55,782 bases of DNA from Flavobacteriales bacterium (GTDB lineage Bacteria > Bacteroidota > Bacteroidia > Flavobacteriales > ECT2AJA-044): positions 1 through 55,782 of the forward strand of contig JAGWBA010000021.1 of assembly GCA_021296215.1 (NCBI GenBank). The letters are read 5' to 3'. A program made the position numbers and the translations under genes. This document shows, piece after piece, positions 1 to 55,782 of the stretch (positions within the stretch are counted from its first letter, which is position 1; each line of letters opens with the position of its first letter). The notes beneath the pieces are model-generated. The model searched no databases. It saw nothing but the letters and a program-made list of their open reading frames with translations, and was not told the DNA's origin.

Positions 1-75
1 CAAAACCTATATCGGCCTTATTCCTCTGTTCAGTCCTGTTAATTAAATAATGAAATTTAGAAAAGTCGAACTTAG

Positions 76-1294
76 GAACACTATACCCGTACGTTACCGG
101 ATTTCTCCATCCGCTCCATTTGGTCCACCGATGAACAGAGCTATGTAGCGGCATATGGTGGTATTTTTAAAGGGCCGGAATGGGAGTTATCGACCAACGA
201 CCTCATGGATACCAGTATCACTTACGCCAACGGAGAGCTCAATAGGGTACATGGAAAGCTATACGTATGCTTTGATGGCATAGCTGAGGTAACCGATTCC
301 CCTATCACCATGATTAGAGGAGCCTCTACCGAATATCAATACCGCGCTCAAAGAATACGGTAAAGACATAATGGCCTTGCGAACCCGTGGCCCGGAACTT
401 CTTAATCAGCAACTCGAAAGAAAACGGGTATTTATTGAGCATACCCCATTGGGTGATTTCGAGATTTGGAATAATCGCATGTTTGCCGGGACTCTGGATG
501 GATTCGTCGTTCAAATGAACGAAAGAGGTAAACGTATTGATTCGGTGTTCACCGGAGTGGTTACCGACCTCTTTTTGTGGCGCGACACGTTAAGCGCAAG
601 CACTCCGGACGGAATTGTTCGTTTAAATTCAAATCTCGAGATCGTCGAACGTATTGAGCACCCCGATGTGCTGCAGTCGGTTCAAATAGGTCGTTATTTA
701 GTATTCTCAACCCTGAACGGACTATTTGCGTATGACCAAGGGCGCATAGTGACCTTGATCCCGAACGTCGAGTTCAATAAAAAAGCACTTTACCTATACG
801 GGCATAACCTTTTCGCAGGCTCAGTTCAAGGACTCTATCAAATCAAGCGTTATTACCTCGAAGATGTTATTCTTCCCAACGCCAACCTGAACATCATCGA
901 CCCGGGACCCGACCGATCGTATTGGCCCATCGGAATCGGACTACTCCTGGCCCTTTTGCTCACCATAGCGATTCAAATGCCGCGATTCAGAAAAAAGGAG
1001 GAGCAATTTGTTCCTATCGAACCCTATAAAATGGAGTTTCTCAAAGAGCTGATTCTTGAAAATCCGAATATCCAGAGTGTGAACGATTTGGCCGAAAAAC
1101 TCAACACCTCAACGGTACAGCTCAATCGAAAGCTCAAGAAACAGGGCACTACGCCGGGCAAGTTGATCAACAAGGTCAAGAAAGAGATTTCGCGAAGTCT
1201 GTACGAACAAGGAACCCCAGTAAAAGAAATTTCAAGGCGCGTGGGGTACTCAGAACGATACGTGAAGGAGAAGTTTTTGAGGGAGAGTTCTTGA
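76..1294 (+). pseudogene. Broken beta-propeller sensor/regulator with C-terminal AraC-type HTH
   Basis: Two reading frames together read as one protein. The frame of positions 91-363 gives propeller-like repeats (for example IRSIWSTDEQSYVAAYGG) and ends at a TAA at 361-363. The frame open from 314 to 1294 continues the propeller (blades with EIWNNRMFAGTLDGF and LVFSTLNGLFAYDQG), followed by a hydrophobic segment (GIGLLLALLLTIAI, about residues 190-203 counted from the ATG at 371). The last 85 residues form an AraC-type DNA-binding domain (VKEISRRVGYSERYVKEKF). This is the layout of one-piece Bacteroidota sensor-regulators: periplasmic propeller, one membrane span, cytoplasmic HTH. A one-base shift near 311-325 breaks it, and stops at 40, 58 and 73 close the upstream frame, so the N-terminus is missing or lies outside. 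If translated at all, the ATG at 371 gives a 307-residue fragment. Sequencing error at the shift cannot be excluded. Confidence 0.55.
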
Positions 1295-1349
1295 TACTCT
1301 CTTTGAGAGTTGAATGGTGGATTGGTTGAGTAGTTGATTGGTTTGTCTT

Positions 1350-1368
1350 GTCCTGAAATAGGTTGACA
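1350..1368 (+). repeat. IS3 left terminal inverted repeat
   Basis: GTCCTGAAATAGGTTGACA matches the reverse complement of 2622-2640 (GTCCTGATTTTGTTTGACA) at 15 of 19 positions, with an identical 7-base outer end and an identical 6-base inner end (TTGACA). Confidence 0.85.
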
Positions 1369-1383
1369 CAAATTAAGTCAACC

Positions 1384-1760
1384 ATGAAGGAAAGAAAAGA
1401 AGTTTATCCTATGGGCTTTCTCCTGCGTGTTGCCAGGGAGTATGTTGAAGGAGATCAGAGCAGTTGCCAATTGACCAGAAAGTACAATGTGAGCAAATCG
1501 ATTGTATTGGTATGGGGGAAAAGTATGGAAAGCGTTTTTGCGAGAATCAGGTATCAAACCGTACCTTGGAACCTATGAAAGAGAAGGGAAAGTTCCGACG
1601 AGAAGGAGAGGATACTGCGGCGTACATACGCCGTTTGGAGTGCTCCTTGGAGGAAGCCCAGGACAAGGCTTATCTCTTACAGCGTGTCATCGAGCTCAGC
1701 GAAGAAGAGCTCGGTATTGAGCTGCCAAAAAAGTCTATTGCCAAGTCGTTCAAGAATTAA
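1384..1760 (+). pseudogene. IS3 OrfA (HTH transposase subunit), frameshifted
   Basis: The ATG at 1384 opens a helix-turn-helix start (KERKEVYPMGFLLRVAREY, then SCQLTRKYNVSKS) in frame 1. After about codon 44 the family sequence (EKYGKRFCENQVSNRTLEP, then a leucine-zipper-like segment around RRLECSLEEAQDKAYLLQRV) continues in frame 3 and ends at the TAA at 1758-1760. Restoring a single G in the G-run at 1514-1518 would rejoin the two parts, so one G was lost or miscalled. OrfA normally binds the terminal repeats and, by -1 frameshifting, forms the OrfAB transposase. Without repair neither full OrfA nor OrfAB can be made from this copy. Confidence 0.8.
1727..1733 (+). other. Programmed -1 ribosomal frameshift site (A AAA AAG)
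   Basis: In the orfA frame the codons read CCA AAA AAG, placing A-AAA-AAG exactly as the canonical IS3 slippery heptamer. A -1 slip moves translation into the orfB frame, which is open from here through the first in-frame orfB methionine (1802) and on to 2611. This site is the normal route to the OrfAB fusion and is separate from the accidental shift at 1514-1518. Confidence 0.85.
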
Positions 1761-1792
1761 ACGAGCGCAAGAGCGTTTCGTATGGATGTAGA

Positions 1793-2611
1793 TTGCTTGG
1801 TATGAGCCGTCGGGCTTCTTACAAACATCTTCATAATCGTAAAGAGCGCGAAGAAGGCCATTTTAGGCTTCTTTATGCTGTACGGGAGTTGCGTAAGGCT
1901 CACCCGAGAATGGGAGCTCGCAAGCTGCGTAAGCCATTAATGGATCATCCTGATGTTATTGGAAGAGACCGGTTCATGCGGCTATTACGCGAACATGGAC
2001 ATTTGGTTCGTAGGAAACGCAATCCGGTTCGAACCACCAACTCTAATCACATTTACAAGCGTTATTCAAACCTCGTTAAAGGCATGGTCATAGACCGCCC
2101 TATGCGGGTATGGGTAAGTGATATCACCTATGTATACCTAGGCGGAAAGCATGCCTACTTGAGCCTGATCACCGATGCGTATTCGCGTAAGATCGTTGGG
2201 GCAAAACTGGCATCTACATTAGCGTCAAGACACACCTTGGATGCACTCAAAAGTGCTTTAATGGCGGAAGGCTCTCCTCAGTATCATCACTCCGATAGAG
2301 GAATCCAGTACTGCTGTCATGAGTATACAAACGAGTTAAAGAAGTACAATATTCAGATCAGCATGACCCAAACCGGAGATCCACTCGATAATGCCATCGC
2401 AGAACGAGTGAACGGCATCATCAAGAACGAATACTTGTACCCTTTTATTAAACGAAATCAAGACATCGACCGCTGTTTACTTCAGGCTCTTGAAGCCTAC
2501 AACACAGTAAGACCACATATGTCTTGTAACATGGAAACACCACAACAAATCCATGAAGTGTTAACCCAAGTAAGGAATAGAAATCAAGTGTTAACTTACA
2601 TCAGTCATTAA
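1793..2611 (+). CDS. IS3 OrfB, DDE integrase/transposase domain
   Basis: This is the catalytic part of the OrfAB transposase, which cuts and joins the element ends. Numbered from 1793, the DDE triad is D110 (WVSDITY), D168 (HHSDRGIQY) and E204 (NAIAERVNG), with 35 residues between the second D and the E, the standard rve spacing. The N-terminal 80 residues are the HTH_21-like region (HPRMGARKLRK). The frame is open upstream to the A6G site, so the functional product is probably an OrfA-OrfB fusion rather than a protein started at 1793. The reading frame is intact, with all three acidic residues present. Only the loss of a proper OrfA should disable it. Confidence 0.9.
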   Translation: MLGMSRRASYKHLHNRKEREEGHFRLLYAVRELRKAHPRMGARKLRKPLMDHPDVIGRDRFMRLLREHGHLVRRKRNPVRTTNSNHIYKRYSNLVKGMVIDRPMRVWVSDITYVYLGGKHAYLSLITDAYSRKIVGAKLASTLASRHTLDALKSALMAEGSPQYHHSDRGIQYCCHEYTNELKKYNIQISMTQTGDPLDNAIAERVNGIIKNEYLYPFIKRNQDIDRCLLQALEAYNTVRPHMSCNMETPQQIHEVLTQVRNRNQVLTYISH

Positions 2612-2621
2612 AGTCAAAAAC

Positions 2622-2640
2622 TGTCAAACAAAATCAGGAC
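2622..2640 (-). repeat. IS3 right terminal inverted repeat
   Basis: This is the partner of 1350-1368. It lies 10 bases after the orfB stop codon, as usual for compact IS3 elements. Confidence 0.85.
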
Positions 2641-2957
2641 GGGACAGTCCAAGTTCATGGTTCATGGTTCATGGGATTCAATAATGGAAGGTCCGTGGCC
2701 TCGGATATTAACCCGGGTATCATATAGTTGAATCAGTAACAATCGATAATTAATAGCACACGGATGCGAAATAGCCCCGGGCTTCAGCCCGGGGATTATT
2801 GGGAATTGAAAACGATACCCTCGGCCCCGGGTTTTAACCCGGGGGTTTTATAATTGAGTCAAGTATCAAGGACGGATGCGATTTAGCCCCGGGGATTATG
2901 AGGTATTTGATTTGAAAAATCGAAACCAACTAAGACCTCAACATTAAGACCTAAGAA
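2641..2957. repeat. Gene-free stretch with GTTCATG run and REP-like palindromes
   Basis: No gene is visible. At 2653-2673 GTTCATG occurs three times in tandem. At 2775-2794 CCCCGGGCT/AGCCCGGGG forms a perfect 9-bp stem with a 2-base loop. At 2825-2844 CCCCGGGTT/AACCCGGGG forms a second one. At 2885-2894 the same flank (CGGATGCGAxxTAGCCCC) recurs, but the central 12 bases are missing, a collapsed copy. The same family reappears at 50029-50120. Palindromes of this sort in Bacteroidota resemble REP sequences mobilised by Y1 (RAYT) transposases, but no such transposase lies in the window. Confidence 0.7.
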
Positions 2958-4772
2958 CTATTGTTTCCCTTCGTCCCGCTTCCTTTGCACAAACGCCTCG
3001 ATCACCTTTTCATCGCCGATCTCTTCGATGACCTGATTCAAGGTCTCCATGGGCGTATCGAGCAGATCGAGGATCATAAGCCCATCCAGAGAGTTGTTGA
3101 ATTTCGGATCCACATTGAATCCGATGATACGGGCATTCTGCTTGATGTACTTCTTCAGCAGAATCGGGAACCGCATGTTCCCGGGTTCCATCTCTTCTAC
3201 GAGTCGATCGATGCGGTTCACATCGTCCTCACTTAAGTCGACCAACATACGATCGGCCTTGGTCAACCTCACCCGAAACGCCTTGCGCGGATGCACATGC
3301 CGGGCAATATCGTAGTCGTAGTAGTTCTTTTTGATGAATTCGATGATGAGCGACTTGCTGAACTTCGAGAAGTTGTTGCTGATGCTCACACACCCAATGA
3401 AATAGCGATACTGCGGATGTTTCAGGGCGGTTATAGTAAGGCCTTTCCAAAGCAAAAACAGCGGATACGGTTTCATCTGATACTCCTCCACGATAAAGGC
3501 TCGGCCGAGTTCAATAGTCTCGCGAAGTAGCGGAACTACGGGCTCATCGAGTCGAAACAGCGACTGAAAATAAAAGCCGCACTTGCCGTACAAATTCATG
3601 ATATCGGCACCCATTCCGATCCTGTAGGCCCCAACGATCTTCTGAGCATCCTTGTCCCACAGCAGCATGTGCCGGTAATAAAGATCGAATTCGTCGACGT
3701 CGATCTCATTATTGGTTCCTTCGCCTACGGCGCGAAATGTAACTTCCCTCAAACGGCCAATTTCCTGCAAAAGCTTGGGTATCCGGCCGCGAGGCAGAAT
3801 AAACAATTCGAAACTCCGAAAATCGAATTCGAAAAACTCTTCGCGCAAGCTATCGAGTTCGGCCTGAAGCTCTTTGGGGTCGACGGGGTCTATGACCGGC
3901 TTCACCTCTTCTTTACGGTGCGATATATGCAGCTTCGGAAAAAAGCGATTCACGCGCATGGCATTTCCCAAGGCGTAGGTCTTCATGCGCAAAAAACGGC
4001 CGTATTGGTCGATCTCTGCGAATTGCTCTTGCTGCTCCACGCTGATCGCGTGCCCAATGCGCACCGTGACGTGCCTGTTCTTTTTGGCTACTACCTCCGA
4101 CGGCAACTTGGCCCTGCGCAGTACGGGGTGCAACATGCCGAGCAGGTGGAACATAAAACTGTTGGTGCCTCGAAAGTAAATCGGAATCACCGGCACCTTG
4201 GCGCGCTGGATGATCTTCAAGGCGGGCTCCTGCCAACGGCGATCGGTCACCGTACCTTTTTGAACCTTGTAGCTACTCACCTCTCCGGCCGGAAACATCC
4301 CTAAAGGTTTCCCCTCGGCCAAATGTTGCATCGTTGCTCGGAGTCCGCCCACATTCCCTTTGGACTCCTTGGCATTCTCGAACGGGTTCACCCCGATGAA
4401 GTTGGGCGCCAGCGGTTCTATGCGCTCGAGTAAAAAGTTCGCCATGACCTTGAAGTCGGATCGCCGAGCCGCGAGCAATTTGATTAAGATTATGCCGTCG
4501 ATACCGCCAAAGGGGTGATTCGAAACGGTAATGAAAGGCCCTTCCTTCGGAATGCGCTTGAGCTCTTCTTCGGAGATCTCCACTTCGACTCCGAGCTTGT
4601 TCAACACGGCATCGACAAATTCTACAGCCGTAGGGGCATCGCTGAACTCGTCGTAGATCGCATTGACCTTATCGAGCTTGAGCAGCTCCATGATGAGTTC
4701 GGCCACACGCGGCATCCCCAGCTGCTTCAATCGGGTGAACTGGGCAAACTCTTCCGAATCTACTAAACTCAT
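2958..4772 (-). CDS. olsF: Bifunctional aminolipid acyltransferase (OlsF-like)
   Basis: The 604-residue protein joins two acyltransferase domains. The N-terminal half is PlsC/OlsA-like: acyltransferase motif I NHPFGGID at 85-92 (H86 and D92 catalytic) and FPAGE at 160-164. The C-terminal half (about 310-560) is the OlsB/hemolysin-type GNAT domain (GRLREVTFRAVGEG, then LLWDKDAQKIVGAYRIGMG). This order matches OlsF of Flavobacterium and Serratia, in which the C-terminal part N-acylates ornithine with a 3-hydroxy fatty acid and the N-terminal part adds the second acyl chain, giving a phosphate-free membrane aminolipid. The start ATG overlaps the lysC stop by four bases (ATGA), so the two are translationally coupled. 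Pairing with aspartokinase hints that lysine rather than ornithine may be the head group, which is inference only. No lesion is seen. Confidence 0.85.
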   Translation of the reverse strand: MSLVDSEEFAQFTRLKQLGMPRVAELIMELLKLDKVNAIYDEFSDAPTAVEFVDAVLNKLGVEVEISEEELKRIPKEGPFITVSNHPFGGIDGIILIKLLAARRSDFKVMANFLLERIEPLAPNFIGVNPFENAKESKGNVGGLRATMQHLAEGKPLGMFPAGEVSSYKVQKGTVTDRRWQEPALKIIQRAKVPVIPIYFRGTNSFMFHLLGMLHPVLRRAKLPSEVVAKKNRHVTVRIGHAISVEQQEQFAEIDQYGRFLRMKTYALGNAMRVNRFFPKLHISHRKEEVKPVIDPVDPKELQAELDSLREEFFEFDFRSFELFILPRGRIPKLLQEIGRLREVTFRAVGEGTNNEIDVDEFDLYYRHMLLWDKDAQKIVGAYRIGMGADIMNLYGKCGFYFQSLFRLDEPVVPLLRETIELGRAFIVEEYQMKPYPLFLLWKGLTITALKHPQYRYFIGCVSISNNFSKFSKSLIIEFIKKNYYDYDIARHVHPRKAFRVRLTKADRMLVDLSEDDVNRIDRLVEEMEPGNMRFPILLKKYIKQNARIIGFNVDPKFNNSLDGLMILDLLDTPMETLNQVIEEIGDEKVIEAFVQRKRDEGKQ

Positions 4773-6019
4773 TTTTCGCTCAATAAAAGTTGTAAAGTTT
4801 CTCGCGTACGCTGCTCCAAATACACTTCACGCCCTTCTAAAAGGTGTTCCCAACGGTCGGCGTAATGCCTGACCGTATAAAGTGATAATCCGCCCGTAGG
4901 GCGCACATCGAAATGCTGTTGCAGTACTTCAACCAATTTAGGCAATTTAATGAGGTCACGGTCGGTCACTACCGAAAACGATACCGCACTATTCTGCATC
5001 ATATTGACCCGAAAGCCAAATTTCGCCAGCAATTCAAAGATCAAACTCAGGTGCTGCTCCGCGATGAAACTGAGATCGCGAGCACTGATATTGATCAACA
5101 CCTGGTCGTGCTTTACGATGTAGCTCGGCACGGCGGGTACCTGGGTGCTTCCGCTCTGAATCAAGGAGCCCGGCGCCTGCGGCGCGATGAACGACTTCAC
5201 GCGCAAGGGGATGTTTTTTTCCTTGAGGGGCTGTATGGTCTTCGGGTGAATGACCTTGGCCCCGAAAAAGGCCAACTCAATAGCCTCAACGAACGACACT
5301 TCTTCCAATAGGGTGGATTCCGCAAACTCGTTTGGATCGGCGTTCATGAGTCCCGGAACGTCTTTCCAGATATTCACCTCTTCGGCATCGAGCAGGTGGG
5401 CGAATATGGCCGCCGAGTAATCCGATCCCTCGCGTCCCAAGGTCGTATTGAAGTTTTCGCTCGTACACCCAATAAACCCCTGACTCAGGTAGCGCTGCCC
5501 TTTCTTTACGTAACGACTCGCCTGCTGCTGACACAATGGCCAATCGATCCGGGCATCGCGGTGGCGATTGTCGGTCTTAATGACATCGCGGGCGTCGAGC
5601 CACTCGTGCCCCCAGCCCTGCTCCGACAAATACGCACTCAAAATGCGCGAACTAATGAGCTCGCCGTAACTAACGATTTGGTCGTAGTTGTAGTCGCACT
5701 CCTCGCGGGCCGGATCCTCAATGGTCCACTCCATTTCCACAAAAAGGTTGTTCACCTCATCGCGTACCGGATGACCTTTATCGAACAACTCATCGATCAA
5801 CGCATCGTGTTGTTGCTTCGACTTCGCCATGAGCGCCATGGCCTTCTCCGTTTCACCAATGTAGTGTTGACCCACCACTTCTTCGAGTAAGTTGGTCGTT
5901 TTGCCCATGGCCGATACGATCACCACGGCATCGTCCTCAAATTCGGCAACGATATTCGCCACCCGACGAACGCCCTGTGCATCCGCAATCGATGCTCCTC
6001 CGAACTTATGTACCCTCAT
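4769..6019 (-). CDS. lysC: Aspartate kinase (aspartokinase)
   Basis: Phosphorylates aspartate, the first step to lysine, threonine, methionine and diaminopimelate. The chosen start MRVHKFGGASIAD puts the KFGG(A/T)S signature at residues 5-10, as in the family. A longer in-frame start 12 codons upstream would run into the preceding gene. The kinase core shows LGREGSDYSAAIFAHLL (about 200-216) and NIWKDVPGLMNADP. The C-terminal part has ACT-type regulatory segments (INISARDLSFIAEQHLS, VNMMQNSAVSFSV), consistent with feedback control. Length 416 fits a monofunctional enzyme. It starts one base after the upstream acetyltransferase stop and overlaps olsF by four bases, giving a three-gene operon. 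Confidence 0.93.
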   Translation of the reverse strand: MRVHKFGGASIADAQGVRRVANIVAEFEDDAVVIVSAMGKTTNLLEEVVGQHYIGETEKAMALMAKSKQQHDALIDELFDKGHPVRDEVNNLFVEMEWTIEDPAREECDYNYDQIVSYGELISSRILSAYLSEQGWGHEWLDARDVIKTDNRHRDARIDWPLCQQQASRYVKKGQRYLSQGFIGCTSENFNTTLGREGSDYSAAIFAHLLDAEEVNIWKDVPGLMNADPNEFAESTLLEEVSFVEAIELAFFGAKVIHPKTIQPLKEKNIPLRVKSFIAPQAPGSLIQSGSTQVPAVPSYIVKHDQVLINISARDLSFIAEQHLSLIFELLAKFGFRVNMMQNSAVSFSVVTDRDLIKLPKLVEVLQQHFDVRPTGGLSLYTVRHYADRWEHLLEGREVYLEQRTRETLQLLLSEK

Positions 6020-6020
6020 T

Positions 6021-6509
6021 CTATCTCTTTTTTGCCCATTCGCGAAGCTCTTCATTGGTCATCTTCCAAAGCTCCCGGCCCGAGTCGCCGGTGATTTCGA
6101 ACCGCGAATAAAAACGCTTAGCCGGATCGTTCCACCCGAGCACCTCGAATTCCATTCGGCCCGCATCCCACTCGGCGGCTTTATCGAGCACTGCCTCAAA
6201 AAGCATGGCTCCAATGCCGCGACCGCGCATCGACTCGCGCACCACGATGTCTTCCAAATGCAAGGTGCGCCCCTTCCAGGTCGAATACCTCGGATAGTAC
6301 ATCGCCATGCCCACGACTTCTCTATCGACCTCGGCCACAAAGGCATCGAAATGCGGCTCGGGTCCGAATCCGTCCTCGGCCATCTGCTCCACCGTGACGG
6401 TATGCTGCTCTTCGGCCTTTTCGTAGATCGCCAATTCGCGAACCAAGGAGTGCATGGCGGGTATGTCGTGACGCTCCGCAATGCGTAATTTTACTTCAGA
6501 ATGGTTCAT
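6021..6509 (-). CDS. GNAT-family N-acetyltransferase
   Basis: A 162-residue single-domain GNAT. The acetyl-CoA loop is [19 protein letters not shown] (about 90-108), followed by the beta-bulge region [14 protein letters not shown] typical of diamine/thialysine-like acetyltransferases (the YxxxGF-like position is YSRFEI). The N-terminus carries [20 protein letters not shown], a segment seen in the spermidine/thialysine acetyltransferase subgroup. The ATG at 6509 (MNHSEVK) is preferred over the far upstream start, because a TACCTTTA word just upstream of it would be the -7 element. First gene of the lysC-olsF operon, so an amine or amino-acid substrate is plausible but unproven. Confidence 0.8.
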
Positions 6510-6577
6510 GTCGAAGTAAAGGTACACATTGGTTTCGACCCTTTTTTCCGATATTTGCCCTAAAGCCACTACACATC

Positions 6578-7552
6578 ATGGCGGTACAAACGCTGAGCGA
6601 ATTCATCATTGAACGACAGGCCGAGCTTCCACACGCGACCGGCGAATTCACACGACTATTTGGAGACATTACCATCGCCGCTAAAGTGGTGAACCGAGAG
6701 GTCAACAAGGCCGGATTGGTCGATATTCTCGGAGCCGCTGGCAGCGGAAACATTCAAGGTGAAGAACAGCAAAAGCTCGATGTTTTTGCCAATACCCTGT
6801 TCATGGATCTGCTGCGCAATGGAGGCGAGTGTCGCGCTATCGCTTCAGAAGAGTACGACGACATCGTTGTGCTCGACGGTATTGCCGACGATGGAAAGTA
6901 CTTGGTCTCCATTGATCCTCTCGATGGCTCCTCAAACATCGACGTGAACGTTTCTATCGGAACCATCTTCAGCATTTTCAGGAGAAAAAAATTCGAAGGA
7001 CCCGTTACGGTCGATGAATTCTTTAGACCTGGAACGGAGCAAGTCGCTGCCGGATACGTTATCTACGGCTCTTCGACCATGCTGGTGTACACGAGTGGCA
7101 AAGGGGTGAACGGATTTACCTTGGACTCGTCGATCGGCGAGTTTTGCCTTTCGCATCCCAATATGAAGATCCCCGAAGACGGAAGCATTTACTCCATCAA
7201 CGAAGGAAATCTCTTCAGTGCTCCAAAAGGCGTACAAGACTACGTGCACAAGTGTAAGGAACGCCAATACAGCGCGCGCTACATTGGCTCCTTGGTTGCC
7301 GATTTTCACCGCAACCTGCTCAAGGGTGGAATCTATATGTACCCTTCAACCGAAAAGGCCCCGAACGGAAAATTACGTTTGTTGTACGAGTGTTCTCCGC
7401 TGGCCTTTTTGATCGAACAAGCCGGTGGATATGCCTCTGACGGAAATCAACGCATCATGGAGATCGTTCCGACCGACCTCCACCAGCGCGTGCCATACTA
7501 CGTGGGCTCTCCAAAAATGGTGGCCGAAGTTGAACAATTGATGGACGGCTGA
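6578..7552 (+). CDS. fbp: Fructose-1,6-bisphosphatase, class I
   Basis: Hydrolyses fructose-1,6-bisphosphate to fructose-6-phosphate in gluconeogenesis. The 324 residues contain the metal- and substrate-binding signature [19 protein letters not shown] at about 111-129 (D113, D116), the upstream SEEYDD segment (90-95), and the C-terminal sugar-binding block [19 protein letters not shown]. All are intact and the length is normal. It is divergently oriented from the acetyltransferase operon across 68 bases; the word GATATTTG about 20 bases upstream of the ATG is close to TAnnTTTG. mfd follows 14 bases after the stop, suggesting co-transcription. Confidence 0.95.
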
Positions 7553-7566
7553 CTCAGTATAGGCCG

Positions 7567-10500
7567 ATGAATCAACAGGAATTCACAAAACTTTACGAAA
7601 AAGACTTCGACGTTAAACGCATCGCCGTAAAACTCCACGAACCCGGAGTCCAACGCGTTCACTTGAAAGGACTAGCTGGATCGCTACCGGCCATTATCGC
7701 CGCTTCGGTATTTAAAAACTCAACGGTTCCGAACCTTTTCGTACTCAACGACAAAGAAGAAGCAGCTTATTTTCTCAACGACATTCAAAGCATCCTCGGC
7801 GAAAAAGACGTACTCTTTTTCCCGGGTAGCTATCGCCGTCCCTACCAAATCGAGGAAACCGAAAATGCCAACGTACTGCTACGCGCCGAGGTGTTGAACC
7901 GTCTTTCATCGAGGCGTAAACCCGCCGCGGTGGTGACCTATCCGGACGGACTCTTCGAAAAGGTGATCACCCGAAAGGAATTGTCGAAAAACACGCTCAA
8001 GATCTCGGAGAACGACGCCTTGAGCCCCGACTTCCTCAACGAAACGCTGAACGAATACCATTTTGAGCGGGTCGATTTCGTAACCGACCTCGGGCAATTC
8101 AGCATACGAGGAGGAATCGTCGACGTCTTCAGCTTCAGCAACGACATGCCCTACCGCATCGAGTTCTTCGGTGAGGAGGTCGACAGCATTCGCTCCTTCG
8201 ATATCGAAACGCAGGTCAGTGAAAAACGGGTGAAATCGATCACCGTGGTGCCCAACGTGAGCGACAAAACCATGGTGGAACAGCGCGAGAGCTTTTTGCA
8301 CTACCTCAGCAAAGAGACCGTAATTTGGACTAAAAGTGTCGAATTTGCCGGCGATCGGCTCAACAAAAATTTCGAGAAGGCCGAAGAAGCCTTTGCCGAA
8401 TTGAGCACGGCGGTGAAACATCGAACGCCCACCGAATTATTCTTGAATAAGGCTGCCTTGCGGCACGAATTGGATGATTTCGATCTGATCGAATTTGGGC
8501 AGGGACTTGCCTATCCGGCCGCTGAGGCCGTAGACTTTAACAGTGTCCCACAACCCGCCTTTAACAAGAACTTTCAGCTGCTGGCCGAAAGTCTGCACAA
8601 GCACGATGAACAGGGGTACGAGAATTTGATCCTTTGCGCTTCGGCCAAACAGGTGGAGCGCTTTCACGATATTTTCGAGGACATCGATGCCGAGGCAAAG
8701 TTTACGCCCGTACTGTATACGCTGCACGAAGGGTTTATCGATCATGAGCGCAAGATCGTGTGCTATACCGATCGCCAAATCTTCGATCGCTACCACAAGT
8801 TCCGCCTCAAAACGGGATACGAGAAAAAGCAGGCCATTACGCTGAAAGAGCTGACCAGCCTGCAAGTGGGCGACTTTGTGACCCATATCGACCACGGTAT
8901 CGGGACCTTTGGCGGACTCAAAAAGATCGATGTCAACGGCAAGCAGCAAGAGGCCATTAAGCTGATCTACAAGGACAACGACATTCTGTACATCAGCATC
9001 CACTCGCTGCACAAGATCAGCAAGTACAACGGCAAGGAAGGCACCATGCCGAAGATCCACAAATTGGGATCGGCTACCTGGGCCAAGACCAAGGCGAAGA
9101 CCAAGAGCAAGGTCAAAAAGATCGCCTACGACCTCATTAAACTGTACGCCAAACGCAAGGAGCAAAAAGGCTTCGCCTGCGGGCCCGATAGCTACCTGCA
9201 GCTCGAGCTCGAAGCGTCGTTCTTGTACGAGGATACGCCTGATCAGGAGAAAGCCACCGAGGCCATCAAGGAGGACATGGAAAAGGAAATGCCCATGGAC
9301 CGATTGGTGTGTGGCGATGTGGGCTTCGGGAAAACCGAGCTGGCGGTGCGCGCGGCCTTTAAGGCGGTCGATAACGGAAAGCAGGTTGCGGTGCTGGTAC
9401 CGACGACCGTTTTGGCTTTCCAGCATTACAAAACCTTTACGGAGCAGTTGAAAGATTTCCCGGTGACCGTTGAATACATCAACCGGTTCCGCAGTACCAA
9501 GCAGCAACGCGAAACCTTGAAACGGCTCGAAGAAGGTAAGGTCGACATACTCATTGGAACGCATCGTATCGTCGGAAAGGACGTTAAGTGGAAAGACCTC
9601 GGGCTATTGGTGATCGACGAAGAGCAAAAGTTCGGAGTGGCCGTGAAGGACAAGCTCAAGACCATTCGGGTGAACGTAGACACGTTAACTTTGAGTGCCA
9701 CACCGATTCCACGTACCATGCAGTTCTCGCTCGTGGGTGCCCGTGATCTCAGTGTATTGGCTACTCCACCCCCGAACCGCTATCCGGTACAGACCGAGGT
9801 GCGCGGATTCAACGAAGAAATGATTCGCGATGCTATTGCCTACGAGGTGAGTCGGGGTGGACAAGTATTCTTTGTGCACAACCGCATTGAAAATATTAGC
9901 GAAGTGGCCGGAATGATACAGCGGCTGGTACCCGATGTAAAGATCGGCGTGGCCCATGGACAAATGGAAGGCACCAAGCTCGAAAAGATCATGCTGGCCT
10001 TTATGGAGGGCGAATGCGACGTGTTGATCTCGACGACCATCATTGAATCGGGCCTCGATATTTCGAATGCCAACACCATCATCATCAACAACGCCAATTT
10101 CTTCGGTTTGAGCGACCTGCATCAAATGCGTGGACGCGTAGGTCGAAGCAATAAAAAGGCCTTTGCATACATGATCGCACCGCCCTACTCGGCCATGACC
10201 GAAGAAGCGCGGAAACGACTCAAGGCTCTGGAGCAGTTCAGCGACCTGGGCAGCGGTTTCAACATCGCCATGCGCGATCTCGAGATCCGCGGGGCTGGAG
10301 ATCTGTTGGGAGCTGAGCAGAGTGGATTCATTGGCGACATCGGGTTCGAAATGTACCAAAAGATCCTCGGTGAGGCGCTTGCCGAGTTGAAGCAAGACGA
10401 ATTCAAGGACCTCTACAAGGAAGAAGAGGACAAGATGAAGCACTTCTTGGCTGAAGAGACCTTGCTCGACACAGACCTCGAGATCTTGATTCCGGACGAG

Positions 10501-10905
10501 TACGTGAATAACATCGCGGAGCGCCTATCGCTCTATCGCAAATTGAACGACATCGAAACCGAGGAGCAGTTGAAGGAATTTGAGCAAAGACTGGTCGACC
10601 GCTTCGGGGAGATTCCTCCACCCGTTCACGATCTACTGGTGAGTGTCCGCCTCCGCTGGATCGGCCGCCAGCTCGGATTCGAAAAGCTGGTGCTCAAGTC
10701 GAACAAAATGATCGGCTATTTCATCAGCGACCAAAGCAGTCCATTCTACCAAAGTGCCACCTTTACGCAGATCTTGAACTACCTCAAAAACCACTACCGC
10801 ACAGTGACCATGAAGGAGCGGAATAATCGACTCACACTAACCTTTCAGGGGATTTCGAACGTCGACGAGGCGATTGAGCAGTTGCGGGGGATATTGTCTG
10901 ATTAG
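7567..10905 (+). CDS. mfd: Transcription-repair coupling factor Mfd
   Basis: An ATP-driven DNA translocase that dislodges RNA polymerase stalled at lesions and recruits UvrA. The 1112 residues follow family order: UvrB-homology region (FPGSYRRPYQIEE and FSIRGGIVDVF near 80-190), RNA-polymerase-interaction domain (LQVGDFVTHIDHGIGTFGGL, about 435-455), then RecG-like helicase motifs: Walker A GDVGFGKTE at 583-591, motif II DEEQ at 684-687, LSATPIPRTMQ, and motif VI QMRGRVGRS. The C-terminal TRCF domain (LIPDEYVNNIAERLSLYRKL) is complete. No disruption is seen in 3.3 kb. It probably belongs to a transcript with fbp. Confidence 0.97.
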   Translation: MNQQEFTKLYEKDFDVKRIAVKLHEPGVQRVHLKGLAGSLPAIIAASVFKNSTVPNLFVLNDKEEAAYFLNDIQSILGEKDVLFFPGSYRRPYQIEETENANVLLRAEVLNRLSSRRKPAAVVTYPDGLFEKVITRKELSKNTLKISENDALSPDFLNETLNEYHFERVDFVTDLGQFSIRGGIVDVFSFSNDMPYRIEFFGEEVDSIRSFDIETQVSEKRVKSITVVPNVSDKTMVEQRESFLHYLSKETVIWTKSVEFAGDRLNKNFEKAEEAFAELSTAVKHRTPTELFLNKAALRHELDDFDLIEFGQGLAYPAAEAVDFNSVPQPAFNKNFQLLAESLHKHDEQGYENLILCASAKQVERFHDIFEDIDAEAKFTPVLYTLHEGFIDHERKIVCYTDRQIFDRYHKFRLKTGYEKKQAITLKELTSLQVGDFVTHIDHGIGTFGGLKKIDVNGKQQEAIKLIYKDNDILYISIHSLHKISKYNGKEGTMPKIHKLGSATWAKTKAKTKSKVKKIAYDLIKLYAKRKEQKGFACGPDSYLQLELEASFLYEDTPDQEKATEAIKEDMEKEMPMDRLVCGDVGFGKTELAVRAAFKAVDNGKQVAVLVPTTVLAFQHYKTFTEQLKDFPVTVEYINRFRSTKQQRETLKRLEEGKVDILIGTHRIVGKDVKWKDLGLLVIDEEQKFGVAVKDKLKTIRVNVDTLTLSATPIPRTMQFSLVGARDLSVLATPPPNRYPVQTEVRGFNEEMIRDAIAYEVSRGGQVFFVHNRIENISEVAGMIQRLVPDVKIGVAHGQMEGTKLEKIMLAFMEGECDVLISTTIIESGLDISNANTIIINNANFFGLSDLHQMRGRVGRSNKKAFAYMIAPPYSAMTEEARKRLKALEQFSDLGSGFNIAMRDLEIRGAGDLLGAEQSGFIGDIGFEMYQKILGEALAELKQDEFKDLYKEEEDKMKHFLAEETLLDTDLEILIPDEYVNNIAERLSLYRKLNDIETEEQLKEFEQRLVDRFGEIPPPVHDLLVSVRLRWIGRQLGFEKLVLKSNKMIGYFISDQSSPFYQSATFTQILNYLKNHYRTVTMKERNNRLTLTFQGISNVDEAIEQLRGILSD

Positions 10906-11211
10906 TTTTGAGTTCTTAGTTAGTTGGATAGCTGGATAGTTGGAATGAAGCGAACTAAGCACTCAACACGAATAACTGAGCACTAAAATGTCGTTTCCAT
11001 AGGCGAAGGCGAGGAATGAGCGAAATTGCGTTTCGCGCAGCTAAAAAGAGCATGAAGCGAAATGATGAGCGGTTTTGCGGAAGCAAAATCGACATAGGGA
11101 ACGCCATGATTATTAGGACACTTTTTGATCAAGCAAAAAGTGGCAAATAGAAAATTTGAATAAAGGAGAACTATCAGAAGTTGGAGAGATGTAAAACCTT
11201 GAAAGAAACCA
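10906..11211. repeat. Gene-free stretch with repeats, a hairpin and one doubtful small ORF
   Basis: No convincing gene. It begins with repeat words shared with other gaps (GTTCTTAGTTAG, TTGGATAGCTGGATAGTTGG). A perfect 9-bp inverted repeat CACTTTTTG/CAAAAAGTG with a 6-base loop lies at 11119-11142 and could end transcription after mfd. A 44-codon frame at 11016-11150 (ends RTLFDQAKSGK) crosses that hairpin. Because the hairpin itself encodes the C-terminus, I treat the frame as repeat-derived rather than a gene. Confidence 0.5.
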
Positions 11212-11583
11212 ATGCTCCGAATGAAAAGAGAGATTCAGTCTTTTAGAGCAGCGTTCAAAGGTCTACTTGAACTCTGGATCAAAGAACGCCACGGTCGTTT
11301 TCATTTGCTGGCGACGGTTCTCGCCCTCGCGGGCGGATTTGCATGCGGACTCCAAACATTCGAGTGGATCGCCGTGCTGTTGTGTATTGCCTTGGTCAAC
11401 GGGCTCGAAGCGTTGAATTCTGCTCTGGAAAAAACGCTTGACCTCTTGCACCCAGATACGCATCCGGCCGTAGGCCGAGCAAAAGACCTGGCCGCCGGTG
11501 CCGTGCTGGTTGCAGCCATCGTTGCGGCCGTTGTGGGCCTGCTCGTATTTGGGCCTTATGTCACTGAGGCGATGGGATTATAA
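11212..11583 (+). CDS. dgkA: Diacylglycerol/undecaprenol kinase family (DgkA)
   Basis: A small integral-membrane lipid kinase of 123 residues. The family signature is VNGLEALNSALEKTLDLL (E-x-x-N-x-A-x-E-x-x-x-D, about 64-81), followed by GRAKDLAAGAVL. Three hydrophobic segments (about 30-45, 49-66, 96-116) match the three-helix DgkA fold. In Gram-negative bacteria it recycles diacylglycerol; in many other lineages the same fold phosphorylates undecaprenol. Substrate cannot be told here. Two starts are possible, ATG at 11212 and at 11221; the second gives MKREIQSFRAAFKG, the usual N-terminus. The following gene begins 31 bases after the stop. Confidence 0.88.
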   Translation: MLRMKREIQSFRAAFKGLLELWIKERHGRFHLLATVLALAGGFACGLQTFEWIAVLLCIALVNGLEALNSALEKTLDLLHPDTHPAVGRAKDLAAGAVLVAAIVAAVVGLLVFGPYVTEAMGL

Positions 11584-11614
11584 TTTCGTAATTTCGCTAT
11601 CTATTCAGCCGACT

Positions 11615-12079
11615 ATGTTACAAGAAGCGAAGCATCAGGAGATACAACTCAAAGCTATTCAGATCATCGATAAAAATCTCAGCATGCGCGAAAAGCAGAA
11701 GGCTATTTGCACCTTGCTGCGGAGCGAGATCCGCCACTACGACTGGGTCGGTTTTTACATGAAGGATGCCGAAAAAGACGAGTTGGTACTGGGGCAATTC
11801 GAGGGGGAACCAACCGGGCATAAACGCATTCCGTTCGGAAAGGGTATTTGCGGTGAAGGGGCCATCCAAAAACGCACGATCAACGTGAGCGACGTGTCGG
11901 CGGTCGATAACTACATTGCTTGCAGTATCGAAACCAAGTCGGAACTGGTAGTTCCGATCATGGACGGAGATCGTTTCATCGGGCAAATCGACGTGGATTC
12001 GCACACGCCGAGCGCCTTCAACATTCGCGACGAGCGGCTGCTCGAAGCCATCTGCAAGCGACTGGCCGAGTATTACTGA
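11615..12079 (+). CDS. msrC: GAF-domain protein, free methionine-R-sulfoxide reductase-like
   Basis: A 154-residue single GAF domain of the fRMsr (YebR/MsrC) type, which reduces free methionine-R-sulfoxide. Family blocks present are DWVGFYMKDAEKDELVLGQF, RIPFGKGICGEGA (C near 91), NYIACSIETKSELVVPI (C near 115) and GQIDVDSH. Of the three cysteines used by the E. coli enzyme, the first (PAC-T-R-I-P context) is replaced here by TGHKRIP, so only two remain. The protein may use a different resolving thiol or have a different function. It overlaps the convergent marR-type gene by seven bases at the 3' end. Confidence 0.75.
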   Translation: MLQEAKHQEIQLKAIQIIDKNLSMREKQKAICTLLRSEIRHYDWVGFYMKDAEKDELVLGQFEGEPTGHKRIPFGKGICGEGAIQKRTINVSDVSAVDNYIACSIETKSELVVPIMDGDRFIGQIDVDSHTPSAFNIRDERLLEAICKRLAEYY

Positions 12080-12552
12080 TCCTCCTCCGGAGTTTGACCG
12101 TACGCGGCGCGAACCGCATTCAAAGTTTCATTGAGTCGACGTAGATCCTCCTCGGGAATATCCTTGAGCACCTCGCTTTGTTCCGGGTGCTCTGCCGCTA
12201 CCTGATCGAGCAGTGCCAAGCCTTTCTTAGTGATGAAAATATCGACCTGCCTACGATCGGTCTCGCAAAACTCGCGCGTGGCCAAATCCTTTTGAACCAG
12301 CTTGTCGACCAAGCGGCTCACATTACTCGATTTATCGAGCATTCGCTCATTCAATAGCTTCACCGTGGCCGGCTCACCCTTGCGTCCGCGCAGAATCCGC
12401 AGCACATTATACTGCTGGCGCGTAACACCGTACGATTTAAAAACCTGACTCTGCTTCAGGATCAAAAAATTGCCTGTATACACCAGATTTATGATGGCCT
12501 TCTCGTGCTCCGACTTGAACTTGGGCTGTTTAATGGCTTCTTCAATTCGCAT
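12073..12552 (-). CDS. MarR-family transcriptional regulator
   Basis: A 159-residue winged-helix regulator. QQYNVLRILRGRKGEPATVKLLNERMLDKSSNVSRLVDKL contains the wing and recognition-helix region of the fold, and CETDRRQVDIFITKKGLALL is the MarR DxR signature (DRRQVDIFIT). Such dimers usually bind palindromes between divergent genes and lose DNA on binding small ligands. It faces away from the secreted deiminase gene across 98 bases that hold a perfect inverted repeat (12576-12589), so it probably represses itself and perhaps the deiminase. A TACTTTTG word (12557-12564, minus strand) ends only five bases before the ATG, suggesting a very short or leaderless transcript. Confidence 0.88.
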   Translation of the reverse strand: MRIEEAIKQPKFKSEHEKAIINLVYTGNFLILKQSQVFKSYGVTRQQYNVLRILRGRKGEPATVKLLNERMLDKSSNVSRLVDKLVQKDLATREFCETDRRQVDIFITKKGLALLDQVAAEHPEQSEVLKDIPEEDLRRLNETLNAVRAAYGQTPEEDQ

Positions 12553-12556
12553 TTTG

Positions 12557-12564
12557 CAAAAGTA
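12557..12564 (-). promoter_or_regulatory. Predicted -7 element of the marR-type gene
   Basis: TACTTTTG fits TAnnTTTG exactly. The start codon follows after four bases, so the transcript would be nearly leaderless. Confidence 0.45.
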
Positions 12565-12575
12565 CGATATTTTTC

Positions 12576-12589
12576 AATGTACATACATT
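12576..12589. promoter_or_regulatory. Candidate MarR operator
   Basis: AATGTA-CA-TACATT is a perfect 6+6 inverted repeat. It sits between the divergent marR-type and deiminase genes, four bases from the deiminase -7 word and upstream of the marR one, where a bound dimer would block both. Confidence 0.5.
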
Positions 12590-12592
12590 AGA

Positions 12593-12600
12593 TACATTTG
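12593..12600 (+). promoter_or_regulatory. Predicted -7 element of the deiminase gene
   Basis: TACATTTG matches TAnnTTTG, 50 bases upstream of the ATG at 12651. Its last G is also the first base of the hairpin GTGCC-TAC-GGCAC (12600-12612), which would lie at the transcription start. Confidence 0.45.
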
Positions 12601-12650
12601 TGCCTACGGCACGTTTGGCACCTTCGCGGCTATATCTTATTTTTCGACCT

Positions 12651-14393
12651 ATGAAAAGTACTATCACCCTTCTTTGTCTGGTTTTTACCTTTATCGTATC
12701 CGCGCAAAACGAGGCCCTCCCACGTTATATGACTCCGGCCGAAACTGCGGCCATGAGGAGCTACACGCTTCCGACCCCAGAGGGCATACCCACTCCTCCA
12801 CCCGGCCCAATTCGCACCATGGCCGAATGGGAAGAGATCGAATACCTCACCATCACCTGGACCGGTTGGACCGATATTCTTGCGCAGATCGTAGATGCGG
12901 CTCAAGAAGAAGTAACCGTGATCATCACTTGTAACGACAGCAACAGCGTGATCAACAACCTGGCCTCCGACGGCGTTCCGAATCTAAACCTCCGTTTCAT
13001 AGAACAGGGATTCAACTCAATTTGGTGTCGCGACTACGGACAAAACAGCGTTTATTTGAACGATGTCGACAGTCTGGTACTGGTCGACTGGATCTATAAC
13101 CGTCCGCGACCCCTCGACGACCAAGTTCCGGAGGGAATCGCCAACGAATTCAACTACGCCATCTACAGTTCCACCGTAGCGCCGAACGATTTGGTGCACA
13201 CGGGAGGTAACTTCATGAGTGAAGGAACCGGACTGGGGTTTTCAAGCAATTTGGTCGTTGACGAGAACGGACCACTCGGCCAGTTTAATCAGACCGTCAA
13301 GACCCCGGCTGAGGTCGATTCACTCATGAAGGGCTACATGGCCATAGACCCCTATGTGCGTATGGATGAACTTCCGTTCGACATCATCTCACATATCGAC
13401 ATGCACATGAAGCTGATCAACGAGAATACTCTATTGGTCGGTGAATTTCCACTCGGGGTGTCGGACGGACCCCAATTGGAGGCTAACTTGCAATACGTGC
13501 TCAGTAACTTTACCGCACGCGACGGAAATCCGCTCCGTTTGATCCGCATCCCTATGCCCCCAAGCACCGGTGGCAACTACGCGCCCAATGCGCACTACCG
13601 CACGTACACGAACAGCATTTTCATCAACAACACCGTGTTGGTTCCCACCTACCGCGAAGAATTCGATACCACGGCGTTACGTATTTACGAAGAATCGTTG
13701 CCCGGATACAACATCGTACCGATCAACTGCGAAAGTATTATTCCGGCCGCCGGCGCCCTGCATTGCATTACACACAGTATCGGTGTGCGCAAGCCTCTCC
13801 TGATACAACACTGGAACCGAGACACCATCGTGTACAATACTTCAATCTCAATTGAAGCGGAGATCCGGCACAGCAGTGGTATCGCCTCGGCCACCATGTA
13901 CCTCCGCTATGCCGGCAGTGGCACCTTCAATGCGTTCCCCATGACCAACACTTCAGGCGATACGTGGTCGGCCTACGTGCCCATAGTTGTGACTCCATTG
14001 GAGCCTTACGACAAGATCGAATACTACTTCGAGGCCACATCGAACAGCGGCAAAACGCAACTTCGGCCCATGCCGGCTCCAACCGGATACTTTTCGACCA
14101 TACTGCAGCATCCGATCGCGCTTGAAGAGCTCGAACCGGAATTAAAAAATGTATATCCCAATCCGGCTTCGGCCATCACCTGTGTACCTGTTGTAACACC
14201 TGCAGGCGGATACGGAAAAGTGGAGCTATTGAATGCCCAAGGACAAATCGTTGCCACGCTTCACGAAGGTGACTACCAAATCGGCACCAACCGCTTCTTT
14301 TTCGATGCGCGCGGCCTCTCGGCCGGATGGTTTGTCGTACGGGCGGTTGTAGACGGTGCAGAGTTCAACCAGAAGATAGCCGTAAGCTTCTAA
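12651..14393 (+). CDS. Secreted peptidylarginine/agmatine deiminase-family protein with T9SS sorting domain
   Basis: The 580-residue protein has a Sec signal peptide (hydrophobic core LLCLVFTFIV, cleavage near SAQ). A PAD_porph-type deiminase domain follows (about 45-390), and the C-terminal 80 residues are a T9SS type A sorting domain (VYPNPAS, ending GWFVVRAVVDG...KIAVSF). Deiminase landmarks are WCRDYGQN, HTGGNF, the catalytic-type HIDMH block and the nucleophile C372 in ALHCITHS. Between deiminase and sorting domain lies a beta-sandwich of about 100 residues. Porphyromonas PPAD has the same layout (deiminase plus T9SS tail) and citrullinates C-terminal arginines; related enzymes act on agmatine. 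Substrate is not decidable here. The ATG follows the TAnnTTTG promoter and candidate MarR operator. Confidence 0.85.
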   Translation: MKSTITLLCLVFTFIVSAQNEALPRYMTPAETAAMRSYTLPTPEGIPTPPPGPIRTMAEWEEIEYLTITWTGWTDILAQIVDAAQEEVTVIITCNDSNSVINNLASDGVPNLNLRFIEQGFNSIWCRDYGQNSVYLNDVDSLVLVDWIYNRPRPLDDQVPEGIANEFNYAIYSSTVAPNDLVHTGGNFMSEGTGLGFSSNLVVDENGPLGQFNQTVKTPAEVDSLMKGYMAIDPYVRMDELPFDIISHIDMHMKLINENTLLVGEFPLGVSDGPQLEANLQYVLSNFTARDGNPLRLIRIPMPPSTGGNYAPNAHYRTYTNSIFINNTVLVPTYREEFDTTALRIYEESLPGYNIVPINCESIIPAAGALHCITHSIGVRKPLLIQHWNRDTIVYNTSISIEAEIRHSSGIASATMYLRYAGSGTFNAFPMTNTSGDTWSAYVPIVVTPLEPYDKIEYYFEATSNSGKTQLRPMPAPTGYFSTILQHPIALEELEPELKNVYPNPASAITCVPVVTPAGGYGKVELLNAQGQIVATLHEGDYQIGTNRFFFDARGLSAGWFVVRAVVDGAEFNQKIAVSF

Positions 14394-14526
14394 CCGTAGC
14401 TGAACTTCGTTGATTGATTGATTGTGAAAACGGCAAACCATGTATCCGGTAAGGTGTAAATGATGCCTTCAATACATACACGGGGGTTGGGGGTGGAATC
14501 GAAACTAACTAAAAACTAAGAACTCC
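14394..14526. repeat. Short gap with intergenic repeat words
   Basis: Contains TTGATTGATTGATTG (14409-14423), a G-rich CGGGGGTTGGGGGTGG block near 14481-14496 and AACTAAAAACTAAGAACTCC just before the next gene. All recur in other gaps. No terminator-like hairpin is obvious. Confidence 0.5.
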
Positions 14527-14946
14527 TTGACCCTTCATTCCGACCCAGAAGTAGACAAAGTATTTAACGCGTATCCGGAGCACGTCCGTGGTAAGCTTGT
14601 CTACTTACGTGAGCTCATTATTGATACCGCTCGTGAGACAGAAGGAATTGAGTCACTCGAAGAAACTTTGAAATGGAGCGAACCGAGTTACCTTGCAAAG
14701 AAAGGAAGTACGTTGCGGATCGACTGGAAGTCCAAAACACCCGATCAATACGCCATGTATTTCAAGTGTACGAGTCGATTGGTAGATACCTTTAAGACCG
14801 TTTACAAAGAACAATTCAACTACGAAGGAACGCGAGCTATCGTCTTCAACATGGATGACGAAGTGCCCGAAAAGGAACTAAAATCCTGCATCCGAGCGGC
14901 GCTGAGATATCATGTGATTAAGCATGAGCCTTCGTTGGGGATGTGA
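14527..14946 (+). CDS. DUF1801-like protein (YdhG/IscX-type fold)
   Basis: A 139-residue cytosolic protein resembling DUF1801 proteins: PEHVRGKLVYLRELI, then EETLKWSEPSYLAKKGSTLRI and AMYFKCTSRLVDTF. In this fold the K-W-x-x-P-x-Y/F segment is the conserved core. Molecular function is unknown. No ATG or GTG lies upstream in frame before a TAA at 14506, so TTG at 14527 is the best start, and the N-terminus would be MTLHSDPEVDKVF. The repeat word AAGAACTCC directly precedes it. It is flanked by repeat-filled gaps and is probably monocistronic. Confidence 0.7.
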   Translation: MTLHSDPEVDKVFNAYPEHVRGKLVYLRELIIDTARETEGIESLEETLKWSEPSYLAKKGSTLRIDWKSKTPDQYAMYFKCTSRLVDTFKTVYKEQFNYEGTRAIVFNMDDEVPEKELKSCIRAALRYHVIKHEPSLGM

Positions 14947-15178
14947 TTGGTTGATTAAGAAAGTTATTGGTTAATGGGATTAATTGTCCCCCGCTGGGGG
15001 TTGTGGGTGGAGTATTAGGGAATATTGACAACGTCAATGTGAATTCGCGCTTCGCGCGAGTAAATTCCTACGGAGTTAATAGCGATTTTACTCGCTCGCA
15101 GAGCGAATTTACTTAGGCAAAGCCGAAATGGACTTGCGAAGCCAATTAAGCCTTAATAATTCAGAACTAAGAATTCCA
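14947..15178. repeat. Repeat-filled gap
   Basis: Holds TTGGTTGATTAAGAAAGTTATTGGTTAATGG words (14950-14978, shared with 47821 and 55662), a CCCCC-GCT-GGGGG hairpin (14989-15001), CGCGC-TT-CGCGCG near 15047, a TCC-TAC-GGA hairpin near 15067 and TCGCTC-GCA-GAGCGA at 15092-15106. No gene is evident. Confidence 0.5.
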
Positions 15179-16423
15179 TTAAATCCCTGTCCGGATCGCC
15201 TCTACCGGATCGAGACGAGAAGCCGTGAAGGCCGGGACGAATCCGCTGATGATGCCAATAAGGGCCGAAATACTTACTCCCATGATAACGTTCCCGACGC
15301 TCATGGCGATATTAAAATCGGCTGTTAACCTGACCAGTGTCGCTCCACCAAAGACAAGAAGGAGTCCGACGCCACCACCCAAAACGCAAAGGAATACGGA
15401 TTCGAAGAGGAACTGCAGAAGAATGAATGAATTCTTTGCCCCGAGTGCCTTTTGAATTCCGATTTGATTGGTTCGTTCTTTGACGGAAACGAACATGATG
15501 TTCGCGATACCGAACCCACCCACGAGAATTGAGAAACCTCCAATAATGGCTCCGGCAGCGCCAATGATATCGAACAAGCCCTCTATTCCGGCCGAGACGA
15601 CACTGATCTCATTCAGTTGGAAGTCGTCCTTGGCTTTAGGCTTGAGTCGGCGCACGTTGCGCATAACTCCGCGAAGCTCGTCCTTAAGTTGTGCTGCCGC
15701 GACATTGGGTTTGGCCTTGGCCATGATCAATGGATTGCTATGATCGGTGTCGATAAATTTCATAAGAAAATTGATGGGCACCACCGCTAGGTCGTCCGGC
15801 GAATTCCCGAACATGCTATTCCCCTGCTCTGCAAAAACGCCGATCACGAAGAGCTTTTGGCCCATAATGCGGATCTCTTTGCCTACGGCTCCTCCCTGAG
15901 GAAAGAATTTCTCGGCGATATGCGCACCGATCATGGCGAAGTTTCGCCCAGTCCTAAATTCGAGATCGGTGAAATAGCGCCCTTCGGTAAGGTCAAAATC
16001 CCACATGAGGTCGTAATCCTCACTTACTCCGAAAATACCTGCCCGATCGATCGAATTACCTTCGTATTTAATGGTTACCGTGCGCGATGCACCAAAAGTC
16101 GCCGCCATGAGGCTAGGTGTTTGTCGCTGAACAACTTCCAATTCATCGTACTTAACCTCGGGCCGTTTCATATACTCCCACCATTCGTACTCACCGCCGC
16201 CGCCGCCCCATGGCCATTTTTGGATATAAACGACGTTATCGCCCAAAGAATTGAGATCGGACCGCACGTTGCGCTCCAATGAATCGACTACCGTAAAGAC
16301 CGCTATAATGGCGAATATACCGATGGTCACCCCCAGTAGCGATAAGACGGTGCGGAGGCGATTCACCGCCAGTGCATGCAAGGCGAACTTGATGCTTTCG
16401 TTCAGTAGACGCAGGTAGATCAT
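15179..16423 (-). CDS. ABC transporter permease, MacB/FtsX type
   Basis: The 414-residue inner-membrane protein has the MacB layout: one N-terminal helix (LRTVLSLLGVTIGIFAIIAVF, about 23-43), a periplasmic MacB_PCD domain (about 50-280), then three C-terminal FtsX helices (about 288-315, 335-360, 375-400) with the family block KERTNQIGIQKALGAKNSFIL. Such permeases export peptides, lipoproteins or drugs, or signal to periplasmic partners, with a LolD/MacB-type ATPase. No ATPase gene is adjacent, which is unusual; the HlyD-TolC pair at 52894-55491 lacks an inner-membrane partner nearby and could in principle share it. A glycine run (WGGGGGEYEWWEY) in the periplasmic loop is unusual. Confidence 0.88.
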   Translation of the reverse strand: MIYLRLLNESIKFALHALAVNRLRTVLSLLGVTIGIFAIIAVFTVVDSLERNVRSDLNSLGDNVVYIQKWPWGGGGGEYEWWEYMKRPEVKYDELEVVQRQTPSLMAATFGASRTVTIKYEGNSIDRAGIFGVSEDYDLMWDFDLTEGRYFTDLEFRTGRNFAMIGAHIAEKFFPQGGAVGKEIRIMGQKLFVIGVFAEQGNSMFGNSPDDLAVVPINFLMKFIDTDHSNPLIMAKAKPNVAAAQLKDELRGVMRNVRRLKPKAKDDFQLNEISVVSAGIEGLFDIIGAAGAIIGGFSILVGGFGIANIMFVSVKERTNQIGIQKALGAKNSFILLQFLFESVFLCVLGGGVGLLLVFGGATLVRLTADFNIAMSVGNVIMGVSISALIGIISGFVPAFTASRLDPVEAIRTGI

Positions 16424-16458
16424 AGTGTCAAATATAGCGAAGTGCTGGTCAAATTGTT

Positions 16459-16466
16459 ACCTTTGG
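16459..16466 (+). promoter_or_regulatory. Predicted -7 element for purH
   Basis: TACCTTTG fits TAnnTTTG and lies 25 bases before the purH ATG. No clear -33 TTTG is seen at the usual distance. Confidence 0.4.
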
Positions 16467-16491
16467 CCTCCTGAAAAGAACCCCCAACTTC

Positions 16492-18012
16492 ATGGCTGTC
16501 AAGAATATCAAAACCGCCCTCATCTCGGTATTTCACAAAGAGGGGCTGGAGCCGCTCATTCAACTGCTCCACCAGCACGGCGTACAACTGCTTTCGACGG
16601 GCGGAACCTACGAATTTATCATGCGTCACGGAATTCCCTGCGAAAAAGTAGAGGACCTGACGTCGTATCCTTCGATCCTCGGAGGACGGGTAAAGACCCT
16701 TCACCCTAAGGTGTTTGGTGGAATACTGGCTCGTCGTTCGCTTCAATCGGACCTCGGACAACTCGAAGAGTACAGCATTCCGGAGATCGACTTGGTGATC
16801 GTGGATCTGTATCCTTTTGAGGATACCGTCGCCGGTGGAGCTTCTGAAAAAGACATCATCGAAAATATCGACATAGGGGGAATTTCGCTAATCAGGGCCG
16901 CAGCCAAGAATTTCAACGATGTGGTAATTGTTCCATCGCGTCGCGATTACGACTATCTCCAACGCATTTTGGAAGAAGGCGATGGAACTACGACCCTCGA
17001 ACAACGCAAGTACCTCGCGGGCCGAGCCTTCAATATCAGCTCGCATTACGACACCGCTATTTTCCATTACTTTCAGCACTACGAAGACCAGAGCTTCAAA
17101 CACTCGATTCCGGCCGCGCACACCCTCCGCTACGGCGAAAACCCACATCAGCACGGTGTTTTCTACGGCGACCTCGAAGGTATGTTCGACAAGCTTCACG
17201 GCAAGGACCTGAGCTACAACAACCTGTTGGATGTTGATGCTGCGGTGAACCTCATGAACGAATTCAACAATTGCACCTTTGCTATTCTCAAGCACAACAA
17301 CGCCTGCGGAGTAGCTAGTCGCGAGTGCTTGCTCGACGCGTACAAAGATGCATTGGCGGGCGATCCGGTTTCCGCCTTCGGCGGGATTCTCATCACCAAC
17401 GAAACATTGGACGTTGAGACCGGGGAGGTCATCAACGAACTCTTTTGTGAAGTGGTGATCGCACCGGCCATCGTGCCGCAGGCACTAGAGATATTGAAGA
17501 GTAAAAAGAACCGGATCATCTTGATCCAGAAGGAGGTTACGCTTCCGAAAAAACTCTTCAGAACTACCCTCAACGGGGTGTTGGAGCAGGATCGAGATAT
17601 CGTGACGGACCGCAAGGAGGAGATGGAGACCGTTACGAAAATTGATCCGACCGAGGAGCAATTGAGCGACCTCGAGTTTGCGAGTAAGATCTGCAAACAC
17701 ACGAAATCGAATACGATCGTTTTGGCGAAAAATGGTCAGTTGTTGGCCGGTGGCACAGGACAAACGAGTAGGGTCGACGCGCTCAAGCAAGCTATCGAAA
17801 AGGCACACGGATTTGGCTTCGACCTCAATGGAGCCGTCATGGCGAGCGATGCCTTTTTTCCATTTCCCGATTGTGTGGAAATTGCGGATAAAGTCGGAAT
17901 TACGGCGGTGGTGCAGCCCGGCGGGTCGATAAAGGACCAGCTCAGCATTGACTATTGCGACGAGCATGGAATGGCCATGGTATTCACGGGAACTCGCCAT
18001 TTCAAGCACTAA
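16492..18012 (+). CDS. purH: Bifunctional IMP cyclohydrolase / AICAR formyltransferase PurH
   Basis: Performs the last two steps of purine synthesis. The N-terminal MGS-like IMP cyclohydrolase domain (about 1-190) has LLSTGGTYEFI, GRVKTLHPKVFGG and LIRAAAKNF. The C-terminal formyltransferase domain includes LRYGENPHQ and LKHNNACGVA (catalytic K-H pair), and ends with VQPGGSIKDQLSIDYC and GTRHFKH. Length 506 is normal and the frame is unbroken. Start ATG at 16492 is 25 bases after a TAnnTTTG word. It is divergent from the permease gene and followed after 43 bases by mreB. Confidence 0.97.
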   Translation: MAVKNIKTALISVFHKEGLEPLIQLLHQHGVQLLSTGGTYEFIMRHGIPCEKVEDLTSYPSILGGRVKTLHPKVFGGILARRSLQSDLGQLEEYSIPEIDLVIVDLYPFEDTVAGGASEKDIIENIDIGGISLIRAAAKNFNDVVIVPSRRDYDYLQRILEEGDGTTTLEQRKYLAGRAFNISSHYDTAIFHYFQHYEDQSFKHSIPAAHTLRYGENPHQHGVFYGDLEGMFDKLHGKDLSYNNLLDVDAAVNLMNEFNNCTFAILKHNNACGVASRECLLDAYKDALAGDPVSAFGGILITNETLDVETGEVINELFCEVVIAPAIVPQALEILKSKKNRIILIQKEVTLPKKLFRTTLNGVLEQDRDIVTDRKEEMETVTKIDPTEEQLSDLEFASKICKHTKSNTIVLAKNGQLLAGGTGQTSRVDALKQAIEKAHGFGFDLNGAVMASDAFFPFPDCVEIADKVGITAVVQPGGSIKDQLSIDYCDEHGMAMVFTGTRHFKH

Positions 18013-18055
18013 TTTTTCTACTTTTAGCGTTCGACTAACGAAGCAAGGGGGGACG

Positions 18056-19081
18056 ATGGGATTATTTGATTTTATGACGCAGGACATTGCGATTGATCTA
18101 GGAACGGCAAACACCCTGATCATTCACAACGACAAGGTGGTGGTTGACGCCCCTTCGATCGTAGCAGTGGACTCGTACACGCGTAAAGTGATCGCCGTTG
18201 GACGCGCCGCACAGCAGATGCACGGAAAGGCGCACGAAGGAATTAAGACCATTCGACCATTGAAGGACGGTGTGATCGCCGACTTCAACGCTTCGGAACA
18301 CATGATCCGGGAAATGATCAAGAACATCCCGGCACTCAAGAACAAGTTTTTTGCCCCGAGTTTGCGCATGGTGATCTGTATTCCATCGGGGATCACCGAA
18401 GTTGAAAAACGAGCCGTGCGCGACTCTGCGGAGCACGCGGGAGCCAAAGAAGTTTACCTGATCCACGAACCTATGGCGGCGGCCATCGGTATTGGGGTTG
18501 ACGTAACCGAACCCAAGGGAAACATGATCATCGATATCGGTGGAGGTACCACTGAGATCGCGGTTTTGGCCTTGGGCGGTATCGTAGCTGACAAGTCGAT
18601 CAAAGTAGCCGGTGACGTCTTTACGAGCGACATCGTTTACTATATGCGCGCGCAACACAATCTCGCCGTAGGCGAAAGAACCGCAGAAAAAATAAAGATC
18701 GAAACAGGAGCCGCGACCGAGGACCTCGACAATAATCCGGAGCCTTATGCCGTGCAGGGGCGCGATTTGCTTACCGGAAAGCCAAAAGAGGTTACTGTGA
18801 CCTATCAGGAGATTTCAAAGGCGCTCGATAAATCGATCATTCGGATCGAAGACGCCATTATGGAGGTGCTTTCGATGACGCCACCTGAGTTGGCTGCCGA
18901 CATTTACAATACAGGTATCTATATGGCCGGTGGAGGTTCCATGCTGCGCGGGCTGGATAAGCGAATTTCGCGAAAGACCGAGTTGCCTGTATTCATCGCC
19001 GAAGATCCGTTGCGTGCCGTAGTACGCGGAACCGGAATCGCCTTGAAAAACATCGACAAATTTACGTTCTTAATGCGTTAA
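18056..19081 (+). CDS. mreB: Rod shape-determining protein MreB
   Basis: Bacterial actin that organises the elongasome on the inner membrane. The 341-residue frame starts MGLFDFMTQDIAIDLGTANT, with phosphate 1 loop DLGTANTLI, phosphate 2 IDIGGGTTEIAV and adenosine motif MAGGGSMLRGLD. The longer upstream start inside purH is rejected because MreB families begin at this methionine. TACTTTTA at 18019-18026 is one base off the -7 consensus. Leads the operon mreB-mreC-mreD-mrdA-rodA. Confidence 0.97.
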   Translation: MGLFDFMTQDIAIDLGTANTLIIHNDKVVVDAPSIVAVDSYTRKVIAVGRAAQQMHGKAHEGIKTIRPLKDGVIADFNASEHMIREMIKNIPALKNKFFAPSLRMVICIPSGITEVEKRAVRDSAEHAGAKEVYLIHEPMAAAIGIGVDVTEPKGNMIIDIGGGTTEIAVLALGGIVADKSIKVAGDVFTSDIVYYMRAQHNLAVGERTAEKIKIETGAATEDLDNNPEPYAVQGRDLLTGKPKEVTVTYQEISKALDKSIIRIEDAIMEVLSMTPPELAADIYNTGIYMAGGGSMLRGLDKRISRKTELPVFIAEDPLRAVVRGTGIALKNIDKFTFLMR

Positions 19082-19103
19082 AGTTGTAGGCCGTTTTTCA
19101 TTT

Positions 19104-19934
19104 ATGCGCAGCATCCTTATATTTCTATATCGCTATCACATCACCTTGACCTTCATCGGGTTAGAGCTTCTTGCGCTGGTCTTGATCGCGCGAAATCACA
19201 GCTTCCATGGGAGCGTTTTTTGGAATGGCGCCACGCAGGTCACCGGCCGACTCTACGCTTCGGTCGATTACTGGCGCGAGTATTTCCACTTGCGCAAAAG
19301 CAATAACCTGCTGGTCGAAGACAACGCGGAGCTGTACAGTCGTCTTCCCGAGGCGGAATTCGACCACCATATCAAGCGGGTCCTACGGACCGATAGTACC
19401 CGCGAGCAGCAGTATCAGTTCTTTGGCGGCAAGGTGGTCAATGCCACGTATAACAAGCGCAACAACTACATTACCATTAATCGCGGTCTCAGGCACGGGG
19501 TTCGCCCGCGGATGGGAGTGTTCAACACCAAGGGTGTCGTGGGTATCGTAAAAAGCGCGTCGAAGCACTATTCGGTCGTGCTGCCGATCTTGCATCGCGA
19601 TGTAATGATCTCGGCCAAGTTTCAGGGGAGCGACCACTTCGGCATATTGCAATGGAACGGTCAGGATCATCGATTTGTCAAGCTGCGCGACATACCCGTT
19701 CACGCCAAATTTGAGCGGGGTGACACCATCATCACCAACGGCTTTTCGAACATCTTTCCGGAAGGGATCCCATTGGGAACCATTGCCAACGCTGAATTGG
19801 TTCCTAGTACCAATTACTACGATATTACGGTTGAGCTCGCCACCGACTTCGGCCAGTTGAGGTATGTATACCTCATCGAAAATAAGCTGAAATGGGAGCG
19901 CGATTCACTTGAAAACGCCACGATCAATGAATAA
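19104..19934 (+). CDS. mreC: Rod shape-determining protein MreC
   Basis: Periplasmic scaffold that activates PBP2-RodA. It has 276 residues, with one N-terminal membrane helix (about 10-28), then a coiled-coil stretch and two beta-barrel domains marked by NNYITINRGLRHGVRPRMGVF and GDTIITNGFSNIFPEGIPLG, the latter being the MreC signature (G-x-S-x-x-F-P-x-G-I-P-x-G). Starts 22 bases after mreB and overlaps mreD by eight bases. Confidence 0.93.
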   Translation: MRSILIFLYRYHITLTFIGLELLALVLIARNHSFHGSVFWNGATQVTGRLYASVDYWREYFHLRKSNNLLVEDNAELYSRLPEAEFDHHIKRVLRTDSTREQQYQFFGGKVVNATYNKRNNYITINRGLRHGVRPRMGVFNTKGVVGIVKSASKHYSVVLPILHRDVMISAKFQGSDHFGILQWNGQDHRFVKLRDIPVHAKFERGDTIITNGFSNIFPEGIPLGTIANAELVPSTNYYDITVELATDFGQLRYVYLIENKLKWERDSLENATINE

Positions 19935-20433
19935 GCCCAGACTACATATTCTGCGGTTCATCATTCTGATCCTCGCGCAGATCGCCTTGCTCAATCAGGT
20001 TCAGTTCAGCGGATACGTGAATCCCTATCTGTATACCCTCTTCATCTTGTTGCTCCCACCCCGAATCAACAGATTCTACCTGCTCATTATCGGCTTCGGA
20101 ACGGGATTGATGATCGACATATTTATGGGGAGTTACGGATTGCATGCCGCGGCGACCACCCTGATGGCTTATTTAAGGCCTTTCGTAGTTCGGCTCTATG
20201 CTGTACGCGGTGAAGACAAATGGGAATATCTGGGATTGTCGACCATGGGAACCGTTAAATTCCTTAGTTACACTCTAATATTGGTCTTCGCTCATCACCT
20301 ACTCTTATTCTTTCTGGAGGCCTTCCGATTCTCGGAGTTCTTCACCGTTCTCGCTCGAACCCTACTCAGCACTGTATTTACGGTGGTCCTCATATTTCTC
20401 ATTCTGCTCATCTTTAACAGGCGAATCGAATGA
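19927..20433 (+). CDS. mreD: Rod shape-determining protein MreD
   Basis: A 168-residue polytopic inner-membrane protein with five to six hydrophobic segments (RFIILILAQIALLNQVQF, LYTLFILLLPP, FYLLIIGFGTGLMIDIF, then two C-terminal helices). GLMIDIFMGSYGLHAAATTLMAY is the MreD core. ATG at 19927 is preferred to an earlier in-frame ATG at 19909, as it gives the normal short basic N-terminus MNKPRL. The stop overlaps the mrdA start (ATGA). Confidence 0.9.
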   Translation: MNKPRLHILRFIILILAQIALLNQVQFSGYVNPYLYTLFILLLPPRINRFYLLIIGFGTGLMIDIFMGSYGLHAAATTLMAYLRPFVVRLYAVRGEDKWEYLGLSTMGTVKFLSYTLILVFAHHLLLFFLEAFRFSEFFTVLARTLLSTVFTVVLIFLILLIFNRRIE

Positions 20434-22298
20434 CCCAGGGCGATGTATTTGAGCGGAGGCGATTACTGGTTTACCTGGTCGTACCGGTCATGGGCCTTAT
20501 ATTTCTCGTGCGTTTGTTTTACCTCCAGGTGATCGACGATCGCTACAAACTCAGCGCCGAGAGCAATGTATTGCGTGCCATCACCCTCTACCCCGACCGA
20601 GGCTATATCTACGATCGCAACGGAAAGCTCATCGTCAGTAACCAGCCCGCCTACGATCTCATGGTGGTCCCTCGAGAGGTCAATGACCTCGATACGGCGG
20701 CCTTTTGTGCCGATCTTGGAATTGATTCCCTACAGTTCGTTGTGCAATGGAGCACCCTACGCGGGCGGAAGGGGTACTCCTACTACAAGCCGAGTGTGTT
20801 CATGAAGCAGATCAGTAGAGAGCAATTCGCCGGCCTTCAGGAAAAGCTGTTCAATTACCCTGGATTCTACGTTCAAAAACGCACCCTCCGCCAGTACCCG
20901 TTCGCCTCCGCGGCGAACGTTCTCGGATTCGTTCGCGAGATATCGGAGAGCGCGCTGCTCAGCAACCCGGAGTACGCCCGTGGTGATTATATCGGTGGGG
21001 CCGGAGTTGAACAGAGCTACGAAGACGCGCTGCGGGGTAAACGAGGTGTATCATACCGAATGGTCGATGTACATAACCGGGAAAAGGGATCGTTCCAAAA
21101 TGGAAAGTACGACACCCTACCGCAGCCGGGAGCCGAGGTAATGACCACCATCGACATTGAGCTCCAACAGTACGCCCAAGGCTTGCTGCACGAGAAAAGA
21201 GGCAGTATCGTTGCTATAGACCCTCAAACGGGCGAGATTCTGGTCCTGGTGAGTAGTCCGACCTACGATCCAAACTTGTTGGTTGGACGTGTACGCAGTC
21301 AGAATTTCAGGGAACTCGATGCCGACACTTTGAACCTTCCGATGTACGATAGGGCCGTGTTGGCCGAGTACCCTCCGGGGTCACCTTTTAAGATCGTCAA
21401 TGCCTTGATCGGACTTCAAGAGGGAGTACTGACTGAATCGACGGTACAGTACTGTAACCACGGATGGCGATACGGATCACTTCACGTGGGCTGTCACAGT
21501 GATCCCGGGGCTTATCGGCTCGACAAAGCCATTGTTGCTTCGTGTAACGCCTACTTCTGCTCTACGTACAAGGATATAATCGAGAATTATCCATCAGCAG
21601 CCGAAGGAATGGATGCTTGGAGTGAGCATGTGAAGAGCTTTGGGCTGGGGAAATTCATGGGGAACGACTTGCCTACAGGTCGAAAAGGGCACGTACCGGA
21701 TGCCGCATACTACAACCGTGTTTATCCGCCCGGATCGTGGAGGGCGGTTACGACGATATCCAACGCCATTGGCCAGGGAGAGTTATTGGTAACTCCGATC
21801 CAACTGGCAAACCTATCGGCAACGATCGCCAATCGAGGCTACTACTACACCCCTCATATCGTGAAAGCGATCGATGGAAAACCCATTCAAGACACCAACT
21901 TCACCGTTCCGAAATACACGACCGTTGAACCGCGGTATTTTGATCCGATCGTTGAAGGCATGCACGGTGTGTACACCGACACGGACGGAACGGCCTACTG
22001 GTCTCAGATCGACGGTATCGACATATGCGGTAAAACGGGTACAGCGGAGAACCCACACGGACAGGATCACAGTATTTTCATTGCGTTTGCGCCAAAGGAT
22101 AATCCGAAGATCGCCCTGAGCATTTTCGTTGAGAACGGTTATTGGGGTTCGCGATGGGCGGCTCCGATGGCCGGCTTGATCATCGAGAAGCACTTGCGCG
22201 ATAGTATTAGCAAGCCGGCTATGGAGAAGCGGATGCTGGATGGAAGTCTGAAAGAGGAATACGAAAAACAAGCACAGAAGATCCGTGAGGAACGATAA
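20430..22298 (+). CDS. mrdA: Penicillin-binding protein 2 (elongasome transpeptidase)
   Basis: Cross-links peptidoglycan during side-wall growth. The 622 residues carry an N-terminal membrane anchor (YLVVPVMGLIFLVRLFYLQV), the PBP dimerisation domain (about 50-215) and a transpeptidase with SPFK at 318-321 (nucleophile S318), SCN at 371-373 and KTGT at 535-538. All three active-site motifs are intact. It overlaps mreD by four bases and rodA by 14, so it is tightly coupled to its SEDS partner. Confidence 0.95.
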   Translation: MTQGDVFERRRLLVYLVVPVMGLIFLVRLFYLQVIDDRYKLSAESNVLRAITLYPDRGYIYDRNGKLIVSNQPAYDLMVVPREVNDLDTAAFCADLGIDSLQFVVQWSTLRGRKGYSYYKPSVFMKQISREQFAGLQEKLFNYPGFYVQKRTLRQYPFASAANVLGFVREISESALLSNPEYARGDYIGGAGVEQSYEDALRGKRGVSYRMVDVHNREKGSFQNGKYDTLPQPGAEVMTTIDIELQQYAQGLLHEKRGSIVAIDPQTGEILVLVSSPTYDPNLLVGRVRSQNFRELDADTLNLPMYDRAVLAEYPPGSPFKIVNALIGLQEGVLTESTVQYCNHGWRYGSLHVGCHSDPGAYRLDKAIVASCNAYFCSTYKDIIENYPSAAEGMDAWSEHVKSFGLGKFMGNDLPTGRKGHVPDAAYYNRVYPPGSWRAVTTISNAIGQGELLVTPIQLANLSATIANRGYYYTPHIVKAIDGKPIQDTNFTVPKYTTVEPRYFDPIVEGMHGVYTDTDGTAYWSQIDGIDICGKTGTAENPHGQDHSIFIAFAPKDNPKIALSIFVENGYWGSRWAAPMAGLIIEKHLRDSISKPAMEKRMLDGSLKEEYEKQAQKIREER

Positions 22299-23547
22299 GA
22301 ATCCATTTGCGAATATCGACTGGGTGATCGTGGCTCTTTACGGTGTCATGGTGCTTCTCGGGTGGGTCAACATTTACGCCGCGGTGTACAACGACGAATT
22401 CGCCAGTATTTTCGATATGAGTCAGAAGTACGGGAAGCAATTCCTTTGGATTCTGACTTCATTGGTTTTAATTCTGCTCATCGTTATCGTAGACGGCAAG
22501 TTCTTCAAGACCTTTGCATATGGCTTGTATGGGTTGATGATGGCCGCTCTGCTGGGTGTACTGTTCTTCGGAAAGGAAATCGCCGGAGCGAGGTCGTGGT
22601 ACGCATTTGGCGGCTTCAGCTTGCAACCTTCGGAATTCGCGAAGTTCACCACCGCTTTGGCCTTGAGTGCCTTTTTAAGCGGGATGAATCCCTCTTTGGC
22701 GACTTGGCGCGACAAGGTATACGCATTGGGGATCATTGCTTTGCCGATGATCCTAATTGTACCGCAGCCCGATCCTGGATCGGCGTTGGTATTCACTGCT
22801 TTGTTCCTGGTACTGTACCGCGAAGGACTCAGTGGCAATTACCTCGTCATTGGCGTATCGGCAGCCGTATTGTTCCTGTTGGCCTTGCTAATAGATCAAT
22901 GGTGGCTTAGCGGGCTCCTTCTGGCCGCAGGCCTTGCATTCATTTACATTACGCGCCGAACCAAGCGAGCGTGGATTTTTATTTCCCTGTTGACGATCGG
23001 AGCCATTGGTTTTACCCAAAGTGTGGACTATGCCTTTGAGAATATTCTGGAGGACCGGCATCGGAACAGGATCAATATTTTGCTGGGGAAAATGGAGGAT
23101 CCGCAGGGTGTCGGTTACAATACCGAGCAAAGTAAGATCGCCATTGGGTCGGGTGGATTCTGGGGCAAGGGCTTTTTAAATGGGACTCAGACCAAGTACG
23201 ATTTCGTTCCGGAGCAGAGTACCGACTTTATTTTTTGTACGGTTGGTGAGGAATGGGGCTTTATTGGCTCTTTTGTGGTCGTGGTGCTCTTCGTGGCCTT
23301 AATTCTTCGGGTGGTATTCATTGCGGAGCGGCAACGGTCTCATTTCAGTCGGATCTATGGATACAGCGTGGCAAGTATACTGTTTATTCACTTCGCTATT
23401 AACATTGCCATGACCATTGGCCTCGCACCGGTGATTGGGATTCCTCTACCGTTTTTCAGCTACGGAGGATCGAGCCTTTGGGGCTTCACCATCTTGCTAT
23501 TCATTTTCGTGAAGCTGGATGCTTATCGGATGACCATTCTTAGGTAG
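22285..23547 (+). CDS. rodA: Peptidoglycan glycosyltransferase RodA (SEDS)
   Basis: Polymerises lipid II with PBP2. The 420-residue protein has about ten hydrophobic segments and the SEDS signatures GARSWYAFGGFSLQPSEFAKF, PQPDPGSALVF, PEQSTDFIF and GIPLPFFSYGGSSLWG. The start codon is GTG at 22285, overlapping the end of mrdA. It is the last gene of the shape operon, followed by a repeat-rich gap. Confidence 0.95.
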   Translation: MRNDKNPFANIDWVIVALYGVMVLLGWVNIYAAVYNDEFASIFDMSQKYGKQFLWILTSLVLILLIVIVDGKFFKTFAYGLYGLMMAALLGVLFFGKEIAGARSWYAFGGFSLQPSEFAKFTTALALSAFLSGMNPSLATWRDKVYALGIIALPMILIVPQPDPGSALVFTALFLVLYREGLSGNYLVIGVSAAVLFLLALLIDQWWLSGLLLAAGLAFIYITRRTKRAWIFISLLTIGAIGFTQSVDYAFENILEDRHRNRINILLGKMEDPQGVGYNTEQSKIAIGSGGFWGKGFLNGTQTKYDFVPEQSTDFIFCTVGEEWGFIGSFVVVVLFVALILRVVFIAERQRSHFSRIYGYSVASILFIHFAINIAMTIGLAPVIGIPLPFFSYGGSSLWGFTILLFIFVKLDAYRMTILR

Positions 23548-23693
23548 CGGTTTCGCAATAGTTGGATGGTCGGATGGTCTAATGTCCGCAGGGATTTATG
23601 TGACTATTTTGAAGATAGATTTTTAACCAATGACACACTTTAGTGAACACTCCCAATGTTCATGGTTCATAGTTCATGGTTCACGGTTCGTAG
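23548..23693. repeat. Convergent gap with GTTCATG/GGTTCATAG run
   Basis: Between rodA and the convergent isomerase gene. Contains TTGGATGGTCGGATGGTC (23563-23580) and four tandem GTTCATG-like units (23657-23687), the same word as at 2653. Confidence 0.5.
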
Positions 23694-23727
23694 CCAAAAA
23701 AAGAAACCCCGCCGGAAGCCGGCAGGG
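23694..23727 (-). terminator. Intrinsic terminator of the envelope operon
   Basis: On the minus strand a 9-bp stem with one mismatch (CCCTGCCGG-CTT-CCGGCGGGG, 23707-23727) is followed by a T-rich run TTTCTTTTTTT. It lies 26 bases after the isomerase stop codon. Confidence 0.8.
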
Positions 23728-23752
23728 TGTCATCACAAAACTGAAAAATCTC

Positions 23753-25930
23753 TTACTGGAAACGAGCGCGATTATCAACGATGTTCGCTTGGGCCTTAAG
23801 ACTTTCGAACAATTGGTTAGTCACACGCGAACCGTACTGGCTACCGATTTGTGAGATCTGTGTAGAGTAATCGGTTTGTGGCGCGGCTTCGGTACGACCC
23901 GTAACTTCGATAACGAAAACTCCCGAGTTGCCGACGATTGGAGCAGAAAGCGTATTCACCGGCATGGTCATTGACTTTGCAGCGATTAGCGGCTCTGAAC
24001 CTACGCCAGAAACACTATTGTTGGCAAACGTTACACCTGATGCCGAAATAACTTGAGTTCCGAGGCTCTGAGCCAAGTCGTCCAAATTGCTCGCCCCTTC
24101 CATTTCTTTACTAAGCATTTCGCCTTTCTTTTCACGGATGACTCGGGTCTCCACCTGGTCGCGAACATCTTCAATGGATGCATATCCCTCTTCTTTTATA
24201 TTGGTGAGAATAGCAACGACCACTTGGTTTTGAACATCGAAAATATTCACGGCACCTTCTTCGATCCCATCCTCGAATGCCCAACGCACGATTGCACGGC
24301 TATTCGGAATTCCAGGTACTGCTTTGTCGAGTGGCCGCAAGTTCGTTGCCGGGCGAATGTCTTTACCGAGCTCTTGAGCTTTTGCGCGGAAGGCATCTAC
24401 ATCATCTGCAGAACCCGCTAGGTCACTACTTTGTGCGTACAACCTGTCTTCCGTTTCGTTGGAAGGAAGAATACGCTGATCGAGGATACCCACTTTAGCA
24501 ACAGGGCCTTCACCACCTTGATCGGTAATTTCGATTACGTGGAATCCAAACTCCGTAACGACCAATCCAATATCTCCTGTATTGTTACTAAACACGTAAT
24601 TGTTAAAGTTGGTCGTCATCATTCCGGGTTGGAACCAGTCGAGATCTCCACCTTTGGTTTTGCTTGGGCCATCTGAATACTGTGCAGCTAATCCGGCGAA
24701 CAAAGATGGGTCGTTCTTAACTACGTTGAACAGACTGTCGGCCAAAGATTGGGCCATTTGAGGTGAACGAACAACTTCAGGCGCGGCGCGCTCCGCCCCC
24801 TGAAAAGCGATCAAGATGTGACGTGCACGGACAGAGTCGGGTTGAACTCCTTTCTCGATCAGCTTTACTGCACGGAAATAGTCTCCGTCTTTGAAAGGAC
24901 CGTAGATAAATCCGGGCTCGTTTGCGAACATGATAGAATCGTACCGCGCATCGAGCACCCCTTCGCGGAACCACTCCCCGAAGTAACGACTCTGCTCGCT
25001 ATTTGCATTGATAAAGGCCGAGTCGTCTTCAGTGTTGATGAATCCACGGAGTGTGTCGTTCGTTTTGGTTTCACTGTTGTACACGATCTCATCGTTCATA
25101 AGAGCGTTGAACTCAGCTGCCGCAGCATCGATGTCGGCCTGTGAAGGAACGATGTCAAAAACGACATACTCGATATCACGAGCGTTTTCTTGTTTGTAAA
25201 GTTCCTCCTTATGCTGGTTGTAGTAAGCTTTAAGGTCAGACTCTGAAACACTGACAGAGCTGTCACTGATCGTCGTGAAAGGACGATACACCATGCTCAA
25301 GTTGGCGGTGGTGTTTCGCTCGCGATATTGCATTTCGGCTTGGATCTTCGTAGCTGATATTCCAGCCGCGATCAAATTGGTATACTTGGACTGAAGCTGG
25401 TTCGTATACAATTGATCTTCAAACGATGTCCATTGCTCCCAAGCCTCTTGCATTTGAGGATCGTTAGCACGCTGTTCTTCCAACATGCTGATATATTGAC
25501 GCACCAACTGCTCATCGAATTGACCGTTGGACTGAAATCCTTGGTTACCTGTTATGCTTTGATTCGAAATGATCACGTCCCAAAGCTCTTCACTGGTCAC
25601 TTGAATACCCAAATCTTCATATTGAGCGCCCATAACGTGTTCGCGAAGAATCTCATCGTAAGTGATATCCAGGAATTGATCCCGAGAGGCGTTCGTTAAA
25701 CCTGCATCTCCTGAAGAGGCGATGTAGTCGTCGATACGCTCCTGTACGCGGCGATTGAATTGGATAGAGCTGATCTTTTCTCCGTCGATCTCTAAGATCG
25801 TATTTCGGTCGCGCTGCAGAATGGAACCCCCTGAGCTGAGGAAGTCGGTCAGAATAAAGGCAAGCATGGCAAATCCCACAATTCCGATCAAAAGACCCGA
25901 ACGCTTGCGGATGCTCTGTAATGTGGCCAT
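23753..25930 (-). CDS. Peptidylprolyl isomerase, PpiD/SurA-like periplasmic chaperone
   Basis: A 725-residue inner-membrane-anchored foldase. An N-terminal helix (LLIGIVGFAMLAFILTDFLS, about 13-32) anchors a SurA_N-like chaperone region (about 40-250) and a parvulin domain (about 340-460: VRARHILIAF, AAQYSDGPSKTKGGDLDWF, TEFGFHVIEITDQGG). The C-terminal part is a second, less conserved chaperone segment. It probably assists folding of outer-membrane and T9SS-exported proteins. It ends the coaX-to-isomerase gene string; the 60-base spacer before its ATG contains TATCTTCG, one base off TAnnTTTG, so it may also have its own promoter. Confidence 0.9.
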   Translation of the reverse strand: MATLQSIRKRSGLLIGIVGFAMLAFILTDFLSSGGSILQRDRNTILEIDGEKISSIQFNRRVQERIDDYIASSGDAGLTNASRDQFLDITYDEILREHVMGAQYEDLGIQVTSEELWDVIISNQSITGNQGFQSNGQFDEQLVRQYISMLEEQRANDPQMQEAWEQWTSFEDQLYTNQLQSKYTNLIAAGISATKIQAEMQYRERNTTANLSMVYRPFTTISDSSVSVSESDLKAYYNQHKEELYKQENARDIEYVVFDIVPSQADIDAAAAEFNALMNDEIVYNSETKTNDTLRGFINTEDDSAFINANSEQSRYFGEWFREGVLDARYDSIMFANEPGFIYGPFKDGDYFRAVKLIEKGVQPDSVRARHILIAFQGAERAAPEVVRSPQMAQSLADSLFNVVKNDPSLFAGLAAQYSDGPSKTKGGDLDWFQPGMMTTNFNNYVFSNNTGDIGLVVTEFGFHVIEITDQGGEGPVAKVGILDQRILPSNETEDRLYAQSSDLAGSADDVDAFRAKAQELGKDIRPATNLRPLDKAVPGIPNSRAIVRWAFEDGIEEGAVNIFDVQNQVVVAILTNIKEEGYASIEDVRDQVETRVIREKKGEMLSKEMEGASNLDDLAQSLGTQVISASGVTFANNSVSGVGSEPLIAAKSMTMPVNTLSAPIVGNSGVFVIEVTGRTEAAPQTDYSTQISQIGSQYGSRVTNQLFESLKAQANIVDNRARFQ

Positions 25931-25989
25931 TCTTATGGTTTTAAATTAAGGCCACGAAGATACAAGTATTGAGAGAATTTTGAAAACCC

Positions 25990-27252
25990 CTATTCTTCCT
26001 CTTTTACCCTGAGTATCACTTCGTCAATTCGGGTATTGTGTGAGCTTTTAATAGTGAAGATAAATGGGTTAATTACAATGACCTCATCCTTTTCAGGGAT
26101 ACTCTCATAGTGGTGCGTAATGAGGCCACCAAGGGTTTCATACTGTTCGCTCTCAGGAAGGTCCAACTTGTACTTTTCATTCAGGTAATCTATCTCGTGT
26201 CGGGCGCTGAACAAGTATTTGTTCTCAGAAAGAGTTTCTTCGATCAGATCTTGACTATCGTGCTCGTCTTCGATCTCCCCAAAGATCTCTTCGATTACGT
26301 CTTCAATGGTGATTAGCCCGCTGGTACCCCCGAATTCATCCAAAACGATGGCCAAACTCTTTCGTTCCCGGATGAGTAAATTCAGCACTTCGCTTGCAGG
26401 CATAGATTCAGGAACCATTGAAAGAGGGAGAAGAATAGAGCGAATCTGCTTTGGCTTCTTAAAGAGTTCGAAGCTATGCACATATCCAATGATATTATCC
26501 AAGTTTTCCTTGTATATCAATATCTTACCCAGCCCCGTATCGATGAATCGTTTTCGAAGTTCTTCGATGCTATCTCCAACTTCCATAGCAACCAACTCGG
26601 TTCGCGGCACCATGCATTCACGCGCCTTCACCTTTCCAAAGTCGAGCGCATTTTGGAATATCTGGACTTCATTCTCCACATCGTCGCGACTATCATCCTC
26701 GGTATGCTGACGTACGTAATTATCGAGATCGATTCGACTGAACATCGGTTTTTCGTCATTGGCATCGGCTCTGAAGATGACCTTCAACAGGAATCTAGAG
26801 ATCCCCATAATGAGTCCGACCACGGGAAAAAGAACGTAGTACAACAACAACACTGGAAGGGCGAAAATGCGCAAGAGTTGGTTGGAGTACAAAGCGAAGA
26901 TCGCCTTGGGAACATACTCCGCCAAGATCAGGATCACCAATGTGCTGAACAGAGTTTGAATCAACAATACGGCTACGTCATTCGCCAAGAACCTGTACAA
27001 GGTGGGTTCGATCCACTGCGCCATGAAAATACCATAGACGACCAAGGCAATATTATTACCGACCAACATGGTCGCAATGAACCTGCTCGGTTGAGTCATC
27101 AGATGCGACAATAAGCGCGACGCGAAATCGCCCTGCTTGTTTTGTAGTTCTATCTGAAGCTTATTAGAAGAGATATAGGCGATCTCCATTCCTGAGAAGA
27201 AAGCGGAGAAGAGAATAGATGCCAGTACAATGGCGATCAATGTTGAAATCAT
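25990..27252 (-). CDS. CNNM/CorC-HlyC family membrane protein with CBS pair
   Basis: A 420-residue protein with an N-terminal DUF21 membrane domain of four helices (about 1-165: [50 protein letters not shown]), a CBS pair (about 205-330: VMVPRTE-like [16 protein letters not shown], and [28 protein letters not shown] split between strands) and a C-terminal CorC_HlyC domain. Such proteins are linked to Mg2+/Co2+ efflux; GldE of gliding flavobacteria belongs here too. No gld neighbours are present, so I do not assign gldE. Start overlaps the small upstream gene by four bases. Confidence 0.88.
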
Positions 27253-27464
27253 AAGCCGTCTTGATCGTTCCTATCGTTCATACGCTGCTCCATTCGGATG
27301 CGCTGTTTACGACGGAACCAATACATAAAGATAGCGAAAACGAGAAAGGCTCCGAAAATCCACTTCTTGTTGCCGGGAGTATTCCACAAGCGCACCAGTT
27401 CAACGACTGAAACTGCCGCGATAACGACCCACATGATCTCAATGACCTTAATTGCTGCTTTCAT
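27249..27464 (-). CDS. Small membrane protein, function unknown
   Basis: Seventy-one residues with two hydrophobic segments (EIMWVVIAAVSVVELV and KKWIFGAFLVFAIFMYWF) and a strongly charged C-terminal tail rich in R, M, N and D. It overlaps lptC upstream (17 bases) and the CNNM gene downstream (4 bases), so it is translated as part of the operon. I do not recognise a family. The position between lptC and the CNNM gene suggests an envelope role. Confidence 0.75.
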   Translation of the reverse strand: MKAAIKVIEIMWVVIAAVSVVELVRLWNTPGNKKWIFGAFLVFAIFMYWFRRKQRIRMEQRMNDRNDQDGL

Positions 27465-28014
27465 CTTCTGAAATATCTATTACTCCGGCCGGTTTTTTGA
27501 TCTTGTACCACGAAAAGGTCTGATTTGCCTCTAATCCGTAGCCGGTCAGTTGTTCCGTTTCTGTTGTGATTCTAACGAATTCTTCGGTATGAATCAACTT
27601 ATTGTTCTCATCCCAGGTCAATTGCTCGGTTTGCAGCATTTCCCCTTCTTCGTTCACGACAACGACATTGCGTTGTGCATCGGTGATTCCTCTGTCTTGG
27701 TACTGTATAGCGTATTCTGCACTCATACGAGTAGTGACTTCACCTACAGCGTTGTAGAACTCAACTTCAAGACCCTCGGGATATTCCACATAAGGCTTTT
27801 CGATATCGGAGTACCTGGCGATCTGAGGAGCATTGAGTTTTAACCGTATAGAGCCGCTATCACTGTACAGCACCTCTATATCGTATGCGAGCTCGTCGGG
27901 CACCTCTTTTGGCGCCCCCTGGCCCATAACTCTTGGGTCGGGCTTAGAGCAAGAAAAAAGCATTGCCGCCCCTAAAACGACAATGCTCCCATTATATCTA
28001 TTAACCCAGTTCAA
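27448..28014 (-). CDS. lptC: LPS export periplasmic protein LptC (lipoprotein form)
   Basis: Carries lipopolysaccharide from LptBFG to LptA. The C-terminal 130 residues fit LptC/OstA-type beta-jellyroll repeats (ARYSDIEKPYVEYPEGLEVEFY, TTRMSAEYAIQYQDRGITDA, MLQTEQLTWDENNKLIHTEE, GYGLEANQTF). TTG at 28014 is chosen: it gives a 188-residue protein with a good lipoprotein signal (GSIVVLGAAMLFSC, cysteine near residue 24). The next ATG would leave only four residues before that cysteine, and longer starts run back into the TPR gene. A lipoprotein LptC is common in Bacteroidota. It lies one base after the TPR-gene stop. Confidence 0.82.
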   Translation of the reverse strand: MNWVNRYNGSIVVLGAAMLFSCSKPDPRVMGQGAPKEVPDELAYDIEVLYSDSGSIRLKLNAPQIARYSDIEKPYVEYPEGLEVEFYNAVGEVTTRMSAEYAIQYQDRGITDAQRNVVVVNEEGEMLQTEQLTWDENNKLIHTEEFVRITTETEQLTGYGLEANQTFSWYKIKKPAGVIDISEDESSN

Positions 28015-28015
28015 A

Positions 28016-29332
28016 TTACTCGCGGTCAGGGAAACGCACGGTCGCAGATTCATTGATCCAGCAACCCACCTGCACCGTGCTTGCCTCGTGCTTTCCAAAG
28101 TTGAAAGCGGTAGTGTAATCCGGTGCATACTGCGTGTAAGTATTGATACGTTGGTTGGCCTTTTCGGCCGCTGATGGATCGATACTCTTCGCATAATAGT
28201 ACTTGTCCAGGGCAGCCCAGTATACAGACTTTACTTCGAGCTCATTGGTACCGCATCCCTTTGTTGCCCCATACAAATCACCGATGAGGATAAAAGGATC
28301 ACCCCAACCTGTGCGATCATTTGCAGCTTTCAAAGCAAATGTACGAGCTGAAGCACGCTGTCCAAGTTTTTGGTAGGCTTGAGCGATCTTCAAATTCGTT
28401 TCGGCTCTACGATTGGCGTTTGTATCAAGGGATGCGGCCAACTGGTAGTACTCAACCGCTTTGCCCCAGTCTTCACGGGTCATACTCATGTTACCTATAG
28501 CGATACCGGAGATCACCCCGGGATTCAAACCGAACATCTGAGCAGAAACTTTATAGTACAAGTCGCTATCGGTACATTCTTTACGCTCGAGCAAATTGGC
28601 AACACGGGTAAGACGGTACTCGTCGGCCGCGAAGTTATCATAGTTCTCTTCGAAGAGTGGGATCAGGTCCTCACATTCGAAAAGCGGTCCCAACATTCCG
28701 TTGATCCCATTCTGAGCTTGCTCGTAGTACTTCATGTGCTTCTCTTCACCAAATTCCAGGTTGTAATCGATGTATCCCATCGTATTCTGATAGATATCGA
28801 TGAGCTCGAGCTTGTCGATCTTGTCGGCGTTGTACATCATAGCGCTTGAACGCACGTAGTTGAATAGATCGGCCGCACCTGACTCGCTCTCTTCGGCTTC
28901 GATACTAGCTTTCAACAAAGTATATGCTTCTTCAAAGGAAGAATCACGACGAAACTTCATAAGGATGTCCGCTTTTTCGCTTTGAACATAGCTCAACTGG
29001 CCAGGGTAGTACTGGTCTCTGGCATCCCAGACCATCAACAGGGTATCGACCAACCCTTCTATTACGGCCGGATTATCCTCATTAGCTTTCAATTTCGCAT
29101 GGAGCAAACGAGGCCCAATAATGTAGATATTCTTGCTTGAGGCCGGACAATTATCGAACGCCCATTTCCAAGGCTTGTATGCATCAGCATAATTCTTTGC
29201 CTTGTAGAATTCGTAAAATACCGAAAGCTTTTCCGAACAAGTCAAACTATCGGTACCGTAGCTTTGGGCTTGGGCCTTTCCGAAAGAAAAGGTGAGAATC
29301 AGGGCCATCCCAAGGATGATCTTCTGTTTCAT
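28016..29332 (-). CDS. Secreted TPR-repeat protein
   Basis: A 438-residue protein with a signal peptide (IILGMALILTFSFGKAQAQ). Tetratricopeptide-type helical repeats follow, clearest at about 295-350 (WGKAVEYYQLAASLDTNANR, then ETNLKIAQAYQKLGQRASAR), with an N-terminal block YKAKNYADAYKPWKWAFDNCP. Six or more cysteines fit a periplasmic or surface location. Function is unknown. In Bacteroidota genomes similar TPR proteins sit between an outer-membrane barrel gene and lptC, as here, which points to envelope assembly. The ATG at 29332 is preferred because it gives a clean signal peptide. Confidence 0.8.
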   Translation of the reverse strand: MKQKIILGMALILTFSFGKAQAQSYGTDSLTCSEKLSVFYEFYKAKNYADAYKPWKWAFDNCPASSKNIYIIGPRLLHAKLKANEDNPAVIEGLVDTLLMVWDARDQYYPGQLSYVQSEKADILMKFRRDSSFEEAYTLLKASIEAEESESGAADLFNYVRSSAMMYNADKIDKLELIDIYQNTMGYIDYNLEFGEEKHMKYYEQAQNGINGMLGPLFECEDLIPLFEENYDNFAADEYRLTRVANLLERKECTDSDLYYKVSAQMFGLNPGVISGIAIGNMSMTREDWGKAVEYYQLAASLDTNANRRAETNLKIAQAYQKLGQRASARTFALKAANDRTGWGDPFILIGDLYGATKGCGTNELEVKSVYWAALDKYYYAKSIDPSAAEKANQRINTYTQYAPDYTTAFNFGKHEASTVQVGCWINESATVRFPDRE

Positions 29333-29346
29333 TTTATTGAAATTAA

Positions 29347-30618
29347 TTAGTCTATTTTTCTCTTTGTAAACCATTTATCGTTGAGTGACAGACCGATCGT
29401 AAACCGGGAATACCGCTCTCGAATCAAGTCGTTCTCCAATGTTCCCTTCTGCCCTAACTGAACTCCAAAGTTCAAAGTTGACAAGGACTTATTGAGGAAC
29501 GGTATAGCTAGTCCAAAGGTCATGCCGGCATCGTTGATGACCTGACCGCGTAGCTTTAAATTCGTTGCCCCGTAGTAAAAACCGGCTCTATACTGCACTC
29601 GCGCCCAGTAGTTTCCGACCGAGCTCCAATTGGGTACCCAATAACCACCTACGGCAAAACGGTAACTATTGTTCAAAGTATCGCCGATCCCGTACTTGTT
29701 GTATTCGCTCCAATTCTTGAACTGGTAATCCGCTCCCACGAACCACGCGTTGTTCTTACCAAAACCGACCCCAACACTACCTTCGATCGGATAGGCTATG
29801 CTCCCCAAGACCTCATTCTGGCTGATCAGCGTATCTTTTATACTGATTTTATTCAAAATAGTTCCGGTATAGCTGTAGCTTAAATAGTCGCTTTCAACAG
29901 ATAGTTCGGCCTCAGGACCGAGCGTTGCGCCAATGGTCAAATACTTCTCGTTACCGAGATTGGCCTTATACTGAAGTCCATAACTGAGGAAAAAGTTCGA
30001 CACTCGTAAAGTTGACAGTTCACGTGTGTTATAATATCCGGTTGAATCGAACTCGATGCTGCTCGAGCGATCTTGCCGCCCGAAAACATAATTGAGGTTT
30101 ACTCCAATGCTCAATCCCTTGATCGGCATGTACGATACGCCGGAAGTAAAGAGATTCACTCCTCCCGATCCCGTATAGTAGTAGTTTACACCACCGATAT
30201 CGTCCACTTCTTCTTTTGAACGAAGGTTGTATCCCAAAGTAGTGTATGGATAAAGGGTAAAGCCCGCGCCGAATTTTTCTCCGAGAGGGAGTCCAATCGC
30301 GATATGGCTCAAGTAGGTCGAGCTATTCGTTTCTGTAATGTTCGAGGTAGCGAATTGCGTGAACGAATGAATGGCGCCAAATTCGAATGCCGTAAGCCTT
30401 AAATGCGCGTAACTAGCCGGATTGCTCGGATTCACGTGGAGTGAGTCGATCATAGGAGCGAGTAGACCGCCCATTTGTTGATTTTGACCCAATCCATAGA
30501 ATTGCACTTCGCCCGGTCCAAATCTAGAGTATGGACTAATGGAACTGGTTTGCGCCCATGCCGTTCCGACAGGAAGCGTGAGTACAAGTGCAAAAAGTAA
30601 CTTATTTAGTGCGCGCAT
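29347..30618 (-). CDS. Outer-membrane beta-barrel protein
   Basis: A 423-residue protein with a signal peptide ending AWAQ and a start TSSISPYSRFGPGEVQF. Alternating amphipathic strands run throughout (GKFGAGFTLYPYTTLGYNL-like, SIGVNLNYVFGRQD, WARVQYRAGFYYGATNLKLR), with a FadL/PorV-like feel. The segment MGGLLAPMIDSLHVNPSNPASYA is typical of this family, whose role is unknown. The start overlaps the coaX stop by 17 bases (ATG 30618; an ATG at 30627 is also possible). It is followed by the TPR gene after 14 bases. Confidence 0.82.
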   Translation of the reverse strand: MRALNKLLFALVLTLPVGTAWAQTSSISPYSRFGPGEVQFYGLGQNQQMGGLLAPMIDSLHVNPSNPASYAHLRLTAFEFGAIHSFTQFATSNITETNSSTYLSHIAIGLPLGEKFGAGFTLYPYTTLGYNLRSKEEVDDIGGVNYYYTGSGGVNLFTSGVSYMPIKGLSIGVNLNYVFGRQDRSSSIEFDSTGYYNTRELSTLRVSNFFLSYGLQYKANLGNEKYLTIGATLGPEAELSVESDYLSYSYTGTILNKISIKDTLISQNEVLGSIAYPIEGSVGVGFGKNNAWFVGADYQFKNWSEYNKYGIGDTLNNSYRFAVGGYWVPNWSSVGNYWARVQYRAGFYYGATNLKLRGQVINDAGMTFGLAIPFLNKSLSTLNFGVQLGQKGTLENDLIRERYSRFTIGLSLNDKWFTKRKID

Positions 30619-31336
30619 GGTGCCCATAAATCGCGTTCAACCCGCGTAGAACGTAAAACGGGTCGGCAAAGATGCCCAATTTTTCAGTCGATTCAAAGTA
30701 AGGCGCATCACCGCCAGTTAAAATAATGTTAAGTTCGGGGTGTTCTTGCCTGGTTTCGTTGACATACCCACTTATTTCTAGTTGCCAGCCTTTTAATGCG
30801 CCTGTCCAGAGCGAATCGTTGGTGCTTTGCCCAGGCCAGCGAAAGGTATCCGACCGGAGCTCCACATGTGGCAATCGCGCCGTGAAGGCGCTCATTGCTT
30901 TTAATCGCATAGCGAGCCCCGGACTTATAGCTCCGCCCACATAGCGTTGACCTGGGGCAACGAGGTCGTAGGTAATACATGTACCGCAGTCGATGACCAT
31001 CGACCATTCCTCGGGGTAATCCATGGCGGCAGCTACAGCAACGGCCTTGCGGTCGACTCCTAGGGTTTCCGGTGTCGAATACCCCATGTTCAAAGGGACT
31101 TGTGTATGCGCATCTATTAAGAAGACGGTATATCGGCCTTGGAGGTTGCGCAGAAAGGGTTCGGGCGTTTGGCCGGTTGATGCGGCTACCACATGCTCGA
31201 CCTTTTGACCGCGAATCCATGGTTCCAGATCGACGAGGGTCGGGTCCGCAAATCGCCCGCTATCAGTCAAATGAACCCCTTCAAAAGCTCCGTATTTCAG
31301 GCTCGTATTTCCCCAGTCAAGCACCAAGGTTCTCAT
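30602..31336 (-). CDS. coaX: Type III pantothenate kinase
   Basis: Phosphorylates pantothenate, the first step of coenzyme A synthesis. The 244-residue ASKHA-fold protein has the phosphate motif LDWGNTSLKYG near the N-terminus, TLGVDRKAVAVAAA, MVIDCGTCITYDLV and GGAISPGLAMRLKAM; these are CoaX signatures. The start MRTLVLDWGNT (31336) is preferred over one four codons upstream. It leads the seven-gene envelope string; TATCTTCG near 31356 (minus strand) may be its -7 word. Confidence 0.93.
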   Translation of the reverse strand: MRTLVLDWGNTSLKYGAFEGVHLTDSGRFADPTLVDLEPWIRGQKVEHVVAASTGQTPEPFLRNLQGRYTVFLIDAHTQVPLNMGYSTPETLGVDRKAVAVAAAMDYPEEWSMVIDCGTCITYDLVAPGQRYVGGAISPGLAMRLKAMSAFTARLPHVELRSDTFRWPGQSTNDSLWTGALKGWQLEISGYVNETRQEHPELNIILTGGDAPYFESTEKLGIFADPFYVLRGLNAIYGHHARTK

Positions 31337-31383
31337 AGATCGAGACATTAGAACGCGAAGATAGCCAAATTATAGAGGTCCGA

Positions 31384-31416
31384 TTTGGAGTTTCTGAGAA
31401 GAAAGAATTACATTTG
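31384..31416 (+). promoter_or_regulatory. tRNA-Phe promoter (Bacteroidota type)
   Basis: TTTG at 31384-31387, 21 bases, then TACATTTG at 31409-31416: a full TTTG/TAnnTTTG match. The tRNA begins 15 bases downstream. Confidence 0.75.
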
Positions 31417-31430
31417 CGCCCCTCTACACT

Positions 31431-31503
31431 GGTACCATAGCTCAGTTGGTAGAGCAAAGGACTGAAAATCCTTGTGTCCCTGGTTCGAATCCGGGTGGTA
31501 CCA
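31431..31503 (+). tRNA. tRNA-Phe (anticodon GAA)
   Basis: A 73-nt cloverleaf. Acceptor GGTACCA (31431-31437) pairs with TGGTACC (31496-31502), and the discriminator is A31503. The anticodon stem AAGGA/TCCTT holds loop CTGAAAA with GAA at 31464-31466. The T-loop is GTTCGAATC. The 3' CCA is not encoded. Confidence 0.97.
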
Positions 31504-31504
31504 C

Positions 31505-31538
31505 AAAAAAGCCGCGCTCAATGAGTCGCGGCTTTTTT
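31505..31538. terminator. Bidirectional terminator after tRNA-Phe
   Basis: AAAAAAGCCGCG and CGCGGCTTTTTT are perfectly complementary around a 10-base loop. It gives a T-run in both directions and serves the tRNA and the convergent T9SS gene ending at 31560. Confidence 0.88.
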
Positions 31539-31559
31539 AATTCTGTTCAGTTGACAACC

Positions 31560-33473
31560 CTAGTCACGGAAGAGGTTTATACTCCCTTTGCGCTCTTCTT
31601 CTCCCGGAGCGCGAATGACGTAGTAGTAGGTTCCTTCAGAGCAATCGGCACCGGTGTTGTTCACCTTTCCGTTCCAACAGCCAGAGTCGCCATTATTCAC
31701 GCAACCACCGCCGTAATCGGTACTCGTAAAGACCGTTTGTCCCCAGCGGTTGAAAACATACACTTCGGTATTCGGGAACTTATCGAGATTCTCGATCCAG
31801 AAGTAATCGTTATTCCCATCCCCGTTGGGAGTAAATACATTGGGCACTTCGAACTCACAAATCTCAGTATTGATGGTCACTTCAACTGAATCGCGAGATC
31901 CACATTCGTCGAATGCCAGAGCGGTATAACTCACCATTCCCTCTTCGGGTTCTATAACAAAGGTCGAACTGTCCGTGATCAAGGTACCGTCGATATCGTA
32001 CCATCCAAAGGTAACCGCTCCACCTCCGCCGGTGACAATTGCGTTCAGAGCTTGTAAATCTCCCAAGCAAAGATCGTAGTTCGTAACTCCGACCTCTACA
32101 TCGACCGGCTCGACATCAGACAATAAAGTGACATTGATCGAGTCGGTCAAAGTAAACCCAATACACGCATCCGTCATGGTGACCACATAAGTAGTGCTCG
32201 TCATCGGGGAATCTTGCAAGTCGAAGCCTGCGCTAGTTTGTCCGTTGTATTGCCAGTCGAAACTGATCGGTGCTACACCCCCGGAAGGCTGAAAATAGAG
32301 GTATAAATCTTCCGGCCCACATAGCGTGGTGTCGGGACTTCGGTAATCTAATTTGAGTGAGTCAATATCCCTTAATAACAGCCCGATCTTCACAGGCTGG
32401 AAGCCCAGACAGGCGTCTTGAAAAGGAAACTCTATGAAAATGGTTTCATTCGGTTCATCAACGCCATCCCAGAGACCCGTCACAGTAAATTGGATGCTAT
32501 CCGAACCAGCCGGAATCAATAGTTGAGAAGGGGTGATCACGTAATCCACTCCTTGAGTTGCCGTACCTGTAAGGGTGTACGGCGCAATCGAATCAGTAGG
32601 AGTTACGCGGTTCAATTTTACGGTGACCAAGGCATCTCCACAACCTTCGAGTATTGTGGTATCGTTTTCGGTATAGGACGAAGTCGAAACGGATGTCACT
32701 GTTGCGCCATTAGAAGAGAAACTCGCTGCCTCCATGAACACCCCTGAGTCGTATGAGAAGTCACCTGCATCGGCAATGGCGATCTTGATGTGATAGGGCT
32801 GGCTACAAATTACGGGTGCAAGTGCGGTCAACGGCGTCGTAAAGCCATCGTACTGAACCGAGGTTCCACCTGTATTGTCGATATAGTACTGGGGGTTGGA
32901 CCCAATATTCACGTTGTCGATCGTAACCGGAACCGTAGTACCTGGAATCAACGCAATGTTCTGATCGACGTAGTTACCCCCGGCCGGGTTCGGTCCTGAG
33001 ATGAAAAAGGCAAAAACATCGTTAAACAATGAGTTCACGAATTCAGGGTACTCTTCCGATCCAAAAACGAAGCGGAAGCTCGCCGTATCGCTTTCGGGAA
33101 TAAAGTCGAACTCCAGAACCGAAGCGTCATTCGTCGTATTCGTGGTCAACAGATCGAGCTGTGCATCTCCCGGCAGGTTGTTGCTGGTCGATTGAGACCC
33201 AATGTTGTTCGGTCCTACCGCATTGGCAATATCGCCCGTTGTGATCACGATACCACTATCAAGCCCAATGTTGGAGTTTGTTCCATCAAAAAAACCGATC
33301 GCGTGGGGAGCACCCAAGAACGTGATGTTGGAGGTCTGAATCCCCTGTCCGATCAGTACGCTGTCCACCAAGTACTGTACGGAGTTGTACGGCGCCACAT
33401 TCATGGTCGTCAACTGACCGAAGGAAAGTGCCGACACAAAAAGCGCCGCGATGAATAGAAAAGTTCTCTTCAT
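31560..33473 (-). CDS. Secreted choice-of-anchor L protein with T9SS type B (CHU_C) C-terminus
   Basis: A 637-residue surface protein. After a signal peptide (FLFIAALFVSALSFGQ) comes a choice-of-anchor L domain (about 25-250, core FVFGSEEYPEFVNSLFNDVFAFF). Next is a Calx-beta-like segment (GTATQGVDYVITPSQLLIPAG), then two Ig/PKD-like segments. The C-terminus is a gliding-associated type B sorting domain, about 550-637 (VFTPNGDGNNDYFWI, VFNRWGQTVF, GTYYYVIRAPG). Exported by T9SS and probably adhesive or matrix-forming. It is a close paralogue of the next gene upstream, from which it is separated by two bases. Confidence 0.88.
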   Translation of the reverse strand: MKRTFLFIAALFVSALSFGQLTTMNVAPYNSVQYLVDSVLIGQGIQTSNITFLGAPHAIGFFDGTNSNIGLDSGIVITTGDIANAVGPNNIGSQSTSNNLPGDAQLDLLTTNTTNDASVLEFDFIPESDTASFRFVFGSEEYPEFVNSLFNDVFAFFISGPNPAGGNYVDQNIALIPGTTVPVTIDNVNIGSNPQYYIDNTGGTSVQYDGFTTPLTALAPVICSQPYHIKIAIADAGDFSYDSGVFMEAASFSSNGATVTSVSTSSYTENDTTILEGCGDALVTVKLNRVTPTDSIAPYTLTGTATQGVDYVITPSQLLIPAGSDSIQFTVTGLWDGVDEPNETIFIEFPFQDACLGFQPVKIGLLLRDIDSLKLDYRSPDTTLCGPEDLYLYFQPSGGVAPISFDWQYNGQTSAGFDLQDSPMTSTTYVVTMTDACIGFTLTDSINVTLLSDVEPVDVEVGVTNYDLCLGDLQALNAIVTGGGGAVTFGWYDIDGTLITDSSTFVIEPEEGMVSYTALAFDECGSRDSVEVTINTEICEFEVPNVFTPNGDGNNDYFWIENLDKFPNTEVYVFNRWGQTVFTSTDYGGGCVNNGDSGCWNGKVNNTGADCSEGTYYYVIRAPGEEERKGSINLFRD

Positions 33474-33475
33474 AG

Positions 33476-35617
33476 TTATCTAATTACTTGCACGTAGCCC
33501 GAGTATTGGGGCACCTCGGAGGTCAACGGCAGTTTCAATTCAATCCGGTATAAATAGGTTCCTTGCGGCACGAGCTCACCGTTGTGCGTACCATCCCAAG
33601 GTTGATTAACATCGGTAGTCTCGTAGATCTGCTCTCCCCATCGGTTCCAAACCTGCATGTAGTAATTACTGAACCCTTTGCCCGTTCCTCCAAACACCTC
33701 ATTGTTGCCATCGCCATTCGGAGTAAAGGCATTGGGAATGTAAATATAGAATTCTGAAATAACTTCCACTAATTGTGAGATAGAATCAACACAACCATTT
33801 GGACTCCAAGTGGTCAGCCACACGTCAAAAAATCCGGCCTGATCGTACACGTGGGTCGGATTTTCATCAGGCGAAGTGGCACCGTCACCAAATTCCCAAA
33901 GGAATTGAGTGGCATTTGTGGTTTGGTTATTGAACGCTATCGATTGGTTTGTAAGCTGTGTGAAGATGTAATCCGCCTGCGGCGGGATTTCCACCTCTAC
34001 CGGTGCGATCGCACTTACTTGGTTACCACAGGCATCACTAACATCGACTCCAACAGTGGTCGTCGCTGTAGGGTACCAACCAAACGAAGTGTCGACCACT
34101 CCATTGCTCCAACTAATGGTCAATGGGGGTATACCGCCCGTGATGTTCGCTTCGGTGAACAGCGAGTCTCCCTCACAAATGAAGGCACTATCCAAGCTCA
34201 CCGCCAAGGGTGGATAGTTGGGTACCTCTATGGTGAAGGTATCTACGGCCAATTGGGTATCACAGGTATCGCGAACCTCGACTATGTAGGAATTCGTTGT
34301 AGTCGGCGCAAAGGTCCTAATGGAGTCCTGAGACCCATCGTCCCACAAATACCTAAAATATCCGAAACCGCCCGTGCCCTGTGCTTGAACCGTGATCGAA
34401 TCGCCTCCGCACGCTATGGTATCGGGCAGGTCTATGATACCGAGCGGAGGTTGGTCTATGATGGTCAGCACGATGGTATCGGGCAGGTATGTGGTACAAT
34501 CGGTAACAATACTGTCGGTGTACACGATGATGGTTTCCAATCCCTCTGGTAATCCGTCGGCGAAGCTCGTGAAAGGAATTTGCAATGTGGCGCTATCGGG
34601 CAATATGATGATGGTATCGGGCAGTAAGTTGTAATCGACTCCGTTTGTTGCTGTTCCCCCGAAATTCAAAGGCACAATGAGCGAGTCGTCCAGTGCACCG
34701 GTACGCAAGAGTTCGATGTAAGCCGACCCACAACTTTCGATCAGTGCCGTATCGGTTAGTCCTTGAGTAAAGGACGCAATGGTGTTGATGGTGAGCGTGG
34801 GTGAAGTAAAACTGCCGGCCTCGATGAATACCCCGGAATCGAGAACTCCATCGCCACCATCGGCAATCCCCATGCGTATGGTATATGTAGCTCCACAAAC
34901 CACATAGGCCTCGGCCTGCATCGGAATGGTGAAGCCATCGTACTGAACCGTGACGCCGCTTCCGGTACCGGTGCAGTTATACGACGGCGCACATGCAGTG
35001 TTCGATGGATCATTACAGATATACTGGGCAGAAAAATTTTGGCAGTTCAGTGTGTTGATGGATACAGGAACGGTCGTAGCACCAATAATCGCTAAGTTCA
35101 CGCTGTTGTACGTACCTCCGTTAGGATCCGGTCCGGTCAAAAGGAAAGCGAACACATCGTTCACCGTGCCGCCCACATACTCCGGATATTCTTCGGAACC
35201 GAAGACGTAATTGAATCTGAGGGTGTCGCTTTGGGGCACGAAGTCAAATTCCAGAATTGCCGCATCGAAGGTTGGAAAACCACTGTAAACTGTAAGGTCA
35301 GGGTCACCGGGCTGCCCATTTGCACCGGTCGTTCCACCATTTGTATTGGGACCAATGGCATTAGCTATGGTTCCGGAGGTAATGACGATTCCAGAGTCGA
35401 TACCGATGTTGCTGTTCATGCCATTGAAGAAGCCAATGGCTACAGGTGCACCCGCGTAGGTCCAATTCGATGTTTGAACCCCGGCACCAACCAATACATT
35501 CTCAACGAGATATTGAGGCGTATTGTACGGAGCCGCATTGTTGACGACCAACTGGCCCATCGCGCCGAGAGGCGCCAAAAAACATAGCGTAACGACTAGA
35601 AGTAGAGCTTTTTTCAT
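33476..35617 (-). CDS. Secreted choice-of-anchor L / PKD protein with T9SS type B C-terminus
   Basis: A 713-residue paralogue of the downstream gene: the same N-terminal layout (NAAPYNTPQYLVENVLVGAG, GFFNGMNSNIGIDSGIVIT, FNYVFGSEEYPEYVGG), then Ig-like segments and a PKD domain (FLWEFGDGATSPDENPTHVY, about 590-610). It ends in a CHU_C domain (IPNAFTPNGDGNNEVF, MQVWNRWGEQIY, GTYLYRIEL). An extra cysteine-containing loop (about 210-230) is absent from the other copy. The start at 35617 (MKKALLLVVTLCFLAP) gives a clean signal peptide. TACCTTTA at 35639-35646 (minus strand) is a near-consensus -7 word. The pair is a tandem duplication and probably one transcript. Confidence 0.88.
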   Translation of the reverse strand: MKKALLLVVTLCFLAPLGAMGQLVVNNAAPYNTPQYLVENVLVGAGVQTSNWTYAGAPVAIGFFNGMNSNIGIDSGIVITSGTIANAIGPNTNGGTTGANGQPGDPDLTVYSGFPTFDAAILEFDFVPQSDTLRFNYVFGSEEYPEYVGGTVNDVFAFLLTGPDPNGGTYNSVNLAIIGATTVPVSINTLNCQNFSAQYICNDPSNTACAPSYNCTGTGSGVTVQYDGFTIPMQAEAYVVCGATYTIRMGIADGGDGVLDSGVFIEAGSFTSPTLTINTIASFTQGLTDTALIESCGSAYIELLRTGALDDSLIVPLNFGGTATNGVDYNLLPDTIIILPDSATLQIPFTSFADGLPEGLETIIVYTDSIVTDCTTYLPDTIVLTIIDQPPLGIIDLPDTIACGGDSITVQAQGTGGFGYFRYLWDDGSQDSIRTFAPTTTNSYIVEVRDTCDTQLAVDTFTIEVPNYPPLAVSLDSAFICEGDSLFTEANITGGIPPLTISWSNGVVDTSFGWYPTATTTVGVDVSDACGNQVSAIAPVEVEIPPQADYIFTQLTNQSIAFNNQTTNATQFLWEFGDGATSPDENPTHVYDQAGFFDVWLTTWSPNGCVDSISQLVEVISEFYIYIPNAFTPNGDGNNEVFGGTGKGFSNYYMQVWNRWGEQIYETTDVNQPWDGTHNGELVPQGTYLYRIELKLPLTSEVPQYSGYVQVIR

Positions 35618-35725
35618 AAACCGTTCAACGAGGGTATGTAAAGGTAACGAAATAATAGAGATGTGGATTGGCATAGAAACCTGGTAGTCTCTAACTTGGT
35701 GCTTTTAAACGAAAAGAAAACGACC

Positions 35726-37111
35726 ATGTCGAAGATCAATAGCTACATCGAAGAAAATAAAGATCGGTTCTTGAACGAGCTGCTCGACCTACTCCGAATT
35801 CCCGGCATAAGTGCGGATCCAGCGTATAAAGGCGACGTTCTGAAATGCGCTGAAGCCGTGCGAGATAGACTCGTTGAGGCGGGAGTGGATAGCGCGGAAA
35901 TTTGTGAAACTCCGGGGTATCCGATCGTTTATGGTGAAAAATTCGTTGGCGAAGGGCTTCCGACCGTGCTCGTTTACGGACATTACGACGTGCAGCCAAG
36001 TGATCCGGACGATCTTTGGGATTCCCCAGCTTTTGAGCCGGTGATCAAAAAGACCGACATCCACCCTCAGGGTGCGATATTCGCTCGAGGGTCGTGCGAC
36101 GATAAAGGCCAAATGTACATGCAAGTGAAGGCCTTTGAGGCATTGGTGAAGACGGGAGAGCTTCCGTGCAATGTAAAGTTCATGATCGAAGGTGAAGAAG
36201 AGGTCGGGTCCGAAAGCTTGGATGGATTCGTCAAGGCCAATCGCGAGAAACTTAAGAACGACATCATCCTGATTTCCGATACGGGAATGTTGGGTAACGA
36301 TACGCCGAGCATCACGACCGGTCTTCGCGGATTAAGCTATGTGGAAGTTCAGGTTACCGGTCCTAATCGCGACCTACACTCTGGACTCTATGGGGGCGCT
36401 GTAGCCAACCCCATCAATATTTTGGCGAAAATGATTGCCTCGTTGCAAGACGAAAACAACCACATCACCATACCCGGATTCTACGACAAGGTGATCGAGC
36501 TGAGCGACGAGGAGCGGGCCGATATGGCGCGTGCTCCGTTCAATCTGGAAGCCTACAAAGCATCACTTGACCTCACAGATGTGCACGGCGAAAAAGGGTA
36601 CGTTACCATGGAGCGTAATTCGATCCGCCCTACACTGGACGTGAATGGTATCTGGGGCGGATACACAGGCGAAGGCGCCAAGACCGTCATCGCGAGCAAA
36701 GCCTACGCTAAGATATCGATGCGCTTGGTACCGGATCAAGATCCAAAGGAGATCACCGAGTTATTTACGAAACACTTCGAAAGCATTGCGCCCCCCAGCG
36801 TTCGGGTTAATGTAACCCCACATCACGGAGGCCACCCTTACGTGGCTCCGACCGACACCCCAGGGTATTTAGCGGCGAGTAAGGCCATGGAAGAGACCTT
36901 CGGTAAAACGCCGGTACCGGTGCGTAGCGGTGGAAGTATTCCGATCGTAAGTCTCTTCGAAAAAGAGCTCGACAGCAAGAGTATTCTGTTCGGCTTTGGT
37001 TTGGATAGCGATGCCATCCACTCACCCAATGAGCACTTTGGATTGTTCAATTTCTACAAGGGAATTGAGACGATTCCATTGTTCTACAAGAACTTCGCGA
37101 TGAATTCTTAA
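35726..37111 (+). CDS. M20-family dipeptidase (zinc metallopeptidase)
   Basis: A 461-residue cytosolic aminoacyl dipeptidase of the M20/CNDP type. Zinc and catalytic residues are visible: H86-x-D88 in YGHYDVQPSDPDDLWDSP, bridging D125 in RGSCDDKGQ, the glutamates in MIEGEEEVGSES (E157-E159), ISDTGM, and the C-terminal histidine in DAIHSPNE. The lid domain carries LRGLSYVEVQVTGPNRDLHSG. No signal peptide. ATG at 35726 is chosen because the upstream part of the frame has no family match. Divergent from the T9SS pair across 108 bases. Confidence 0.92.
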   Translation: MSKINSYIEENKDRFLNELLDLLRIPGISADPAYKGDVLKCAEAVRDRLVEAGVDSAEICETPGYPIVYGEKFVGEGLPTVLVYGHYDVQPSDPDDLWDSPAFEPVIKKTDIHPQGAIFARGSCDDKGQMYMQVKAFEALVKTGELPCNVKFMIEGEEEVGSESLDGFVKANREKLKNDIILISDTGMLGNDTPSITTGLRGLSYVEVQVTGPNRDLHSGLYGGAVANPINILAKMIASLQDENNHITIPGFYDKVIELSDEERADMARAPFNLEAYKASLDLTDVHGEKGYVTMERNSIRPTLDVNGIWGGYTGEGAKTVIASKAYAKISMRLVPDQDPKEITELFTKHFESIAPPSVRVNVTPHHGGHPYVAPTDTPGYLAASKAMEETFGKTPVPVRSGGSIPIVSLFEKELDSKSILFGFGLDSDAIHSPNEHFGLFNFYKGIETIPLFYKNFAMNS

Positions 37112-37214
37112 TTGGCTCATAGTCCACAAGTCCATTGTCCACAGTTCATGGTTGATTGGTTGAGATTTCTTAACTAGTTGATTGGCTTACGGCCTATGGC
37201 AATGAAACTAAGAA
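37112..37214. repeat. Convergent gap with intergenic repeat words
   Basis: Contains GTTCATGGTTGATTGGTTG (37144-37162), CTAGTTGATTGGCTTACGGCC and AACTAAGAACTAAGAACTCC (37206-37225, running into the next gene's 3' end). No other feature. Confidence 0.5.
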
Positions 37215-40200
37215 CTAAGAACTCCTAAGCCTTCTCCACCTCATGTAGGCCACCGAGCTCAACAGCACTAACGAAATCACGGCTATATACACCCACTGTG
37301 GAATGGGAACAGGATCACCGGCGGCGTAGCTGTGGAGTCCACTGAGGTAGTAATTGACCCCGTAATAGGTCATGATCACTGATGCCAGTCCGAAGAGGGT
37401 GCCGACATTAAATGCGAACATATTCCTAAAGGCCGGAATAAAACGCATGTGCAAGATCACGGCATAAACCAATATCGAAACGAGCGCCCAAGTCTCTTTG
37501 GCATCCCAGCCCCAATAGCGTCCCCAGGACTCGTTTGCCCAAACCTCACCGAGGTAGGTTCCGACCGATTGCATGAAGAGTCCGGCCGTGAGCGTTATCT
37601 CACTGATGGCACTTAACTCTTCGATTTTCGGCCGCGTCTTTTTCCATCGTTGTCGACTCGCCGTTGCGATCAGCAACAAATTGATCAGCCCGATGATGGC
37701 ACCGAGCATCAAAAAGCCATAGCTACCGGCCTCCAGACTCACGTGGATAGTGAGCCAGTACGATTTAAGCACCGGAAGGAGCGGGGTGATCTCCGGATTC
37801 AAATAGCTGAGCATGGCGATCAGCAGCACCACCGACGCCAGAATATTGGTTGCCGCCAAAGCGCCGACCGAACGTCGCGCGAATAGGGTTCCGGCCAAAG
37901 TAGAAGTCCAGGCGATGTAGATCATACTCTCATAGCCATTACTCCAGGGTGCCCGCCCGCTGACATACCACCGCAGGCCGAGTCCAACCGTGTGAAAAAT
38001 AAAGGCCAACATCAGCGCTCCGGTCAAAATCCGAGCCCATCGGCTATGTAGTGGCTTTTCTATGAACACACCGGCAAACAGCAAGGTCAGGAACAACAAA
38101 CCCAGGAACAGGTATACCAAGGCTAGCCTATTGAAGGGCTTCCATTCGTTAAGCCAAATCTCGGCGCTGCGCTTGGCATCGGTCGGAACCAAATCCGTGC
38201 CTTGATTCCTCTGATAGCGATCGAGGTCGGCCGCTAGGTCATTAGCTTGTTGGTATTGGCCCTCTCGGGCCGATGTCCTCAATGCGCTTCGATACGAGTT
38301 AAAGAAGCGGGCCGCCACCTCGGTCGGTTGCTCACTGCGATGGTGTGCGCCTGAAGACCACCGCCGTGCAGGGTCATCCGGCACGGGCACCAATCGAAAA
38401 AGCATGCCTGAAAACACCATGTTCATGATGTTCACCCGCTCATCGACACTGATCAAGTTTTTCTCATAAACGCCTTTCTCGGTAGCGTCCATCATATTGG
38501 CACGAGCGACCTCATCGCCCAATTTGTACGATCCGTCTTCGTTGAAGAAATCGCGATAAACCGCTTTATCCCCCTCTACTCCAACCAATTGGTTTAATCG
38601 CTCTGCCTTGCCCAACTTCACGAATTCAACCGCATACCAAGCCGAAGGCTCTGTCCACGTACTCAATACCACTTGGTCGGCATTGAGACCCGACCACGAC
38701 TCACTTCCGTGGATTTTGCGCAAGATTTCCCGGCTCAGTGTGTGCATGGGCTTCATGCGCCCTCGAACGTCCTGAACGATCAGTTCCGAAAAACGCTCGG
38801 CATGGTCTTCGTCGATCTGAGGCACGGTTTGACCTTGAACCTGACCGGCCCAAGAGACCGCTATTAAAATCGCAATCGCTGCTCCCCTGTTCCGAAGCTT
38901 GGTCACGCGCTGTCCCAATTCGGCAAATCGCGTGTTTTTTGAGAACAGCGTCAACAACATACCCAAGGTCAGCAGTGCATAGCCCAGATAGGAAGTCCAC
39001 GTTCCTAAAGCATCGTGATTCACACTGAGGTAGATCCCAAGCTCATCGCGATCGTAGCTCGATTGAAATAAACGATAACCCCGATAGTCCAGAATATGGT
39101 TCATAAATATGCGAAACGGGCGATCAACACCGCGTTCCTGATCGTGAATGATGACCTCGCTCGCAAAACTTTCCGGAGAGTTGGTGCCCGGGTATCGCGT
39201 CATTTCAAAATCGAGCAATTCGAGCGAAAAAGGCACCTTCACTCGTTTTGCCCCATAACCGGCCCCTACAACATCGCCAACGACGACCTGCAATACACGG
39301 CCTTCAAGCCCTTTTTGACCCGTAATCAGCAACTCTTCAGCTCTCCCATCGGCCGTGACCTCCAACCTTAGTCCATTGGTAGATCCGCTAACCAACTTGG
39401 AGCTGCCCGGCAACCATTGTAGTTCACCGGACGGCATAAAATCACCAAACACGAAGGCCCCGTAACTCGATTGGTACAGGCTTCGGAAACGCAGCATATG
39501 CCACTTATCGAGCATCAGGGTGTCCATTGCTCCCGTGGCCATGACCCGCTCTATCAAGGGCGCATCGGCCCGTAGGGCCATAGAATCACCACTCCACCTC
39601 AAAGAAAAGGACCGCGGAGACGGATCATCACTAAAATCAAAGGGCACGCCTTGAATGAGCCGCTGATCACCTGGCGAGAGGTAGTACTCGCTTCGACCAT
39701 TGGCCCCTCCAAAAACCACCTTGAGCAATGGCTTACCATTTTCAGAAGACCGTGCGCTGATACTCGCGTTTGGCAAGAACTCCAACAGGCGAACGCGGAT
39801 CGATTTTCCGTCGAGCTCAAAGATCTCGTCAAACGCATTGGTGCCGAGCGTACCAAAAAGCACTTTTCGATCGATCTAGTACGATCGGTCCCCAACTTCG
39901 AATTGAAGCCCGACGTACGATTCGCGACTTAAAAAGTAATTCGACGAATCCCCTTCACGGATGTGCATGGTGCCTTCAAAACCGTAAAATCGAGTGAAGG
40001 CCAACCCAACAGGATCACGAGCATCGCCCCGTGAAAAATCAGAACCGTCCAACGCCGTCTTTGAATGAGTTTGAACTGAATGATGTTATACACCAAGCTG
40101 CCGCCGAACAAAAAAAGCAGTGTTTCGAACCAAGTCGCCCTGTAAACCACCTTCTGGGCGGTATCGGTGCCAAAATCGTTCTCCACAAAGGTGGCCGCAC

Positions 40201-40276
40201 CCACGGCAATGGCAAACACAGCCAAGTACAACAATGCAGCTCGCCTACCCAACAACATCTCGAACACCTTCTTCAT
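37215..40276 (-). pseudogene. ccsBA: Fused cytochrome c maturation protein ResB-CcsA, two lesions
   Basis: System II cytochrome c synthase, which exports haem and attaches it to CxxCH. The 5' part (from ATG 40276) reads MKKVFEMLLGRRAALLYLAV then FVENDFGTDTAQKVVYRATW, the usual ResB start. It loses frame near 40001-40008. After restoring one base the protein continues FTRFYGFEGTMHIREGDSSN, then hits an in-frame TAG at 39876-39878 (...EVGDRSY-stop-IDRKVLFGTLG). The remaining 882 codons are open and include the CcsA haem-handling motif SWGRYWGWDAKETWA and the expected histidines (HTVGLGLRWY, TIHVSLEAGSYGF, LHMRFIPAF). So one frameshift and one amber stop inactivate an otherwise complete 1,020-residue gene. 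It is the last gene of the decaying module. Whether another c-type maturation system exists in the genome is not visible here. Confidence 0.85.
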
Positions 40277-40277
40277 A

Positions 40278-41036
40278 TCAACGCGTCAATCGTGCATCCT
40301 CCAAAATGAAATCGTACCGATAGCCGGCACCAAAATCCCGATCCGCTCTAAATGTCCCTTCAAAAGTCAATTCGTGTCCGGCCGGAATCTGCTCCGCCGT
40401 AGTCAATACAAAGTCAAACGAATTCATGGTCCCGTCCGCCAAATGCACCCAATTGCGGTCCATGATGTTCGGATTCACCTTCACCACACGCCCGGTCACT
40501 TTGACTTGTTTGCCGACGTATTCTTCTGAATTCGCTATCAATTCTTTAATGGATACGGACCCTACGGGTCGATCGAGGGCTTTCACGGGTTTCTCAATTT
40601 CCTGCACGGGCGCCTTGGTCATCCAGGCCCGCCTACCTTCCGATTCCTCCGACTTCAGATCCGACACCAAGTAGATCTCTTCAAAGGTTCTATCGAATTC
40701 GGTACTGTGGTAGTTCGTTTTGTACAACCCTTGGTGAAAAACGTAGTGCCCACCAACTTCAAAGAGGCCTTTTCGCGTAGCCAACCACGTTTACGAACCA
40801 TCGGACATACGAACTTGCAGGTACTGATATCGCTCTCCTTCGAGCATCTCCGGAACATGCATCTCGCGGTGCGATGCGTCGTAATCCGAAACCGTTTTAG
40901 ACTGACCCGGCTCGTTGAAGACATCGGTTTTATAAGACTCCTGTTCAGTACCTACGGAGTCATTAGCTTCGAGTGAAGTTTTGTTTTGTCCGCAAGCTAC
41001 GACGAAGAAAAGCGCGCTTGTTCCCCTGCTTAGAAT
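40278..41036 (-). pseudogene. Lipoprotein with GW-like and OB-fold domains, ochre stop
   Basis: The frame reads from a lipobox (LFFVVACGQN, cysteine codon 40992-40994) through SYKTDVFNEPGQSKTVSDYD and ERYQYLQVRMSDGS. It then meets an in-frame TAA at 40791-40793 and continues TWLATRKGLFEVGGHYVFHQ in the same frame. The first domain resembles the beta-rich GW-type domain of NrfJ-like proteins found beside multihaem cytochromes (YLxVxxxDGxxxWLA). The second (YVGKQVKVTGRVVKVNPNIM, HLADGTMNSFDFV) is an OB fold. No ATG, GTG or TTG precedes the lipobox in frame; the frame also overlaps the barrel gene, so the start is lost too. A lysine codon (AAA to TAA) is the simplest ancestor of the stop. Confidence 0.75.
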
Positions 41037-42582
41037 ATTCGCCGAGTGCGCCCAATCGCCAGGCCGATGCCAGTCGGGTGTTCGCCTCTACACCGTAGTA
41101 GTGTTGGCCGGGAACTTGAATGTCAACAGAAGTATTCTCATACGACAAGCCCCGGTAATAAATTGCCGAGTACGCTTTTCCATCGAAGAAATTTCGGCTG
41201 TATCGGGCCGACCACAACCGGGTCGACAAATACCTCGATGTTGTTCGGCCATATCGCGCTGATAAATTGCCACCGATCCACGGTAGTCGATACATTCCGT
41301 AGATCTGTACGAATTGACTGTAGTTCTCGGTATTCAGCTCCTTTCGGTAATTGTAGACCGCCCCGATCGACCAACCTCCACTCGATCGGTAATTCAGGCG
41401 AACTCGGTAACCTTGTCGTATGTTTTGTTCGGCCAGCAATCGCTCGATCTCGGTGTCGAATTGCTCAAAGAAGATAATGCGGTCCCTCGAGTCGAACGAT
41501 GCAAAGGCCGTCCAATGACGATTGAATCGATAGCGCAACGATGCGTAAATACTCGTGAGCTTGAATGTGCTTGCCGCTGAGGCCGTATCGAAATTCTCGT
41601 AAAGGTCTACTTCTCCCGAAGCGAAGGCATACCATTTACCGACGGAGGTCGACTGTTGCAAATAAAGATGCCGTCGATCTACATTCCTATTATTCCGCTG
41701 CTCTAAAAACCCGAGTGTAGCTTGGGTCCACCAATCGCCCTTGCGCTTGTCGAATCCGCTGTATACTCCGTATTCAAAAAGCGATGGGTCGTAGCCAAAG
41801 TCATCGAGATCGGGTCGCGAACCCACTATGGCACCAGCGTAGAATGCACCCCAATACTTTTCGGCTTGTAAACCATCTATAGGTCCTAGTGACGATGCCT
41901 TGTGATTAATGGCACGGCCCGGGGTGATGCGGAGTGAATCGCGAGCGTGGCAGGTAATTGCAGCTCTGTAGATATTGACCAAAGTCGTAGGGCCACTGCT
42001 CGGATTATTATCGGACCGTATATACTCCTGATAATTGAGATAGGTATTGAACGAAAAGCGAGAACCAGCTATGCGATCGGCATTTACATAGGCCCTTCCC
42101 ACAAGCCGGGTGTACCCTCCCACGTTGTCGTCCGGGGTATAATTGCTGTAGCTCGCAAAGGAAATTCGACCATCAACATGGTCAGGTCTGGCTTTTTTTA
42201 CTTCGGGTTCGACCTCAGGTTCCTCGGTCGTGGCCGCGGTGTCGACCTCGGTACTAGAGGTGGCAACCAGAGCTGCAACCGCGGGCTCGGCTTCGGGAGG
42301 TCTCTTTTTAATCAGGATCACTTCGTCGCCTTTGGCGGGATCACAATCACCAATACGCTCCGTTACCGCCGATACGGACGAGATCTGCATCACGCGCAAG
42401 CAAGGTTCGCCCCCAAAAAAGAGGGTATCGCCTTGGGTTAGGTCCGAGGTGTTCGAAAAACGCACATACACGTTCTCCGATGCTACATAGCTCACCTCTC
42501 CCGACACGGACGTGTTTTGGGCCACAGTAGCAAATCGTGCCGTAGGCACTAGAAAAAGTAAAAGGACAAAACGTTTAATCAT
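40963..42582 (-). CDS. Outer-membrane beta-barrel, possible porin of the cytochrome module
   Basis: A 539-residue protein: signal peptide (MIKRFVLLLFLVPTARFATVAQ), a small N-terminal beta domain (SYVASENVYVRFSNTSDL), an acidic linker (about 115-150), then some 16 or more amphipathic strands (YRFNRHWTAFASFDSRDRI, IGAVYNYRKELNTENYSQF, QIYGMYRLPWIGGNLSARYG). The layout suits an outer-membrane porin that could wrap or dock a periplasmic cytochrome, as MtrB-type porins do; this role is inferred from position only. It is the only gene of the module without an internal stop. However, the signal peptide contains an arginine in its core, and the C-terminus (RAFLRRSLRTKQNFTRS) lacks the usual terminal aromatic strand, so it may also be damaged. 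Confidence 0.65.
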   Translation of the reverse strand: MIKRFVLLLFLVPTARFATVAQNTSVSGEVSYVASENVYVRFSNTSDLTQGDTLFFGGEPCLRVMQISSVSAVTERIGDCDPAKGDEVILIKKRPPEAEPAVAALVATSSTEVDTAATTEEPEVEPEVKKARPDHVDGRISFASYSNYTPDDNVGGYTRLVGRAYVNADRIAGSRFSFNTYLNYQEYIRSDNNPSSGPTTLVNIYRAAITCHARDSLRITPGRAINHKASSLGPIDGLQAEKYWGAFYAGAIVGSRPDLDDFGYDPSLFEYGVYSGFDKRKGDWWTQATLGFLEQRNNRNVDRRHLYLQQSTSVGKWYAFASGEVDLYENFDTASAASTFKLTSIYASLRYRFNRHWTAFASFDSRDRIIFFEQFDTEIERLLAEQNIRQGYRVRLNYRSSGGWSIGAVYNYRKELNTENYSQFVQIYGMYRLPWIGGNLSARYGRTTSRYLSTRLWSARYSRNFFDGKAYSAIYYRGLSYENTSVDIQVPGQHYYGVEANTRLASAWRLGALGEYSKQGNKRAFLRRSLRTKQNFTRS

Positions 42583-42587
42583 GGCTA

Positions 42588-44048
42588 CTATTCGGAACCG
42601 TCCGGATGACAGTTGTAGCAGGCGGTACTTTGGTAAACATAGCCGTTCACCTCATCGTGTTCATCGGCTAAATCGTTAGGGTCATCGTGCTCGTGGCAGT
42701 CGATACAACTAAATAAGGTGTAGTTGTTCGGCGTCGTATGGCAATCGATACACGTGTTCCACTCGCCTTGGTGGTTACCCGAATAGATCGGGAAGCATTG
42801 ACCGTCGTGATCCGTAAAACCGGCTGGGGTCCAGCCGGGGTCGAGGGAGTGGCACAAGGTACACTCGGTACTGAAGCCTTGGTCGGCGTGATTCGGATCG
42901 GTGGTGTTGTTGAAATCGTCGATATGGCACGAGGCACATTCGCTACTGATCTGTGTATAGTCCGCGCTCGTATGACACGCGTTACAGTCGGCGACATCGT
43001 GTACTCCGGTCAGGTGGAACATGGAGTGAAATCCGGGGATGTTCCAGCCGATGGTGTTGGGATCGTGGCAATCGGTACACGCCATGGAGTAGCCCGATGC
43101 GTTGTGGTCGGGTTCTGTAGTGGCCAAGAAGTCGTCCGTATGGCACGAGTTGCATTCCGAGGAAATATTGTCGTACGGCATGCTGGTGTGACACTCGACA
43201 CAAGCCGAGCCATCGTGATTTCCAGTAAGCGGGAAAGCAGAGTGAAAACCTAGAACACTCCAGCCAATGGTATTGACGTCGTGACACTCGGTGCATTCCA
43301 TTGAAAAACCTGCAGCACCGTGGTCCGGCTCAGTGGTGGCCATGAAATCATCGGTATGGCATGAGCTGCATTCAGAAGAAATCGAACCATAGGGTTGACT
43401 CGTATGGCATTAGTTACAATCGCCGATGTCGCGGTTTCCGGTCAAGGGAAAGCCCAAGTGAAAATCCTCACCTACGCCCCATTCAACGGCATCGACATTA
43501 TGACACTCGATGCAATCGAGCGAGAAACCCACTTCGGTGTGGTTGGGAACGCCGGTGGTCAGATAATCGTCGCGATGGCAGTCTACGCATTCGTTTCAGA
43601 TGGGTTGGAAAGCGAGCGGGTTCCCACCGGTATGGCAGTCGTTGCACGAAATAATTCGGTGGGTTCCCTGTAGAGGAAATCCGTTTTGTTCGTGGAGTTC
43701 CGGAATATCGAAAACGAGCCAACTATTACTGTCGTGGCATCGGTTGCAGTCGTTCCCGACGGTTTGCTGGTGCACATCCTCATGGCAGCTGAAACAATCC
43801 ATTTCGGCCCCTTTGAAGCTCAGATCATCGTGGCAATCGGTACATGAAATATTTTTGTGTTGGCCTTCGAGCTCGAAACCAGTGGCTTTATCGTGATCAA
43901 AGGTCATTTGGTCCAGCCGAATGTCCCAGCCGCCCGAATGGTGGCAGTCGCGGCAATCGATCTTGAGTTCATCGCCGTGTGGGTTTTGTCCGGAGGCTAG
44001 AGCAGGAGCCAGCAGGCAAGCGAGTAGAATTGCCTTCAAAAAATTCAT
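42588..44048 (-). pseudogene. Multihaem c-type cytochrome (19 haem sites), two in-frame stops
   Basis: From ATG 44048 a signal peptide (MNFLKAILLACLLAPALASG) leads into a protein with 19 CxxCH sites. About 70-residue repeats each carry three (pattern CxxCHTS...SECxSCHxDDF...ECTxCHDxNTIGW). One frame runs through the whole gene, but TGA at 43596-43598 (...LAFQPI-stop-NECVDCH) and TAA at 43410-43412 interrupt it. The second stop falls inside haem motif eight (DCN-stop-CHTS). No frameshift is needed to read the rest. The simplest ancestors are Ser/Trp/Arg for the TGA and Gln/Lys for the TAA. Without readthrough only a five-haem N-terminal fragment would be made. Predicted location periplasm or cell surface. 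Confidence 0.88.
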
Positions 44049-44095
44049 CAACGGTAAAATAGGTGACCTAAAGGTCGTAAATATGACCTCTACCA

Positions 44096-45748
44096 TCAAG
44101 AGTGGCAATCGATACAATCAAAACGTTTTATCTTATAGATTATGATGTCGCTATTCTCCTCCGGCTTGTGGCAGGCGTCGCATTTGATCTGTGCGTGTCG
44201 GCCTTCGAGAATGAACTGCGTACTGTCGTGATCGAATTTGGCAATGGGCCAGTCGGTAGCAATAGCATGGCATCGAGCGCAATCACTCGAACTTTCGGGG
44301 GTGTCGAATTGAGCTCCGTGGGCGATTCGTCGGAATGGCACTCGGTGCAGGCTTTATCGCGTCCTTTGAATTGTTGAGTATCCCAATCTTCACTAAAATG
44401 GCAAGCGCGGCAATCGGCCGAACCGTGAACGCCTTCGAGGGGCCAATCGGTTCTGCTGTGGTCGAAGGTGATGGATGTCCAAGTATCGTTGTTGTGACAT
44501 TCGGTGCAGCCGTTCATCGAGCCGAAAGGCTCATCCATATATCCCTCGTGAATATTGTCGTGGCAAGCGACGCAGCTCTCCGATTCGAGGGTGAAATACC
44601 ACCGCTGTTCCTCGCTGGGCTTGTGGCACGCAAAGCAAGGCGTGGCGAGGTGTGCGCCTTCGTGGGGGTAGTCCGATTCTTGGTGATCCGATAAGCCGAA
44701 AGAGCTGAACGAAAATTCATGCTGCAGATCGTGGCACTGATCGCAGTCGGTAACCAAGCCTTCGATGGAAGTAAAATCACCTTCGTGGTAGTCCTCGTGG
44801 CAGTCGGTACAGTTATCGAATGGTATTGGCTGAGAATAATCGCCCGATGTGTGACTATCGGCGCACGATACCTGTTGGTGTTGGCCTTCGAGCGGAAAAT
44901 GAGTGAGGCCGTGATCGAACCTGTTTCCGGCCCGCAGTTGGCTCCAGCCGTTTACCGAGTGGCAATCGGTACAGGCAATTCCGAAGCGCCCATCGTGCTC
45001 ATCTTCGTGGCAGTCGGTGCAATTCGCAAAGGCAACCCCAGCGAATTCTTGAAACGCTTGACCATTGCGCCGGGTTTCGCGGTGGCATTCAATGTAATCT
45101 ACCTCGGTATGCCTTGCCCTCGAGCTGAAACGGCGTTTGTCCGTGATCGAAATACTCAGCCCCTTCGAAAGTGTCAAAGCTGTGGCACGAAACACAATCT
45201 TCGGCGAGGGTTCCCCAATGTTGATCGGCATGGCAGGTCAAACACGCTTCTTGCAGTCCAATGAACGTTTCGCTGCGCTTAGCGATCTCTTTATCCGCGA
45301 TATTATCGGCGGTATGGCAATCGCGACACGCGATGCGTCCGTGCTCTCCCTCGAGCGTATAGCCGGTCCGGTCGTGTTCAAACGCCTCTTCATCGAACCG
45401 AGTAGCGTCGAAGGCTCTACCGTGATGTTCGCTGTGGCAGTCGATGCACGATTACTTCTTTACATCTGAATAGGCGTGATACCCGCGATCCGCCGAAATG
45501 AGCGTTTGGATTTCCTTGTGGCAATCGAGGCATTTTTGCTCGGAGATCTTATTTCCAATATCGTGGCACTTGGTGCAATTCGATATCCCTTCCAAGTCGG
45601 CGTGCGCGGTTGAAAGCTTACCCGGCGAGAATTGAGCCAATGAAGAAAGCGACAACAGAAGCAACAGCAGCGGAATATTCGATTGTATCCTAATCCTGTT
45701 TTTATGTAGCTGTAGCTCATTAACTATAATTCTTCTCCCCCCGGTCAT
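44096..45748 (-). pseudogene. Multihaem c-type cytochrome (20 ancestral haem sites), stop, two frameshifts, two lost haem cysteines
   Basis: ATG 45748 opens a signal-anchor-like start (SNIPLLLLLLSLSSLAQF) and the first haem sites NCTKCHD and KCLDCHK. Then TAA at 45452-45454 interrupts (DVKK-stop-SCIDCH). A one-base insertion at about 45112 moves the frame, and a one-base loss near 44320 moves it back. Reassembled, 20 CxxCH positions are recognisable, in units such as CTDCHEDxHDGxF. Two sites are dead: CIECH became YIECH (codon 45094-45096) and CADCH became CADSH (codon 44854-44856). It ends RFDCIDCHS-stop at 44096. Stop, shifts and active-site substitutions together show loss of function, not recoding. 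Confidence 0.88.
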
Positions 45749-45752
45749 CACG

Positions 45753-47086
45753 CTAATTTCGGTACTTCTTAACGATCTTACCGAATTTCTTTTCGACATC
45801 GATACCGGCGTTCTTCAAAAAATCGATCGGCAATTCTCCGCCGATGAAGATGTAGACCAAATCGTTCTCCAGATATCGCTCCGTTCCGTCGGCCGTTTTC
45901 AAGGTTACCGAATCGGGCTTGATCTCCGTAACATTCGAGGAGTAAAGCACCTCAATTTCTTCCGCTTCCAACGCCGCTTCGAGTTTTTCTTGATTTCCGG
46001 GCTTTATTCGTCCAAATTGATCTTTGCGGTACGAAATACAGACATGGTTTCGATCCTTGAGCAACAAGGCCGACTCCACGGCAGAATCACCTCCACCGAC
46101 CACGAGTATTTTATTATCCTCGATCAATTCCGGGTCGAGCAACCGATACGCGACCTTGGTCGAAACCTCATCCGGAACCTCCAATTTACGCGGGGTACCT
46201 CGCCGTCCAATGGCTATGAGCACTTGATCGGCAAAAACCGGATCTCGTTCCGCAATTTCTCAAGTATATGCGCCTGCGGCGCGATGAATGGCATCGACCT
46301 TATGCCGTTCGCGCACCTCGATGTTGTGCTTTTCGATCGCATCGGTCCAAATATCCAATAGCTCATGCTTGCCGGTATTGACCAACTTCACAGGCCCGTA
46401 CAGTGGAAGGTCCATCGGCCGGGTCATGACCACTTTTTGTTGCGGAAAAGTAAATACCGTTCCGCCGAGCGAGCCTTGTTCGAGGATCACAGCTTTCATA
46501 CCCAGGCATTTGGCCTCGAGCGCGGCGGCGATTCCGGCCGGACCCGCACCTACGATGGCCAGATCAACTTCGACTTCGGATTGCTCTGGTCTGTTATTGT
46601 GCGCCGTTCTAACGGCCTGTATTCCCTGTTCCGCGCTGTTCTTTATAAGGCCCATTCCACCCAATTCCCCGGCAATATAGATCCCCGGCACATTGGTCTC
46701 ATAATCGGGCTTTACATGGGGCAAGTCAACACCCCGCTTTTCAGTGCCGATTCGCACTGAAATGGCTTCGACCGGACAGGCGTGAAAGCACGTTCCGTGA
46801 CCAATGCACGCGGTGGCGTTGATCACCGTTGCCTTTCCGTTGATAAGCCAAAGAATATCCTGCTCGGGGTAAGCTCGTACGCAAGCACCACTTCCAATAC
46901 AGCTACAGCGATTGAGGTCGATGTACGGATGAAGGGACACGGGTTCGAATCGGCCCGATTCCTTCGCTTTGTTCATTTTATCGCGAACTTCGGCCGATTT
47001 TCGTTTTCCCTTGCGCACATAGACCGCAACTACTATGATGACGAATAAGAAAGTAAGACCATATGTTATGACTTCCTCGAGAGCAT
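45753..47086 (-). pseudogene. Membrane-anchored ferredoxin/FAD-NAD(P) oxidoreductase, opal stop and start-region frameshift
   Basis: The body reads: a hydrophobic N-terminal span (YGLTFLFVIIVVAVYVRKG), two ferredoxin-type clusters, then a pyridine-nucleotide-disulphide-oxidoreductase fold with FAD motif VDLAIVGAGPAGIAAALEA and NAD(P) motif KILVVGGGDSAVESALLL. Lesions: the ATG (47086, sharing bases with the preceding stop) is out of frame with the span, requiring a one-base shift near 47075-47083. In the first cluster CVRACPE has become CVRAYPE (codon 46869-46871). TGA at 46260-46262 interrupts GAYT-stop-EIAERDPVFADQV in the same frame. The second cluster (CIGHGTCFHACPVEAI) is intact. It would have passed electrons from NAD(P)H towards the membrane cytochrome. 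Confidence 0.85.
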
Positions 47087-47721
47087 TAAAAGATCCATTT
47101 ATAACCCAAGGCCAGAGTTACCCCAATGTGGATGACGACGATCACCAACATGATCAACACAAAGGGCCGGTGTACGATATGCCAATAGCCAAACCATTTG
47201 TACATGGTCTTGATTCGGCGCATGCCGGCCTCTGATGCGTCGACGTCGGTTTCAATTTCTTGAAGTGATTTGGTTCGACTCGAAACCGACTTGGGAATTT
47301 GCAAGTATAAGTAGCGGCCCACTACCCCGCTGAGCACTATCGCCGTCATGCTCCAAAAGGCAACGGAAACGATTCCGCCAAACTTGAAGGTAGTGTGAAA
47401 AAGCACGAGTATGGGCCCAAGAGTGCACAAAAATATATGGAACTCGAGCAGGTATTTCAGACGGATGTATCGGTCCAGATAGCCATACATTTTTGCCGTG
47501 ATGTACATGACCACTCCAAATAAGATCATCGATGTGCCTATGATACCAAGGCCGTGCCCAAGTATACCGGAAGCTTTTTACCAATCGTACCGCGGATGGT
47601 AAAACCGCTCTTCAAGAGGCAGCGAATAGAAGTCCCATCCAACCCAGAATAAATAAGCCGTTGCGGCCACTGTAATGGCCGACATGATCAATATGTAAAA
47701 AGTGTGCTGTGCTCTTTTCAA
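47086..47721 (-). pseudogene. Membrane b-type cytochrome-like protein, ochre stop
   Basis: About 211 codons with four hydrophobic segments. The frame starts at TTG 47721 (MKRAQHTFYILIMSAITVAA), runs to FYHPRYDW, meets TAA at 47578-47580, and continues KASGILGHGLGIIGTSMILF. Histidines placed in or at the ends of helices (LEFHIFLCTLGPILVLFHTTF, YWHIVHRPFVLIMLVIVVIHIG) are candidate haem b ligands. A leucine codon (TTA to TAA) is the likely ancestor of the stop. The gene shares its stop with the start of the oxidoreductase gene. First gene of the module; it probably linked the oxidoreductase or quinones to the periplasmic cytochromes. Confidence 0.78.
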
Positions 47722-47892
47722 AATCCCAATGATCGATATTCATTGAACGACCGAAAGATGGGGTTTTGTATGAAACTACGCAATGACGAATGTTCTGAGG
47801 TGGTTGGTTGGTTGGTTGGATAAGAAAGTTAATGGCTAATGGAAGTAACCGACGGCTAGGAGTTGTTTGGTTAAGCTCATGTTGCTTATGGC
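47722..47892. repeat. Gap with GGTT run and TTATGGCCTATAGC tandem repeat
   Basis: GGTT is repeated four times at 47802-47818. AAGAAAGTTAATGGCTAATGG follows (47822-47842), a copy of the word at 14960 and 55664. TTATGGCCTATAGC occurs twice in tandem from 47886 and runs into the 3' end of the next gene, supplying its last codons. Confidence 0.55.
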
Positions 47893-49962
47893 CTATAGCT
47901 TATGGCCTATAGCCTGTGGAACCTCGAACTCCTCGGTAGGAAGCTGGCACGCCCCTTCTTCGCAGAGGTAGAACAGCGTTTTGCCGTCGACGAAACGCCC
48001 CGTAAGGAGTGGTAATTTGGAGGGCGATACGCTTCCGGCCGAGAGGCCGAAAGGAAAATAATGAGCATCGATCTGCTTTCGCATATTCAGGGCCTGCGGC
48101 CCGATGACCACCACCTCGTAAAATGGCCCTAGCTCGTTGAGGTAGAGCGACAGCCAATTGGAGTAGCCTTCGCCGTAGTGTTCCATTTGGGGCTCCACGG
48201 CATTAAGCATTTGGCGGGCGGTGTCGCGATAGCTACGGCGATCGTAGTGGAATCCGAGTCGGTACAACTGATGCGCCATGACGGAATTCGACGCGGGGAT
48301 CACGTTGTCCGAAGTTTCCATACTCCGCACCACAAGTGCTTCACCGTTGTTCGATGTGTAGTAGAACATCCCCCGCTCATCGGAGAAAAAGTGATCGAAA
48401 CAGTACAAGGCCCATTGATGCGCCTGCTGCAGATACCGCTCGTCAAAGGTGCATTCATACAGATCGAGGTAAGCCTTGATCGAGAGGGCGTAGTCGTCCA
48501 GAAAACCATCGATGCTGCTTTTGCCCTGCTTGTACGACCGCATGAGTCCGCCCGCATCGGTTCCCTGCTGCTCCAGCATCCATCTGGCCGTTCGCCGCGC
48601 CTGCTCCAAATATTCCGACTTGTCGAATGTGCGGTAAGCCGCCGCCAAACCACTCACCATAAGCGCATTCCAAGAGGTCAGGGATTTATCGTCGAGCCCC
48701 GGCCGCTCGCGTTTTGAGCGCGCCTTCAATAGTTTCGGGAGCACCTCCTCGCGAAGTTGCTTGTGCTCCGGCGAATCGTTGGTCCGGTGCAGAATGTATT
48801 TTCCTTCCCACTGCGCCTGCGGCGCGATGTTATAATAGTCGGTAAATTCAGCCCACCGTTCGGGCCGAACCACATGGCGGAGCTCCTCTTCGGTCCACGT
48901 GTAAAATGCACCCTCTTCCCCTTCACTGTCGGCATCGAGGGCACTGTAAAAACTCCCACTGGACTCATCGTACATTTCGCGCATCGCAAACTCGATACTC
49001 TGATGAACCGCCTCGGCATACAGAGGATCGGCCTGCTGCCGGAAAGCTATGCTGTATAGTTCGATCAGCTGACCGTTGTCGTAAAGCATCTTCTCGAAGT
49101 GCGGGATCTTCCATTCGGGATCAGTGGCATAGCGGGCCCATCCACCTCCGACCTGGTCGTAGATGCCGCTCAACACCATTTTTCGCAAGGTGTGGTGAAC
49201 GTGTTTCACCACAGCCGAATCGTTCTGCCGCACACCGTAGCGCAATAGAAATTCATAGTTGGTCGGCATTGGAAACTTCGGCGCTCTATCGGGTCCACCC
49301 CGCTGCAGATCGAATCCTTTTTTCCAATTCTCTACGATCGAATCCACGAATTCCGCTTTGGGCTTAAGTGGGTCTTTGGGGCGCTCAATGAGTTCCATCA
49401 TCTGGACACCTTCTGTGAGACGAACGGCATACTCCTCGGCCTTTTCGGGTTCGTTGGCCCAGAGCGCAGCTACCTGCTCCAGCGAATGCACCCACTGGTG
49501 TTTGGGGAAGTAAGTCCCGCCCCAAATGGGCCGCCCGTCCGGCAGGGTCACACAATTCAACGGCCATCCTCCGCGCCGGGTCATCAGCTGTACGGCATTC
49601 ATGTAGATCTGATCCACATCCGGACGCTCCTCGCGATCGACCTTGATGCAGATATAGTGCTCGTTCATCACCTCGGCCACATCTTCATCTTCAAAGCTTT
49701 CGCGTTCCATGACGTGGCACCAGTGACAGCTGCTGTACCCGACAGAGATCAGCAACAGTTTGTTTTCCTTCTTTGCCTTTTCAAGAGTCTCAGGGGTCCA
49801 AGGGTGCCAGTCGACCGGATTATGAGCATGTTGCAGGAGATAGGGCGATGTCTCGTTTATGAGGGCATTGGTGTGTGCGTGGTCATTTTTCTCGGACATA
49901 CAAGAGCAGATTATTAGAAAGCCGGTGTAAAGGAATAGCCTGATGAAGCGGGTAAAGTTCAC
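47893..49962 (-). CDS. yyaL: Thioredoxin-fold/six-hairpin glycosidase-like protein (YyaL, DUF255 family), lipoprotein
   Basis: A protein of about 689 residues. The N-terminal thioredoxin-like DUF255 domain has [11 protein letters not shown] and [18 protein letters not shown]-type CxxC (SSCHWCH) with [10 protein letters not shown]. The remainder is an alpha/alpha-toroid (N-acylglucosamine epimerase/cellobiose-epimerase fold), with [30 protein letters not shown] and [12 protein letters not shown]. In-frame starts are TTG 49983 or GTG 49962. The latter gives a good lipoprotein signal ([14 protein letters not shown]). The function of this conserved family (human SPATA20 relative) is unknown. The gene is undamaged although flanked by broken genes. 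Its C-terminus (AIGHKL) is encoded by an intergenic repeat. Confidence 0.85.
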
Positions 49963-49983
49963 ATTCTTCAAGGTACGAATCAA

Positions 49984-50288
49984 CTTGGTTGATTGGTTGA
50001 ATAGTTCATGGAAAAACGCAGCACTGCAGCCCCGGGTTTAACCCCGGGGGTCCATGAGGTGAAACCTTGTACACGATTACCCAACGCACGATCCTTTGGC
50101 ACCGGGTTTTAACCAGGGGGTTTAAAAGCTCAATTGTAAAACGGAATTTCGGACCTTGTTTTCTGACCCGAAGAACCTGAAGCTGAATCCAAAGCAACTA
50201 AGAACTCAACACTAAGAACTCCATAACACTGCCTTAACACTCCAAAAATCTTAGAGTTGCAGCAATTATCCGCATTTGCGGTCAACCT
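49984..50288. repeat. Gene-free divergent gap with REP-like palindromes
   Basis: No gene. TTGGTTGATTGGTTG at 49986-50000, GTTCATGG at 50004. A REP-like palindrome CCCCGGGTT...AACCCCGGGG lies at 50030-50049, with a decayed copy ACCGGGTTTTAACCAGGGG at 50101-50119. ACTAAGAACTCAACACTAAGAACTCC is near 50199-50222. Both flanking genes face away, so promoters must lie here, but no clean TAnnTTTG is visible. Confidence 0.55.
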
Positions 50289-52251
50289 ATGGAGACCTTC
50301 TATCTTTTGATCGTTGTGGTGCTCGTTGGACTTGCGGCTACGGATTTAGTCGTTGGAGTCAGCAACGATGCCGTGAACTTCCTAGATTCCGCTATTGGCT
50401 CCAAAGTAGCCACGTACAAAATCATTATGATCGTAGCCGGTGCGGGTATCTTTATCGGGGCTACCTTCAGCAGCGGCATGATGGAGATCGCTCGGAAAGG
50501 GATCTTCAACCCTCAGTATTTCAGTTTTGCGGAGATCATGATCCTTTTCGCCGCAGTGATGATCACGGATATCCTCCTGCTCGATTTCTTTAGCACCTTC
50601 GGATTACCGACCTCGACAATTGATCAAAGGGATCAAAGGGGCCGGCTTCGTCAGCGGAGATAGCATCCATTGGATAGGAGACAACGCTCTGATACTCATT
50701 GGTGCTTCTCTGGTTTTTTGGGCCGGAATCTTTCAATTGTTGATCGCCTTTGGAATTAACATCCTCAAATGGATCGTGATGTTCGGCACCTTTTCGTTCG
50801 CCATGGCCTTCTCCGGAAACGACCTAGTGAACTTCATTGGAGTACCCATTGCCGGACTCGAGAGCTACCTTATCCGGAAAGACTCCGGTGTGCCGGCCAA
50901 TGAATTTATGATGAACGTACTTTCAGAACCGGTGCGCACAAATACTTGGTGGTTGCTTGCGGCCGGATTCATCATGGTGGTTACGTTATGGTCTTCAAAA
51001 AAGGCCCGTACCGTGGTTGAAACACAAGTCGATTTGGGTCGACAAGCGGCCGGAGACGAGCGCTTTGAACCAACCGCTTTAGCTCGTGCATTGGTCCGGA
51101 GTGGGCGCGTGATAGGGTCATCCTTGTAGAGTCTGCTTCCGCGAACGACACGTCGGAAGATCAACGTGAGCTATAGACCCGTTGGGGTACCGGAGGATCC
51201 CGAAGTGGCTTTTGATCTGGTTCGCGCATCGGTAAATTTGACCGTTGCCGCCATGCTCATCTCCTTTGCGACCAATTTAAAGCTCCCCCTTTCGACCACA
51301 TACGTGAGTTTTATGGTGGCCATGGGTGCTTCGCTGGCCCATAGAGCCCGGGATTGCGAAAGTGCCGTTTACCGCGTAAGCGGGGTGGTGAACGTCGTGG
51401 CCGGATGGTTCATAACGGTCGGAGTTGCGTTTGCCGTGGCTGCTTTGTTCGCGTACATCATACACAAAGCCCATATGACCGGTCTCTTTGGATTAATTCT
51501 GGTCGTGGGGTTCATCCTCTTCCGAAGTTACGCCTACCACCGAAAGTCTTCAAGCAGGAAAAAAGCAAAGGGCTCACTCGTGGCCTTGGCCGATAAACCG
51601 GAGTTTGAAGTCCGCCAGATGATCGCGCAAAATGTGACGCAAATGCTGAACCTGAGTCTCGAAGCAACGGAAAGCACCTTCGATGCCGTGTTCAAGGAAG
51701 GTCGCGATTCGGTCAATTCGGCGATGAAACGGGTCGATAAATACAACGACGAAAGCAGTCGAATGAATACCGATTTCTATCGCTTTTTGCGAAAGGAGAA
51801 GGAATCGGACCGCGAACTTCAACAAGGCTTGCTCAAAGTTCTCGATCACTATCAGGATGTGGTGCGAAGTGTGAAATTCATGCTTCAGAGTATCGACGCA
51901 CATTTGGCCAACAGCCACGCCCCATTCCGCGAAGGACAGGTGGCTCACCTCATGAACTTGTGGCACGGCCGGAAGATCATGGTCGAGAAGGTCAATGCGA
52001 ATTTGCCTGGATCGGACGAGCTGGTTCAGGAGGAGCTGCGCATTAAAAAGAAAACTTTGATGGCGAAGGTCGATGAATACCTGGCCGAACAATTCGAGCG
52101 CGCATCTACGGGTGCCGTGAGTCAGCGAAATCACGAACTCTACATCCTCTTGGTTCAGGAAATGAAGGACCTAGTGGCCGTTACCCCACGCTTCGTGAAG
52201 GCCATGAACAAGGTCGAGGTCAAATCAGCTTCTTCGGGATCCCCGCAATAA
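50289..52251 (+). pseudogene. PiT-family phosphate transporter with PhoU-like tail, internal deletion and amber stop
   Basis: Low-affinity inorganic phosphate permease of the Bacteroidota PiT-PhoU type. The first signature GVSNDAVNFLDSAIGSKVA and later SGNDLVNFIGVPIAG are the paired PiT motifs. After FGLPTST (about codon 110) the sequence jumps, out of frame at about 50620, to IKGIKGAGFVSG. Around 100 residues of the central helices appear deleted, judging by the usual length of about 750. The second segment then meets TAG at 51127-51129 (VIGSSL-stop-SLLPRTTRRKINVSYRPVG) and continues in the same frame to LVRASVNLTVAAMLISFATN and a C-terminal PhoU-like helical domain (about the last 220 residues). 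SLAHRARDCESAVYRVSG departs from the usual SLADRAWGRESAVYR. Overlaps tsaB tail-to-tail by 32 bases. Confidence 0.85.
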
Positions 52252-52894
52252 AATCCTTAAGGTAGAACGGCTCAAAATACGCCACATCCTCGAAGCGCTT
52301 GGCCCTAAAGGCCGCTTCGCCCAACGCCACCATGTCGCGCGCACTTGGAAACTGCTGATGCACGTCGGGCCGTAGGCCCAGAGTCACCTCCCTCAATTTA
52401 TCGGCTCCATCACCCACCAGCATGAAAGGCTCCAAGCCCATAAAAGTGCTCTCGTCCACGACCAGCGCCTCAATCTCGGACAGCGGGTGCCGGTCGCTGT
52501 CGAAAGTCTGGCCATATACCTCCATCCGCCGAGCATCGATTACCGTAACGATCTTTTTATCGGGAGCGGCCTCAACGGCCGGATGATGGGCTAGGACGGC
52601 GTTTGTGGTCATCGAGATCAAGGGGATGTCAAGCGCAAAACAGAGCCCTTTGGCAGCGGAAACGCCGATGCGCAAGCCCGTATAGCTGCCCGGGCCCTTA
52701 CTCACACAAACACCTTGGAGGTCGCGGGGCTGCAGGTCGTTTCGCTTTAAAACGCGGTCGATGAACAGATGAAGATTCTCGCCATGCGAATACCCTTCGT
52801 TAGCCTGTTCTTCGAGATCGATGAGTGATCCATCGCGCCCTAGAGCCACGGAACAATTGCGGGTGGCGGTCTCCAAATGGAGCAGCAACGCCAT
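52220..52894 (-). CDS. tsaB: tRNA threonylcarbamoyladenosine biosynthesis protein TsaB
   Basis: Scaffold partner of TsaD in t6A37 modification of ANN-decoding tRNAs. The 224-residue ASKHA-fold protein begins MALLLHLETATRNCSVALGRD and has the signature VSKGPGSYTGLRIGVSAAKGL (about 67-87). The C-terminal half is the usual variable part. The start shares one base with the hlyD stop (TAATG). Frame intact. Confidence 0.92.
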   Translation of the reverse strand: MALLLHLETATRNCSVALGRDGSLIDLEEQANEGYSHGENLHLFIDRVLKRNDLQPRDLQGVCVSKGPGSYTGLRIGVSAAKGLCFALDIPLISMTTNAVLAHHPAVEAAPDKKIVTVIDARRMEVYGQTFDSDRHPLSEIEALVVDESTFMGLEPFMLVGDGADKLREVTLGLRPDVHQQFPSARDMVALGEAAFRAKRFEDVAYFEPFYLKDFIAGIPKKLI

Positions 52895-54132
52895 TACTTC
52901 TTCTCTACGATATCGTTGTTGAGGAGATCCTGAGCCACCGTTCTATACGGTCCGGTAATGATTTCCGTACTGTCCGAAACGCCTGAAGTGATCTCGATAA
53001 AGGTATCGTCTTGTACACCGGTTTCAACCGCCTTGAGCACGGCCTTTCCTTCTTCGTAAAGAAAAATGACCTCGAAACGCTCATCGCTTTCTCCGAATCG
53101 GTTACCCAATCGGGTGGCCGAACTCGATGTGTCGTTCCGAGTGGTCACAGACTGAATAGGAACCGTAAGGATGTCCTTCGCCACCTCGGTAATGATATCC
53201 ACGGTAGCGGTCATCCCGGGTCTAAACGGGCTTTTTCCATTTTTTCCCAATTCGGTGTAGCTGTCGCGCAGGATGCGGATCTTCACTTCGAAGTTCGTCA
53301 CCTGGTCGGCGCTCACGTTCACAAGGTCCGCCGAACTGGCGATCTCCGTGACTATTCCTTTGAATTCGTGATCGAGATAAGCATCGACCTCGATATCCAC
53401 TGAATCGCCCACTTCAACTCGAACGATATCCGTTTCGTTTACGTTCACCACGACCTCCATATTATTGAGATTCGCAATGCGCATAAGCTCGGTTCCCTGC
53501 ATTTGATTGGTCCCCACTACCCGTTCTCCAAGCTCAACGTGCAGCGCGGAAATGGTTCCGGAATCGGGTGCGTAAATAGTCGTTCTAGCGAGGTTATCAC
53601 GGGCTTCTTTCAAGCTCGCCTCTCCGTTCTTCACCATGGCCTCAGCCGATTCTACGCCGAGCTTGGCCACTTCGTATGCACGAACGATCTGATCCCACTG
53701 TGCGGTAGAGATCACCCCTTTTTTGTGAAGTGGTTCGTTGCGATCGTAGTTGTTCTCCGCCTCGACCAATTGAGCGCGGGACGAACTCAAATTGGCACGC
53801 GACTGATTCAGCGAAGCCTCGGCCCTGTCTACCGCAGCTTCGATCAAATCGGGGTTGATGCGCACCAGAAGCTCACCATTGCTCACGCGCTGTCCTTCAA
53901 CTACTGGTAAATCCACGATCTCTCCTGAGACCTCAGGTGCGAGTTTGACCTCTTTCTCGGGTTGGATCTTACCGCTGGCACTCACCGTCTCAATGATGGT
54001 GCGTCGAGCAGCGTAATCGATTTCCACTTCAATAGAACTGGATTCTCCGAACCAACCTTGTTTTTTGCCGATGACGCCTACGATCATTAAAATGACCACG
54101 GCAATAATGATGTAGCGAATCGTTTTGCTCAT
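52894..54132 (-). CDS. Periplasmic adaptor (HlyD/MacA-type) of an efflux system
   Basis: A 412-residue membrane-fusion protein: one N-terminal membrane helix (IRYIIIAVVILMIVGVIG, about 5-22), lipoyl/barrel halves (SGKIQPEKEVKLAPEVSGEI; APDSGTISALHVELGERVVG) flanking an alpha-helical hairpin of about 90 residues (SLNQSRANLSSSRAQLVEAE), then beta-barrel and membrane-proximal domains. It bridges an inner-membrane pump to TolC. Three bases after tolC. No ABC or RND pump gene follows; tsaB does instead. In Bacteroidota an ABC ATPase and permease usually accompany this pair, so the pump is encoded elsewhere, possibly including the permease at 15179. Confidence 0.9.
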   Translation of the reverse strand: MSKTIRYIIIAVVILMIVGVIGKKQGWFGESSSIEVEIDYAARRTIIETVSASGKIQPEKEVKLAPEVSGEIVDLPVVEGQRVSNGELLVRINPDLIEAAVDRAEASLNQSRANLSSSRAQLVEAENNYDRNEPLHKKGVISTAQWDQIVRAYEVAKLGVESAEAMVKNGEASLKEARDNLARTTIYAPDSGTISALHVELGERVVGTNQMQGTELMRIANLNNMEVVVNVNETDIVRVEVGDSVDIEVDAYLDHEFKGIVTEIASSADLVNVSADQVTNFEVKIRILRDSYTELGKNGKSPFRPGMTATVDIITEVAKDILTVPIQSVTTRNDTSSSATRLGNRFGESDERFEVIFLYEEGKAVLKAVETGVQDDTFIEITSGVSDSTEIITGPYRTVAQDLLNNDIVEKK

Positions 54133-54135
54133 GAC

Positions 54136-55491
54136 CTATCGGAGTTGCATGTTACCGTAATAGAAATCGAGTACTCGATACTTGAAGATGTAGTCGTACT
54201 TGGCCCGAAGTAAGGAAGACTCAGCCCGGGTCAGGTTGTTCTTCGCCACGTTGTAATCGACCACATTGACTACACCTACATTGTATCTTTCTTCCGTGTA
54301 CTTAAATGCTTCGCGGTTGCTCTTCACGGCCACCTGAGCTGCATCATATGCCTTGAGGGCCGCAACGGCATCGGCATGCGCCTGCTGAATGCGCTGCAAG
54401 AGCTGGTTCTTCACGTTTTCGCGGTTGTTTACCGCGCGCAAGTAATTCAAATGAGAGCGGTTGACATTACTCTTGTTCTGACGGCGATTCAGGATCGGAA
54501 TACTCATATTCACCCCCACTCCCGTATTCCAGTTCTCACTTAGTTGATCGCCATAGGTATTCGCTTCTCCGGTAAACGGATCCGTTTTGAGCCGGTTGGT
54601 CCAAAAACTCGAGAAGTTACTCGATAACGATATGCTCGGAATGTATCCGGCCGATGATATTTTTTCATCGAGCTGTGCACTCTGAACACGAGCCTCGGCC
54701 GCAGGCAGATCGGGCTGCGTGTTCAACGCGGTCTGATATATCTCGTACGCCGTGTAGTTCAAAAGGGTCGGATCCGGCATTTCAATTTCCGGAGTTTCGA
54801 CGTCAAATCCCGTGTAGTCGTCGAGCTGCAGACGTTGCGCCAACTGGAGCAATGAAAGGTTGACGTTGTTCCGCGCTACGATCACGTTCTGATTCTCCTG
54901 AGCCAACTGAGCTTCGATCTCGTAAAGCTCGCCCTGCGGACTAGAGCCCGCGTCGACCAACTTCGAAGTACGATCGACTTGTTGCTGCGTAATATCGCGC
55001 TGTTCAAGAGCCACGCGAAGCTGCTCTTTCCCCAAAAGGATATTGACGTAATCGAGAGCAACGGTCAAAGCCAAATCGTTCTTGGCCTTCTCTAGGTCGA
55101 GCTGTGAAGCATTGTAGTTGACCTCGCTCTGAAGGGTCTGATTGTGAATCTGACCACCTCTAGAAATAGGTACGTTGGTTCCGATCCAATAACTATTCTG
55201 TCCGGTAAACTCAGTCGTGTTGATGTTGGTGACCGGGTTCGTGTTCAAACCCCAACCACCATTGTAGCTCACTTGAGCATTCAAGGTCGGATACCAAGCC
55301 TGTTTCGCCTGCAAATAATTCTCTTGATCGATCGCGGTCTGAATGGTCTGTGAACGTACCGTGAGGTTGTTCTCAACAGCGTATTCAACGCATTCTTGCA
55401 GCGACCAAAGCTTTGTTTCGGGTTCAGTCTGCGCTTGCAAACCGAAATCGAATGCCACACAAAGTGCAGCGAGGAGTAGATTCGATTTCAT
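54136..55491 (-). CDS. TolC-family outer-membrane efflux protein
   Basis: A 451-residue outer-membrane channel with a signal peptide (NLLLAALCVAFDFGLQAQ) and two outer-membrane efflux repeats (about 25-220 and 240-440). Each has long helices (LRVALEQRDITQQQVDRTSK; NQLLQRIQQAHADAVAALKA) and short strands. ALNTQPDLPAAEARVQSAQL is the family block at the second repeat start. ATG at 55491 gives a proper signal peptide. Preceded by TATATTTG (55515-55522, minus strand), a perfect -7 word. Leads the tolC-hlyD-tsaB transcript. Confidence 0.93.
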   Translation of the reverse strand: MKSNLLLAALCVAFDFGLQAQTEPETKLWSLQECVEYAVENNLTVRSQTIQTAIDQENYLQAKQAWYPTLNAQVSYNGGWGLNTNPVTNINTTEFTGQNSYWIGTNVPISRGGQIHNQTLQSEVNYNASQLDLEKAKNDLALTVALDYVNILLGKEQLRVALEQRDITQQQVDRTSKLVDAGSSPQGELYEIEAQLAQENQNVIVARNNVNLSLLQLAQRLQLDDYTGFDVETPEIEMPDPTLLNYTAYEIYQTALNTQPDLPAAEARVQSAQLDEKISSAGYIPSISLSSNFSSFWTNRLKTDPFTGEANTYGDQLSENWNTGVGVNMSIPILNRRQNKSNVNRSHLNYLRAVNNRENVKNQLLQRIQQAHADAVAALKAYDAAQVAVKSNREAFKYTEERYNVGVVNVVDYNVAKNNLTRAESSLLRAKYDYIFKYRVLDFYYGNMQLR

Positions 55492-55514
55492 GTGTTTCGT
55501 GTTTTCTGTACAAA

Positions 55515-55522
55515 CAAATATA
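55515..55522 (-). promoter_or_regulatory. Predicted -7 element of tolC-hlyD-tsaB
   Basis: TATATTTG fits TAnnTTTG, 23 bases upstream of the tolC ATG. The -33 TTTG is not obvious. Confidence 0.5.
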
Positions 55523-55550
55523 GATTTTTTTCCCAACGCCTGAAGTTTCT

Positions 55551-55563
55551 GCGCCTACGGCGC
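55551..55563. repeat. Highly iterated hairpin word, intergenic copy
   Basis: GCGCC-TAC-GGCGC. The extended form (ATCGCGCCGYAGGCGC on the minus strand) also occurs, with at most one change, inside lysC (5173-5185), the broken oxidoreductase (46270-46282) and yyaL (48813-48825). See the finding on this family. Confidence 0.7.
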
Positions 55564-55599
55564 GATGCATTTGTCTCGCCGACCTTTGAACTGAATGGG

Positions 55600-55700
55600 T
55601 GGCGCAGGTGTTGGTTGATTCAGTAGTTGGATGGTTGTATTGTTGTATAGTTGGATGGTTGAGAAAGAAAGTTATTGGTTAAAGGCTAATGGTTCTTGGC
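55600..55700. repeat. TTGGTTGATT / TTGGATGGTTG run
   Basis: TTGGTTGATTCAGTAGTTGGATGGTTG, a further TTGGATGGTTG, then AAGAAAGTTATTGGTTAAAGG and TAATGG. These are the same words as in the gaps near 1311, 14950, 37144, 47802 and 49986. No gene. Confidence 0.6.
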
Positions 55701-55706
55701 CAATAA

Positions 55707-55782
55707 GAGTCTGTTCAGAAAAGTGTGTCACTTAACTTAGTGATATGAAAAAGCAAGAAATATCGAAAGCCGGCTTACAAGA
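55707..55782 (+). mobile_element. Left end of an insertion sequence (IS256-like), cut by the window edge
   Basis: GAGTCTGTTCAGAAAAGTG resembles IS256-type terminal repeats, and an ATG 38 bases in (55745) opens MKKQEISKAGLQ, cut at the edge. The abrupt change from repeat-filled gap to a start-coded frame, with this end sequence, is the only support. The family call is tentative. Confidence 0.4.
55745..55782 (+). CDS. Putative transposase, N-terminal fragment
   Basis: Twelve codons only (MKKQEISKAGLQ) before the window ends. The call rests on the transposon-like end just upstream, not on the peptide itself. Confidence 0.35.
   Translation, partial: MKKQEISKAGLQ

Follow-up and report, generated by a model that had tools for sequence, protein, structure and literature searches.

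A 55,782-nt stretch of DNA from a Flavobacteriales bacterium (the window) carries a string of multihaem electron-transfer genes, and raises the question of whether these genes are dead, how they died and what their intact form may do. The window is a single contig of a 2.53 Mb, 135-contig MAG (G000). An earlier sequence-only reading had proposed that seven of its genes decayed together. Our analysis indicates that the region between 37215 and 47721 is probably a recently dead seven-gene operon, whose intact form in relatives would be a trans-envelope conduit and which died as a unit amid wider pseudogenisation.

Lesions in the seven genes

To call lesions, intact proteins from four relatives were aligned to the window with a frameshift-tolerant, frame-aware method. 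The genes are co-directional on the minus strand and stand in the order previously claimed: b-type cytochrome, FAD/Fe-S oxidoreductase, 20-haem cytochrome, modular cytochrome, barrel, lipoprotein and ResB-CcsA. As listed in Table 1, all seven are broken according to these alignments and to spacing comparisons. All seven in-frame stops of the earlier reading were recovered (our coordinates give the first base on the minus strand, the earlier ones the opposite end of the same codons), although for the TGA of the flavoprotein this is true of three references only, two frameshifts taking its place in the fourth. Three of its four frameshifts also appear in the alignment, whereas the one placed near 47080 is a gene boundary, where the b-cytochrome has the C-terminus seen in its relatives and the gene that follows starts in another frame.

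Table 1. Damaged genes in the window; stops of the seven minus-strand genes are given by their first base on that strand.
Feature	Coordinates	Strand	State
Di-haem b-type membrane cytochrome pseudogene	47086..47724	-	TAA 47580; ~60-80 residues deleted
FAD/NAD(P)H-2 Fe-S oxidoreductase pseudogene	45753..47081	-	TGA 46262; Fe-S Cys to Tyr; start lost
20-haem cytochrome pseudogene	44099..45799	-	TAA 45454; frameshifts ~45115 and ~44325
Modular cytochrome pseudogene, 19 haems (7 + 3x3 + 3)	42588..44117	-	TGA 43598; TAA 43412
Outer-membrane barrel	40966..42582	-	Frame open; C-terminal strand lost
Lipoprotein pseudogene	40278..41033	-	Start lost; TAA 40793
Fused ResB-CcsA pseudogene (system II cytochrome c maturation)	37215..40276	-	Frameshift ~40003; TAG 39878
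PiT/PHO4 phosphate transporter pseudogene	50289..52251	+	Deletion with frameshift 50622; TAG 51127

The barrel had been singled out as the only gene with an open frame. The frame is indeed open, but the gene was not spared: the distance between the conserved EYS motif of the barrel and the lipobox Cys of the lipoprotein is 46 nt in the window and 109-125 nt in five relatives, indicating that one deletion of ~63-79 nt took the last strand of the barrel together with the start of the lipoprotein. In the b-cytochrome, the deletion falls between the two HX13H histidine pairs, which are spaced by 89 residues in the window and by 151-170 in 19 relatives. The flavoprotein has lost an Fe-S Cys that is present in 20/20 aligned relatives, and its homologous start position holds no in-frame ATG, GTG or TTG. 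As for the haem sites, for which 19 and 20 had been claimed, the second cytochrome does have 19 CxxCH motifs but the first retains 18, having lost 2 of its 20. Compared with intact orthologues, therefore, the operon genes have disabled frames and can be classed as pseudogenes.

Despite the lesions, protein identity to the four relatives is still 42-65%. Similarity maintained across the lesions could also speak for stops and shifts that are read through or recoded in functional genes, but three types of stop codon plus several frameshifts, deletions and lost starts fit no single recoding, and we consider this extremely improbable.

Pseudogenes elsewhere and the history of the locus

The earlier reading saw none of this damage in the coding genes between 2958 and 37111 or in yyaL, tsaB, hlyD and tolC. 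The flanks agree in part, since 21 genes of the congener G001 align to the window with zero lesions, but the PiT gene next door, which the earlier reading had not listed, is broken. Nor is the loss an isolated event in an otherwise intact strain. Interior lesions were counted in a control set (frame-aware alignment, third-position filter, gene ends excluded; sampled stretches, part of the genomes) and were found in 15 of 172 coding-like orthologue pairs in the MAG relative to the congener and in 11 of 166 in the reverse direction, so that ~9% of the testable orthologues are broken here and ~7% in the congener. Broken control genes include, by NCBIfam, a dipeptidyl-peptidase, aminopeptidases, a sirtuin, an antiporter, an ECF sigma factor and an RND pump. 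With 7/7 genes broken versus 15/172 controls (Fisher p=1.6e-7) and a lesion density 8.9 times that of the control (p=1.3e-6), the operon stands out from this background, as measured in the part of the genome that the control covers.

A 135-contig MAG with lesions in many other genes could simply contain assembly or sequencing errors of a metagenome bin, the operon being intact in the organism. However, the lesions of the MAG affect 1 of 74 genes at >=85% identity and 14 of 98 below (p=0.002), and this concentration in less conserved genes argues against random error. The lesion-free genes mentioned above belong to the same contig; the genome control contains about as many substitution stops as frameshifts (13 and 15); the stops are accompanied by multi-codon deletions and by lost Fe-S and haem ligands; and the congener independently lacks both the operon and PiT. 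We regard errors as an improbable explanation and the decay of the operon as real.

Seven stops over 3429 codons correspond to ~160-200 substitutions, or 1.6-1.9% neutral divergence (Poisson 0.6-4%). Together with the intact orthologous operons of related Flavobacteriales, this estimate upholds the earlier proposal that a whole, still readable module was lost recently. As a proxy for selection, substitutions at otherwise invariant sites amount to 7.1% in the window versus 0.5-4.0% in eight of nine relatives and 9.6% in the ninth, only a modest elevation.

In the congener G001, tsaB, yyaL and the M20 peptidase gene are contiguous, and a search there found neither operon nor ResB nor PiT, and no close match to the flavoprotein. 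PiT and yyaL are divergent neighbours in two genomes from another family, so that PiT is probably ancestral there; the operons of these two genomes are located elsewhere. One reading of these data is that the operon was acquired horizontally after the split from the congener, which never had it, and was then lost. It would fit the lack of any trace in the congener, whose yyaL and M20 genes overlap at their stops, the different location of the operon in the other family, the patchy distribution (12/398 in the order) and a concatenated operon tree that places G000 beside one f8 genome and leaves vertical and horizontal descent unsettled. Nevertheless, the GC content of the operon (51.6%) is near that of its own genome (49.8%) and unlike that of the two other-family operons measured (44.5-44.9%), a match which suggests that the operon has been resident long enough to ameliorate; moreover, the adjacent PiT, broken likewise, is found beside yyaL in the two other-family genomes. 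We find late acquisition unlikely and favour long residence with parallel loss, in which the operon would have died as one unit during a wider pseudogenisation that also took PiT, while the congener, also without PiT, would have lost (or never had) the operon.

The gene set in other Bacteroidota

A search of relatives for the same seven-gene order, proposed with the sequence-only reading, was successful: the seven genes are open and adjacent at seven Flavobacteriales loci (L013, L014, L033, L034, L035, L079 and L083). All seven are also present at L080 and L081, with ResB-CcsA on the opposite strand, and a partial operon interrupted by the contig end is found at L036, L084 and L082. Of 396 Bacteroidota genomes sampled, 34 matched a profile of the barrel, representing 27 of 172 genera; stops reported in some other barrel matches (G239 and G108) were discarded, as the ORF tables contain full-length barrel ORFs for both. 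The barrel adjoins cytochrome genes at 13/13 loci read, and five core families occur together at ten of these (L172, L174, L175, L177, L178, L179, L180, L182, L183 and L184). Four of the five are found at L173 and L181, where the b-cytochrome call is missing, and two, the barrel and the second cytochrome, at L176, which lies beside a contig end. In the divergent families of L179-L182 the order differs, the flavoprotein gene coming after the barrel. With three loci short of the full core set and this altered order, conservation of the gene set is wide but has exceptions.

The modular cytochrome varies in length by a regular step. Its haem motifs number 3n+1 in 22 of 23 sequences, with ten distinct values ranging from 10 to 61 (seven 13-haem sequences in the set come from one family and are mutually non-independent); the exception, with 38 haems, is at L180, where a separate 10-haem gene adjoins. 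Every three haems add 73.6 residues to the length (r=0.999, 23 sequences). Tri-haem units of ~74 residues, as many as 17 in tandem, are preceded by an N-terminal part with 7 haems and followed by a C-terminal part with 3; identity among units of a single protein can reach 99%. DNA tandem repeats were not found in the cytochrome genes of the window, and thus the units are visible there at the protein level only. Both cytochromes have Cytochrome_C7 matches (Pfam), and MtrC-domain matches inside them are weak. The 20-haem protein has a weak match to TIGR04257 and another to the DmsE decahaem family (E=3e-13, 49.8 of 192 bits) that is far under the cut-off.

Two HX13H pairs, as is usual where a pair of b haems spans a membrane, are present in 20/20 b-cytochrome sequences. 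A Pfam search with this protein gave no match, nor did a fold search with its AlphaFold model, which is poor (pLDDT 60). In its FAD and NAD(P) domains the flavoprotein resembles YpdA and thioredoxin reductases, while none of 21 sequences shows a CxxC outside the Fe-S motifs that could correspond to the redox-active dithiol of those enzymes. Of its two Fe-S motifs, the first has Ser, Thr or Cys at the second ligand position, where the other has His.

At the outer membrane, the model of the barrel (mean pLDDT 72) shows an N-terminal beta domain and a multi-stranded barrel, and in fold comparison it resembles outer-membrane barrels in general. An intact barrel gave no match to Pfam MtrB/PioB at E<=0.1 and has no sequence relative among PDB sequences, MtrB/PioB included, in agreement with the earlier statement that the module is unlike the classic Mtr set. 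The lipoprotein of the operon lacks CxxCH and so does not qualify as an extracellular multihaem lipoprotein (MtrC/OmcA), and the operon has no gene for an extracellular terminal reductase. ResB-CcsA has the system II domains PF05140 and PF01578 above cut-off, both in the window and in relatives, and matches CcsB TIGR03144 with E=2e-50, under the cut-off of that family. A general loss of cytochrome c maturation was rejected: Ccm system I proteins and class I cytochromes are still open in G000, and the maturation loss is therefore limited to the module's own factor.

A possible conduit and its loss

The sequences are best read as the decaying remnant of a probable trans-envelope conduit that is uncharacterised, fed by NAD(P)H and unlike Mtr. 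Electrons donated by NAD(P)H or a ferredoxin would enter through the FAD protein, membrane-bound and carrying two Fe-S clusters, and pass to the di-haem b-type membrane cytochrome, from which they would reach the 20-haem cytochrome and then the (3n+1)-haem modular c-type cytochrome. The cytochromes would lead them to or across the outer-membrane barrel with its partner lipoprotein, and ResB-CcsA would mature the cytochromes of the operon. We infer the direction of the electrons, their donor and acceptor, the location of the wire and the cause of the loss.

The closest described systems share parts of this design. As in the MtrCAB/porin-cytochrome conduits of Shewanella and Geobacter, multihaem cytochromes lie beside an outer-membrane barrel and electrons would enter at the cytoplasmic membrane, and the DmsE match of the 20-haem protein, far under the cut-off, may be a further, weak resemblance. 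In contrast to those conduits, the barrel has no match to MtrB/PioB, the input is a FAD/Fe-S flavoprotein with a b-cytochrome instead of the quinol oxidases CymA, ImcH or CbcL, and an MtrC-type surface lipoprotein is missing from the operon. Tandem tri-haem c7-like units of ~70-80 residues, with the C7 and TIGR04257 matches given above, recall the c7 tri-haem 'nanowire' proteins of Geobacter, but here up to 17 internal units are enclosed by 7-haem and 3-haem end parts, in a conserved operon with a barrel and a flavoprotein, and in Bacteroidota.

Within Bacteroidota, giant multihaem proteins of Saprospiraceae have been reported as undescribed, perhaps capacitors or agents of extracellular electron transfer (PMC11495043), and a bioanode MAG, Bacteroidetes_1, has a seven-gene cluster of six multihaem genes and one barrel (PMC8258643). 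Both resemble our module in having very-many-haem proteins, or multihaem genes beside a barrel, with a proposed role in extracellular electron transfer; the available parts of the two papers describe no such gene set, no FAD/Fe-S and b-cytochrome pair and no three-haem step. Our search of the open-access literature found no published account of the gene set as a unit, which is not proof of absence; a large-scale multihaem survey does not mention Bacteroidota, and an mBio paper on Geobacter cytochrome evolution gives no pseudogene patterns.

The module might instead be a periplasmic electron store or a reductase of soluble acceptors, with a barrel that merely imports or exports substrate. The missing MtrC-type terminal cytochrome, the generic fold of the barrel and the capacitor role suggested for huge Bacteroidota multihaem proteins (PMC11495043) point that way. 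Against it, the barrel accompanies cytochrome genes at every locus read, and a run of 17 units goes beyond any obvious need for storage; we hold a store or soluble reductase to be possible but doubtful. For a wider reading, we see about an even chance that Bacteroidota of many families have an undescribed, NAD(P)H-fed trans-envelope device with a di-haem b-cytochrome, an Fe-S/FAD protein, a 20-haem cytochrome, an Mtr-unrelated barrel and a wire that lengthens by tri-haem units, and that the window records one lineage losing the whole device.

The giant multihaem cytochromes of Bacteroidota, reported but unexplained, would thereby be tied to a gene set that may be conserved and to a rule of growth by one tri-haem unit, which makes wire length a testable trait. 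To this the window contributes a dated loss: in a genus rich in pseudogenes, a module and its dedicated maturation factor die together while the other cytochromes of the genome are still open.

Operon proteins in other genomes

The FAD/NAD(P)H oxidoreductase of the intact operon in the Flavobacteriales locus L013 and its orthologues carry two Fe-S motifs, CxxSxxCxxxCP and CxxHxxCxxxCP, and the His of the second, present in 20 of 20 aligned relatives, is unusual for a ferredoxin-like pair. A barrel and a lipoprotein, both near the Bacteroidota type, were also found on L038, a low-coverage contig of 3.7 kb labelled Thermoanaerobaculia, which was either misbinned or transferred.

Coordinates of features in the window and in other loci
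Feature	Stretch	Positions	Remarks
Transposase, integrase-core (rve)	window	1793-2608	close to left contig end
PiT phosphate transporter pseudogene	window	50289-52251	deletion with frameshift; TAG
Oxidoreductase	L013	8751-10085	
61-CxxCH protein	L172 (Bacteroidota barrel locus)	10027-14583	one ORF, 1518 residues
MreB	L016 (congener)	11561-12598	

Pseudogenes in the two genus members

A search for PiT, which lies beside the operon, returned zero matches in the congener. The congener's MreB, 95% identical to that of the window, shows in alignment an apparent TGA about 70 residues short of the usual end. Among the testable orthologues in the sampled stretches (L017-L032 and L086-L156), 15 of 172 were broken in the genome that holds the window and 11 of 166 in its congener. 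Pseudogenes are numerous in both, which suggests that genome erosion is genus-wide.

Follow-up and report, generated by a model that had tools for sequence, protein, structure and literature searches.

A multihaem cytochrome that has lost two haem cysteines, very probably a pseudogene within a seven-gene Bacteroidota operon decayed throughout

Why should a large multihaem cytochrome lack two of the cysteines that would hold its haems? The question is raised by a stretch of 55,782 nucleotides from a Flavobacteriales bacterium, the whole of which is called the window here, and in which a preliminary description had picked out 20 CxxCH positions in one cytochrome, with one altered to YIECH and another to CADSH, each by a single base change. 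Translation of the minus strand from 45860 to 44060 in three frames bore this out: 18 intact CxxCH motifs, nine in each of two frames, are accompanied by the two altered ones, whose codons are TAC (Tyr) and AGT (Ser), both one base away from a cysteine codon. All 20 sites pair one to one with the 20 CxxCH of the intact protein of genome G058. An intact relative matches the Pfam family Cytochrome_C7; a signal peptide was judged by eye, and comparison of a cytochrome profile with the PDB gave one match, the cytochrome c family protein 3ov0.

Both altered sites are cysteine in all seven intact homologues of a first alignment, in which every one of the 20 motifs is CxxCH. At these two sites the same was found when the alignment was widened to 17 sequences, two of which are partial and stop short of both sites: the 15 that cover them all have cysteine at both, and none is naturally without it. 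Counted over haem-motif residues, deviations number 2 of 60 in this gene against 0 of 420 in the seven intact proteins (Fisher p ~0.015), which is not chance; taken alone, two residues of 60 are weak evidence. Elsewhere in the gene, 10 of the 159 columns that are invariant in all seven homologues are changed, and the intact homologues, left out one at a time, gave between 1 of 160 and 17 of 176. Our answer to the question is that the cytochrome is very probably a genuine pseudogene within a seven-gene operon that has decayed in its entirety, and that an electron conduit was recently lost with it. The case is also a warning, for motif counting would still credit the dead cytochrome with 18 haems.

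The cytochrome, gene 3 of the operon, is one of seven broken genes (Table 1). We mapped lesions by frame-aware alignment of the window with a profile for each gene, built from five to eight intact homologues, and found damage in all seven genes: seven in-frame stops spread over six genes, three frameshifts, and a deletion across the junction of genes 5 and 6. TAA, TGA and TAG are all represented among the stops, and most of the lesions are substitutions or longer deletions, single-base indels being the minority. It had been argued beforehand that the cysteine losses, as changes independent of the frame lesions, speak against indels as the sole cause, and this reasoning is upheld; the seven in-frame stops are likewise not indel artefacts. 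In gene 2, the tyrosine at position 46871 replaces a cysteine of the first 4Fe-4S motif, one that is invariant in seven of seven relatives. The extent of the junction deletion can be seen in the distance between two landmarks, the GEYS conserved in gene 5 and the lipobox-like cysteine of gene 6, which is 37 nt in the window and 107 in G058. Gene 7, for its part, retains 886 open codons.

Table 1. Genes and lesions of the operon and its neighbours, in window coordinates.
Feature	Position	Strand	Remarks
M20 peptidase, intact flank	35714..37105	+	
Gene 7, ResB-CcsA fusion (system II cytochrome c maturation), pseudogene	37218..40276	-	Frameshift near 40003; in-frame TAG 39878-39876; rest open
Gene 6, lipoprotein-like protein	40278..41010	-	Start removed by gene 5/6 junction deletion; in-frame TAA 40793-40791
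Gene 5, predicted outer-membrane beta-barrel	41032..42582	-	Last ~20 residues gone through deletion across gene 5/6 junction; no internal stops
Gene 4, smaller multihaem cytochrome, pseudogene	42588..44048	-	In-frame TGA 43598-43596 and TAA 43412-43410; 19 CxxCH
Gene 3, larger multihaem cytochrome, pseudogene	44096..45748	-	2 of the 20 haem sites lost; two frameshifts and one in-frame stop
Gene 3, second frameshift	44315..44330	-	Near 44325, place approximate
Gene 3, Ser codon replacing second Cys of CxxCH (CADSH)	44854..44856	-	
Gene 3, Tyr codon replacing first Cys of CxxCH (YIECH)	45094..45096	-	
Gene 3, frameshift	45110..45114	-	Near 45112, place approximate
Gene 3, in-frame TAA	45452..45454	-	Homologues have Lys (6/7) or Gln (1/7)
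Gene 2, FAD/NAD-binding protein with two 4Fe-4S motifs, pseudogene	45762..47081	-	In-frame TGA 46262-46260; 4Fe-4S Cys replaced by Tyr at 46871
Gene 1, membrane protein, pseudogene	47089..47706	-	In-frame TAA 47580-47578; 69 residues absent relative to homologues
DUF255/DsbH-like protein, intact flank	47896..49983	-	Directly adjoins the M20 peptidase in G001
PHO4-type phosphate transporter, neighbour, also a pseudogene	50289..52248	+	Out-of-frame loss of ~95 residues; in-frame stop 51127-51129

The operon can be read in its intact form from relatives, in which the order is membrane protein, FAD/4Fe-4S protein, two multihaem cytochromes, barrel, lipoprotein-like protein and ResB-CcsA fusion. 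In G058 these seven genes encode 285, 439, 533, 340, 535, 247 and 1027 residues, and G032 has the same gene order with similar lengths. Open homologues of all seven, in order, are present in G032, G058, L017 and L021, and partial sets in L016 (genes 1-6), L022 (genes 3-7), L019 and L020 (genes 1-4) and L018 (genes 1-3). The operon genes of the L series were assigned by blastp at 1e-8. Some contigs or stretches of the series end within the operon, but for L019 and L020 the outcome at this threshold is simply that genes 5-7 were not found. The cytochrome itself is rare: at an E-value of 1e-60 or better it occurs in 9 of 395 genomes of the class, namely that of the window (G000) and eight others.

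Domain assignments were made on intact relatives. Gene 2 matches Pyr_redox and 4Fe-4S families in Pfam, gene 4 like gene 3 matches Cytochrome_C7, and gene 7 matches ResB and Cytochrom_C_asm (PF05140, PF01578) over their cut-offs. Genes 1, 5 and 6 gave no Pfam match, and none of the NCBIfam matches listed was over its cut-off, TIGR03144 coming just under with 175.4 bits for the gene 7 relative against a cut-off of 187.6. For gene 5, no sequence match was found in Pfam, NCBIfam or the PDB chains; the AlphaFold model of the G058 protein consists mostly of beta strands (mean pLDDT 73.4), and among PDB structures it comes closest to outer-membrane barrels, at low TM-scores of ~0.3-0.5. The smaller cytochrome, gene 4, varies in its number of haem motifs, with 19 CxxCH in the window compared to 13 in most relatives and 28 in the version of L021; in the window its repeated haem modules are expanded by 144 codons, from 43433 to ~43002. 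As a conserved seven-gene electron-transfer operon, the system merits investigation in those relatives where it is still whole.

How the window came to hold a broken copy was considered by comparison with G001, a genome of the same genus in a single contig, which is collinear with the window. The two genes flanking the operon, DUF255 and M20, abut in G001 with nothing between them; no operon genes were found there, and searching the genome with a piece of the cytochrome and with gene 7 gave a distant match at most. The PHO4 gene, too, was found in G001 neither at the corresponding place nor by search. We make a tentative proposal, which we hold with some reserve: that the genus is shedding a rare and apparently undescribed Bacteroidota conduit, of seven genes and at least 33 haems and with a haem-attachment protein to itself, so that the window would stand in mid-decay and G001 would be the clean end state, with the nearby phosphate-transporter gene going the same way. 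If true, it becomes possible to assign dates and an order of steps to the loss of a respiratory trait.

Another history would start from the opposite end. Instead of an old operon of the genus on its way out, the operon may have arrived later from another part of the phylum, failed to be retained and decayed, a possibility to be taken seriously though we stop short of adopting it. In several outgroups (e.g. G022, G042, G033 and G024) the M20 and DUF255 genes are close neighbours with no operon separating them, and in G032 and G058 the operon lies at another place in the genome, which together with the rarity of its cytochrome in the class would suit a late arrival. Against this, the G+C content of the operon is level with that of its surroundings, and in the protein tree no sister of the window is well supported, the value at one relevant node being 65%. 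Furthermore, G001 also lacks the PHO4 gene, which in G008 sits between M20 and DUF255, so that a deletion in G001 is an equally easy reading. The two flanking genes are convergent in G001 and point in the same direction in the outgroups named. A recent foreign origin argued from base composition is unsupported, given the level G+C across the locus. Late acquisition would alter the history only; the verdict that the genes are pseudogenes is unaffected by it.

The edges of the operon have features of their own. Short phrases recur in the intergenic stretches 47884-47913, 37150-37240 and 50040-50240: a 14-base unit is present twice, there are runs resembling AACC, and a phrase like GAGTTCTTAG occurs on either side. 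At the left end of the window (1449-2608), outside the block shared with G001, ORFs resembling an insertion-sequence transposase were seen by eye.

A different kind of explanation would place the stops, shifts and cysteine changes not in the organism at all but in sequencing or assembly errors of a draft genome, which is in 135 contigs. Such errors take no account of gene content, and G001 therefore served as a gene-by-gene control. Low-overlap ORFs were taken from 80 kb of G001, 61 in number, of which 30 match the window and 29 were kept after one remote paralogue had been dropped. These 29 orthologues align to the window over 86-100% of their length in a single frame. Stops occur in four of the alignments; three lie at columns 3-17, where the coding part has probably not yet begun, and the fourth at column 174 of 178, and all 29 syntenic genes are thus unbroken in the body. 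The damage found in the window is restricted to the operon, where every gene is hit, and to the neighbouring PHO4 gene, both of which are missing from G001. Because errors would not halt at operon boundaries, this confinement, as tested within the window, speaks against sequencing error, as does the preponderance of substitutions and longer deletions over single-base indels. We consider error a very improbable source of the lesions; the disrupted frames and the missing haem cysteines very probably reflect the biology of the organism, not the quality of the sequence. The comparison with G001 took the place of a cruder measure, ORF coverage, which does not discriminate as a genome-wide control: across 18 other stretches of the genome, coverage was as low or lower in 33, 69 and 9 of 456 control windows at 200, 250 and 300 aa, respectively. 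No second genome of the same species was found.

Single-cysteine haem attachment occurs in some organisms, and 18 CxxCH motifs and much conserved sequence remain in gene 3; yet that the cytochrome still functions, with two haems naturally held by one cysteine or absent and with programmed or tolerated frame changes, is scarcely credible when neither cysteine is absent in any of the 15 covering homologues, gene 3 is further interrupted by an in-frame TAA and two shifts, the operon has all three stop codons in frame, and the dedicated ResB-CcsA gene is broken. Recoding of stop codons was rejected, since TAA, TGA and TAG are all in frame within the operon and the 29 shared genes read without such stops. 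Loss of cytochrome c maturation as such was rejected as well, as contig C64 retains further Cytochrom_C_asm genes, with 822 and 224 open codons, that have counterparts in G001.

We return, then, to decay of the whole operon. The lineage very probably once possessed a seven-gene electron-transfer operon, with an inner-membrane protein at one end and a dedicated ResB-CcsA haem-attachment protein at the other, and to judge from its gene content the operon most likely moved electrons from the inner membrane into the periplasm and on to or through the outer membrane. Selection on it was presumably lifted, after which point mutations, small indels and deletions would have built up across all seven genes, in whatever order. 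Each lost cysteine would leave its haem on one thioether bond or unattached. Because gene 3 is also truncated, the two losses have no separate function; they are ordinary mutations under relaxed selection, for which no special explanation is needed.

The extent of the decay can be gauged from the stops. Random single-base changes in the codons of the seven genes yield a stop in 4.3% of cases, or in 3.5-3.9% with transition bias, and seven stops accordingly imply ~160-200 neutral changes, or 1.6-2.0% of sites. Among the 117 haem-motif residues, ~5 losses would be expected (range ~2-11), and the observed two fall at the low end of that range. In gene 3, moreover, invariant positions are mostly retained, which makes the decay recent or light. 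On this scale the loss of the operon appears to be recent, the count of haem residues and the conservation largely kept elsewhere both saying so.

In porin-cytochrome conduits of the Mtr/Pcc type, genes for a multihaem cytochrome and an outer-membrane barrel lie side by side. The operon resembles these in pairing a barrel, predicted from a structural model, with an adjacent multihaem cytochrome; it differs in adding a FAD/4Fe-4S protein and ResB-CcsA, and no sequence homology of its barrel to known conduit porins was found in Pfam, NCBIfam or the PDB chains. As gene 5 has no sequence match, we do not class the operon as a member of the porin-cytochrome conduits. The likeness to cytochrome c maturation by system II (ResB-CcsA) lies in the relative of gene 7, which carries both domains, whereas here they form one fused chain set in a multihaem operon, and the chain is broken in the window. 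A literature search found no papers on decay of multihaem cytochromes in Bacteroidota, and none was recognised as describing the seven-gene operon or its decay, most subscription journals being outside the search. The case of CcoP in Neisseria, as it appears in passages of PMC2924362, was considered as a parallel and is not close. Secreted and outer-membrane multihaem proteins have been proposed for extracellular electron transfer in activated-sludge Bacteroidota, including Saprospiraceae (PMC11495043); these are predicted proteins, and the passages of that survey at hand contain neither a seven-gene operon nor its decay. Nearer in kind is Pelobacter carbinolicus, which, according to passages of two papers (PMC2923632, PMC3543383), lost multihaem-cytochrome genes of its ancestor, as inferred from relatives that keep them, with a CRISPR spacer against hisS proposed as the cause. 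There, as in the lineage of the window, an ancestry that bore multihaem cytochromes was followed by gene loss, but in Pelobacter, by the same passages, the genes are gone, whereas in the window broken copies persist and the host belongs to the Bacteroidota. The loss of multihaem cytochromes is a known kind of event, caught here part-way.
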